Below, one piece after another: positions 1-64,000 of a stretch of 64,000 nucleotides of DNA. The number at the start of each line of letters is the position of its first letter. The stretch's first letter is position 1. Position numbers and translations under genes: made by a program. The notes beneath the pieces are model-generated. The model saw only the letters and a list, made by a program, of their open reading frames with translations. It had not been told where the DNA came from and did no database searches. This stretch comes from Branchiostoma lanceolatum (taxonomy: Eukaryota; Chordata; Leptocardii; Amphioxiformes; Branchiostomatidae), in NCBI RefSeq assembly GCF_035083965.1, contig NC_089723.1:806001-870000 (forward strand). The letters run 5' to 3'.

Positions 1-1
1 G

Positions 2-766
2 AACACTGCACATCCTGACATCGCGTCGGCACTTAACAACTTGGGTACCGCCTGGAGGGACCTTGGTGAACACAGAAAAGCCGTCAGCTATCATGAACAG
101 TCACTACAGATGAAGTGGAGCATCTATGGTAAGAACACTGCACATTCTGACATCGCGTCCGCACTTAACAACTTGGGTACTGCCTGGAGTGACCTTGGTG
201 AACACAGAAAGGCCGTCAGCTATCATGAACAGTCACTACAGATGATGAGGATTAGCTATGGTAAGAACACTGCACATCCTGACATCGCGTCGTCACTTAA
301 CAACTTGGGTGCCGCCTGGATTAGCCTCGGTGATCACAGAAAGGCCGTCAGCTATCATGAACAGTCACTACAGATGAGGTTAGGTATCTATGGTGAGAAC
401 ACTGCACATCCTGACATCGCGTCGTCACTTAAGAACTTGGGTGCCTCCTTTGGGATTCTTGGTGAACACAGAAAAGCCGTCAGCTATTATGAACAGTCAC
501 TACAGATGATGCGGAGTATCTATGGTAAGGACACTGCACATCCTGACATCGCCAAGTCACTTAACAACTTGGGTGCCTCCTTTGGGATTCTTGGTAATTA
601 CAGAAAAGCCGTCAGCTATTTTGAACAGTCCTTGAAGATGAGGCGGAGTATCTATGGCGAGGATACCGCACATCCTGACATTGAACGAACACTTGAGGGC
701 CTGATCATGACTATGGCGCGTCGAGACCTTATCAGAAACCAAAAGGCCGCTTACAATAAAGATTAG
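2..766 (+). CDS. Kinesin-light-chain-type TPR protein, 3' end (partial)
   Basis: The frame is already open at base 2 and ends at TAG 764-766, so this is the 3' end of a gene that starts before the window. It encodes about 5.5 tandem 42-residue repeats with the pattern NTAHPDIASxLxNLG, then GEHRKAVSYHEQSLQM and a spacer such as RSIYGK. This is the kinesin-light-chain/nephrocystin-3 class of tetratricopeptide repeat, a helical scaffold for protein binding. The last repeat diverges (HPDIERTLEGL) and is followed by a short basic tail, so the C-terminus looks genuine. DNA identity between repeats is high, which suggests recent internal duplication or conversion. In amphioxus-like genomes such repeats often follow NB-ARC or death-fold domains, but no such domain is visible here. 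An AATAAA overlaps the last codons (about 754-759). Confidence 0.85.
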   Translation, partial: NTAHPDIASALNNLGTAWRDLGEHRKAVSYHEQSLQMKWSIYGKNTAHSDIASALNNLGTAWSDLGEHRKAVSYHEQSLQMMRISYGKNTAHPDIASSLNNLGAAWISLGDHRKAVSYHEQSLQMRLGIYGENTAHPDIASSLKNLGASFGILGEHRKAVSYYEQSLQMMRSIYGKDTAHPDIAKSLNNLGASFGILGNYRKAVSYFEQSLKMRRSIYGEDTAHPDIERTLEGLIMTMARRDLIRNQKAAYNKD

Positions 767-998
767 TCACCACAAGCGGGAGGTTTAATGTGATGATCGA
801 AACTACATAACGACCTCTCTACCTGGATAATTACCCTACACAATTTCACAAACTTACAAAACAATATCCGAAGAAACGAGACACGAAATTGACATGCGGC
901 ACCGCTTAGCTTAACTGACTACGTCACAATGACGTGACAGGTCACAGGTCAGACGGGCCAAAACAAAAGAACACCAACAAAACAACGTTTGTAGCTAC
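767..998. other. Intergenic, no gene seen
   Basis: AT-rich spacer after the TPR gene, probably including its 3' UTR. No coding signal was seen on either strand. Confidence 0.5.
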
Positions 999-1271
999 TA
1001 CGGCGATCTTCCCAGACTCTCCCAGAAGATAAGGCACCGAAGGATGGCACTGGCTGGACACTGCGTTCGGCATACCGAGCTGACAGCCAGCAAGCTTATC
1101 CTCTGGGAGCCAACGGAGGGAAGGAGGAAAAGGGGCAGGAGACGCACAACCCTCATTGACAATCTAAAAAGGGATGCTGGGCTCAGTGACATTTCAACAA
1201 CAGAGCTGAGATCGCTAATGGAAGACCGGACTGAGTGGTGCAGAAGGACTCATTGTCTCCCAAGATGACAT
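999..1271 (+). mobile_element. Non-LTR retrotransposon remnant (C-terminal tail of the pol ORF)
   Basis: The + frame reads LSQKIRHRRMALAGHCVRH, then LILWEPTEGRRKRGRRRTTL, then IDNLKRDAGLS and ELRSLMEDRTEW. This RxRxAGHCxRH / LWEP / RKRGRxxTT / LKRD / ELxxLMxDRxxW order is the usual C-terminal tail of LINE reverse transcriptases found scattered in invertebrate genomes. No reverse transcriptase core or endonuclease lies upstream, so it is a 5'-truncated dead copy. It sits just beyond the 3' end of the minus-strand kinase gene. The exact LINE clade cannot be assigned by eye. Confidence 0.7.
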
Positions 1272-1379
1272 TACAGATGTCCTCGTTCAAAGTTCAAGGA
1301 GGAGACTTCATTGATCATAAAATATGCTCCAGTCAGGAACCATGGCCTTCATGCACATTGATTATTTTGATTACTGGTT

Positions 1380-7364
<5,985 letters not shown>

Positions 7365-7489
7365 GGTGGCTGGCGTTGAAAAAAAAAACACAGAAATAGT
7401 CAGGAGAAACAACAATAAGCTCGTTCACACTTCAGAGTACGCATGCCTAGCGACGTGGATTGTGGGTGATATGACAAAGCTGAAGGACC

Positions 7490-7580
7490 CTGACTCGTAA
7501 ACAGGTCTCGTATGGACCAATGTCTTAATTTGCATAACAATGCTCAGACGTGTCTTGTTTATGTCTCACCTTTGGCGTAC
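7490..7580. mobile_element. MITE fragment related to the element at 47380-47560
   Basis: The segment ACAGGTCTCGTATGGACCAATG through CAGACGTGTCTTGTTTATGTC resembles the centre of the palindromic element at 47.4-47.55 kb (ACAGTTCTCGTATCGACATT, then AGACGGGTTTTGTTTTACGTC). The copy lacks the inverted arms. It lies just upstream of the MS4A-kinase start. Confidence 0.5.
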
Positions 7581-7599
7581 TATCAGCACTTCATCGGAA

Positions 7600-8700
7600 C
7601 GTACTGCGCCTGCGCGAAACGCTTCAATGTAAGTGCATAGGGCTTCCTTAAAACGTACCATATAAAGTCATGTTCGCATATATAAGGATAATATCCCGTC
7701 TATAACTTCCAAGTGTTGTATCAAAAAAGATATCTCATGCAACGGGAAAATCTATGATGCAACGTTTACCAAACATCCAAAGAAATCTGGGTTTTCTGTT
7801 GTTTTCTGTTGGATATTTTCCCGTTGTATTGTCACGTGCACCGAATTTCGAATTAGTCTGATTTATACATTTTAACAACCATACCCTCTAACAAGTAATT
7901 ATTACTTGTTCTGTTTGTGTTGCTATGCTGGTCTACCCAAACTCCTAGCGTGCATATGTTATGGACCCACATGAAATATGGCGGGCACAAACACGAACAC
8001 TCTGGTAAAAGCGAGCAAATTGTAATATCAAAATTGACAAATCTTCTTCTTATTTCTCCCGTCGTTACGACAGATGAGGGTCCTTCCACCACGCCTCCTC
8101 GCCTTTACATTACAAATATGACTTATGAAACAGACCACGCATAGATCTAGTGCTTAGGAATATAATCTTAAGACACATACCTCGAGAAAAGCTTGTACGG
8201 TTCCTTGTTCTGAGGCAGCTTTTGTGATCCAAGTCGGAACTAGCAAAAGTGCGTCACCTTTCAAGCACGCCTTGTATTCTACTTCCTCAGTTAAGTCACG
8301 TCCGTGAATCTAGCACACCTGTTGTTACAAGTCCTGAAACTCCTGGTATTTCCTCCTTGTATTCTACTTGTCCTTTGTATAAGTTTACGATGACAACAAA
8401 ATCAAAGTAAAGTGAGATCCGTGAATCTAAAGAGCACAGCTGTTGTTACAAGTCTAGGCCTGAAAGTCCTGGTATTTCCTCCTCGACGCACGACTCAACA
8501 GAACAGTGTTTGCGAAGACCCTGGCAAGGTCAGCAGGCCACTGTCATGTCCCCAGGCGATATCCTAAGTTCAAAAGAACTGTTTGTTTAGATGGTCACGC
8601 TTCGAGTGTAAAATTCCAATACAGGGGGTAGTCAAGGCTACCTGTTGTTTTCTGACGTCTTAAATTTCATCTCATTTACATGCTGCAACGGTGAGAAGGA
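7600..8700. other. Intergenic, no gene seen
   Basis: Only short open frames without domain resemblance or splice-site support. It contains a small internal duplication (about 8285-8370 against 8405-8490, sharing CCGTGAATCTA, GTTGTTACAAGTC and TCCTGGTATTTCCTCCT). Confidence 0.5.
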
Positions 8701-8816
8701 CGTAGTTGAATCGGGGGTCAAATAGGACCAGAGTGGGGTGGAACTCTACTCACCTGGGGTGAACACAAATTTCTGCCCCACCAGATTTCTGCTTCGCATA
8801 GTAGTGCGCGCGTGGA

Positions 8817-8891
8817 GTTAGAGTTAGGGAAAGGTTTAGGGTTAGGGTTAGCGATTAGAGTTATGGTCGAGTTAGGGTTAGGGTTAGGCCT
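8817..8891 (+). repeat. Interstitial telomere-like repeats
   Basis: Degenerate TTAGGG units (GGTTTAGGGTTAGGGTTAG, later GAGTTAGGGTTAGGGTTAGG) over about 75 bp. TTAGGG is the metazoan telomere unit, and short internal tracts of this kind are common. Confidence 0.7.
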
Positions 8892-10560
8892 CCACAGTGC
8901 GAGCTCTCCTCCCAAAGTCCGATATACCCTTGGTAAAGGTAGCTGTAAAGGGGCTTTTTTCAGGATATGTTGATATTTTGGAGCGGGGTTTTACAGGTAA
9001 GGGTTTCTACCTTATTATTAAGTTGAAAAATCAGACTTTCATCCATGTTTGTGGTGTCTGTAGACCCGCAAAGTTTGCTGTTTTTGTGTGATTATCAGGT
9101 GGAGAATGGGTCAAAGGTCAATTTTTGTAAACAAGGGCTGATTCGTAGGGGTGGTGCCGATTAGAAAATTGTAATTATGCTCTAGATTGAAACTTTAGAG
9201 GCCTAACAGCCCTGCCAATGCATGTTTGTCATGGACTTAAACTCTGGTAGGTGACTTTTGACAGCCTATTTCTTTCATGATTACCATGTATTAAGATAGG
9301 AAGCTTGATTACGATCCTGTGTCCTACGTAGGGGTGTGTTTCCGTACTGCAGTTTCTGTATTTTCCGCTAGAGGGGGATCATGATTATTTCTGCATGACC
9401 TGCTATTGGGGTGGAACTCTCCTATATCTGATTGCCAGGTTGATTCTTACTTTCTTTTTCCTTTCTTTCCACCCCTCCATCTTTCCATTCCTTTCAGCAA
9501 CCGTCCAACATTGTCTTTACCTTAATATATAGTCGACTTCAAGTACCTGTTACACCAGCAAGCTAACAACCGTTTTCAATATCTCAGGTAACTACGAATG
9601 ACAGCAATAGCTACAACAATAATTAAGTGTACTGTACTGTTAACTTAAGACAGGAAATCGAGATGGTACGAACGTACCGTAAAGGAAGCCGTATATGAAC
9701 GCATCCATCGACCGTCCCTGAACCGAAAGGGGGGGGGGGGGGCTACGGATTGAAATGTCTAGCACTTGGGACAATGCGTTACAAGTAACTTACAACGTAT
9801 TTAATGTATTCAATATAGGTCTGCTTTTGTAATTCAATAATTCTGTGTATGTATACTGTTATCGTTAATGTTTAGGACGGACCAAATGTTTTGTGGGGGT
9901 AGTGGGAGTGGACTACAACGTGGGATAATGGAACTTGTTCTTGGAGAAAAGTTCCCCAAATAAGGACAGAAAATAAACATGATGACAGATAAAATTGTCA
10001 TCTTGAATCCCCCCCTACGATTACAGTGGTCCGTTCCTAGAATTTTTTTAATCTTCTGTAAGAGTTTTTATCTATTAACAATCACTGGGTCACTGAGTTG
10101 AGATTACACAAGAAGTGTTGAACATGAACTTGAAGACCGGACCGGTGAGGGAAATATGCTGTTCGAAAACTTTAAAATTGCAAATTAACGAAACAAAATG
10201 GAAACGCACTCCCCAAGAAAATTCTGGATATCAGGAAAACGATTACAACACAGCCTGGCAGGCGGTATAGCTTCATCTGACCATCTAAAGTACTTGATCA
10301 TTCATGGCAGGCATCTAAAAACGTACTCTATTCATCATGACAAAAATACGAGAAACTGTATCATATTTAAGTCGGATGCCACATATTGTTGCAATCACGG
10401 TCCCGACATGATCTGTAGCATTATCTTTGTGACGTAAGGAAATATTCTGTTACATTGTGTCCAATGTACATGGCTGCAACCGTTATTACACAAGAATAAC
10501 AAAGACTCAATCAGGAAATTCACTTGTTGATGATTTTCATTTTGCTTTGGTCTAGTTAAG
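8892..10560. other. Intergenic, no gene seen
   Basis: AT-rich sequence with a 14-base poly-G run near 9729-9742. The open frames are short and show no recognisable domain. Confidence 0.5.
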
Positions 10561-10576
10561 ATTAATCCTCATTACC

Positions 10577-11432
10577 TCTGAGCATGCGGTATTGTTTTTG
10601 GTGTTTTCCATTGTCTGTCTCAAGTGTGTATTTGTGCGTGCACTTGTGTGTGTTTCTATATGCTTGTCCCTCTGTAGCTGTGTGTATGTGTTCTTGTAAG
10701 TATGTTTGTATATACGTATGTGTGCTTGTATGTATGTTTGTATGTACGTGTGTGTGTAACGGTTTGTGTGTAAGTTAGTGCGTATATGATTTTGTACTTA
10801 TAGGTTTGTGTGTAAGTTAGTTTGTATATGTTTGTGTATGTTTGTTTGTGTCTGCGTGTGTGTGTGTGTTTGTGTGTTCATGTTTGTCTGTTTTATTTTT
10901 TTGTATTTTTTGGGATACGTTGACCTGCTCACTATGGTTTGATTTTCATTTAGATAATGGCGGCCTAAAAGAAAAATAAACTTTTGCCCATTACCCCCTC
11001 CCTCTTTTACACCCCCATCATTTTTGTGTGTTTTATTGTCTGTCTGTCTGTGTGTCCTTATGTTCGTCTCTCTGTAGCTGTGTGTATTTGTATGTTTGCT
11101 TGTGAGTGTGTTTGTATATATACATATGTATGTGTATGTGTGCTTATTTGTTTGTATGTACGTCTGTGTCTAACCGTTTGTGTGTAAGTTAGTGTGTATA
11201 TGTTTATGTGTGGGTAAGTTTGTCTATATGATTGTGTTTGTATGTTTGTGTGTGTGTGTGTGTGTAAGTTTGTCTGTGTGTGTGTGTGTGTGTATGTTTG
11301 TATACATGTTTGTTCGTTTAATTGTTTATAATCTTTGGCCGTGTTGACCTACTCATTATGGTTTGTTTTTTTTATTTAGAAAATGGCGGCCTAAGAGAAA
11401 AATAAACGTTTGTCCTTTACCCCCTTCCCATT
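10577..11432. repeat. TG-rich tandem duplication, two units of about 424 bp
   Basis: Two copies of a GT/TGTA-rich unit. Each ends in a shared tail (AAATGGCGGCCTAAAAGAAA with a TTACCCCCTCCC end near 11000, and AAATGGCGGCCTAAGAGAAA with the same kind of end near 11425), offset by about 424 bp. A diverged relative of the tail occurs near 26868-26930, so this looks like a dispersed element that was duplicated in tandem. Cys/Val-rich frames across it are artefacts. Confidence 0.8.
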
Positions 11433-12283
11433 TTAAAACCCCTCGCCCATGTCGTTCCTTTGTGATTACATGAAGTCAAACAATTTTAAAAATTATTTCT
11501 ATTGATTGTGTTCAAACTTTCAGACTAACTATATGAACAAGGACAAAAGGTGAAGATTCCACCAGGATACACAATACTCTATGTACCACACAGACTTCCT
11601 GTACTACGGCTTAGATTGGAGACATATTAATCAACAAGAACAAAACGTCAACACACGTGTAAGTCACACATCTTGGTTTATTAACTGCAAATCGACGTTA
11701 CACAAGCGACATTCCATGAAATTGCAAACGATAAATGTAAGTACTCGCGAACACACAAAAGGAATTCGTTTGTACAAACACAAGCAGAAGAGAGACTGTA
11801 TTTACCGGCATTACATTGATTACTGGAAGGTTTGAACATGTAAATTACAATGAAAAGTTATGAACGAGATGCCCTGGAGATGGGCTTAAAAGATGGGCTG
11901 TGATTGGATGATGAGGCTGGTCACGTGATGCAGTGTTAGCACTGAGGCGTACCAGATGGTGCATAGTCGCGACCTGAAATAAGAAAAAAAAAGAAACAAG
12001 AACAATGTGAAAAAAACACTCTGGCGATTCTTGGTTGTAATTGTTATAAGAAAATCAATTATAAGACGGGACTTTGAACTTTTTCCCCGGCATATGTTTT
12101 GGCTTCCCCGGATCTTCCTAAAGTTCAAACACACATGTCAGCACTTCTATACATGAGTCACAACATACATGTATATGTGAGGTCGACAGGGGCAGCCATG
12201 TCTAGTGTAATCATTTAAGAGTCATACAGGACAATATTTGATCCATTCATTCAACATACCATAGTACTAACCTTAAAGCCTGA
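11433..12283. other. Intergenic / likely 3' flank of the minus-strand gene
   Basis: AT-rich with no convincing coding exon. Part may be 3' UTR of the gene ending at 12284. Confidence 0.4.
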
Positions 12284-12496
12284 CTAGGCCTTGGTGCCCT
12301 CGCTGACGGCGTGCTTGGCCAGCTCGCCCGGCAGCAGGAGTCGCACGCCGGTCTGGATCTCGCGGTTGCTGAGGGTTCTCTTCTTGTTGTAGCGAACCAG
12401 CTTCTCCGCCTCGCCAGCGATGCGCTCGAAGGCGTCGTTGATGAAGGAGTTCATGATGCTCATTGCCTTGCTGGAGATGCCGGTGTCGGGGTGCAC
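12284..12496 (-). other. Histone H2B C-terminal domain exon
   Basis: Seventy residues beginning [18 protein letters not shown], with [40 protein letters not shown] and VSEGTKA before TAG. This is H2B from the end of alpha-1/alpha-2 to alpha-C. It lacks the N-terminal tail and alpha-1 and also the final VTKYTSSK-type residues. Upstream is a clear acceptor (pyrimidine-rich, ending TATAAG), and the preceding exon ends NRQ, echoing the KQ that precedes VHPDTG in normal H2B. Substitutions such as [14 protein letters not shown] for the usual SRLAHYNKR-type segment show divergence from a core histone. Confidence 0.85.
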
Positions 12497-15400
12497 CTTA
12501 TAGATGTAACAACAAAAAAAGTGGCAAAGATCAAAAGCTATTCTACAAAATTGCCACTATCTGAAAGCTATCGCTACTCTCTCTTATACTTACTTGCTAC
12601 TCTTCTGTTTGTCCTCTAAAGATACACATGGTGCTACAAAGTACCCACTCTTTTCATTGGTAATTTGCACTACAGAATTGCTCTGTGACTACATGTGTAT
12701 ACCTCTTTGACTTATTCTATATATTCTCTAACTGTTCTCTGGCTTATTCTTGAATGAAATTAAGAGTAGAATCAAGCACACCTGGCGATTAAGCAGTCCC
12801 TCGAGCTCCATGTCAGGGGCGTACTGTGGAATCAGTCAGAAAAAGTTACCATTTACACAAACAATATTTAATGTGAAGATGTTGGCGGTAGCTAGATTAT
12901 GTCAATTGAAAATTATACATTAACATTATTCATACCCCTTGCCAATATGATGTTTTGGTGTATTCTTAAGACTGAAATGTACTGTGTGATTTGGACAATC
13001 TTTAAATCCAAACCCACAAATGCTAAACATTTCCTTGGCTGATGGTCTAGCTGAGGAACATTTTTCTCTACTTAATTTCATGCATCAAACAGACTTATCG
13101 AAACATTCATAACAACACAATTTCGTGTATTAAACAAAATTTGTATAAATGATTTACGTCGGGGGTCTAAACTACGTCAGGGCCTCAAAATGCAGTGCAG
13201 CGTTACCTTTTAAATTACTAATCATTTAAAGAGAGAGTCACACTTACATCAGAACCATAAGTTTTCGGCAGGGCTGCCATGTCAAGCATCCACTGTGTAT
13301 AGAAAGTCAGAAAATTTCAGAATAACAATAACAAAATCCGCTCCAGACAAATATTAAACTAGTACCAGCATTCTACAAAACTGCCATGATATTACATGAT
13401 ATCCAGCAGTCTGTAGTGTGTGCTCCATAGAATGAACTGGGATGTGACACCGCACAAAACAGTGAAGCGTTACTGATTTAATAAAGAGTCACACTTACAC
13501 CATCACCAAGTTGTTCTGCCACCATCATGCCGAGGATCGCCATCATCGCCGCGCGACCCTGCAAAATATTCAAACCACAAATGTTCAACATTTCTATGAA
13601 TAATTATCTTGCTGGGGAACACCCACTCATGTTTGTGTATCAAACGATTTTTTAAAGGCTTTAACAAAAGAATCACACTTACATTGTTTAGTTCCACATT
13701 CAGACCAGAAGCATCTCTGCTGTCCAGAACCTCGCCGAAGTCCCATGTTTTGGTGAAACGGTCGATTTCCTATAGAAACAATCAGAAAACGTTGATGAAA
13801 CAGCAACAAACGTCCACTCGTAACACCACACAAGACAGTTGAACATTTCCATGCATTTTTGTCTTGCTGGGAACACCCACTGAAGTTTGTATATCAAACA
13901 ATTTTTTCGTGATCTAACAAAACAATCACACCTACATTGTTCAGTTCCGTCAGTTGAGCTTTTTCCTTGTCTCAAAATTGAAAGAATCCATCGGATATAC
14001 TCTACCATTGCTTATACAAGCCCTACAATAAGCTGAAACCAGAAATGGTCCATTGTCTTGCCTATGTCTGTATTTGATTTGATTTGATTTGTATCAAACG
14101 AACAAACCTTTACTAATAGTTCAACAAATGAGTCGCATTTACGCCTGATTTCAATTCATTGACCGCTCTGAGGTTGTCGTCGAAAGTCTATAGAAATAGT
14201 CATTATTTCAAATTGTTTAGAATATAATCACTCAAGACAAATATGAAAGTACTGTAAATGCAGAAATGTTTGCGGTGGTTTTATGTTCGTGGTTTTCGCG
14301 TGACCGTTTTACCGCAATCTTAAAACAACCTGAAAACCACTAGATACTGATGCATTATGTGACTATAGCATTGCCGTGAACTTAAAACCACAGCGAACAC
14401 TCCATTTCCCTCCTAGCGCGAAATATAAACCACGCGAAGTTAAGTGCATTTACAGTACACCACAAAGATGAAAGTGTCTCCCAGAAGCCGTGATATTACA
14501 TGATAAAGCGTTACAACATGCTGATGCATAGATTAACCTGGAGTGTAACAACACACAGAATATGATGATATAAAACTAATATTCACAAACGTAACGCACA
14601 GAACAGGGATTAGTGCTGGGACAAGAGATTTGACAGACCGCTCAACGAATGTCGTGGAAAAAGAACGAATCGTTCGAACATTCTTCGTACTTTTTTGTAG
14701 TTTAGATCATACTTAGAACTACGTCGTGTATCATATTCCAATTATCAAATCAAGTGTTACACAAATCTTCCAACGTTTGGTTGCAGCGAGAGCGCAGCGA
14801 GATCGCATCGAGAGCGCAGGGAGAGCGCATCGAGAGCGCAGGGAGAGCGCAGCGAGAGCGCAGGGAGAGCGCAGCGAGAGCGCAGGGCGATCGCCGTCTA
14901 GTGAAATGTGGGCTTTAAAGAATCTTCAAACAGCACATGTTCAATATTTCCCTAAGATTATTGTCTTGCTGAGAGATATCAATCCACACTCAAGTTCAAC
15001 AAACAATTAGAAAACGGGCAAACAGACTGACAATGTAAAGAACAACAGCAACAACAGAAGTCCACCAAGACACAAAGATGAAACTATTCCACGTAACTGC
15101 CATGATATAACATGATAACTCTGACGTCTGTGTTCCAATAGAACAAACTGGGGGGTAACAACAGATGAAATAGTCCAACGTTACCTTGCCTAATGATCTA
15201 AAATATCATCTAATGAAAGAGTTAAGCTTACCGCTTCTTTTTGCACGAGGAGGCCGAGACACGCCAACATAGCGATGCGGGCCTGCAAAATGTTCAAACC
15301 ACAAATGTTGAACATTGCCATAAATAATTTTCCACTCAATTTGTGTATCAAACAAACAAATGGACATTTACAAAGGACTTAACAAAAGAGTCACATACAC

Positions 15401-16799
15401 TAACATGCTTTAATTCCGCCTCCCTCAGACGCAGATCATAAGTGCTGGCCATGTTTTTGAAGTCATCGAAGGCCTATAGAAACAGTCAAAAATTTTAAGA
15501 AGAACAACAACAAAGATCCACTCTAGGACTGCCATGATATTACATGAAACACATCAGTATTCAGTGCGGGTTCCTACAGAATAAACAGGAATGTAACATT
15601 GTTTCATGTTCTTCTTGGTATTTTGAATAAAACTTCATATTCAAATTATCGAATAAAGTGTTATACAAATCCTCCCTAATTTTGGTGGCAGCGAGATCGC
15701 AGCGAGATCGCAGCGAGATCGCAGCGAGATCGCAGCGAGATCGCAGCGAGAACGCAGGGCGATCGCCATCAATCCACACTCAAGTTCAACAAACAATAAG
15801 ATAACAAGCAAACAGAGTGACAATGTAAAGAACAACAGCAACAACAGAAGTCCACCAAGAGACAAAGATTGAAGTATTCCACAAAACTGCCATGATATAA
15901 CATGATAACTCTGACGTCTGTGTTCCAATAACAGACTGGAGTGTAAAACAGATGAAATAGTCTACCGTTACCTTGCCTAATGATCTAAAATATCATCTAA
16001 TGAAAGAGTTAAGCTTACCGCTTTTTCTTCCACGAGGAAGCCGAGCACCGCTAACATAGCAAAGCGGCCCTGCAAAATGTTCAAACCACAAATGTTGAAC
16101 ATTGTCATAAATAATTCTCCACTCAATTTGTGTATCAAACAAACAAATGGACATTTACAAAGGACTTAACAAAAGAGTCACATACACTTACATGTTTTAA
16201 TTCCGCCTCCCTCAGACGCAGATCATAAGTGCTGGCCATGTTTTTGAAGTCATCGAAGGCCTATAGAAACAGTCAAAAATTTTAAGAAGAACAACAACAA
16301 AGATCCACTCAAGGACTGCCATGATATTACATGAAACACATCAGTATTTAGTGAGTGTTCCTACAGAATAAACAGGAATGTAACACCACACAAAATAGTC
16401 TAACGTTACCTTTACTAATGATCTAATGAAATAGTCACACTTACCTCATCAGACTTTAGCCCCGCGATGTCCTTCTCCAATTGCTCGCCCTGCAAAATGT
16501 TCAAACCACAAAAGTTCAACATGCCATGAATTATTGACATGCTGAGGAAGTTCACTCCATTTCGGAAAACACAGAGCAGTCTAACGTTACCTACTAATGA
16601 TTTAATGAAATAGTCACACTTACCTCAAACCGTTCTTTAACACGGGCCGCGATCTCCTTCTCTGCATGTTCTCGCATGCCCTGAAAAATGTTCAAACCAC
16701 AAAAGTTCAACATTTCCATCAATGATTGCCTTACTGAGGGAACTTCTTCTTCAGTCAATTTTATGTATCGAACAAAGAAACATACATACATACATACAA

Positions 16800-16832
<33 letters not shown>

Positions 16833-16933
16833 AATACACACAAACATACATACATACATACAAATATTCCTAAATACATACATATATACATATATACACA
16901 TATACATACATTTACATACACGTACATACATAA

Positions 16934-16964
<31 letters not shown>

Positions 16965-18128
16965 AACAAAAATAGTTTGAAGTCTAAACTAAAAGAGACA
17001 CACTTACAGATGGCGGCCCCTGCTTTTGTTCCTGCAAAATGGTCAAAACCACAAATTTTCAACACTTCCATGAACGATATTACAGTATCACTGTACGGGC
17101 AATTTCATGTTCTAAACAATCCATTAATCAATCAATCAATCAAACACACAATCATCAATCAACAAATCAATCAATCGATCAAACAAGAATGAAAGTTTTT
17201 TTTAAATCTAAATACAATCAAACATCCATTAAATTTCAAAATAGTTTTATACACTACTTTAAATGTATTAAGCTGATTGGAACACCAAGCAATGGAAACC
17301 TACCGATGCCAGCTTGTCAAGAAGGACCTTAGCTTCCCCTAAAATAACAACAGGATTACATATCAACGTACACCCACTAACAAAGCGGCAAGGATCACAA
17401 CACAAATACACATTTTTTTTCATATCTAAAAACTGAAAATAAGCATACTGAACGTTTCTGATTTCCCTCTTAAAACGTCTTGAACTCTTGATAGAAAAAT
17501 TGCGTGCTTCGAGTCAAACTGTTTCGGCATCATGAAATTGTGTGAGATTCCAACATGTTCCCACCGTTGAATAAAGCCATGTCTTACTAATTGCTCACAC
17601 CTTAGCTACCTAACCTCAAATTTAAATCTAAATTGAAACTTAACACATTATCAATCGTCATCATAAAAGTACCATGAACTAACGACAGGGAAAATGTCAA
17701 ATTGTTAAGGACAAAAATGCCTATATTTTATATCTAACCGTGCACTAAACAACTGCAAAAGAAGTGACCTATTCAAATAAGCCACCAAGATACATGCTAA
17801 TTTCTCCACATTTTCCCACGATAACAGAACGACATTCCTCCTCTTAAAATCACAGAAAAAATCGAGCCTCTCGCCCTCCACTGCATTAAACAGAGAAAAA
17901 AACTAACAAACTTAGATTTGGAACATTAGCAAATAAAATGTGTAGAAACATCTCCCACACTGTCATCATTTCGCAATGATATGACTCAGATTCATTTTGT
18001 TCTTTGCAAAAAGCCTTCAGGCAAGAATTTGTTTATATCAAAGAAGAATCTTAAATCAACAGCTCACCTTCAGCGACGAAAGCCGCGAGCAGCACGACAG
18101 AAAGCGCAATGATGTGACGGATCGCCAT
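12284..18128 (-). CDS. Signal-peptide protein with light-harvesting-like motifs and an H2B C-terminal exon
   Basis: Minus-strand exons: 18128-18068, 17338-17304, 17031-17008, 16680-16624, 16489-16445, 16260-16192, 16069-16019, 15473-15405, 15282-15232, 14187-14143, 13965-13936 (weak), 13769-13683, 13558-13499, 13292-13248, 12823-12782, 12496-12284. Apart from the first junction all introns are phase 0; the model gives about 327 residues. Residues 1-20 are a signal peptide ([20 protein letters not shown]). Exon pairs then encode AFDDFKNM...LREAELKH followed by [17 protein letters not shown], a second copy with [17 protein letters not shown], and a third, VELNN plus [20 protein letters not shown]. 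These match the ExxxGRxAMxAxLG signature of chlorophyll a/b and fucoxanthin-chlorophyll binding proteins, where the Glu-Arg pair ligates pigment. The last exon encodes the C-terminal part of histone H2B. Function is unknown; pigment binding is unproven. Confidence 0.72.
14251..14462. mobile_element. MITE with GTACTGTAAATGC terminal inverted repeats
   Basis: It begins AGTACTGTAAATGCAGAAA and ends in the inverse, GTGCATTTACAGTAC, with further inverted matches inside (GCGGTGGTTTTA against ACCACGCG). About 210 bp with no ORF. It lies in an intron of the light-harvesting-like gene. Confidence 0.8.
14785..14892. repeat. Minisatellite of 11-bp units
   Basis: About nine units of the GCAGCGAGATC / GCAGGGAGAGC type, in an intron. 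The same repeat, with the same flanks, occurs at 15688-15765 in the adjacent duplicated block. Confidence 0.85.
15688..15765. repeat. Minisatellite of 11-bp units (second copy)
   Basis: Seven nearly perfect GCAGCGAGATC units. The left flank (AAAGTGTTATACAAATC) and right flank (CAATCCACACTCAAGTTC) are shared with the array at 14785, showing that both belong to one duplicated block. Confidence 0.9.
16779..16957. repeat. (CATA)n/(CA)n microsatellite
   Basis: CATACATA-type repeat grading into ATAC and CA runs, in the intron between exons 3 and 4 of the light-harvesting-like gene. Confidence 0.95.
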
Positions 18129-18243
18129 GATGACTCAAAGTTGTCTCCGAACCTGTAAGAAGACGATACATCAGAACCTGGTATAATTGTAAAGATTTCT
18201 ACTTTACAGCCTCTGGTGGTGTTACGTTGTTTTTCAGTCAAAA

Positions 18244-19500
18244 CAGACCCCGATAAATCGACTCTGTCTCCGTTCAGACCCCGTGTACTCGGCCCTATCC
18301 CTACACAAACCCCGTTTACTCGGCCCTATCCCCACACAGACCCCGTTTACTCGGCCCTGTCTCCGGTCAGACCCCGTTTACTCGGCCCTGTCCCCGCCCA
18401 GACCCCGTTTACTCGGCCCTGTCCCCGTTCAGACCCCGTTTACCCGGCCCTGTCCCCACACAGACCCCCTTTAGTCGGCCCTGTCTCCGATCAGACCCCG
18501 TTTACATGGCCCTGTCCCTACACAGACCGCGTTTACAGGGCCCTGTTCCCGTTCAGACCCCATGTACTCGGCCCTATCCCCACACAAACCCCGTTTACTC
18601 GGCCCTATCCCCACACAAACCCCGTTTAGTCGGCCCTGTCCCCGCCCAGACCCCGTTTACACGGCCCTGTCCCCGCCCAGACCCCGTTTACTCGGCCCTG
18701 TCTCCGTTCAGACCCCGTTTACTCGGCTCTGTCTCCGGTCAGACCCCGTTTACTCGGCCCTATCCCCACACAAACCCCGTTTAGTCGGCCCTGTCCCCGC
18801 CCAGACCCCGTTTACTCGGCCCTGTCCCCGCCCAGACCCGGTTTACTCGGCCCTGTCTCCGCCCAGACCCCGTTTACTCGGCCCTGTCCCCGCCCAGACC
18901 CCGTTTAGTCGGCCCTGTCCCCGCCCAGACCCCGTTTAGTCGGCCCTGTCCCCGCCCAGACCCCGTTTACTCGGCCCTGTCCCCGCCCAGACCCCGTTTA
19001 CTCGGCCCTGTCCCCGCCCAGACCCCGTTTACTCGGACCTGTCTCCGCCCAGACCCCGTTTACTCGGCCCTGTCCCCGCCCAGACCCCGTTTACTCGGCC
19101 CTGTCCCCGCCCAGACCCGGTTTACTCGGCCCTGTCTCCGTTCAGACCCCGTTTACTCGGCTCTGTCTTCGGTCAGACCCCGTTTACTCGGCCCTATCCC
19201 CACACAAACCCCGTTTAGTCGGCCCTGTCCCCGCCCAGACCCCGTTTACTCGGCCCTGTCCCCGCCCAGACCCCGTTTACTCGGCCCTGTCCCCGCCCAG
19301 ACCCCGTTTACTCGGCCCTGTCCCCGCCCAGACCCCGTTTACTCGGCCCTGTCCCCGCCCAGACCCCGTTTAGTCGGCCCTGTCCCCGCCCAGACCCCGT
19401 TTACTCGGCCCTGTCCCCGTTCAGACCCCGTGCACTCGGCCCTGTCCCTACACAGACCCCGTTTACTCGGCCCTGTCCCCGTTCAGACCCGGTTACTCGA
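18244..19500. repeat. 31-bp GC-rich minisatellite, about 40 copies
   Basis: Unit CCCCGTTTACTCGGCCCTG followed by TCCCCGCCCAGA, period 31 bp, with variants (CACACAAA, GTTCAGA, TTTAGTCGG). It starts about 115 bp upstream of the ATG at 18128, so it occupies the promoter or 5' UTR of the light-harvesting-like gene. Because 31 is not a multiple of 3, the proline-rich frames across it are by-products. Confidence 0.97.
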
Positions 19501-22330
19501 CGATGTCCCCCATCACCCCGGCCCCTACCCCGATCAGAACCCGAATAAAACACAGCTGCTAAGAAGAATCGGTACTCACCACTGTAGATAGATGTCCGAT
19601 GAATTTTGGTCTCGACTGGTCTCGACTGGTCTCGACTTCTCTCCGGTCTCGAACTGATACAGGAGCGGACTGCGCAGCTCCGTTTGCTGATGTGGCACAT
19701 TCCATTCTTACATACAGAATAGGGGCGTGAAATGTTTTCAATTTTTTTATACATGCGACAATAAGTGTTCATACTTCATATTTTTCTATTAGTAAAGATA
19801 TTGCATTACCAAGCTATTCTCACTAATTTGCGATAATGCGTGCTTAAATATTTCAGGGCATGGTTCATGACAATTTTGGAGTCATCCCTCAGCAACAAAT
19901 GGTTGCTCCCTGTCATGACTCACATTTTACAAAACGTGCGAGCTACAGGTTGAAGGAGTAGATATGAAAACACAGTTTGACTTCAATCCCCGTGAGAAAT
20001 TTATTCCAAAATTATCCCTACCGGTGATGATGCAAGAGGATCCTTATAATTACGAAACTGGTAAGATTCTGACCGCTAGGTTATTGACACATGGAAAGCC
20101 AAAATCTAAACGTAATTACAGATCACTATTGTCCAATATAGAACCCATCTAATAAACCATGTAAAAACTATATCTTATAAGGATATATGTCTATGGATCA
20201 ACTGGGGCTGTATATGTTTATCAGGACTTCATTCACGTCGTCTGTGTCTAACATATGTATTATGTGTTTTTTTAACCATACCTCTTCCCTGATGACCTCA
20301 ATAAAAAGCGGACTACGGGCTGATTTTTTTCATATGATAAAATGTAGATAAATAGAGGCTGACATAAATAAGATTGATGACTTTTAACTGCTAATAAACG
20401 CAATGTCGCAAAAGCCAGATCACTCAGTAAATGTGGTGGACAAAGTTTGAATACTGTAATCCACTTCAATCTTCTCGGTAGCAAAATTTCACGGTGTAAG
20501 GAAAATGGACACTAAACTTTAACTTCACGGTGGTCGCAAGTGATTTACAGAACTAGAACGGATGTGGAATGGAGTCTTAACAATGACAACAGGTAGTTTT
20601 CATGGTGATGATAAGTTCACGGTACAGAGGTGACTGTGAAAGCAGTGGACATAAAGTTACAGTGAAAGAAACAAGAATTACAGTATGCAAAATTGATTAT
20701 GGACGATTGTTGACTTCTATCTGGTATTGCTGCATGCATGACTGTTGTTATGCAGAAAAAAATCTACATGTATTTTTTTAATTCTAAATTTCTAAATGAA
20801 CATTTTTTTGAATGAACGTTTAATTTTTTTTGAATGAACAATTTTTTGATGAACGAATTTCTTTAATGAACAAACACAATGTCACAGAAACTAGACCAGT
20901 GGTCACCGAAAATGGCGGGCGAAATTGAAATATTCTACCCCGCGAATCTTAACGTTCCATTTTGTTAAATTCTTTCTGGTATTTCTACATGACTGTTGAC
21001 AATGCAGGAACATTCCTTGTGGGTTGTTTTTTCAGACGTGGTAACGAGAGGGGAGGGGTGGTGTCACGTGATCCATACGTCGTGTGTTTTTCGTTGGCTT
21101 TTGGTTATGTTAGAATGGATGTGAGAACGTTTCGAGCTATTATCTGGACACGTATTAAAGATATTTCAGTTATTTCGGAGGTGTTATCATGTCCTTTTGG
21201 CATAAGTGGTGTTGGTAACGGATGCTCTCGGTCGGTACTGTAGTCTAAGGTGGGAGGGGGGCAGCACAGAGAAGCCATATCCTCTACGTGCTAGCCCTGA
21301 CTGCCCAAAGTAGATGTAAGGGTTCGGGTTGGTCCCGGTGTTGTACGCGTGTTTAATGTTGCTGTTGTTGTTGTTTTGCAACATTTTGTACGTCTTACTG
21401 CAACTTTTTTGTCTAATTCGGAGGGCGAAATCCTGGTGACAATTCCATCTTCTGTCTTTAGCTTTCGAGTTAGAATGGCAGCGTTGACCTTCCACATGTT
21501 GTACCCAAACAAACTTGTGAAACCTGAGAAATCCAGATTGGTAGTAGGGAAAAGGCTTGAAGTTCGAAATGTAGCTACAAGTGTTTTAGGTGATTGTTTT
21601 TCATTGCTTAATGTTGCAATGGAAAATTAATGTCGTGGTTCCTCCCCTGTTCAAGCATGCCACGCGCGGACAACTGCCCTGTTTTTGTTTCACTGTTTAT
21701 GTTGTCGGTTACCCAAGGCTCGTTGGGAACACCCTTTGACAGCGATGGGGTACTTCAGTTGTGTTTTAGGTGTAAAGATTACCTCACATTTTCCCATACA
21801 CAGCCCCCCAACTGGCGCCAGTATTGTACAGAATGTTCTCGATCCGTCTTCTAATTATTGCAGAAATGGTGATGACGAAAGATGTTTTCTTACAAAACTG
21901 CTACTGACACGCACAAATTACATACAGATTCTGACCGCTAGGTTATCGACATAGAATGCCAAAGTTCTAAACATAATTACAAATCAGTGTTTTCAAATAT
22001 ACGAACCAATATTTATCGTTTTTTTTTGCAACTACAATGTACATGCCCGAAGGCTATTCGCAAATACATGTATTAATGAATCAAGATAATACACTAACTA
22101 AAGATACTAATATACTAAAGATGATAAACTATTACAAAGTAAGCTACGTCTGTTGGGTTTGACTTCTTCGTTGGAGGCAGTGGAAGACGAAATGACCCGC
22201 CTGTTCCATAGCATGTGCGTTATTTGATTGTTTATAGTAGAATTGCCCTCTTTGTTACGATGGGAAAGCAAGAATATATGAAAACAGAAAATGCACCGAA
22301 TAGGACTTGCATTTGCTTCCTGATATTATA
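19501..22330. other. Intergenic with dispersed repeats, no convincing gene
   Basis: It contains two related segments: about 20065-20150 and 21925-22010, which share TCTGACCGCTAGGTTAT and flanks. The segment 21705-21870 (GACAGCGATGGGGTACTTCAG, then CCAACTGGCGCCAG) is related to 26465-26600. No open frame shows a recognisable domain. Confidence 0.5.
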
Positions 22331-22990
22331 TGAGTGCGCACTGCACGAAATGGCCTCGTTTCCCGGCGTATACGTACCGGGATTTTTCTGTATTTTTGTC
22401 GGATACTGACGGATACTGACGGATACATGCGGATTCGTGTAAGGTATCCGACTATTTCCGCACCGGTATATGGAATATTTCCTGAAGAATCCGAAAGTAA
22501 GGGATTTTCGACGAATACGGAGCCGTACACTGTACGGAAATGCCACCGATCCTGACGGATACAAACAGGAATTTTTCTGTATTTTTGGCGGATACTGACG
22601 GATACATGCGGATTCGTGTAACGTATCCGACTATTTCCGCACCGGTATATGGAATATTTCCTGAAGAATCCGAAAGTAAGGGATTTTCGACGAATACGGA
22701 GCCGTACACTGTACGGAAATGCCACCGATCCTGACGGATACGAACAGGAATTTTTCTGTATTTTTGGCGGATACTGACGGATACATGCGGATTCGTGTAA
22801 CGTATCCGACTATTTCCGCACCGGTATATGGAATATTTCCTGAAGAATCCGAAAGTAAGGGATTTTCGACGAATACGGAGCCGTACACTGTACGGAAATG
22901 CCACAGATACTGACGGATGCGTACAGGGATTTTTCTGTATTTTGAAGAAAATGGTGAATACTGACGGATACAGGTGGACCCAACAACGAA
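22331..22990. repeat. 179-bp tandem repeat array with GGATAC/TATCCG sub-motifs
   Basis: Three and a half units of about 179 bp. Each carries GCGGATACTGACGGATACAT, CGTATCCGACTATTTCCGCA, CCGGTATATGGAATATTTCC and TACACTGTACGGAAATGCCA. Copies from 22540 to 22900 are almost identical. The left edge carries CACTGCACGAAATGGCC, the exact inverse of a 17-mer near the right edge of the array at 24.8-25.85 kb. The array gives long minus-strand frames without domain resemblance. Confidence 0.9.
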
Positions 22991-23163
22991 TCCGTAACGG
23001 ATCCGACTAAGTGCTTCCATTCCTAATTTAACTATACCCAAAACATCATTTTGAATGACAGGAAGTTTGGGAAAGCCTGTATGTAACATATGTATCATTT
23101 CATATCTCAACATAATGTATTTCTAAGTTCAAAAACTATCAAATACAATACAATACGGAAGTA

Positions 23164-23993
23164 CTATGTGGCTAAATGATCCATTTCATTTGAGACAGGC
23201 TGAGGGACATCCACATACTCAAAGCACCACTGCATATGCAGGTTAATGTCGGTAAATTGGGGTTGTGCAAGCACAATGTTCTGAAAAATTATGAAATGTA
23301 TTACAATTAACACCATCACAACATTGTGGTAATATTTACTACTGTATAGTGCCCTTGGACCAAAATCATCTACATGTTCTAAATATTCCACTAAAGTAGT
23401 AAAAGACTTATTTGTGGCCAGCTCTTCGTCTAAAAGCCATCAGATACAATTATTTCAAATACAGAGGTTGAAAATAGAAAGTAACATTATACTGTCTGAA
23501 GAACTCCCATGATGACACACCACATTTTAAACGTAAGTAGCATATGACGTGGAACTGCATGTGTGTATAATCGTCCTCTCCCCATTCTCTGACTACATCT
23601 GAGTTCACTTCTTCCATGCACTCTTGGTAAGGGACAGGCAAGGCTGATTTCTTCTGTATCTGCATGTTGGACTCAGCTTGGAGTCCATCTTGTGATGAAC
23701 CAGTTCCTATATGATAAAACCAAATGATGAATAAATATCAATTCACGTATTTAAGGAACATGTCACATGATTTTGACATGGGCTTTGTTTCATCACAGCA
23801 GCTACAAAAAACACGGGACAATGGATATCCATCATGCCTCTCTCAGCTAACATTGAAGTGTACCGATGATGGACTTACCAAAGGAGCCTGAGGTACTCAG
23901 CAGCTGAGCATCTGACAGTTGATTGCTTTGTTCCCAGCCAAGGTCCTCACAATATGTGCTGCATTTGTGAAGGAAGTATCTGCCGATGCTGTA
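23164..23993 (-). CDS. Unrecognised multi-exon gene (partial model)
   Basis: Candidate exons: 23993-23879 (contains YCEDLGWEQSNQLSDAQL), 23706-23521 (contains VPYQECMEEVNSDVVREWGE and MQFHVICYLRLKC), 23429-23343 (contains TTLVEYLEHVDDFGPRALY) and 23280-23164 (contains NLHMQWCFEYVDVPQPVSNE, then TAG). The first three join in phase 1. The last reads well only in phase 0, so that junction is uncertain. A further upstream exon may end at about 24517 (GTAAGTAC donor). Codon use and the acidic, aromatic-rich sequence look real. No family was recognised. It lies between the two related repeat arrays, so an origin in a transposable element is possible. Confidence 0.4.
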
Positions 23994-24799
23994 CTGGATA
24001 TATATATATAAATGTAAACAATGACAAATATTAAACATATCACATACTCGCATGTGTAAAAAAATGAATCTGGGCATCGTTGAATTGACTACGTAAAACT
24101 TACATCTATAACTTGAATATGATATTGATCAAACATGCACAGCTATAACTGAATGAAATAATCACTGAGGCACACTACTGCCTCCTTATAAGTTCTAGTT
24201 CACTATCCACAAACTGTGGGATCTTTGTGGGACAAATACTTATGACATTTTCTTCCCTTCCATATCTTTAATTATCTTTCCCTCCACTGCTTGCTATTTT
24301 GTATCTGAAACGTTAACCAGACACACATGTCTGATGACCATTGGCAAGAATGAACAAATTGAAATTTTAAATTTCCTAGATCCTAACGCCGTAAAAGGGC
24401 AGGTCGGCTGGAGAATTCTTATGGTCATGCGAATGCGATGATATGTCAAGCCACAATAGGAGGATAACTGACGTCAAAACTAGTTAGAAACGGGAATTTT
24501 TCAATTTGTACTTACCAAAGGGCAGTCCCTCAAAATGATGAATCAACTCCCTACCAGCGTTTACAAGGGGGGAGGGGGGCGACGAATATTGCATGCACGA
24601 AGAAGACAACGTCGCAATTCCGTGCGTTTGAGTTTACACCGAATTCCCTTCGACTCTCAAGTCACTCAAAAATCACTGGTCGACCATGGTAGACTCTGGC
24701 GATGCCATGTTAAGCACAGAAGGTGATGAAACGCCGTTCTTGTCTGTGCTGTTAACCGAAAGAAAACCGTTAACGTTTGTCGCGCCCAGAAGTGTCTTG

Positions 24800-25850
24800 T
24801 GGGTAATTTGGATATCCGACACGAATCCGTGTTCCGTACACGTCAGGATCCGAGACAGCTCATGACTTCTAACATATTGGCAAATCTGAACTTCTAACAT
24901 ATTGGCAAATACATAAAAAATTGAAAGATCCGAGTAGATATTGTATCTGTACCCGAAACGTATCCAGACGTATACGGCATCAGAATTGCTGGATCTGAGG
25001 TGTTCCTGGTATTTGTCCGAATTTGCTCGGAAACGTTCCGTATCTGTACCCGAAACATATGAAGGATCCAGACGTATACGGCGCGGGAATTGTCGGATCT
25101 GAGGTGCATCGGATCCAATCGGAAACGTTCCGTATCTGCTATGATGCGCAATTCCGGATCTGTTGGATTCGTCAGGATCTGAGATCATGCCGCGTGCCGT
25201 GCAGTGTGTATTTGTTGGTCAGGATCCGAAGCAACTACCGACAAACAATCCGAACATCTCTGCCATATTGACAAATATCTAGAAACGAAGGATCCGCGCA
25301 AATATCCTCAGGTATCCGACGCGCATCACGGATCCAGACGTATACGGCGTCGGAATTGCCGGATCTGAGGTGTACCTGGTAATTGTCTGAATTTGCTCGG
25401 AAACGTTCCGTATCTGTACCCGAAACGTATGAAGGATCCAGACGTATACGGCGCCGGAATTGTCTGATCTGAGGTGCATCGGATCCAATCGGAAACGTTC
25501 CGTATCTGCTATGATGCGCAATTCCGGATCTGCTGGATTCGTCAGGAAATGAGATCATGCCGTGCCGTGTGTATTTATTCGTCAGGATCCGAAGCAATTG
25601 CCGACATACAAACAATCCGAACATTCCAAATATCAAAAAACGAGGGATCCGCGCAAATATTTTCGGGTATCCGAGGCGCATCACGAATCCAGAAGAATAC
25701 GGCGTCGGAATTGGTCGGATCTGCGGGCACTTCAGTATCCGAGCAGTGAACTGGGATTTTTCCGGATTCGCTCGGAAACGCCATGAGGCCCGATTCCGGA
25801 TACGTCGGATCCGTCAGGATACGTGGCCATTTCGTGCAGTGGCGTACCGA
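24800..25850. repeat. GGATCCGA-rich repeat array, about 400-bp higher-order unit
   Basis: Repeated phrases GGATCCAGACGTATACGGCG, GGATCTGAGGTG, TCGGAAACGTTCCGTATCTG and ATGATGCGCAATTCCGGATC, arranged in at least two higher-order copies (about 25060-25200 and 25430-25570) plus partial copies. It ends near GTGGCCATTTCGTGCAGTGG, inverse to the left edge of the array at 22.33 kb. Overlapping frames on both strands are repeat artefacts. Confidence 0.85.
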
Positions 25851-26214
25851 CAAAAAAGAAAAACTGTTCACATTTCTTGAGGGATGGCAAGCTACATGCC
25901 TGTATGCTATGTGCAGGCATTCTACACCGTACACAACTGTCTTGGTTATACTAGCTGTTGGGCTTTATACTCAGCTCCAAGCAGGAATATGACTAATTTT
26001 GCACACTGTAACGTAAGATGGAGGGAGGGCTAGCAACCCCTCCCTGTAAAGATATACCCTAGGTCTGCTACTGAAAAAGCAAGGCAACATGTTGCCCTAT
26101 GTGCCACTAGGCACTGCAAGCGAACTAGTGTTAGATACCTGATATCCCCAGGCAAAAGCTTGAAGGATGGTGGGGTACATACATGTATGTGCAGGCATTC
26201 TACACCGTACACAA

Positions 26215-26435
26215 CCGCTAGTCTCTACCAGACTAACGAGCCGGCTATAGGGAGAACATTTGCCGGGGGACTTTGGCCATGGAGGGTAACATTCGCAGCC
26301 GCAGTTGCAACTCTAGGGTTGCAATATTGGACCCTCTCTCCGTAGCCGACTCCCTTCATACAATTGACTCTATTTTGGCCTATTTCTACTATTTTCCCAG
26401 CGACCCGCGGAGGCTGGTAGAGCCTACACAACTGC
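26215..26435. mobile_element. Short dispersed element (MITE-like), copy 1
   Basis: It runs from CTCTACCAGACTAACGAGCC to GGCTGGTAGAGCC, with inverted CTCTACCA/TGGTAGAG ends. The body (ACATTTGCCGGGGGACTTTG, then CAATTGACTCTATTTTGGCC) occurs in reverse orientation at about 29285-29475. Confidence 0.75.
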
Positions 26436-26459
26436 CTTGTTTATGCTGTTTGTATTGTT

Positions 26460-26640
26460 GGTTATCCGAGGCTGGTTAGGAGCGATCTCTGGCAGCGATG
26501 GGGTACTTCAGTTGTGTTTTTAGTATAAAGATTATCGCACATTTTTCCAGACACAATCTCCCAACTGGCGCCAGAACGTTGTCGAACCGTCTTCTACAGA
26601 CCTTTCCATGGATCCCATTGCATGATGGGGGACGCGGGGC
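26460..26640. repeat. Dispersed repeat related to 21705-21870
   Basis: It shares CAGCGATGGGGTACTTCAG, TTGTGTTTTTAGTATAAAGA and CAACTGGCGCCAGAA with the segment at 21.7 kb. The core includes TGGCGCCA. Class unknown. Confidence 0.65.
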
Positions 26641-27174
26641 ACTATGGGTGAAGATGAAGGGGCAAACGACATCGTTATCATGACAACAGAGACCGAGCGC
26701 AGTGCGCATGCGCAATGTACCATGTTATTGGCAAGGCTTTTTTTCAACCTTTATATAACCTTGAAAGTTAACACACTCTTCAGCCGCTTCGTAATGTACA
26801 TTTATTCATATGTTCGTCTGTATGTGGGCGTGTTTTGACTTACTTATTTGTCATAATGGTTGTCATTTTTGAGAATGGTCTTGATTAGAGAAATAAAACT
26901 TTAGTAGTTTGCCTTTAACCCCCTCCCCATTCACCCACCCACTACCGTCTATCGGCGTTGGGATTATGGAATATACAGTACCTGCAATTTTTGTGTGCAA
27001 TCGGAAAAACGTGTAATGCACTTGAGAGTCAGAATCCGGTGGACATTGTCATGTCCGTCATCTCCGCCAGGGGGCGCACACAGCTAAGATTCTGCTGATG
27101 TTACAAGTCGCTAGGCGGCGTAAGTGGGTAGCCGCTTAGGATCTCACGCGCAACATTTATGGGGGGCAAGCTAC

Positions 27175-27275
27175 ACTGACAGTGGTAGAAAGTATCCACG
27201 ATTTGACGTATACAGAAAAGCTGTAGAAATTATTTGTTTTAAAAGGTTAAATCGCGGATACTTTCTATCACTTCC
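27175..27275. mobile_element. Short foldback element
   Basis: Inverted arms: GGTAGAAAGTATCCACGATTT against AAATCGCGGATACTTTCTATC, about 20 bp each, separated by about 50 bp. Confidence 0.6.
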
Positions 27276-27639
27276 AAAGTGCCACAATTGTCAATCTTTG
27301 GAAAGCTGACACCCTCCACCATCTTACTTGAGAGTTTGTTTTGTCAGATTTAGTCGTTAACACAACTTAGAAAGCGATTTGTCGGGTCATGGCTGATTCG
27401 AATCTGAGTTTCAAATCGATTGATTGGTCGGGAGGAACATGCAAATGACTGAGCGGTCGAACCTCAGACTGAGAACGAAGCTCCGTTGAACTCTTGAAAA
27501 ACGGCCTTCAAGGTTAAATAAAGGTTGAAAAATTGCATTACGCCTTTCCTCTTGCTAGTAGTGCAATGCGGCTTCGTTACGGCTCGTGTATTTAGCAAAG
27601 CACACCGGGTCTACTTTTCTCGATAAGTGTGATGGGTTA

Positions 27640-28265
27640 GCAGCAGTACAGCTGTAATGTGTCCAGATTACTTCTGCTAAGAACACCAAAGTACAACAAC
27701 CTTAAAATTCTTTTGGAAATGTCCAGCGGTAAGTGGTTGGTAAAAAGAATACGTAGTATATTTTGTTGCATCAGACATCAGTATCTTCAGCCTCAATACA
27801 TCAAACGCCTTTTTCAGTCGAAATAAACATTTTCTTACAATTTTGCTAGAATGAAAGAAGGGCACGTAATTTTTTTTCCAGATAAGTTTATTCACCAGAA
27901 GACGATTTAAAATTCTAGATACAGACACTCGAAGTCATCAGGGTGTACTTTTCTTCCGACTAAAGCGGAACTATATAGCTGTGTTTTATCCAATCAGCCG
28001 TATGGATGTATTCAAACATCAGGAACAATGGTACAGTAATTTGTAGTATGAATAATTTTTGTCTACTTAGAACACCAAAGTACAACAACCTTAAATTCTT
28101 TTGTAAATGTCCGCCGTTAAGTGGTTGGTAAAAATACGTAGATGTATTTTGTTGTCTGCGTGTACTATGACCTTTATATTCAAACATATCTTCAGCCTCA
28201 GTACATCAAAAGCCTTTTTCAGTTGAAATAAGCATTTTCTTACAATTTTGCTAGAACACAACTAA
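27640..28265. repeat. Two copies of a dispersed repeat; a third lies at 34020-34240
   Basis: Shared phrases are AGAACACCAAAGTACAACAA, TGGAAATGTCCAGCGGTAAG, TGGTTGGTAAAAAGAATACG and TTTTCTTACAATTTTGCTAG. Copies lie at about 27675-27850, 28065-28260 and 34045-34225. The copy at 34 kb sits in the same position relative to the second Link-domain gene, so it belongs to the duplicated block. Confidence 0.75.
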
Positions 28266-28379
28266 CACGGATACATGCTACTCTTCACATGTTCAAAATT
28301 TTGCTATTCAAAAAGAGCCATCATACATACAGCCATATCTTATACACATCTTACATACACATTGTTCTACATTTCAACT

Positions 28380-28540
28380 TATGGAAAGGTCCCATAGCCA
28401 TGACCAGCTTACTTTATCACCCTGAACAGTGAGTCTGTTTCTGTAATCCACAAGGTAAATTCCGTTCTCCAACTGCTTCTTGATCACTGAGGTCGACAGT
28501 CAGGTGACAATGAGGACCATGTCTGGTGTATCAGGATGAT
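28380..28540 (-). pseudogene. Frameshifted copy of a coding-like segment, compare 34733-34880
   Basis: On the minus strand, 34880-34733 reads CYLTVDLSDQKQLENGIYPV, then DYRNSFTVHKSVAVYGHG before a stop. The homologous segment here has one extra A (GATCAAGAAGCAG for GATCAGAAGCAG) that breaks the frame. The reading looks like a former exon, but no family was recognised and no good acceptor was found for either copy. Confidence 0.35.
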
Positions 28541-28884
28541 AACAGAATAGCAGTTCAGTTTTATCATCATGTACAATAAAAATGTCCCATTAATTCATCA
28601 CCATCCATAAGAACATATATTTGTAGTAAAAGCTGAGAGACACAAGGAACGGATAACACCTAGCAGAAAGTCTAATGGTGTAAATGTGTAAATACATGTA
28701 GGCTGTAAACCTCATGATCACATGCTCATACCCATACATTGCCCTTATATTGTGGCACTCCCAAAGTCTGATGAATAAGAAAAACCTACATCTATAACAT
28801 TGTGGCTAGCGCGAGGTATGTAGCATTACTATTTGAACTACGTAGCCGTGACCACTTCAAGTGCTGTTGACCCTCCGCACCGGA

Positions 28885-31800
28885 TCAGTCGTGATGAGTG
28901 CCGGCGGGGCAGAAGCACCAGGCGTTCCACAACTTGCGGGTGGTGCACAGGTGAAATCCAGTCTTATCCAGACAGTCCGGCCTTTAACAAAGCACAACAC
29001 ACATGTAAGCAGACTGGACACGTGTGCGCAGGCAATGAAAGGTCTTATCTGCCCTGCAGTTGAATAGTGTGTGTTTCCATGTATATACACCTCCAACCTA
29101 ATCAATGATATACTGGGGTGCATATTTATCCCTGGAAGTATGCCCATCACACTAAAGTGTAAAATCACACTATAGTGTTACAAAAAATAGAAAACAGTCA
29201 TCCTCAATTAAGGGGAACCATGGTGCTTTTCCAAGTAGCTAGTGGCTTGTCCTGCGTTTCTAGCCAAGCACACCGAGTCACTAGGCTCTACCATCCTCGG
29301 CGGGTCGCTGGGAAAATAGTAGAAATTGGCCAAAATAGAGTCAATTGTATGAAGGGAGTCGGCTATACGGAGATAGGGTCCAATATTGCGGCTGCGAATG
29401 ATACCCTCCATGGCCAAAGTCCCCCGGCAAATGTTCTCCCTTATGATAGCCGGCGCGGTTAGTCTGGTAGAGACTACCGAGTCACCCCTACTCTTCTCGA
29501 GAAGTGTGTTGGGTTCTTTTGCGTTAAGACGTTTGACGCTACAGTCAAACCAGTATTTCATTCTTGCATTTTGTCTGTATGAAAACCTTACTCGCGCACG
29601 TACCTGACGGTGTGCATGACTAAGCCCGGTCTCCCGTCCGACATCCATCCGCACTTGCAGACCCAGTACCCGTCCGGTTCATCCTCATACAGCTGGGCAA
29701 GGGACGCCAGGACGGCTCCCTTCTCTGCGCACGCCTGTCCAGCTTCATCAAAATCATACGAATACTTGCCGTCTGGTGATTCCATGTGGAAAACATGCCC
29801 TGGAAAGGGTAAGGAGAGTCGAAATGATAGACACCAGGTTCTTTGATGAAGGATAGACATCCAGAAAATACGCAAGAAAACAGTAACCCAATGCATTGAC
29901 AAGCTACTGGATGGATTTTGGAAACGGATTTTGACCTTGCCAAAACTTACCCAGTTGTTTGAGTTTTCTTGCGTGAATACCGGGTGGTTACGCCTGAAAT
30001 CTACTGTTTTCACGTAAGAAGTGCAAACTCGAAATAGGGGAAGGTGGCTTCACAAAGGGGTTCTAGTACTGATCAAAGATTGCAGAATATGGCTTGTGTC
30101 AAAACCCTCAAACACAGCCACATAAGTACTCACATATTGTGCTTGTGTTAACGCTAGTGCTCTTCCGTTGACCTTTCTACGAACCTGCTTTGTTGCACAA
30201 GTCAGCATTCAGGTTCATCTGTGGTTGTATCGTCGCTTCCAAGTGGTCGGTTTGCTTCTTGTCCTGGGGCGTCTCAAAAGCTGGCTGGCCGGACAGTTCA
30301 TCACGGTTGTCAAGACGTTCCTCAAGGGCCGATACTCGGCCCTCCAGCTGGCTGACTTCTGCTGAGCGGGTCTTGAGATGTTCCTTTATGCTTTTCGCTA
30401 GGCGTTCAATGCGGCTGAACCGCTCTTTTTGCCTCTCGTGGCGCTGGTTCTGACTTGATAGTTGTTCTTTTATGGTAGTCGCCAGGTGTTCTATGCGGCT
30501 GAACAGCGCTTTTTGCTTCTCGTGGCGTTGGTTGTGGCTTGATAGTAGGCCCTCCAGACGGCTGACTTGTGCTGAGTGGTTCTGGAACCGTTCCTCAAGG
30601 GTCGATACTTTGTGTTCCAGGCTGCTGACCAGTGCTTTTTGTTGTTCGTGTCGTTGGTTGTGGCTTGATAGTTGGCCCTCCAGGTGGCTGACCCTTGCTG
30701 AGCAGGTCTTGCTGTGCTCTTCAAGGGTGGACACTTGGCCCTCCAGACGGCTGACTTCTGCTGAGCGGGTCTTGAGATGTTCTTTTATGGTAGTCGCCAG
30801 GTGTTCCATGCGGCTGAACAGCGCTTTTTGCTTCTCGTGCCGTTCGTAGTGGGTTGTTAGTTGGCCCTCCAGACTGCTGATTCGTGCTGAACTGGTCTTG
30901 TTGTGCTCTTCAAGGGACGATACTTGGACCTCTAGACGGTTGACCAAATCGAAGCGGGTCTTGAGGTGTTTCTCAAATCCCGATACTTTGTGTTGCATGC
31001 GGCCGAACAGGACTTTTCGTTGCTCATGGCGGTGGATGTGGCTTGATAGTTGGCCCTCCAGACGGCCGACCTGTGCTGAGCAGGTCTTGCTGTGCGCTTC
31101 AAGGGTTGATATTTGGTCCTCCAGACGGCTGACCAGTGCTTCGCGGTTATCAAGGCGTTCCTCAAGGGTTGATAGCTCGTTCTTCAAATGGCTGCCAACC
31201 GCTGCACTGTTTTCGAGACGTTCCTCAAGGGTCGATATTTGGTCCTCTAGACGGCTGACCAGTGCTTCGCGGTTATCAAGGCGTTTCTCAAGGGTTGATA
31301 GCTCGTTCTTCAAATGGCTGTCCAGCGCTGAACTGTTGTCTCGACGTTCCTCAAGGTTCGATAATTGATCCTCCAGACGATTGACGCTGGTTGAGCAGGT
31401 CTTGCTGTGCTCTTCATGGGTCAATAATTGGTTCTTCAAACGTCTGTCCAGTGCTGAATTGTTATCGAGACGTTCCTCAAGGGTCGATACTCGGTCCTCC
31501 AGAAGGTGGCCTAGTTCTGAAGGGTAGAAAAAACACCCCTCTCCGGTTGATACCTCGTTCTTGAAATGATCGGCCAGTGCAGAGCTGTTCTCAGTGAGGT
31601 TAGGATGGTCTGCCAGGTCGTTGTCCAGTGCTGAGCAGTTGTCAAGTTGCTTCTCGAGGGCGGATACTTTGCTTTCTTGTCGATTGATGAATGCTGATCG
31701 GTTCTCGACGTGTACCTTAAGAGAGGTGACTACGTTGTCCAGACGGCTGAAGACAGCTTCGCGGTCTTGGAGACGTTTCCCAATGAGCAACACTTGGTTC

Positions 31801-33326
31801 TGAAGACGGCCGACCATTGCTGATCGGCTGACAAGCTGTGGCGAAAGTAGGCAAAAACATAAGTATCTGACAAAAAATCGTCCGTCTTAAAGTGCTCATA
31901 CTTAGACAACTTGCTGATGAATGTGTACGCATGTGACAAGTCATCTTTTGTCATTTATAGTTACAATTCACCCAAGAGCAAAGGCAAGTACTCTCAAAGC
32001 AGAGTTTCGGCTTTTTCTTTAAGTCTTTTTAGGTGTTTTTGACGGGCTTTCTATTTTGTTCTGTTTTTTTTATGACGGCCAGAATAAAGAAAACGGGATC
32101 TTAATGCCGGCCAGACAAAGAGCCAAAGAAAGTAAGAAGCAAAAAGAAACTGACCGCATCAAAGTCCGGTTGTGGGGTGGTGATTTGTACCAGGATCAGT
32201 GCAAGAGATGTCATCAATGTTACTATGACGATGGTCGTCTTGGCAACGTTGACCAGCCAAGACAGGCGAGAGGATGACAAAAAATTACGTACTCGACTGC
32301 GCCAGCCATCTTGCTCCTCTGGTTCGTCTGAAACATACAGTGATAGTTATAAAGACATGTTTCATTTCCAGTGTTTCAAACACTTTCATCATTAAATCAT
32401 ACACAATATCTTTTATTACAAATTACATCTTTTGAATGTTCATATAGCTACAAGATATCACAGTCCAATCATTCTTCATCACGTGTCCTAGCATTGGGAA
32501 TTACGACGTGATGTCACGGCGGATATACAAAGCAAAAAAAACTCAGATGCTTATTTGAATGATTGTCTGGTTGCCTGTAAAGTTGTGTTTCATCAAATGG
32601 TCTCGCCTAATCTCCAGAGATGTTGGGTAAAACCACGAATGGCGGCTTTTACCGAGACTCTCGGCAGTAAGAACATCTAATTTGAGTTGAAGTCGGACCA
32701 TCCTGAGTACGATTTACGCAGTACCGGTACTGACCTGAGGACTCGGCCGAGCCTCCAGTGGTGTCGACGTTCACCCCTTGTCCCTCGCTTCTGTTCTGTT
32801 GGCCGTTTGGTCCGTTGTCTCGGTCTGCTGTAATTCAGAATTCTATACTGTCAATCTTTTTTTGCGAAATCGTTTTAAAGTTCTCTTCCAATCAGCAAGC
32901 ACTTACTCAAGCAACTGGACATGATTTGAAACTGTCAGACATTTCGGGTAGTATCCAAACGTACCTTTCCTCAATGCCACTTACTGACGAAAAGTAGTGG
33001 ATATTGGGTGCAACCTGAAACGTCTGACCGTTCCCAAAATCTGTCCAGTTCCTTGTGTAACTGTTATTTCAAATCATTCAAAATTCTTATCTTCTTTACC
33101 TTTCCTGACCAACCCCTAAATATGACATTTCACCATGAATGCACTGACCTGTAGATTCCCTGGAGTTGTAGAAGGGGTTGGCGTGCAGCTGGTTGATGAC
33201 GTCTTCCACCTGTCGACCTCCGATGGTCGCCTTTGGCCTGGTGTCCTGCGGTCCGCTGAGTCCGGGGGCGTTGGTTCGGTCTGCCCGAAGGTTCCGGACG
33301 GGAAGGTCAGGAGCCCGCCGCGCCAT
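28885..33326 (-). CDS. Type II membrane protein, coiled-coil stalk and C-terminal Link domain (copy A)
   Basis: Minus-strand exons 33326-33149, 32827-32735, 32327-32155, 31835-30185, 29799-29604 and 28981-28885 (TGA) join in phase for 795 residues. The start is MARRAPDLPV in a GCTGCCATGG context. Residues 1-110 are a polar cytoplasmic part. One membrane helix (VIVTLMTSLALILVQ) lies near residue 130, with basic residues before it and no signal peptide, so type II topology is inferred. Exon 4 alone encodes about 550 residues of heptad-like repeats (VSRLEGQVSTLEEH, KTCSARVSHLEGQL and similar), a long coiled-coil stalk. The C-terminus is a Link (hyaluronan-binding) module: GHVFHMESPDGKYSY, EAGQACAEKGAVLA, CKCGWMSDGRPG, DCLDKTGFHLC, WNAWCFC. 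Ligand is probably a glycosaminoglycan. The donor after exon 4 is GTTCGT, and several others are GTCAGT. Confidence 0.85.
29280..29480. mobile_element. Short dispersed element (MITE-like), copy 2, inverted
   Basis: Reverse-orientation copy of the element at 26215-26435, running from CTCTACCATCCTCGGCGGGT to GGTTAGTCTGGTAGAGAC. It lies inside the last intron of the copy A Link-domain gene. Confidence 0.75.
32910..33060. mobile_element. Foldback element in intron 1 of the copy A Link gene
   Basis: Arms AGCAACTGGACATGATTTGA and GTCAGACATTTCGGGTAGTA are inverse to CAACCTGAAACGTCTGACCG and AAAATCTGTCCAGTTCC. A matching element lies at the same place in copy B (38925-39080). Confidence 0.75.
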
Positions 33327-33439
33327 GGCAGCAGGACGTACCGAATGATCGAGTACAGGCAGTGCACGCAATGCCAACTTGCAGCTCTAAAAACAACCGC
33401 AAATTGTCTGCGACGTTATTTTGGAAGAGATTGATCTAC

Positions 33440-35640
33440 AATGTACGCATTACGTCCAAGAGAGGATTGTTGAGATAATCCTTAAACGTTTGTTTGTACT
33501 CACTGCCTTCTTCAGATGTTGCACATCAAACAGCTTGTGGAAATCCCTTCCATTCCCCGGTAGATATTGATAAACATGGAGTTGGGAAAGCCACGAATGT
33601 TGCAGACCAATCTGGTGTGAAGTTGGGGAGAACTTGGCGTCTTTAGTTGCCGGTTACGTAAATACTGACTGATATGAATACATACGTACAGGTGGACAAT
33701 TCTCAACAATTCAACAACAGTTTAGTCGTAAATTTACCGTGAATTTCTCTATCCGCCACCAGGAACATTTACACGTCATGAGTACCTCCATGACCAAAAC
33801 CAATCGGTGATACCAGGCCAGGGTGCGATCTACAACCGTTAAGAGAAGTCGGTTCTGTTCCCTGTTGGGTCAATAACGAAGTAAAGAAGTAAAGAAGGAC
33901 ACACAGATGATTTCTCCACATGTATTCACAACAAGACGATCTAGATACAGAAATCACTTGATTGCGTACAAAGAGTCTTTTCATTCAGTGACTTAAACAA
34001 CACGACAGCAGTACATTTGTCGTGTGCCCAGCTTTCTTCTGCTGAGAACAACATATATAATAGGGCAGCCAGATTAATATTCTTACGGAAATGTCCGACG
34101 GTAAGCGGTTGGTAAAAAAAATACATAGTTATATTTTGTTGTATATGTACATGGTACTAGTGGTATGGTTAGCTTAAGTATATTCGAAGCTTTCTTCGAA
34201 ATAAATAAATATTTTCTTATCATTTTACCATAACACAACCCAAATGGACACATAGTAAACTTTGTATTTCAAAAAGAAAGAGCATGTATACGTCGACATC
34301 TTCTATACATTATACATGCACGTTGCTCTAGATTCAGATAAGCTGGACACACCAACCTGCCGAACGAAACGCCACAAAAACTCCGCCATCCCCTACATGA
34401 CTGAACTTTTAAACAAACATGATTGATCACCTTCCACAGCAACATCTCTTACTACTAGTAATATCTAAAGGGTCACTTAGACATTTATCCGTTTAGACGA
34501 CTATATATATAAAGAGAGAGATATATGTTCTGCAAGTAGTGAAGCTAACTCTAGCCCTGTGTTCAATCCCAATTTTTTATGGTTGAGAAGTCTTTGATAC
34601 TCGCTTAGAAACAATGTGTAAATACCAGTATCCCATGTTTTTAGAAATGTAAATACCATTTTAATTCGGACTCTACCATTTAGAGTCCGCGACCGTGGTA
34701 TCTCTAATGAAGATTTCAAAGATTACAGCTTGTTAAAAGGTTCCATGGCCATAAACAGCTACACTCTTGTGAACGGTGAAGCTGTTTCTGTAATCCACAG
34801 GGTAAATTCCGTTCTCCAACTGCTTCTGATCGCTAAGGTCCACAGTCAGGTAACAGTGAGGACGTGCACATTTGTTTACATTGTACATTGCCATCAGGAG
34901 AATAACACAGCACACAGGAGAATACTGCTCCTTTATATTTGTTCAAGCTGTCTTGAAATTGCTGATTTCAGAAACCTCGTTACTACTGAAGCAGCCAATC
35001 ACAATATTGTTCGTAAGGAACATACAGTCCAAATTCCTTGAAAACAGGGAGTTTGTTTCCCTTACAAAAAGGGGACTAATTCAAACATCTGTGGTGCTTA
35101 CTTCAGGAAGTCTACAAGTTTGAATAAACTGTAAACCACACATACACAGACACATGCGCATCTCCATACAAGGTGGCACTACAAAACTAAGTAAAACCCA
35201 ACATGACAACTGCAACATCATGACAAGAGCTAAGTATGTAGCAACTACTTGAAACACGTGGCCGTAACCAGCTTCGCTTCCCTACATATGCATGATAGAT
35301 ATTTTAAACCCTACTTGACAGCTGCAACACTGTGGTAGGCGCTAAGTATGTAGCAAATAGCTGTAACGACTTGCTGTCTTAATTGGTCTCACTCACCCTC
35401 CGCTGGCATTACAAAACTCTGATGAATAAGTAAAACCCTACATGACAAACTGCAACATCATGACAACGCCTACGTACATGTATGTAACAACTACTTGAAA
35501 CACGTGGCCGTAACCAGTCGGTCTAGATCCTGCTCACCTACATATGTATGATCAATAAGATAAACCCTACATGGTATCTGCAACATTGTGGCAAGTGCTA
35601 AGTATATAGCAATTACTTGAACCACGAAGCCGTAACCACT
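33440..35640. other. Region between the two Link-domain genes
   Basis: It holds the third copy of the 27.6-kb repeat (34020-34240), the coding-like segment at 34733-34880, and short tandem duplications (for example CGTGGCCGTAACCAG at about 35260 and 35502, with CCCTACATG phrases). No complete gene was seen. Confidence 0.5.
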
Positions 35641-35681
35641 TCAAGTGCTGGTGATCCTGCTCCCCCACCCTCCGCACCGGA

Positions 35682-38600
35682 TCAGCCGTAACGAGTGAAG
35701 GTTGGGCAGTAGCACCATGCGTTCCACAACTTGCGGGTGGTGCACTGGAAGATTCCTGTCCTATTCATGCAACACAAAACACATGTAAGCACAGTGGACG
35801 AGTGTGCGCGGGCTGTCCTGTAAAAGTTTCTGTAAGAGTGCATCTATGGCCCGGTTTACGCACGCAGTTTTGAGTCGGCTCGGTGGCTCCAAGTCGACTC
35901 TAAGTGACTACGAAAACGCGTGTGTAAACACATCCTATGTAGACTGTCACATGTACGTACACCTCCCACCCGTGATGATGGAGCGCATCTCTAACTCTGG
36001 AATGACGCCCATCACACTTTCAAAAAAAGGTCAAACATTCCACCCCGTTGTGCTGTGTCCAAGTGGACTACGGTCAAATTAATGCAAAATTAATGCAAAT
36101 TTGCTTGTAGATATTTTGTTTGAATTAAAGACTTCGCTGCCTTGCTTGCACACTTACGTGGCGGTGTACGAGACGAAGCCAGCTCTCCCGGTCGACAACC
36201 ATCCACACCTGCACACCAAATCCGTGTCCGGTTGACGTAGATCCTGGAGCATCTGGGTAACGGTCGCCAGGACGGCTCCCTTCTCTGAGCATGCCTGGCG
36301 AGCTTCACGAAAGTTATATTTGTAATTTCCGTCTGGTGACGCCAGGTTGAAAACGTGTCCTGCAAAAGTTAAAGGCAATGAAAAATGACCTTATGTTTTC
36401 ATGCTACTTTTAGTAAAAAAAGGGCAACACATAAGAAGAGCGAACCCCAACTGGAGGAAACGTGGTTTTACAAAGGGAGTGCTGCTCAAAGATTGCAGAA
36501 TGTTAGTCGTATCAAAACGTACAGATATTGCCAATGTAGTTTACCAACACAATTGCCATATTGTGCTTGTGTTAGTGCTCTTACAATGACCTTTCTACGA
36601 ACCTGGCATGTTGCACTGGTCAGCCTTCAGGTTCGTCTGTGGTGGTATCGCCGGGTGCACGTTGTGGGTTTGCTCCTTGTCCTGGCGTGTCTCGAGGGCT
36701 GACTGGATGTACAGGTCTTCGCGATTGTCGAGACGTTCCTCAAGGGCCGATACTTGTCCCTCCAGACGGCTGACATCTGCTGAGCGGGTCTTGAGATGTT
36801 CCTCGAGGGCCGATACTTGGCCTTCCAGACGGATGACTTCTGCTGCACGTGTCTTGAGGTCTTTCTTCATGATAGTCACTAGGTCCACGTGGCAGAACAG
36901 CGCCTTCTGCCGCTCGTGGCGTTGGCTCTGGCTTGATAGTTGGTCCTCCAGACTGCTGACCCTAGCTGAGCAGGTCTTGCTTTGCTCCTCAAGGGTGGAT
37001 ACTTGGTCCTCCAGTGCTAATCGGTTTTCGAGACGTTTCTCCAGGGTCGATACTTGGTTCTTCAGACGGGTGACCAGTGCTGAGCACGTCACGAGCTGTT
37101 TTATGCGGATGTTACAGCTCCCTTGCTCCTGGGCCAGACGTCCCTCAAAAGCCGACACTTGGCCCTCCAGACGGCTGACGAGTGCTGCGCGGCTCTCGAG
37201 CCGTTCCTCAAGGGCTGATAGCTCGTTCTTTAAACAGCTGTCCAGCGCTGCGCGGTTCTCCAGACGTTTCTCAAGGGTCTCCACCAGTGCTGAACGGTTC
37301 TGATCGACCTCTCCATGGACCGATAACTTCTTCGTCAGAGACCCGATCACTTCTCTTTGTTTCTCAAAGTGTTCCTCAAGGGTCGATACTCGGTTCTCAA
37401 GAGGGTTGGCGATTGCAAGGGCTGACTGTTTCTCAACGCGTTCTTCAAGTGTCGATACTCGGTTATCAAGAGGGCTGACAATGGCTGAGCGGTTTTCAAG
37501 GCGTTCTTCAAGGATCGATACTCGGCCCTCCAGAAGGTGGCCTAGTTCTGAACGGTAGAAAAAACACCCCTCTCCGGTTGATACTTCGTTCTTGAAATGG
37601 CCGGCCAGTGAAGAGCTGTTCTCGGTGAGGTTATACTGGTCAACATGATGGTTGTCCAGAGCCCAGCAGTTGTCAAGTCGTTTCTCGAGGGTGGATACTT
37701 TGCTTTCTTGACGATTGATGAATGCTGATCGGTTCTCGGTGTGTTCTTTAAGTGAGGAGACTGTGTCCTCCAGACGGCTGGAGATAGCTTCACGGTCTTG
37801 GAGACGTTTCCCGAGGAGCAGCACCTGGTTCTGAAGACGGCCGACCATAGCTGATCGGCTGACAAACTGTGGCGAAAGTAAGCAAAAACATAAGCTTCTA
37901 GCAAAAAGACATCTGTTCTAAAGTCCTTATTGGTTGATGAATAGATTTTCTAGTCTTTGATACATAGAAACTCTGCTGATGAACGTGCGTACGACAAGGT
38001 TTTGTGAATTATAGTTAAAATTCATACAAGAAAAAGGGAGAAGCAAGGAGAAACTGACCGCGTCATAATCCGGTTGTGGGGTGGTGATTTGCACCAGGAT
38101 GAGTGCAAGAGATGTCATCAATGTTACTATGACGACGGTCGTCTTGACAACGCTGACCAGCCTGGAAAATGACAGAAAATCACGTACTCGACCACGCCAG
38201 CCATTCTCTTTCTCTGGTTCGTCTGCAACATAGAAAGATCGTTATAAAGATTTACATCCTGACTATTTTCACAGCGATTCTCACAGTAACATCAACAATA
38301 GGAACTTCAAATTGTGTTAACTGAAGGGACACCTTGAAGACTCATAGAAATAAATAAACAATATCGGTTATTTCAAATAACCCTCCCAAGAATAATCCCT
38401 ACCTTTATAACTGTTGAGTATATATGTTAACAAAGTACTCTCTTATATTGCCGTCACAGCATTTGAAAACGACATCGGGGTTCACGACGTGATGTTAGGG
38501 CAAATGTATCAAGCGGAAAGATCTCAGACGCTGGTAGGAGAGATTTGGAATGCATTTTCAGTAAAGTTGTATTTATTATCTGGCGTCGCCCAATCACCAA

Positions 38601-39367
38601 GCAGATGGTGGGTTAGCCCAACAGTGTCGACTTTCAGCTAGAATCTCGGCAGTCAGAAAAAGTCATGATCATCTACTCCACATCTGCTCGGAGACGGGCT
38701 CACCATCCTACATGTGATGTACACGAACAATACTGACCTGAGGACTCAGTCGAGCCGCCAGTGGTGTTGGCGTGCACCCCCGGTCCCCCTCTTCTGTCTT
38801 GCCGCCCGTTTGGTCCGCGGACCCCGGGGCCGTTGTCTCGGTTTCCTTCAATTCAGAATTTCATTCGATCAATCTACTTGCGAAATTGTTTTGAAGTTGC
38901 TTTCTAATCCACAGGAAAACAGTTACTCAAGCAACTGGACAGATTTTGGAAACGGTCAGACGTTTCAGGTAGCATTTATTACCTTTCCTCTGTGCCAGTT
39001 ACTGACGAAAGGTAGTGGATAATGGATGGTACCTGAAACGCCTGACCGTTTCCAAAACGTGTCCAGTTGCTAGGGTAACCGTTACCTTGTGTATCTTACT
39101 ACCTGGATGCACTTTTTAGATCATTTTCAATATTCATCATCTTCACCTTTCCTTATCAGCCCCCAAATATCAAATTTCTCCATGAATGTAGTACTGACCT
39201 GTAGAGTTGTAGAAGGGGTTTGCGTGCAGCTGGTTGATGACGTCTTCCACCAGTCGACCTCCGATGGTCTCCTTTGGCCTGGTGTCCTGCGGTCCGCTGA
39301 CTCCGGGGGCGTTGTTTCGGTCTGCCCGAAGGTTCCGGATGGGAAGGTCAGGAGCCCGCCGCGCCAT
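35682..39367 (-). CDS. Type II membrane protein, coiled-coil stalk and C-terminal Link domain (copy B)
   Basis: Minus-strand exons 39367-39199, 38845-38738, 38222-38059, 37866-36603, 36359-36158 and 35760-35682 (TGA) join in phase for 661 residues. It is a tandem paralog of the gene at 28885-33326, with the same exon layout and phases. The N-terminus is MARRAPDLPI, the membrane helix VVIVTLMTSLALILVQ, the stalk shorter by about 130 residues (421 codons in exon 4), and the Link module GHVFNLASPDGNYKY, EARQACSEKGAVLA, CRCGWLSTGRAG, then FQCTTRKLWNAWCYC. The last exon is abnormal. Where copy A has an acceptor followed by CCGGACTGTCTGGAT, copy B is shorter; the only in-phase acceptor (GAATAG, exon start 35760) drops one of the conserved Link cysteines. 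The coding frame otherwise stays open. It may be functional with an altered ligand site, or an early pseudogene. Confidence 0.8.
38925..39080. mobile_element. Foldback element in intron 1 of the copy B Link gene
   Basis: Arms AAGCAACTGGACAGATTTTG and GAAACGGTCAGACGTTTCAG are inverse to CTGAAACGCCTGACCGTTTC and CAAAACGTGTCCAGTTGC. Same family and same intron position as 32910-33060. Confidence 0.8.
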
Positions 39368-39964
39368 GGCAGCAGGACGAACCGAATGATCGAGTACAGG
39401 CAGTGCACGCAATATCAACTTGCAGTTCTAAAAACAACCGCTAATTGTCTGCGAGGTTGCTTTGGCAGCCCTTGATATACAATGTTATTCATTACTTTCC
39501 AGGAAGAGATTTTTGAGATAATCCTTGAACGAATGGTTGAACTCACTGCCTTCGTCACATGTAAACAGCAAACAGCTTGTGGAAATCCCTCTCCTCTTCT
39601 CATATTGATGGATATGGATTTGGGCCCAGCCACGACTGTTCCAGACCAATTAATCTGTTGCAATGGTTGGGGGAACTTGGTGTCTTTATCTGTTTCGTCC
39701 GTTTGAAAGGGTACGTTATATAACCTATACATATGGAACAGCTGCCTTTAAAGCAAGCTATAACGTGCTTCTGTAAATACAGATATGTAAACGGAAGAAC
39801 TGCTGCTCTTTTTGATAAGAGTGGTGGGTTCTTTAACGTGCTAGTGACTTAACTCAAATACGGGAATTCTATCTAACGTTATATCCGAGAGATGTCTGTA
39901 GCCGAAGCTTTAAATCTACCGCCTGATCATGAGTCAAGTGAGGAATTTGGCGTTTAGAGCCTTT

Positions 39965-40068
39965 CCCAATGACACAACATCGTGACCGGGCAGGGATTCA
40001 AACTCAGTACCTCCGGATCAAGGTTCTGAGTCAACAAACCTAACCGTAAGGCCATCGTGCCACCATGT
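39965..40068 (-). mobile_element. tRNA-derived SINE head
   Basis: The minus strand reads GGTGGCACGATGGCCTTACG, GTTAGGTTTGTTGACTCAGA, then GAGTTTGAATCCCTGCC. This has the form of a tRNA 5' half with an internal B-box-like GTTTGAATCC. The acceptor stem is not conserved, so it is a SINE promoter rather than a tRNA gene. Confidence 0.55.
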
Positions 40069-40159
40069 TTGCTGATAAATATTTACAATCTAGTGATGTA
40101 AGAATTGTATAAAGTCCGTGACCTCTGACCTACAAAGGTCCCCGCTGAAGGTAAGGTGT

Positions 40160-40262
40160 CACCTTGCCGGCGTTATCTCGTCCGGTACAGGTACAGGTGT
40201 GTGCACAGGTACAACATGCCAGGTACAACACCTGCAGGAGTTCCCAGGTAACGATACCTGCA
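40160..40262. promoter_or_regulatory. Cluster of CAGGTA/CACCTG motifs upstream of the GH81 gene
   Basis: Over about 100 bp there are five or more CAGGTA or CAGGTG words plus CACCTG and TACCTG (for example GTACAGGTACAGGTGTGTGC, CCAGGTACAACACCTGCAGG). These match E-box (CANNTG) cores and also 5' splice-site-like CAG/GTA. It lies about 330-430 bp upstream of the ATG. Regulatory function is inference only. Confidence 0.35.
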
Positions 40263-40589
40263 CATGTGTTCCATTTGAAAAGCCAGTGAGGGTGAAAAAT
40301 AGAGAAGAGGATTTTTCTGACCATTTTTATTTCCGGTAAATACTTTTATTTCAAATCCTTTCCAATTTGCATTAATTTCCTCTTATTCCTCGTACAGTAT
40401 TAGTAGTTTTTCCAGCTCTTTTGCTTGTCATACCCTAAAATCTTCACCACTCTACCCCCTTCAACAATGTAATGCGTTGCCCCTTTATGTACATTATGAC
40501 ATGTTGTCCTATGAACCGTTTTCTACCATACTTTTCTAACTAGAATCAGTCAAGTAGCTTCTCCCATTTCCCTACAGGTACGCACAACC

Positions 40590-43500
40590 ATGCCGGGTCG
40601 TTGGAGATTATTCCTCGGGCTGCTAGCGTGCTTCCTCCCGCAGGGCCGCGCGGCGCTGCCCCCTGGCTGCACGGTCCTGGAGGACCAGACGTTCTCCACC
40701 GCCGACGTGTCGGGCATCTTCGGGGTGAACCGGATCCTGGCGACCGAGGCGCCTCCGCAGCGCGTCGGGACCCTGCGCGACCAGGGCCCGCTGCCCACCG
40801 GCCACTTCGCCACCAACCAGATCAAGCCGCACACCGCGCCCATGCGGCTCTTCCCGTACTCCGGTAAGCACTGTGGTAGAAATGAAAAATTCCTAATGCA
40901 ACAAAAAACTTCAAAATAAAATGCAGAGATGAATTTTGAAATTCTAAATTCTAAACACCCGGACAGGGCGATATTTTGGGTTATAAAACGGGGGGCGCCG
41001 ACGCCGATGGCCATCACTAATTTCTAGTGATATCTCGTTCCCTGGGCCATTGATATATCATTTCATGCCAACAACCTGTGATGTTTACTCGTCAAAGCAT
41101 AGTGTATTCCGGTAGACTTCACCCTCCTCTATGGGCATTCCGGTGTAAAAAGGGCATTCCGGTAAAAAGGCAGACCATTGTACTTGTATCACACGGGCTT
41201 CCGTCGAATGATTCGAACGCACTTCACATGCACCGTCCCCCTGGGGCTCTTCCCGTACTCCGGTAAGCGTGTTGAATAATGATAACTTTAACGCCAGGTA
41301 CATAATTCCTCCACCCTGAAAAGATACGTCGAAACACATCTCCAGCCCAATGTCCCCCAGTATAATGCACTCCTGTTTATCTAAACTGTGCATACCTGGG
41401 GGTGCTGCACTAGAGATCTCTCAAACCCACGGTTTTACAACTTGAGTGGTCCGAAGTTTTTATGTAACCCGGCGGATTGATGTTAATGGAGGTTACTTTT
41501 CTAAATCGTTTTCTACTTGAGCTATTTGAAGGGTTTGGCTTCTTTTCTTCATGCAATGGATTATGAGTTGCCCAACGGTTGGTTCAAGTTATTCGTAATG
41601 TTTACCTTGAAGGCATTGGTTAAAGTATGGTAAAATGGCACCAACCAAACCGTTGAACGGTTCAACGGTTTGATTTGAGCCACTTCACCATACTTTTACC
41701 AATTCCTTGATGATGAACATTACGAAACGTCGCATCTGACTGCAAGTTACCGTACCAGTCACTACACGCCATTTTAGATTCAAACCAGATGATATCGGCT
41801 GTGACGTCAATGGTGAGAGTACAAATAGCAGCCGCCTTGTCGGAACCCAAGACAATAATTCTAAGAAACTTGACAGAATTGTTCATGTGTCGGGTGCTCT
41901 TCAAATTTACCTTGACAAGACTCAGTTAAGTTGATATATATGAAAATCAACAGATTAGAACTTTTCTCACTTGAGTAGTTACGTGACTGTAAATAAGCTA
42001 TCGCTATTTCAGTAGCACTGGAACATACCCCCAACCCTTGATATATATGAAAATCAACTGTTTAGAACTTTTCTCACTTTAGTAGTTACGTGACTGTGAA
42101 TAAGCTATCGCTATTTCAATAGCACTGGAACATACCTCCAACCCACCCATTTTTGATTGACAGCGTTTCAGACGATTTTAATGCTCAAAGAACTGTAAAT
42201 GAAATGACAGATGGAAGGAATAGAAGTCCGCGAATTTCTAATAGGAATTCAGCCGTATGACCTCAATACTACTTAAGCACCTAGGTTCGGCCAGCTTATA
42301 TTTAGTGTGCCTTCAATACTACATAACTGATTATCTTATGTGCGGTCATCCTGCCTGCAAGTTTCATGCTCCTGACCTTGTCGTCCCGGCAGCCGTCCTG
42401 TCCCGGGAGGGCATCACGTACGACGCCTACACGCTGGACCGGTGGAACGCCACCGTGCGGTCGGACGAGATGATGCAGCAGACGCCGAGCCGCCAGGGGG
42501 CGCCCTGGGACAAGGTGGTCAGCGTGGGCACCAACATGAAGCAGATGGTGTCCGGGCCCGACGGCGCGCCCAAGGCGGCATTCACAGGTGGGGCGAGGGA
42601 ATACATTATCTTATCACAATTCAAATGACTTGTGTAGCTCTTAAAGGCGCTGACAGTCTCGTCGAAAACCTATCAAAGTGATCAATCAATGTCTCTGTTT
42701 TTTATTATTTAGCAATGTCTTTATTGCTCATCATTGAAATAAACCTTTGGTACTATATATGAACCTTAGGTCTAACTTCATCGAATTATTAAGGTAATTA
42801 ATCAATTAATCAATTATATGTTGTTCATTTATCCAGATAAACACACTTATAATTTCCTGTCTGTTCGATCACTGGGAGCTAACTCCGGAGTATGTGTTGG
42901 GGGAAAGAGGGCATTAGGAAGCTAGCAATGTAGCTATTTGCTCTCTATTCAAATGATGAATACGATTATGATATCCGACTTAGCTTGAAATTTCATATTT
43001 CACGAACATGGACGGGGGGCGCCATAAACTTTCTGCAACTTATGATCCACTGCTCACCGGGCCGCATGCTGCACATGGCCTGGTGTCCTCCGGTCCTCCT
43101 CAACGTTACTTTACTTAATGATCCGTCTGTTCGCAGGAAACTCCGGCGTCCGTGTGGGGATAGAGGGCAGTGGAGAGCCCGTGATGACGAGTGTGGGGCA
43201 GCTCCACGCAAACTTCCTCTTCTCCAACGGCGAGGGCTCCATGGAGGTGCCGCTGGTCAGGGGCGCCCCCTTTCTGACGCACCTGTTCAATGCAGCCGAC
43301 CCAGTACTGGCGCCCTACTGCCTGAGCGCGGTGGACGGCGTCGATACCGACTTCCGCTGTCCGACAGAGACATCTGGTGAGAAAAATCTTTCCTTTTTTC
43401 TTCAATTCCTTAATTTTTCATACAATTCCTTAATCTTTTCTTCAATTCCTCCATCATTTCTTCAATTCGTTTGTTTTCTTCAATTCTTCCATCTTTTCTT

Positions 43501-46500
43501 CAATTCTTCCATCTTTTCTTCAATTCTTCCATCTTTTCTTCAATTCCTCTATCTTTTCTTCCTCCATCAATTCCCTTAGAAAGTTAGCTCTCTTCTGATT
43601 GTTTAGCTTGCATTTGTCTGTGTGCCTCTGACATTAAGAAATGAAGCTGGATGAAATTTTGCTTCCCGAGAGTACAAACCTCTGACACGTTCAGATATTT
43701 TGCCCAATATGATCTATATGTTTGTTGTCAGCAGTTCAAAAGAAAGATTCTAGAGGGCGAGAAATTTATCATGACGTCTTCCAGAAATGAAAGCTTACTC
43801 GAAACAAAAACAAAAGCATGGAAACCAATTCTTATGGTCTTCTATCCTTCTAACAAATTGACTAATGTGGAAGGAAGATAAACACCTTTTGCGTATAGCT
43901 TGGTAGAATATCAACAACATAAGCAAGGGCTCTTAATATCCAAATATTTTCAGAGCGATCGTAATACATGTACTGTAAAAATGCCTCCGCTCCTGAGGCG
44001 TCGCCAAAAAGTAACGTTACTGAATAGAGACTGGTTACATTTTGGCGACGCTTCAGGGGTGGAGCCATTGGAATAGTACTGAGATCAAATTCTATGAATT
44101 GCACACATTCCCTATGGAATTAGTTTTGCATCAACACTTTGCAGGAAAGGTCTTTGCACATAGAAGGGAGGAACTCTAATCAAATACTTGGGACAAAGAA
44201 TAGGCGGTAGTGTGCACAGACCGTTACAACTTTTTAACGATACTTTTTCACCTGCCAGCGGCTGACGGCGGTTCGGGGTTCGGGGAGGCCACGTGCAGCG
44301 GCGGGAACCTGGAGCTGATCCTGCACGTCACTAAAGCGGTGGACGACATGAGCCAGGTAACAAGAGCATTTACTTCCGGGTTAATCTCTCAGGACTAATA
44401 GACGACATGAGCCAGGTAACAAGAGCGTTTACTTCCGTGTTAACCTCTAATGACGACATGAGTTTGTCATGGCGGGGGGGGGGGGCGGGGGGCTTGTCAG
44501 GAAAAAATAAATGGTGCAGACAGAAAACGTGACGGTTTCCCCTCCTAACATCTGCTTGGAGTTTAGTATGAAAAACGGCCCTTCCAGAAAACGTTATAAT
44601 CTCCCCTCACAGTTCCAGAATGTGCTTGGTAATGGCCCGATTTACACTTGAGTTTTGGGCCCCATTTACACACAGGTTTTCGGCTTTTGGCTGCTCAAGT
44701 GGAGTTTTTCTACTAGAAAACGCTAGTTGAGTGGCGAGGTGTTCTCTTTGCACAGTGCAGAGTTGACTCCACGTCGACTCAAAAATGCAAGTGTAAATTG
44801 GGCCTTTGAGTCGACTTGGCGTCGACTCAAACTTGAGGTTCTGACAACATTTGCGTCACGCTACAGGTGCAGTGGGCAGCCGAACCCGCCGGTGCCTTCT
44901 CCGGCAACATGCACAGCTGCGATACCGCCACCTGCCGCATGGACGACGACGGGCGCACCGTGCGCGTCAAGCCGAGCCTGTCGAACGTCGGCGGCACAAT
45001 GGCGTACGCCTTCAACGTGGTGGGGCGCTTCGTGGTGCCGTGGGGCGACTGGAACGCCAACCCGCTCACCGTCTCATGCTCAAGGAAGAGGGAAGGTAGG
45101 TGGCACACATTCAGTATATCAGTCACATCCAAAACTACTATCACATCATAAACAGACCATCTTTGATCATCATCATCATCATATCGGGCAGCTTGCCCGG
45201 ACTAGGGTTGCTCTTTCCCTCCAGGCAACACGGTCCGCCATAAGTTGGTCTAGATGTTCAGACCTCGCTCCTACATCCCCAGCAAGTTGGTCTATGTAGG
45301 TCCTTCGGGGTTGCCCGACAGAGGAATGCCCATGAGTTGGCGCCCAGAGTAGGAGTTCGCTTACTAGCTCTTCTTTGTTTCAGCTCTTCTTTGATCATCT
45401 TTGAAATCTTTGAAATCTTTGAAATCTTTGAAATCTTTGAAATCTTTGAAATCTTTGAAATCTATGAAATCTTTGAAATCTTTATTAGACATGCTACGTT
45501 CACAGACTCTAGATGATAGAGTCTGAATTGAACTGGTATTTACATATGTAAAACATTGACTACTAGTATTCTTTAACGCTTTGCTCATAAGCGAATATCT
45601 AAAACTTCTCAACAATCATTCATTGTTGTGGCTCTTGTCCCTTTATTTCCGACAGGACTATAACAACACGCTCATAACATTAAGCAAATTGTTGGCGGTC
45701 ACTTCATACCCATCACTTCCGACACGTGACACCAGTAACGGGTCAAAGGTGCCAAAGAAGCCTGTAGTGCCCCCCGTCTCTGATCACGATGCGTGGAGAT
45801 GGCGATAACTGCTGATTAAGATCACACGTTTCGTGCCTTCCCACAGCCGAGAGCAGACTGCAGCCTGCACCCAGGGCGCTCTGTGCTGAGCAGATCTGCC
45901 TGTACCCCTCCTGCCAGCCGCTAGGGGGCGGGCAGCAGCAGTTCCAGCTGACCATGGACTTCGGCACTCAGGTCTCATACATGGAGGAGATTCAGGTAAC
46001 CACTTGCAACGTTGCTCAACACTTCAATTCTCATAGGCTGCTTTAACATTGCCGAAGACTAGGAACTTGCGACTATCGTTCAAACACATAGTTCATAGGG
46101 ATTCAGGCTTATAAAGAAACTCCATGACCATGGTACTTGGAGAATTACATAGTCCTCATATGAGTTCCACGGCTACATGTAGCATAGCATGTTTTAAGGC
46201 TGTTGTGAAAAAGGGCCTGTTAGAGGCCGTATTTTCTGAACATTCAAACTGGAAATGGCAGCATTATCCAGATACAAATCCCGGTAGAACTCATTGAACG
46301 GGGTTCTGGTCATTGAGAATCTGGCTGCAATATGATGTCAACATCTCCCCAGGTTGCTGTAGACACTGCAGACAGCTGCTAGTGTAAACAGTGTGTCCCA
46401 TACAACGCCAGTGTAAACGGTGGACCCATCTTGCCCCCAGGCTGCGGTGGACACTGCAGGCAGATGCTAGTACTATTGTGAGCGGTTTATCCCATCCAAT

Positions 46501-49500
46501 GTTAGTGTGAACAGTGCCCCCACCTTGCCCCCAAGTTGCCGTAGACTCCGCCGATAGATGGCATAACCTATCCAATGTTAGTGTGAACAGTGTGCTAGTG
46601 TAAACAGTGCATCCACCTTGCCCCCAGGTTGCGGTGGACACAGCCGACAGGTGGCCGAGCACGCACGTGATGCTGACGTGTAACCCGACCCGCTGCACGC
46701 TGTCCCCCGACGGGCTGACCGTGACCTACACCGCCACCGTGCCGCAGGGCCAGCTCGCCTACGCAATCAACAGGATCGGCTTCTTTGTCTCCCCCGCCGG
46801 GTTCTGGATAGACAACCCGCATTACTACACATGCGACGGATCAGGTGAACTTTCCTCTTAGTTTTCACCTCAAGGATATATCAAGGTTCCACCTTACGGA
46901 GCTCAAAGTTGGTTGTTAGTCACATTTGGCTCAGAGAATGAGTCAAATTTGACAGAAAAATACTGAATATGAGTATACTGCTAAAATGAACAGTTATGAT
47001 GCTGTGTATACTGCTAAAATGAACAGTGTTTCTCTCGGTTAGAGTAGTAGTGCACTTTCTGACCAGGTTACATTCATGTGTATGATCTAGTCAATGTCGT
47101 TACCAACTCAAAGATAACACATTTTACACTGCATTCTCTACAACCTTCTTTAGACTTACTGACCCAACACTTCGTCACGTAACTGTATAGGCACGTGACT
47201 CCGGTAGTGGGTCAAAGGTGCCGGGAAGTTTGTATCGTCCCCCGTCCTGTCGTGCTGGTCCATGGGCCCCGATGTAGTCATTTTGTATCTCCTCACATAG
47301 TAAATCCGTTTCAGTGTCCAGTGTGCTAAACCTTCCGCAGGAGCAATTTGTATCGCCGTGATTCGATGCAAATAAGCCCATTTGCGGTTCCGACTACGCA
47401 TGTGCAGTGTCAAAGGTGAAGGCCCCCAGTTTGTAAACAGTTCTCGTATCGACATTGTCTAGATTTACATAACAACGTCTAGACGGGTTTTGTTTTACGT
47501 CTCAGTGGCCTTTACCTTTGACACTGCACATGCGTAGTCGGAACCACAAATGGGCTTATCCTCTATGAAATTTCCTCCAAGGTTCTCAAACCACAACCAC
47601 CGCCACCACCGCGAGTACCACCAGACCCACCTCTGGTACCACCACCACCAGACCTACCGGCGGTACCACCACCACGCCGCCCGTGGTCCCGCCCGGGCCC
47701 GTCTCCTCGGGGGAACTCTCCGCCTGCACCGAGACGATCTGCCGCACCCCCTCCTGCGCAGACATCGGGGGCGGCTTCCAGCGGTTCACGCTGGTACTGC
47801 AGTTCAGTGAGCCGTTGGGTGGCATCAACGAGATTCAGGTTGGGGATTTATTTTCATTGAAAGTTTTTTAAATGACATGAAGTGAAATATGAAACTTTTC
47901 ACTTTGGATAAGATTCAGAAAAAGATAGTAGCTGAAATCAAGTCCGATACATATATCTATACATCAGAAGGTGAGTTGGTATAAGCACAAAGTAACCAGA
48001 GAATATTTTGATTACATAGCATTGAGTGCAACTGCTAAGTCGTGTGTTTGCAGCTTTGCTTACATTCCCCAAAGTATGTTATTTTCTAAACAATGTTTCT
48101 GTCGCGAAAAGAAAAAGATAATCGGAACATTGTGTTTTGGGAGGCACAAAACCAATTCAACTGTAAAGCCAAGAGGGCCTTCAAGTAGTCGTATTTACTT
48201 GCGATTATACTCCACGCCGCTAGGTGGCAGCAAACACGAAGGACGCCTGGGACAACTCCCACCCCATGGTCACGTGCACAGGCGACACCTGCAGTCTGTC
48301 TTCAGACGGCAGGACGCTGCAGTACGTCTCCAACTTCCCAGAGGGCGTGGTTTACTACGCCATCCACAGGTAAGTTTCATTTCTCTCCAAAGCATGTTGA
48401 TGTCATCACCTTCGTGAAATTGGAGGCATTGTTTTCGGTTTGTGTGTTCGTTTGTCTAGGTGTGCGTCAGCAGATGTGTCTGCAGTTATGTGAACATTGC
48501 AGAGTGACAGCATGTAAGACACAAGTGGTGTAATAGGATACTTGCAGCATTGGAAGCCTGGTTTGGCTCGGGTCTAATGTTGTTGCTATGGCAGACAGCC
48601 AGAAAGTGGTTATGCGTATGTTTTTACAGGTTTCATCATACTGGTTGATTTGAAACGTCTTTTTACGGTGTGCTTGACTGTGCATTTGCTTGTTGCAATT
48701 TCATTTTCACAGGGTGGGTAAGTTTGTGGACCCGCCCACCTTCTGGGACACCCAGCCGTACGAGTACCAGTGCCGCTGTTGTTGTTGTCGTTGCTTATGC
48801 TGTTGTTGTTGTTGTTTATGTTGTTGTTGTTACAGGGTGGGTAAGTTTGTTGACCCACCCACCTTCTGGGACACCCAGCCGTACGAGTACCAGTGCCGCT
48901 GTCGTTGTTGTCGTTGTTGTCGTTGCTTATGCTGTTGTCGTTGTTGTTACAGGGTGGGTAAGTTTGTTGACCCACCCACCTTCTGGGACACCCAGCCGTA
49001 CGAGTACCTGTGCGTGTTGTTGTTGTTGTTGTTGATGTAGTTGTTGTTTATGATGCTGTTGTTGTTGTTACAGGGTGGGTAAGTTCGTTGACCCACCCAC
49101 CTTCTGGGACACCCAGCCGTACGAGTACCAGTGCGGGGGCGGCGGCGCGGTCCTTTCCGGCGGGAAGTCCTTCGTGCTAGAACTGGACGAACCCGGGAAC
49201 AAACTCAACCACAGGTCGGACTGTGCTCAAATATTTAATTCTTCCACAATAATAGCCGAAGTTATCTGTATTAATCTGAAATTGTTAATGAAAAAGACGA
49301 AATGAACGTAGATTCAAGACGAGACGAAAAATTGGTATAGTCCAAATAGTGTACACACTTGGACATGGTGACATCCATATTAGGGAGTTTGCAATCACGT
49401 GACTTTGACGTAAGCATTACTGCCAAGCTGGTTGGTTAAACTTGAAAGCTGTCATGTAATTGTGACATTTTACCACAAATTTGTAGGTTCGATTCTTTGA

Positions 49501-52500
49501 ATGTCGCTATCGGCCGATATGTCACGAGCAAAACTCCTGACTGTGACCCTTGTCACGTGACCCATGTACATGTAATAACAGTAAATCTCTCTCCAGGACC
49601 CGGAAGTTCGTGGCGTACTTCTCGGAGGAGATGACGTTATCTGTTGACGCAAACGGCGCGAAATTCTCCCCCTCCAGAGGCGGGAAGTTCACCGGCAGCA
49701 TGCAGGTCGGACCAAAAACTATGAAACGTACCAGCACACAGACACATTACTATCCCCACCGCCCAGTTCTGTATTATAAGGCGTGCATTCCTCTTCTCCA
49801 TTTCGTGAAGGGCCATGAAGTTGAAAATAAAGGCAGCTCCCAAATAAAAGGGTCAAAGTTATTCAAACTTTTTAGGAACGCTTTCCTGAACCCGAAAGAA
49901 GCATTTAGACAGAATATTGCAAAAGGGCTTGGATTGAAATTTACAACTGTAATGTGGGCAACTGGGTTGGTCCATGTTCATGAGACTAGCCAAATCGCGT
50001 TCGTTTGTTTCAAGTTAGCTTTTTGTATAGAAATGCTCTGATAATAATGTAAGATTAAACGTTTCGAGCTACTAGTACTTCTACGCTAGTGTCACTTATG
50101 TTCTGTAAGGACATAACGTTACTTATCAGCTTTAAAGTGCGATGTTTCCTAATGCTCTCGCCCAAGTATTTCCTGCTGATTTTTGTCAGAAGTCTTAATG
50201 ATTTTCAGATCATTGTTTTGTTTACTTTTATAAATGACTACTTCATCCCCAGCTGGTGTATGTTGGCAGCACGGCCCGAGGTGACCTGGATGGCGCACGC
50301 GTACTGGACCAGTACGCAGGCGTGTACCCCTACCGACCTGACGTCACTTCCTGCGCGAGCGGCAACTCGGGATACATCAACTTCCGGTGGAACAAGCGCG
50401 GCGGCGACTTCTTCGGGAGTAACCCTCGGGAGGACCTACTGATGATCGCCGTGCCGCATCAGGTGGGCAGCCGGTCCGGGACGGGCTAGATAACTACCCC
50501 TGGCTCTGTGGTTGGTGAGACCAAAGTCTGTGTAAACGGGGTAAGGCAGAGGAAAAACGGACCAATGCCCTTAAAAATACAAAGCAGAAGAAAAGAGTGG
50601 CATAAGGGTGAAGTTTGAATCTTTTTGTAAGAAAGTTGACAAGACTACTTAGAAAATGCCATGGAGTAGACTTTATGGTGCCTCAGACTAGATCTGATGT
50701 TTTTTTTTGTTTTTTTTTTTGCAATATACCTTTTTTTACTTTTTGGTGCGTTGGTAATTTTAAGCCATCAAACAGGCAACCCCAAAAAGCGCAGAACTGA
50801 AAAACTAGTTTAAGATGGAGGAAAGTGGCCAAAAGAGATAGACTGAATGATCATTGTTGTGTTTGAAAGATCATTGATCATGGGCGGTCAATTAAAGACC
50901 GTCGAGAAATTTGTCAATCATCTGGACGCGCAATAATCTCTAACAGGCCCTGCCTCTGTGGATTTCCCCGTTCAGGAAGAGCTGCTTGCTGCGCACGGCA
51001 CGCTGGTCTCCACGCCCTTCACCTTCAAGGGCTACGTGGGGGACGAGTGGCTGATGGAAGAGCCGCTTCCCCCCGCCGGAATGGATCCCGACCCGGTCGC
51101 CGTGAGTCAGATCAGGAACGATCCCGCCAAACTACAGGTACGGCAACGTCTTGCTGTTGGATTGTCTCGATCGTTCAGTGATAAGCTAGCCCAAATAGTA
51201 ACAGATAACTTTTATCACATCTTGTGTATAGGTTGACTCGGGCCTCATGCCTGAGGAGGAATAGATCTTAGCCCTGACCTAAAGCAGGAAATGTTTACTT
51301 GTTTTTGTTTCTATTCATTCATTTGCTTGATGTACTGTCGTGATATAGGAGAATATTTGATACATTCCACAGAATAAAAACAAAAATAAGAACCCTGAAA
51401 GTGCATTTTTGGTGCCCCCGTTCCCAAAAATTACACCCACAGGTACAGGTGCTTATGATAGCCTTTTTTTAGGCCGTGGGGGCAGTGGGTTGTTATCCAC
51501 TGTGTCTAGGGCACGGTATTGGAAGGCGGGGCATAATCCTCTACTTCCACCGCCTTTCGGCTCCCCAACCGAAGTCAGGTACCCATTTCTACACCTGGGT
51601 GTGGTGAGGAAAGTTGTGCATGGTGTCTTTTCCAAGGACAAAACATTGGTGGCATGTCAGCGGATTCGAACCTCTAGCTTCTGGGCCAAATACCCCTAAA
51701 CGTTACACCAACACGTCACCCAATATATCTTTTACACCAACACGTCACCCATAGAGTAACTTTGTGTGCTGTTTCCGGCAGTTTATCCTGGACGCCATCC
51801 GGACGGACAGCAGCAGCTAGAGTAAGTTACTTTGTGTGTTGTTTCCGGCAGGTTATTCTGGACGCCAACCGGACGGACAGCAGCAGCTGGAGTAAGCTAC
51901 TTTGTGTGCTGTTTCCGGCAGGTTATTCTGGACGCCATCCGGACGGACAGCAGCAGCTAGAGTAAGTAACTTTGTGTGGTGTTTCTGGCAGGTTATTCTG
52001 GACGCCAACCGGACGGACAGCAGCAGCTGGAGTAAGCTACTTTGTGTGCTGTTTCCGGCAGGTTATTCTGGACGCCATCCGGACGGACAGCAGCAGCTAG
52101 AGTAAGTAACTTTGTGTGGTGTTTCTGGCAGGTTATTCTGGACGCCAACCGGACGGACAGCAGCAGCTAGAGTAAGTTACTTTGTGTGCTGTTTCCGGCA
52201 GGTTATCCTGGACGCCATCCGGACGGACAGCAGCAGCTAGAGTAAGTAACTTTGTGTGCTGTTTCCGGCAGGTTATTCTGGACGCCATCCGGACGGACAG
52301 CAGCAGCTAGAGTAAGTAACTTTGTGTGCTGTTTCCGGCAGGTTATTCTGGACGCCATCCGGACGGACAGCAGCAGCTAGAGTAAGTTACTTTGTGTGTT
52401 GTTTCCGACAGGTTATCCTGGACGCCATCCGGACGGACAGCAGCAGCTAGAGTAAGTTACTTTGTGTGCTGTTTCCGGCAGGTTATTCTGGACGCCATCC

Positions 52501-55500
52501 GGACGGACAGCAGCAGCTAGAGTAAGTAACTTTGTGTGCTGTTTCCGGCAGGCTATTCTGGACGCCATCCGGACGGACAGCAGTAGCTAGAGTAAGTAAC
52601 TTTGTGTGCTGTTCCCGGCAGGTTATCCTTGACGCCATCCGGACGGACAGCAGCAGCTAGAGTAAGTTACTTTGTGTGCTGTTTCCGGCAGGTTATTCTG
52701 GACGCCATCCGGACGGACAGCAGCAGCTAGAGTAAGTAACTTTGTGTGCTGTTTCCGACAGGTTATTCTGGACGCCATCCGGACGGACAGCAGCAGCTGG
52801 AGTAAGTAACTTTGTGTGCTGTTTCCGGCAGGTTATTGTGGACGCCATCCGGACGGACAGCAGCAGCTAGAGTAAGTAACTTTGTGTGCTGTTTCCGGCA
52901 GGTTATTGTGGACGCCATCCGGACGGACAGCAGCAGCTAGAGTAAGTTACTTTGTGTGTTGTTTCCGGCAGGTGATCCTGGACGCCATCCGGACGGACAG
53001 CAGCAGCTAGAGTAAGTAACTTTGTGTGCTGTTTCCGACAGGTTATTCTGGACGCCATCCGGACGGACAGCAGCAGCTGGAGTAAGTAACTTTGTGTGCT
53101 GTTTCCGGCAGGTTATTGTGGACGCCATCCGGACGGACAGCAGCAGCTAGAGTAAGTAACTTTGTGTGCTGTTTCCGGCAGGTTATCCTGGACGCCATCC
53201 GGACGGACAGCAGCAGCTAGAGTAAGTAACTTTGTGTGCTGTTTCCGGCAGGTTATTCTGGACGCCATCCGGACGGACAGCAGCAGCTAGAGTAAGTAAC
53301 TTTGTGTGCTGTTTCCGGCAGGTTATTCTGGACGCCATCCGGACGGACAGCAGCAGCTAGAGTAAGTAACTTTGTGTGCTGTTTCCGGCAGGTTATTCTG
53401 GACGCCATCCGGACGGACAGCAGCAGCTAGAGTAAGTAACTTTGTGTGCTGTTTCCGGCAGGTTATTCTGGACGCCATCCGGACGGACAGCAGTAGCTAG
53501 AGTAAGTAACTTTGTGTGCTGTTTCCGGCAGGTTATTCTGGACGCCATCCGGACGGACAGCAGCAGCTAGAGTAAGTAACTTTGTGTGCTGTTTCCGGCA
53601 GGTTATTCTGGACGCCATCCGGACGGACAGCAGTAGCTAGAGTAAGTAACTTTGTGTGCTGTTTCCGGCAGGTTATTCTGGACGCCATCCGGACGGACAG
53701 CAGCAGCTAGAGTAAGTTACTTTGTGTGCTGTTTCCGGCAGGTTATTCTGGACGCCATCCGGACGGACAGCAGCAGCTGGAGTAAGTTACTTTGTGTGCT
53801 GTTTCCGGCAGGTTATTTTGGACGCCATCCGGACGGACAGCAGCTAGAGTAAGTTACTTTGTGTGCTGTTTCCGGCAGGTTATTCTGGACGCCATCCGGA
53901 CGGACAGCAGCAGCTAGAGTAAGTTACTTTGTGTGCTGTTTCCGGCAGGTTATTCTGGACGCCATCCGGACGGACAGCAGCAGCTAGAGTAAGTTACTTT
54001 GTGTGCTGTTTCCGGCAGGTTATTCTGGACGCCATCCGGACGGACAGCAGCAGCTAGAGTAAGTAACTTTGTGTGCTGTTTCCGGCAGGTTATTCTGGAC
54101 GCCATCCGGACGGACAGCAGCAGCTAGAGTAAGTAACTTTGTGTGCTGTTTCCGGCAGGTTATTCTGGACGCCATCCGGACGGACAGCAGCAGCTAGAGT
54201 AAGTAACTTTGTGTGCTGTTTCCGGCAGGTTATTCTGGACGCCATCCGGACGGACAGCAGCAGCTAGAGTAAGTTACTTTGTGTGCTGTTTCCGGCAGGT
54301 TATTCTGGACGCCATCCGGACGGACAGCAGCAGCTAGAGTAAGTTACTTTGTGTACTGTTTCCGGCAGGTTATTCTGGACGCCATCCGGACGGACAGCAG
54401 CAGCTAGAGTAAGTTACTTTGCGTGCTGTTTCCGGCAGGTTATTCTGGACGCCATCCGGACGGACAGCAGCAGCTAGAGTAAGTTACTTTGTGTGCTGTT
54501 TCCGGCAGGTTATTCTGGACGCCATCCGGACGGACAGCAGCAGCTAGAGTAAGTTACTTTGTGTGCTGTTTCCGGCAGGTTATTCTGGACGCCATCCGGA
54601 CGGACAGCAGCAGCTGGAGTAAGTTACTTTGTGTGCTGTTTCCGGCAGGTTATTCTGGACGCCATCCGGACGGACAGCAGCAGCTAGAGTAAGTAACTTT
54701 GTGTGATGTTTCCGACAGGTTATTCTGGACGCCATCCGGACGGACAGCAGTAGCGTGGCGTTGGACGCGGTCTGTACGCAGAGCAACAGCTACGGCGTGG
54801 GGAAGGACATCGCCATGGTAACCAGGCTCGCAAGCATCTCCCGCGCTTTCGAGACCAACCACTACCATCAGCTGGACGAGAAGATTCGCAGGTAAGCTTC
54901 TTCTTAGTGTTTCTTGCTGCGAGATAGTATTGTCAACGCAACGCTAGACAAACAGTACTTCAACTGAACTTACCTCACTTCTTGCGCTGCTGTGGATCAA
55001 TGACCTACTCAGGGTCATAGCAGATCTGTAAATCACACAAAAGAGCTGGGTTACAACGCTATGTTCTGACACCCCCTATAGATGTTTCGACACCCCCTAT
55101 CTTCCGAGATATCCGTACGTTCCGAGACGCCTATGTTCCGACATAGTCTATGCTCCGACACACCATATCAAACCCTAACCATTACCCTAACATAAGGGGG
55201 TCGGAGCATAAGACTGACTCCAAGAACAAGACTAACTTTCCCCGTTGACTCCCCGTGTCCTCACCAGGTGCCTGGAGAAGTGGCTGCGGATCGACGACTC
55301 CCTCAGCGCCGCCAACAAACTGGAGTACGACCCGGTGTGGGGCGGGCTCTTCATCGGCAGCTCCGACCCCAACAACTTCGACCCGCACGCCAACTTCGGC
55401 TTCCCCATGTACTCCGACCACCACTTCCACCTGGGGTACTTCCTGTACGCGCTGGGGTACTACGTCAAGTACCACAACCACTGGGCTCACGCTGGAGGTA

Positions 55501-58500
55501 CCGCTGTAGTTTATGTAACCATGTAAACCATAGCCAGTAATGCACAAATCCTGCAACCACCTCGTCCACCGTGGTACTTCATATACGCGCTGGGGTACTA
55601 CGTCAAGTACCACAACCACTGGGCTCACGCTGGAGGTAACTTTGATAGATTTTCTGCAATTACTGTGATCATGTAAGCCATAACCACTAGAGCACAACTC
55701 CACAGCAACCTCCTCCTCCACCGTGGTACGTCAGGTACGCACTCTGGTACTACGTCAAGTACCATAACCACTGGGCACACGCGGGAGGTAATTTGTACTT
55801 CATGTAATCATGTTAACCATAGTACAACTTACGGGCAAGCTTTAGGGCAAGCAGCGCTTCCACCTTGGTACCGTGGTACGCCCTGGGGTACTATATTAAG
55901 TGCCACAATCACTGGGCGCACACTGGGGGTAACTTTTATAGACGAACTGTCATTCAATCTGTAGTTTATGTAATCATATTAGCCATAGCCAGTAAAGCAC
56001 AACTTTAGCTAGTCTAGGGAAACCTCCTCTTCCACCGTGGTACTTCCTGTACGCTATGGGGTACCACGTCATGTACCACGATCACTGGGCTTACTCTGGA
56101 GTTCGAATCGTGCTGATCATCAGCTGATGTACGTGTTTTAACATCATACAACACGACTGAAGACATCAAATGCACTGATCCACAGCCAGCTGAAAAACTT
56201 TGTCATTGGTAATTCAGTGGTGACCGAGAAGGCCGATATGTGTGTTGGGTTCTTTAACGTGCGTAGGTTTGACGTCATAGTCACCCCCTTACACGGAACC
56301 GAAGAACATGAAGCGCTTTATTGAGTGATTAACATTTAGCCTGAAAAGGTATCATAGTTAACACTCGTTAACCCTCTGCAGACCATATGGCGCGTATAGT
56401 GTCGGTGGCCCGTGACGTTGGGAACCCGAGCACGCTGGACCCGCACTTCCCCGTGGTGCGCCACAAGGACTGGTACCTCGGCATGTCCTGGGCAACGGGG
56501 ATCGTGGGAGGGGCGCGACAGGCGGAGTCCTCTACAGAGGTGGGTCTATACTATAGAAACCCTGACACTAAAGCTAACATTTACACTAACACAAGGACTG
56601 GTACCTCGGCATGTCCTGGGCAACGGGGATCGTGGGAGGGGCAAGGCAGGCGGAGTCGTCCACGGAGGTGGGTTTGTAGTCTTTGCTAGCAAGGCAATAG
56701 TAGCATAACTAATTTCAATGCAAGCAAAATGAACTGAAAGGGCATGAAAATGGAGTAGTCAAATTCTGCAAAGTTTTAAAGTTTTCCATCATTGAAAAAA
56801 AGACCCATCAGTTTTGTACCATTTATTCTTAATAGCACAATAACAGTCCACAACATCACAAGCTATCTGACACCAAAAACATCAGGACCATATAGCACTC
56901 ACAGGTTAAAAGATACGAAAAACGGAAGTTCTGCTGCAGTACCGAGGTCACACACCAGGTGGCCCAAAATCGACCTTAACCTTCGTCTTCCCAACACCTA
57001 CCCACATACCAGATATCATCACAATATAGTACGCCAAGAGGTTCTTAAGTTAAGCTAACAACAGAAGTCCGGAAACATAGACACAGACAGACAGACAGAC
57101 AGACATACCCAAAACAATATTTCTACTTTTCATAGAGATAACAAGTACTTTTCATAGAGATAACAAGTACGGGCTATTTTGCGCACTCATTACCCTAACC
57201 TTTGTCCTCCCGTCCAGGCTATCAACTGTTACCACGGTCTGGCGGCCCTGGGCGAGGCGCTGGGTGATGACGTCATGAAGCAGGTGGGTCAGATAACTCT
57301 GGCCACGGAGATCCGGTCTGTGCGTCACTACTGGCACGTGAGGAACTACAACAGACACATCTTCCCCGAGTACATCAAGACCTACGGAACTATAGGTACG
57401 TACTGACTACAACAGGCACATCTTCCCCGAGTACACCAAGACTTACGGCACTATAGGTACGTACTGACTACAACAGGCACATCTTCCCCGAGTACATCAA
57501 GACTTACGGCACTATAGGTACGTACTGACTACAACAGGCACATCTTCCCCGAGTACATCAAGACTTACGGTACTATAGGTACGTACTGACTACAACAGGC
57601 ACATCTTCCCCGAGTACATCAAGACTTACGGAACTATAGGTACGGTGTTATAGCTGCTGATGTACATGTATGTAGTTCATGCAGTAGCAACAGTAATCGG
57701 ACCAAGTTCAGGGCCAACAGTAAGATGTTGCAGTCTGACGACTGGCAGATCCTCTTCTTGAGCCCAAGTTCCTTGAAACTCAATCCGACTGTAGATGCTG
57801 AGATGGCCATGATATACATGTAACATACGGTGATGAAGGTTAGACATCCAGGTAATAAGATACGCCAATAAACAATTACTCAAGCAACTGGATAAAGATA
57901 CTGTAACTTGTTCCTGTTTCTGTACTTTGGAGGGAATCCGGATGCCATACATTTTGTTTGAGGAGATCTGCATGTTGAGCACATCAAGGAACCTTCACAC
58001 ATTTTACATTGCAGGCCAGTTTGCCGAGGACGCGATTTTCTACTACACGCTGAACTGGCCGTGCTGGCCGTACGAGTTTCCCATGCGCCACGCCTGCCTG
58101 GTCGGCATCCAGGTCATCCCCATCATCAGCGTCTCCAACCTCTACATGGATCAGGTCAGCAATTCTTCTTCTTCGGTTGTTTCCTTTGGTTGTTACGTTA
58201 CGTTTGTTTCATGTTTGTGGATTGAGAACGACTGTGTTGGCACTAACTCAACTCATTACCCTAAGAACCCTACACACCTATCGAGAACCGTTAAGAACCC
58301 CTCATAACCGTTAAGAACCCTACACACCTATCGAGAAGAGCAGGAGTGAACCCGTGTGCTTGGCTGAAAACGTGAGCAGTGGCAAAGTTGCATTGGTACC
58401 ATGCTTAACTTTTGTTTTACCTTCTTCTCGAGTCACCACTTCAGTCTCCCGCTCCAGTACTCCGCATACGCCCTTCTTCTGGGGGTCAGAGGATCTCAGA

Positions 58501-59288
58501 GACTTTTTTATATTTTTATTCATTTATTGGTTCAGCATGTACATCCCAGGGCTGCCCAACTAGCCGGAGGCTATTACCAAGGGCGAACCCATGTGCGGCC
58601 ATAGAACTGTAGGGGTCAGAGCTTCCAGATCTTTGATTTAGGTTGAAACTGTACATACGACGACCCTTTGTGTCCTGTGCAGGAGTGGGGTCGGTCGGTG
58701 CAGGACGTGTGCGACTGGGCTGTGAACCCCTGGAACGCCCCGGGGGCAGGGGACGTCGACCCCTCCATCCTCCAGCCCGTGCAGAAGGGGTGGGGGGCGT
58801 TCTGCCATGCGGCTGCCTCCAAGGCTGACGCTGCTGCAGAGGTGAGTCACAAACGTTAACATTCACCTTTATCTTAGAGAGACGGGTTTAATATATTTTA
58901 CAGACCAAAAAGATTGCAGTGTTGTCGACTTCTTAAAGTTCGCGAATAGTTTCATCAGGTTGGTTAATGACTGAATAACCAAGAAAATGATAACAGCCGA
59001 CCGTCCGTCATCTTCTCCAGGGCAATAATGACTGGTTCACTCTGAACTGCAGCTAGGTGTCGCTGCTTACAATGCGGTCCCAAAGTACTTGTCACATACA
59101 GAGATTTTTTAAAGCAACAATAATGAGGGAATGCGGTTCCAAACGTAAATTTATAAACTAAGGTGAATTCTGTTAACATTTATTTCCAGACGGCAGCCGC
59201 GGACTACGTGCGTCAGCTGAGCACCGGGGAGTTGGTTGGAGGAACGGGACTGGCGAGCACCCTGCTGTTCATCTACGGTTCCACATAA
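40590..59288 (+). CDS. Secreted GH81 endo-1,3-beta-glucanase with three inserted Cys-rich modules
   Basis: Twenty exons: 40590-40863, 42393-42587, 43137-43376, 44259-44356, 44867-45095, 45847-45995, 46628-46844, 47582-47838, 48224-48369, 49074-49214, 49597-49705, 50253-50462, 50976-51137, 54719-54891, 55268-55497, 56382-56539, 57218-57395, 58015-58154, 58683-58841, 59190-59288 (TAA). All phases agree, giving 1187 residues. The signal peptide is MPGRWRLFLGLLACFLPQGRA. GH81 hallmarks: MEVPLVRGAPFLTHLF near 220, DLLMIAVPHQ near 750, YDPVWGGL, the catalytic-cleft motif SDHHFHLGYFLYA near 920, and RQAESSTEAINCYHGLAALG near 990 with both family glutamates. The enzyme hydrolyses beta-1,3-glucan (fungal wall, laminarin), presumably outside the cell. 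Three paired-exon modules (residues 237-345, 346-467, about 490-625) interrupt the N-terminal beta-sandwich. A Thr-rich linker precedes the third. Many introns carry tandem copies of exon edges. Confidence 0.88.
41233..41270 (+). repeat. Copy of the exon 1/intron 1 junction of the GH81 gene
   Basis: GGGCTCTTCCCGTACTCCGG followed by TAAGC repeats the end of exon 1 and its donor (40847-40868), about 400 bp downstream in the intron. Confidence 0.85.
41590..41735. mobile_element. Foldback element in intron 1 of the GH81 gene
   Basis: Inverted arms GTAATGTTTACCTTGAAGGC and TTGGTTAAAGTATGGTAAAA against TTCACCATACTTTTACCAAT and GATGATGAACATTAC. The centre is CCGTTGAACGGTTCAACGG. Confidence 0.75.
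41930..42148. repeat. Tandem duplication, two units of about 109 bp
   Basis: TTGATATATATGAAAATCAAC followed by TTAGAACTTTTCTCACTT and TAAGCTATCGCTATTTCA occurs twice in tandem, in intron 1 of the GH81 gene. Confidence 0.9.
43385..43570. repeat. TTCTTCAATTC-type minisatellite
   Basis: About ten units of the CTTCAATTCTTCCATCTTTT type (period about 20 bp). It starts about ten bases after the exon 3 donor of the GH81 gene. Confidence 0.9.
43968..44068. mobile_element. Short foldback element in a GH81 intron
   Basis: GCTCCTGAGGCGTCGCCAAAA is inverse to TTTTGGCGACGCTTCAGGGG, separated by about 30 bp. Confidence 0.65.
44343..44470 (+). repeat. Tandem copies of the exon 4/intron 4 junction
   Basis: GACGACATGAGCCAGGTAAC followed by AAGAGC and TTACTTCCG occurs at the true junction (44343) and again at 44401. 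A third partial GACGACATGAG lies at 44452. The period is about 55-58 bp. Confidence 0.9.
44632..44806. mobile_element. MITE with GCCCAATTTACACTTG-type ends
   Basis: It begins GGCCCGATTTACACTTGAG and ends GCAAGTGTAAATTGGGCC. Internal inverted CAAGTGGAG and GAGTCGAC words are present. It lies just upstream of exon 5 of the GH81 gene. Confidence 0.75.
45395..45485. repeat. (GAAATCTTT)n 9-bp repeat
   Basis: About ten units of TTTGAAATC in intron 5 of the GH81 gene. Repetitive FKDFKD-type frames across it are artefacts. Confidence 0.95.
46346..46660 (+). repeat. Tandem copies of the intron 6/exon 7 junction
   Basis: Three diverged copies of the acceptor plus exon start (CCCCAGGTTGCTGTAGACAC at 46349, CCCCAGGCTGCGGTGGACAC at 46435, CCCCAAGTTGCCGTAGACTC at 46530) precede the genuine CCCCAGGTTGCGGTGGACAC at 46622. 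The period is about 86-95 bp. Confidence 0.88.
47375..47560. mobile_element. MITE with inverted arms of about 40 bp in a GH81 intron
   Basis: TTTGCGGTTCCGACTACGCA and TGTGCAGTGTCAAAGGTGAA are inverse to TACCTTTGACACTGCACATG and GCGTAGTCGGAACCACAAAT. The central part resembles 7490-7580. Confidence 0.85.
48703..49140 (+). repeat. Four tandem copies of the intron 9/exon 10 junction
   Basis: Acceptor plus the 62-base exon start (AGGGTGGGTAAGTTTGT, coding VGKFVDPPTFWDTQPYEYQC) occurs with exon starts at 48713, 48836, about 48953 and 49074. The copies are separated by GTT/GTC-rich spacers. Only the fourth copy continues into the rest of exon 10 and its donor. The first two spacers keep the reading frame open (Cys/Arg rich), and the third introduces stops. 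Confidence 0.93.
51640..51722 (-). mobile_element. tRNA-like SINE head
   Basis: The minus strand reads GGTGACGTGTTGGTGTAACG, TTTAGGGGTATTTGGCCCAG, AAGCTAGAGGTTCGAATCCG, CTGACATGCCACC. The GGTTCGAATCC B box is clear and the ends do not pair as a true acceptor stem, so this is a SINE promoter. It lies just upstream of the splice-site array. Confidence 0.5.
51782..54718 (+). repeat. 42-copy, 70-bp array of the intron 13/exon 14 junction
   Basis: Each unit holds the start of exon 14 (GTTATTCTGGACGCCATCCG, then GACGGACAGCAGCAGC), a TAG (TGG in a few copies), AGAGTAAGTAAC, a TTTGTGTGCTG tract and the acceptor TTTCCGGCAG. From the first unit at 51782 to the genuine exon at 54719 is 42 units of 70 bp minus one 3-base deletion near 53844. 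Units are nearly identical, differing by single changes (GTTACT/GTAACT, GGCAG/GACAG, ATTCTG/ATTGTG/ATCCTG). Each unit therefore offers a 3' splice site, 12 exon 14 codons, an in-frame stop in most copies, and a good donor (AGA then GTAAGT), making a possible 40-nt poison exon. Confidence 0.97.
55075..55215. repeat. Short repeat of GACACCCCCTAT / CCGACA words
   Basis: Repeated TTCCGACA or TTCGACACCCCCTAT words on + and AGGGGGTCGGAGCATA near 55195 as the inverse. Probably a degraded MITE in the intron before exon 15 of the GH81 gene. Confidence 0.5.
55560..56105 (+). repeat. Four diverged copies of the exon 15/intron 15 junction
   Basis: After the genuine exon end at 55497, copies of its last 65 bases or so (GCTGGGGTACTACGTCAAGT, CCACTGGGCTCACGCTGGAG, then GTAAC) occur at about 55573-55640, 55723-55790, 55870-55932 and 56037-56103. 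The period is about 150-165 bp and divergence rises with distance. Confidence 0.92.
56590..56672 (+). repeat. Copy of the 3' part of exon 16 with its donor
   Basis: AAGGACTGGTACCTCGGCAT through GGCGGAGTCGTCCACGGAG and donor GTGGGT repeats exon 16 from 56464 to 56545. Differences are few and mostly silent (GCGCGACAG/GCAAGGCAG, TCCTCTACA/TCGTCCACG). Confidence 0.92.
57396..57640 (+). repeat. Four tandem 61-bp copies of the exon 17/intron 17 junction
   Basis: Unit GTACGTACTGACTACAACAG, GCACATCTTCCCCGAGTACA, TCAAGACTTACGGCACTATA, G. It repeats the last 47 coding bases plus the donor GTACGT, starting immediately after the genuine exon end at 57395. Confidence 0.96.
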
Positions 59289-59563
59289 CCACACAACAGG
59301 GCCAGCAGCACTAACCTAGCAGCCTGAAAATCAGGCTTCATCGGCGGAAATTAGTCTCTATCAGACTTCTCTGTGGGCTGGTTAAATGAAATGGGTAAAA
59401 ATATGGCAAATGTTGTTTATTTTGTCATGAAGATTGTGTTTTTGGGGCTCTGTTTCTAAGCGTCCTTTCCAGGGTTTCGGAATTTTCGGAAGCAGGCTTG
59501 GGAAGTGTTCTTAAAAAGGCTGAGTCTGCACCTGTATTTGGTAACTAAGTTATCCCTTTGCTG

Positions 59564-59569
59564 AATAAA
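59564..59569 (+). terminator. Polyadenylation signal of the GH81 gene
   Basis: AATAAA (in CTGAATAAATAATTTC) about 275 bases after the TAA stop at 59286-59288. Confidence 0.6.
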
Positions 59570-59770
59570 TAATTTCTGATCCATGAAACCATGTTGTATC
59601 ATGTCAGTCTGATTCTTCGTTTAAAACACGGGCGTGTTTCTTTTTACACGACTTGGGTGGAAAGTGCTCTGTAATAATTCACCACCGGCAAATAGAGTAC
59701 ATTCGGCCTAAGTGATGTTGCTCCATCACACAGTCACATGTTGTATGATACCAGTCATGATATAAAGGAT

Positions 59771-60052
59771 ATAGGAGATTCTTTATACACAACCAGGTAT
59801 TGATCTCACCTCCTAACGTTTCGATGTCTATCAGACACCTTCTTCAGAGCTTCTGACTGGAGACGAGGGGGGATACAAACTTAGCCACGTTTGGGACAGT
59901 GTTCTCACCGCAAAAGCGCCACCTACATCGGCTACTTATAGCGGTGAGAAGTAGTACTCCAGTCAGAAGCTCTGAAGAAGGTGTCTGATAGACATCGAAA
60001 AGTTAGCAGGTGAGATCAATACCAGGTTGTGTATAAAGAATCTCCTATACCC
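59771..60052. mobile_element. Foldback element with arms of about 93 bp
   Basis: The left arm (ATAGGAGATTCTTTATACAC, then CAACCAGGTATTGATCTCAC, TTCGATGTCTATCAGACACC, TTCTTCAGAGCTTCTGACTG) is almost the exact inverse of the right arm (59959-60052). The loop of about 95 bp has an internal CTCACCGC/GCGGTGAG inverted pair. There is no ORF. Confidence 0.93.
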
Positions 60053-62226
60053 TATATTCTACCAACCTGATGAAATTATTTTCGGCAGTCATGATATAAA
60101 GATCTATTGTCATTACATTTGCCCTGCTCTCATAAACTAGATGACTTGGACAGGAAGAGAGAAATAAATATTATAATAAGCCCTTGCATAACAGATCACA
60201 CAAAGACAACAGAAGACGATCTCGTTTCAATAATAATTCTATTTCTTGACACATATTTCTAAAATAAATATCATTTATAAATATTTGAGACAATTTTTCT
60301 ACATATATTCCTCATTCACACTTCTCTCAAAAATCAACATATTCCTTTTGAACCTCACAGCTAATCAGAAATAAAATCTGAAATAAAAAAGTAACGAAAT
60401 AAAACATACCTGATAGTTATGGTAATCATTTTAACTGATTGTGCTGTTACAGAAAAATGATAATTGGAATACATTATGATTGTATAGAAAGGAATGACCT
60501 CTGTTGTTCTACATTCTTGCATGCGCAATATTGCTTAACTAGCAGCCAAGGCGTAGAATTCTATGTACACAAATTCGTCTTAACTATCTGTACAGAGTTA
60601 TCCTACCTGTCTGTGCAGCAGAACAAATTTCTACTATTAAGAGCTTTTAAAGTCTATATTTATAAACGTAACACTTCACATAGTAAGGCATGGTGCCAAG
60701 TAGATGCAGTCTGAATCTGGCTGGCTATGACTGCATTTTGGCATACCACAATGAATGAATGATAAAATATGATGAGAAAAGCAAAGATACACTTGAATAC
60801 AGGTCAAGTATTTGTTACATGAGAGAACCAGGAATTGGAGCATTCCTGTTGTGCCTGGAGTTACTCAACAATAAACATTCATTTTTGGCTGAACAATGAG
60901 TGATGTCAACAGACACATACAATTACATAAGGTACCTAAGTTGTTCCCTGATGTGAATAAATAAGTACATTTTGTAAATGATTGTTGTATCTGCATGTGC
61001 TAATTGGTATGAACACCCATGGGCACAGCAAACCAAGTTCTCACCATCTGGCTTCTAGTACATCTTATAATTACGCTTTTTCTTGCACATCTTTTCTTTA
61101 GGAAATCTTATAACTGTGGTAGAGAATTGGAGAATTTCAAGCACATGACGACAAAGTGACCAAAGAACATAGATTGTCATGTTGGTCACCTCCAACCTCT
61201 GACCCCTACTCCACCATTTCTGTTGACCTTTGCCCTTTAGTAACACAAACTGTGATTTCCTGAGCTGCCATCACCACCCCTCTAAACCCTCACAATGGAA
61301 TAACCCAGACAGCCTTATAAGGAAGCCTTGCCAATATCCTGTGTTCCTCTCTTCACATTGTGGAATGGTCAAAAGTTACTCTTTCTTAAGTTCTAACTTA
61401 ATTCTTGGCAAACAGAAAACTGCAGTATGGATACAGCTGCAGCAGACTCAAAATTATAAAATTGGTTCAACAACTGAGAGATGAACTCGAGACCTTTGGA
61501 AAATTTCTCCCACCGCTTATCAATTTTTCCTTACATCTCTTTAAAAATGTGAATCTTGCTAGACATTTTAAAGTCTACATTGACACTTGGTACATTGAGT
61601 CCACCTTAGGACACACTTTGTACCACTTGACCTAACAGTTTGTCTCTTTAAGGCTTAAAATGGTTTATACTATTAAGTACTCTTTAAGATTCTATTTACA
61701 AGAGTGTATTCCTATTTACATATAGATTTCAATATTGTATCGTATTCTATATACAGAAAAGATCACTAATTTAGGCACATATACTTTCTGAAGAACCTTA
61801 AAACTGAACAGTTGAATGTGATGTTGACTAGGAATTTCATATGAACTCATGAAGAAACCAGTTTCAAGGGTGCAGGTTACGAGTACATGTGACCTCTTCT
61901 GAATAAGAAATGACTGTGTTTCTTTCCTTCAGGTCTAAGGGTCTAGTTCAACATGATATTATCTTACTTTTTAGATATTTTCACCACAAGTAGCTCAATG
62001 CATTAAAGGTTTTGGGCATAAGAAGGATACATCTGACCAACCCTGTTGGAAACGTTAGAAGCAATCTTCCTTCAGAGCAAAATGACATTTGGTTGCAGTA
62101 CATGCAATGAACTCCATTCACTTTTGACTGGTTGGCTTTGGCTTCATTTCTGATTGTCCGATTCTGATTTCAACCTATGATAGTCTTGACTTAAAATTTT
62201 TGCACATTTTGTAATTTTATGACTCC
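60053..62226. other. AT-rich interval, no gene seen
   Basis: No coding exon was recognised on either strand. Part may be distal 3' UTR of the minus-strand PDZ gene. Confidence 0.4.
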
Positions 62227-62232
62227 TTTATT
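62226..62232 (-). terminator. Possible polyadenylation signal of the PDZ gene
   Basis: The minus strand reads GGGATAATAAAGGAGTC (AATAAA), about 390 bases beyond the stop codon at 62620-62618. Other AT-rich candidates exist further on. Confidence 0.35.
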
Positions 62233-62334
62233 ATCCCAGCCTTGTAGCCATGGTGACACTATCATTGACAACCAATGAAGAACTATGTCATTGACATCTT
62301 CAATGTAGGCGGTTACTTGCTGATAGAGCAAATG

Positions 62335-62617
62335 ATGTTTCCTCGTTGCCATGGCAGCAGATCATATTTCCTTGTTGCCATGGCAGCAGCAGATCATGTT
62401 TCCTCGTTGTCATGGCAGCAGGAGATCATATTTCCTTGTTGCCATGGCAGCAGCAGATCATGTTTCCTCGTTGTCATGGCAGCAGGAGATCATGTTTCCT
62501 CGTTGCCATGACAGCAGGAGATCATGTTTCCTCGTTGTCATGGCAGCAGGAGATCATGTTTCCTCGTTGTCATGGCAGCAGGAGATCATGTTTCCTTGTT
62601 GCCATGGCAGCAGCAGA
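62335..62617. repeat. 32-bp minisatellite abutting the PDZ stop codon
   Basis: About nine units of GATCATGTTTCCTCGTTGCC followed by ATGGCAGCAGCA, with variants. The array ends directly at the stop codon of the minus-strand PDZ exon, so it forms the start of that gene's 3' UTR. Plus-strand frames across it are artefacts. Confidence 0.93.
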
Positions 62618-63435
62618 TCAGTACTTATGCCTGATGAGGAGGGAGACCTTCCCAGCAGGCAGTGCCTTCAGCATGTTCCAGGCCTCGAAGTGCGACATGG
62701 CACTCAGGTCCGTCCCGTTGATCGCCACGATCGCGTCCCCGACAAACAGGTCACCTGACCTGTCCGCTCCGCCCCCTGAGAGAGACGGGAAGAGAAAATT
62801 CAGCTCTGGTTAATGAAAGATCATCAACTTTCTCAAGAAAAACATTTTAACATTTTCCTTTCATTTGAGAATCTAAAAAAAAATTCCATGTTGTTTGGTT
62901 GCAAGATTTTATCATATACCACCCACAGAGATACACCAAATAGCAAGTTGATTCATGTCAAGATGTCTACTGGCAACATGTTTCTATGGAGAGTTATACC
63001 AGTATTTTTGGTAGACAGGTGACAAGTGATCTTCGTTAGACTTAGAGGCAAACAGAAGCTTCACAGTTGTAAAGAGCAGCAAATGCTCAGGTAATAAAGA
63101 GCTGCCTGAATAGTAAGACTTGTCAGCCACCTCCTACACTACTTCTCAGTCCTTACCTCTGAAGATCCTCTTGATGGTGATGGGGAGGTCTCCCCGGGGG
63201 GACCCCCTCCCCCCCTCCAGGCTGAACCCCAGCCCAAACGCACCCTTGTCCAACTCCACAAGCTCCGTGGGCTTCTCACTGACTGGTGCAGGACCCGTGG
63301 GGGGTCTGGGCTGGACAGTGACTGGTGCAGGAGCAGTAGACGGTTTAGCCTGGGCTGGACTGGTTGGGGTTTGAGGCTCAGATTTAGGTGTTGGTGAGCA
63401 GGGCTGGTCGCTGACTGGTTCTCCATTCATGTCAC
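62618..63435 (-). CDS. PDZ protein like pro-interleukin-16/PDZD2, last two exons (partial)
   Basis: Exons 63435-63157 and 62775-62618 (TGA) join in phase 1. The first starts at an acceptor (CCCTGCAG) and has no upstream start, so earlier exons lie beyond the window. It encodes a Pro/Thr-rich stretch ([32 protein letters not shown]), then the PDZ start [20 protein letters not shown] and [11 protein letters not shown]. The second exon encodes [40 protein letters not shown] and [11 protein letters not shown], ending soon after the PDZ fold. GLGFSLEGG is the carboxylate-binding loop. The FEAWNxxKALPxGxVxxxIR end is characteristic of the C-terminal PDZ of pro-IL16 and PDZD2, so a scaffold protein of that family is the best call. 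An in-frame ATG at 63430 could also be an internal start. Confidence 0.8.
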
Positions 63436-64000
63436 CTGCAGGGAATTATCAGGATTGAACTACTATTAGACATGATTCAAAACAATACTTTTCATCTTTA
63501 TTATGTCTTATCTAGATTAAAGGTGGAAACCTTCTGCAGAACGTCCTGATACCCATACGACTGATTAGCTGTGGGAATGATGGATGGTTGGCTGGCTAAT
63601 TTATCACATCCTGTAGACTCTAAGTATATTGAATGAGCAGACTTGATGCTAGAAAATCACATTGAACATTCTGGAAAAAATTTTCAAGAAGATGAAAAAT
63701 CTTTATTGTTTAGCGATTTCCAATAAAGTTATCTAGAAAATGGTTGCACATCAAAAATTCCCAAAATTGCACATCAAGCGTCATGCAAAGTCTTCCTGTA
63801 TTATGCAGAATATCTTAACATTCATTGATCAGTGAAACTACCTTTTAACATTTGTACATTGGTTCAAATTCAGTGGCAACACTGTAGTATACAACGAGTT
63901 ATGGTGTTCATACACAGACACAGACACACACAGTGAAGTATGTATCATGTACTGCGACTAATGGTCCAGGAGATCTTTCAAATAAACAATAACCACACAG
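63436..64000 (-). other. Upstream intron of the PDZ gene
   Basis: AT-rich sequence without a further exon, consistent with intron running out of the window. Confidence 0.5.

Follow-up and report, generated by a model that had tools for sequence, protein, structure and literature searches.

Closest described systems

In light-harvesting (LHC) proteins, Glu, His/Asn and Arg of helices 1 and 3 are the chlorophyll-site residues. To our knowledge, LHC proteins are not known from any animal nuclear genome, and lancelets have no plastid, no chlorophyll of their own and no known habit of kleptoplasty. A search of the open-access literature, judged by titles and the beginnings of abstracts, returned no report of LHC genes in lancelets, and among the matches listed there was no title on horizontal transfer from algae to Branchiostoma or other cephalochordates. 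For Elysia sea slugs, a presence of algal nuclear photosynthesis genes, including those for light-harvesting polypeptides, has been claimed (available text of PMC3494510, PMC6380222 and PMC9642861); germ-line absence contradicts these claims in the available text of PMC9642861, while that of PMC6380222 still asserts much evidence for them. Within amphioxus, tandem duplications of exon-intron borders termed mirages have been described in the Adh3 and globin genes, with copies lying within introns, and intron gain from mirages was proposed (available text of PMC3087553).

The locus described here lies in the window, i.e., the whole stretch of 64,000 nucleotides of Branchiostoma lanceolatum DNA that was analysed. 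Its predicted gene is one open frame holding two CAC-type helix-1 units, an Lhcf-type helix-3 unit and a haptophyte-like histone H2B exon. It resembles the cryptophyte CAC/ACPI proteins (ACPI-2 of Chroomonas placoidea, light-harvesting Chl a protein 10 of Guillardia theta) in helix 1 and the approach to it, DLR(V)...[EQ]E, but differs from them in lacking helix 2 and a CAC-type helix 3, in having helix 1 twice and many introns, and in lying in an animal genome. With the Lhcf/FCP proteins (the P0018/P0021/P0026 group and fucoxanthin chlorophyll a/c proteins of the PDB) it shares helix 3, N[VI]ELNNGRAAMM[AG]ILGMMV[AH]EQLG (21/24), and pre-helix 3, the latter being found in an apparent dead copy within the gene as well; it departs from them in that its helix 1 is of CAC type and helix 2 is missing. 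The resemblance to protist-type H2B (from a Pavlovales haptophyte and unnamed marine sources) covers 64–65 of 70 residues over the stretch HPDTG...SEGTKA, although the lancelet piece lacks the N-terminal tail, the start of the fold and the last residues and forms the end of another protein with a signal-peptide-like start.

As in the amphioxus mirages, the repeated units comprise an intron end and an exon start, and copies lie inside introns; however, the published repeats copy the same part of an exon of a native gene, whereas here the exons behind the conserved ends differ (available text of PMC3087553). Unlike in the available accounts of Elysia, the lancelet pieces are set in a chordate locus rich in introns. 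The reading favoured here, to which a probability of about one half is given, is that the locus represents a lancelet nuclear gene put together from algal pieces gained by horizontal transfer, which would have been multiplied in a mirage-like manner and would be partly still constrained.

Gene model and genomic setting

On the minus strand, positions 18128–12284 form an open 15-exon model of 317 amino acids from ATG to TAG (Table 1), which is precisely the span that had been proposed for the gene from its letters. All 15 exons are open in a single frame, with introns 2 to 14 (13 introns) in phase 0 and intron 1 in phase 1. The GC content is 0.46–0.63 in each of the 15 exons against 0.36 in the introns as a whole, which amount to 4.9 kb of AT-rich sequence. 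Exon 1 exceeds in GC all 3527 of 3527 intron windows of its length, and the signal-peptide-like start anticipated for it is present (hydropathy of 2.25 over 19 residues), without the AFAP stretch of cryptophyte leaders. Exons 2, 3, 4, 5, 13 and 14 were called from splice flanks, frame and GC, and no database relative of them was found in the sets searched. For exon 10, the GC tail is 5% and the DNA similarity to exon 6 is non-significant (47%, z 1.4). Rfam and tRNA scans gave no result, nor did a promoter and terminator scan of 18100–18300, whose consensus is bacterial and not suited to this host.

Table 1. Features of the predicted gene and of its surroundings (window positions).
Feature	Position	Strand	Description
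Exon 1	18068..18128	-	start codon and signal-peptide-like segment (20 residues + G)
Exon 2	17304..17338	-	12 residues; GC tail 0.7% against same-length intron windows
Exon 3	17008..17031	-	EQKQGPPS; B-type position (preceded by alpha intron 3' end)
Exon 4	16624..16680	-	19 residues; B-type position; not LHC-like
Exon 5	16445..16489	-	15 residues; B-type position; sister of exon 4
Exon 6	16192..16260	-	A-type; LHC helix 1, first half, with the pre-helix before it; last residues AELKH
Exon 7	16019..16069	-	B-type; remaining half of LHC helix 1; 17 residues
Exon 8	15405..15473	-	A-type; exon 6 copy, 1/69 bases different
Exon 9	15232..15282	-	B-type; 17 residues; diverged exon 7 copy, 11/51 bases different
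Exon 10	14143..14187	-	15 residues; may be a short relative of exon 6; least certain of all the exons
Exon 11	13683..13769	-	A-type; LHC pre-helix 3; ends VELNN
Exon 12	13499..13558	-	B-type; LHC helix 3, Lhcf type; 20 residues
Exon 13	13248..13292	-	15 residues; relative not found
Exon 14	12782..12823	-	14 residues; relative not found
Exon 15	12284..12496	-	protist-type H2B C-terminal part, VHPDTG...SEGTKA, stop TAG
Helix pair, exons 6 and 7	16260-16192 + 16069-16019	-	
Helix pair, exons 8 and 9	15473-15405 + 15282-15232	-	
Helix pair, exons 11 and 12	13769-13683 + 13558-13499	-	
Tandem duplication	14978..16385	-	16385-15768 and 15598-14978, 94% identical; contain exons 6-7 and 8-9
Apparent dead A-type exon, intron 10	13938..13995	-	Lhcf pre-helix 3 remnant ending ELNN; in-frame stop
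Alpha-intron copy at dead A exon	13838..13948	-	82% to 13695-13583
Alpha-intron 3' end copy without usable B exon	14023..14050	-	profile score 17.6
Alpha-intron 3' end copy, degenerate acceptor	14915..14942	-	profile score 14.8
Alpha-intron 3' end remnant, intron 13	13006..13060	-	76% over 55 columns; below profile threshold
Palindromic MITE-like element, intron 9	14249..14458	.	arms 72% complementary

The sequence-only reading had pointed to animal neighbours, and these were recovered: the adjoining GH81 gene matches Branchiostoma belcheri and further neighbours are animal, with Xlink, kinase and TPR domains. These surroundings bear on the possibility of an artefact, in which algal DNA from gut or food would have been joined to lancelet contigs. 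Tandem repeats lie on both sides of the locus (10.7–11.3 kb and 18.2–19.5 kb), where assemblies can mis-join, the homologue searches (including the best 120 of 573) contained no LHC protein with a Branchiostoma label, and of the nine window segments compared by k-mer profile only one is less typical than the introns, whose mean correlation to the rest is 0.10 (others 0.09–0.29). The k-mer test has little power, however, since the segment 24–30k is equally weak (mean 0.09). Against an artefact there are also the separation of the algal pieces into short exons within 4.9 kb of AT-rich intron, the broken state of the LHC part, unlike an intact algal gene, the succession of two LHC types and H2B in one frame, and the exon-border duplications that the neighbouring lancelet GH81 gene has too. 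An artefact is considered improbable, and it is judged highly probable that the locus truly belongs to the lancelet genome.

Light-harvesting helices

The repeated LHC helix motifs that had been proposed were found three times, on the minus strand and inside the model. The 317-aa product matched the PF00504 profile (Chloroa_b-bind), which had been suggested as a check and whose failure to match would have told against the proposal, over three stretches with 90.8 bits (E 1.7e-25; curated cut-off of 22.3 bits), while exons 6–7 alone gave 39.4 bits and exons 11–14 alone 30.6 bits. In all three helix pairs a phase-0 GT-AG intron (122, 122 and 124 bp) interrupts the identical codon, after KH or NN as originally described, and each pair retains Glu, His/Asn and Arg at the chlorophyll sites (ELKHGR, ELKHAR, ELNNGR).

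Exons 6–7 agree with helix 1 of cryptophyte-type antennae in 27 of 29 columns. Identity to the 12 best matches was 86–93% over 28–29 columns, with one exception of 96% over 25; the unnamed sequences P0003/P0005 gave 93% over 29 columns (16 of 17 residues in exon 7) and Chroomonas ACPI-2 gave 89% over 28. Exons 11–12 share 21 of 24 amino acids with Lhcf-type helix 3 and at most 11 of 24 with the CAC type. None of the 128 LHC proteins fetched carried both the CAC-type and the Lhcf-type signatures. Among the best 120 of 573 homologues, the organism names, where given, were all of algae, most entries being nameless.

Transfer from an algal donor with subsequent intron gain and convergence had both been entertained for these motifs, and of the two the PF00504 score and the algal-type matches speak for transfer. 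An independent origin of ExxH/NxR helices in an animal protein could be argued on the grounds that the motif is short and that Ala/Leu/Met-rich helices can look alike, but the type-specific matches over 27/29 columns of helix 1 and 21/24 of helix 3, together with a protist-type H2B in frame, are against it. By their length and type-specificity the LHC matches rule convergence out, and next to no credence is left to it. From these resemblances the pieces are very probably of algal origin. A viral or bacterial source was also considered, but contig scans using two short patterns each, and so not exhaustive, yielded no relative: two LHC alignments run against viral contigs and one run against genome contigs gave 32, 65 and 37 pattern matches, of which tblastn confirmed none.

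Helix 2 was not found inside 12284–18128 when 14 chosen LHC proteins were compared with the window (tblastn, E up to 10), and a complete LHC fold is therefore impossible. This absence had gone unmentioned in the sequence-only reading, as had the H2B identity of exon 15, the 621-bp duplication of exons 6 to 9 and the exon-intron array with its apparent dead copies.

Histone H2B exon

The histone profile PF00125 gave 46.5 bits on the 317-aa model and 46.4 bits on exon 15 alone (cut-off of 26.4). Exon 15 agrees with unnamed marine H2Bs in 65 of 70 amino acids and with a Pavlovales haptophyte in 64, compared with 57–58 of 70 for human, bird, beetle and copepod H2B, and its GC3 is 0.93. The match of the exon alone begins at profile position 72 of 122, so that the N-terminal half (basic tail and first helix) is lacking, as are the last residues. 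Just upstream of the piece there is a loss of 12 bases relative to intact H2B, and the splice acceptor of exon 15 seems to be located in H2B-derived sequence. No further H2B match was present in the 64-kb window at E up to 1.

Duplicated units and origin of the introns

Copies spanning exon/intron borders comprise the exon 6–9 duplication, in which exons 6–7 and 8–9 are the two halves of a single 621-bp duplication, a duplication of exons 4 and 5, and extra alpha ends; exon-border duplications occur likewise in the neighbouring GH81 gene. The alpha 3' ends of six introns in the model score 29.6–42.6 with a profile of these ends, against 13.1 for the best elsewhere in the window outside the gene. 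The apparent dead helix-3 exon is a weak match when taken alone (E 0.63, tblastn), and a copy of the alpha intron follows it.

Alternatively, mobile introner-like elements could have invaded an algal-derived frame that had no introns, and the introns would then not be parts of tandem exon-intron units; this origin is considered unlikely. It concerns intron origin and is compatible with either a constrained gene or a dying one. Over 40 bp the six alpha 3' ends are 80–97% alike, yet the exons behind them (exons 4 and 5 versus 7 and 12) are not alignable, which speaks for introners, and these were reported to be common in aquatic taxa (available text of PMC9860276). On the other hand, all 13 introns from intron 2 onward are in phase 0, intron copies enclose an apparent dead exon, and a palindrome search gave no inverted repeat of at least 16 bases pairing the two ends of an intron; the available main text of PMC9860276 contains no mention of Branchiostoma, amphioxus, lancelet or cephalochordate.

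Evidence on possible constraint

Between the two halves of the 621-bp duplication, exons 7 and 9 differ at 11 of 51 bases versus 23 of 501 intron columns, with 3 gap columns counted among the 501 (Fisher p 8e-5), the pair having been picked for testing after it had been seen. The LHC profile score of exon 9 is 29.2, whereas simulated sequences with 11 substitutions placed at random averaged 4.4 and 109 of 20000 simulations reached 29.2; in the reverse simulation none of 20000 reached the score. Among the LHC segments used to build the profile the lower quartile is 31.7, and exon 9 scores below it. The excess of differences is found at both site classes (pS 0.20, pN 0.22), which agrees better with replacement by a diverged copy than with positive selection. 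Positive selection is not claimed, synonymous sites being raised as much as non-synonymous ones.

These results also bear on the strongest competing explanation, that algal pieces were integrated and multiplied into a dead or dying chimera which makes no functional protein and whose frames persist as the insertion is young. Such a chimera would agree with the missing helix 2, with the several units that appear dead, with the H2B piece truncated at both ends and the 12-base loss before it, and with the donor GTTAG after exon 8 in place of the GTAAG after exon 6. It accounts less well for 15 of 15 exons being open in one frame with a GC contrast, for the Glu, His/Asn and Arg kept in three of three helix pairs, and for exons 7 and 9, which diverged and yet both remained LHC-like. 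The LHC exons of the model are open while the apparent helix-3 exon copy nearby has a stop. A dying chimera is regarded as quite possible but as the lesser prospect, the balance tilting slightly towards a gene that is still protein-coding and constrained.

Proposed origin and significance

In the reading of an acquired and partly constrained gene, microalgal coding DNA, its sources probably being two or more LHC genes and an H2B gene, would have entered the germ line. Tandem duplications across exon/intron borders would then have multiplied the acquired pieces; some units may have died while three LHC units retained their frame and ligand residues. The putative product would be a short membrane protein of the secretory pathway with three LHC helices and a histone tail. 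Were it produced, the most likely action would be for its E-x-x-H/N-x-R helices to pair mutually and to hold or quench chlorophyll-type tetrapyrroles set free from food algae, although pigment binding is a guess and tetrapyrrole binding by the product is regarded as doubtful. Somewhat more doubtful still is the full proposal of a secreted or membrane pigment-binding protein of a chordate, built from two algal LHC families and a food-derived histone, multiplied in the manner of mirages and with its site residues under selection.

Pieces of algal LHC and histone that are split by introns and lie within a chordate genome would be hard to dismiss as contamination. If the favoured reading is true, coding DNA of eukaryotic food can reach the germ line of a chordate, and the locus would show how exon-border duplication converts acquired DNA into an intron-rich gene.

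Light-harvesting helices and their sources

The light-harvesting (chlorophyll-binding, LHC) helix motifs proposed by the sequence-only reading were matched in three stretches of the gene model by the Pfam profile Chloroa_b-bind (PF00504), with 90.8 bits against a cut-off of 22.3 (E 1.7e-25); exons 6-7 alone scored 39.4 bits and exons 11-14 alone 30.6 bits. A homologue search with the model gave 573 proteins with E <= 1 out of 2484 candidates. PF00504 was present in all of the best 120 of these 573, most of the 120 being nameless and the organism-bearing names being those of algae. A phmmer search of the PDB gave 618 sequences at E up to 0.1, with antenna-type names on the best 60, in which ACPI, ACPII and CAC chains were among the top single-domain matches (7Y8A chain 2 being Chroomonas ACPI-2 by its database name). 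No LHC protein labelled Branchiostoma was found among the best 120 of the 573 homologues (lengths roughly 136-432 aa) or in a composite search (roughly 301-957 aa, 7995 candidates sharing most words), which is to say only that no annotated one was found at the lengths searched. Viral and prokaryote contig scans for LHC relatives, run with two short patterns each, were empty. It was also observed that one JGI metagenome homologue (P0005) has ubiquitin fused to a cryptophyte-type LHC precursor.

By sequence signature, 128 fetched LHC proteins were classed as CAC-type (cryptophyte antenna family, 25), Lhcf-type (fucoxanthin chlorophyll family, 10) or other (93), with none being both. The 23-residue core of helix 1 (exons 6-7) had a best identity of 23/23 to the CAC type, 16 to the Lhcf type and 22 to the rest, while the 24-residue core of helix 3 (exons 11-12) reached 21 with the Lhcf type, 11 with the CAC type and 15 with the rest. 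These identities indicate that helices 1 and 3 have different LHC subfamilies as their source, or an unsampled donor. Helix 2 was not found in the gene by tblastn of 14 chosen LHC proteins against the window (E up to 10; 218 matches, 88 on LHC exons). Beyond the LHC exons, the only other sensible match within the gene was an Lhcf pre-helix 3 remnant with a stop inside (E 0.63, weak alone), with an alpha-intron copy after it.

Gene model

The 15-exon model is open from ATG to TAG over 954 bases (317 residues and stop), with GT-AG intron ends imposed as a condition when it was built. Because exons 3-15 each consist of whole codons, the 13 introns from intron 2 to 14 are in phase 0; intron 1 is in phase 1. 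GC content is 0.55 in exons against 0.36 in introns. Each exon was also compared with intron windows of its own length, after removal of two GC-rich satellite stretches: 14 of 15 exons ranked within the highest 2.3% and exon 10 within the highest 5%, a contrast which supports exons without any database match. In a composition comparison of little power, only one of nine window segments was less typical than the introns of this gene (mean correlation 0.10; others 0.09-0.29).

A candidate 3' splice site (cttcttacag, 18152), judged good by eye, lies approximately 24 bases ahead of the ATG, and beyond the TAG a donor and a strong acceptor close to 11974 (about 12272-11974) were likewise seen by eye. 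Together, these sites suggest 5' and 3' untranslated exons.

Exon-intron array

Introns 2-13 have ends that are common to varying degrees. The 3' ends of the six alpha introns, which precede exons 3, 4, 5, 7, 9 and 12, are 80-97% alike over 40 bp; introns of the second class, beta, precede exons 6, 8 and 11 and, less clearly, 10, 13 and 14. Exons 4 and 5, of B type, are mutually similar (65%, z 6.0) and show no similarity to exon 7 or 12 (z 1.5 or less). The intron ends preceding exons 4, 5, 7 and 12 are nevertheless 85-87% alike. Such conserved introns beside differing exons are the most puzzling trait of the locus.

Exons 6-7 and 8-9 form a 621-bp duplication that is 94% identical. Exons 6 and 8 differ at 1/69 bases, the introns at 23/501 columns (3 gap columns included) and exons 7 and 9 at 11/51 bases, an excess over the introns (Fisher p 8e-5). 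Exon 9 still scores as LHC, with 29.2 bits, under the lower quartile (31.7) of the profile's own 166 source segments; random 11-change versions of exon 7 average 4.4, with 109/20000 simulations reaching the exon 9 score and 0/20000 in the reverse case. Since pN (0.22) is close to pS (0.20), the difference suggests that one of the two was replaced by a diverged LHC copy, rather than that positive selection acted alone. The exon 8 donor (15404) is GTTAG and that of its duplicate, exon 6, is GTAAG, with weakened splicing of exon 8 possible.

One study (PMC3087553) describes minisatellite-like exon-intron border duplications, or 'mirages', in amphioxus globin and Adh3 and proposes intron gain through them. 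The same process can explain the repeated exon-intron units of the gene, which would have arisen by exon-border duplication.

Histone H2B exon

The Pfam Histone profile matched the model with 46.5 bits (cut-off 26.4), exon 15 being H2B from HPDTG through SEGTKA with a GC3 of 0.93. Among the best 120 of 7990 H2B matches, which were fetched for comparison, identity was highest with nameless marine sequences (65/70). A Pavlovales haptophyte reached 64, and four labelled animals (human, bird, beetle and copepod) reached 57-58, slightly below the 59 of the MMETSP0015 'Odont...' entry. Exon 15 retains stretches typical of protist H2Bs among the 120. As the bases immediately 5' of its splice acceptor, TACATCTATAAG, are similar to H2B Y-I-Y-K, the acceptor itself seems to be derived from H2B sequence; 12 bases are missing near it relative to an intact H2B. 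Unspliced, exon 14 runs into the intron and an early stop; splicing of exon 14 to exon 15 is predicted.

Neighbouring genes and repeats

Ten neighbouring ORFs were scanned, and TPR, tyrosine/serine-threonine kinase, Xlink and GH81 domains scored above cut-off. For the GH81 parts, two Branchiostoma belcheri proteins, Bbelb_386660 and Bbelb_386670, came out of the composite search, the gene being divided between them in that annotation; the other named animal matches were Owenia, Lingula, Magallana, Pecten and Plakobranchus. Translated matches of the two B. belcheri proteins to the window (E < 1e-8, first protein cut to 400 aa, repeats counted) were identical at 1125/1387 positions, which indicates that the window is lancelet sequence, distinct from that B. 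belcheri sequence.

Repeats lie on both sides of the gene (10.7-11.3 kb and 18.2-19.5 kb). The 70-bp unit of the array at 51755-54754 carries an apparent GH81 exon start (GCAG, then GTTATTCTGGACGCC...), and its array looks like a very large 'mirage' array of exon borders. Transmembrane-like segments were noted close to the Xlink/coiled-coil ORFs, which look like two related genes.

Features of the window and their positions
Feature	Position	Remark
LHC/H2B gene model	18128-12284	minus strand
Lhcf pre-helix 3 remnant	~13995-13938	
Extra alpha ends	about 14915-14942, 14023-14050, 13006-13060	without live exons
31-bp minisatellite, 40.9 copies	18244-19510	adjoins the gene's start codon, upstream
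Xlink/coiled-coil ORFs	29594-38241	contain an Xlink domain; 63/126/189-bp repeats make up two long coiled coils
GH81 endo-beta-1,3-glucanase gene	40638-58808	
121-bp unit tandem array	48709-49135	overlaps GH81 exons
70-bp unit x 42.9, 96% match	51755-54754	overlaps GH81 exons
152-bp unit tandem array	55417-55822	overlaps GH81 exons
61-bp unit x 4.9	57345-57644	overlaps GH81 exons

Origin and possible product

Phytoplankton is the food that lancelets filter, and the combination of cryptophyte-type, Lhcf-type and haptophyte-like matches fits dietary algal DNA as the source of these pieces. The protein, if made, would probably enter the secretory pathway and probably hold three short hydrophobic LHC helices retaining Glu, His/Asn and Arg. 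The 19-residue hydropathy peaks of these helices are 1.08-1.15, compared with 1.56 for helix 1 of Chroomonas ACPI-2. The main rival reading, that the gene is a dying chimera, is a serious possibility, if well short of probable. Our best guess at a function, with a probability of about 0.2, is that the predicted protein may bind chlorophyll products derived from the food of the animal.
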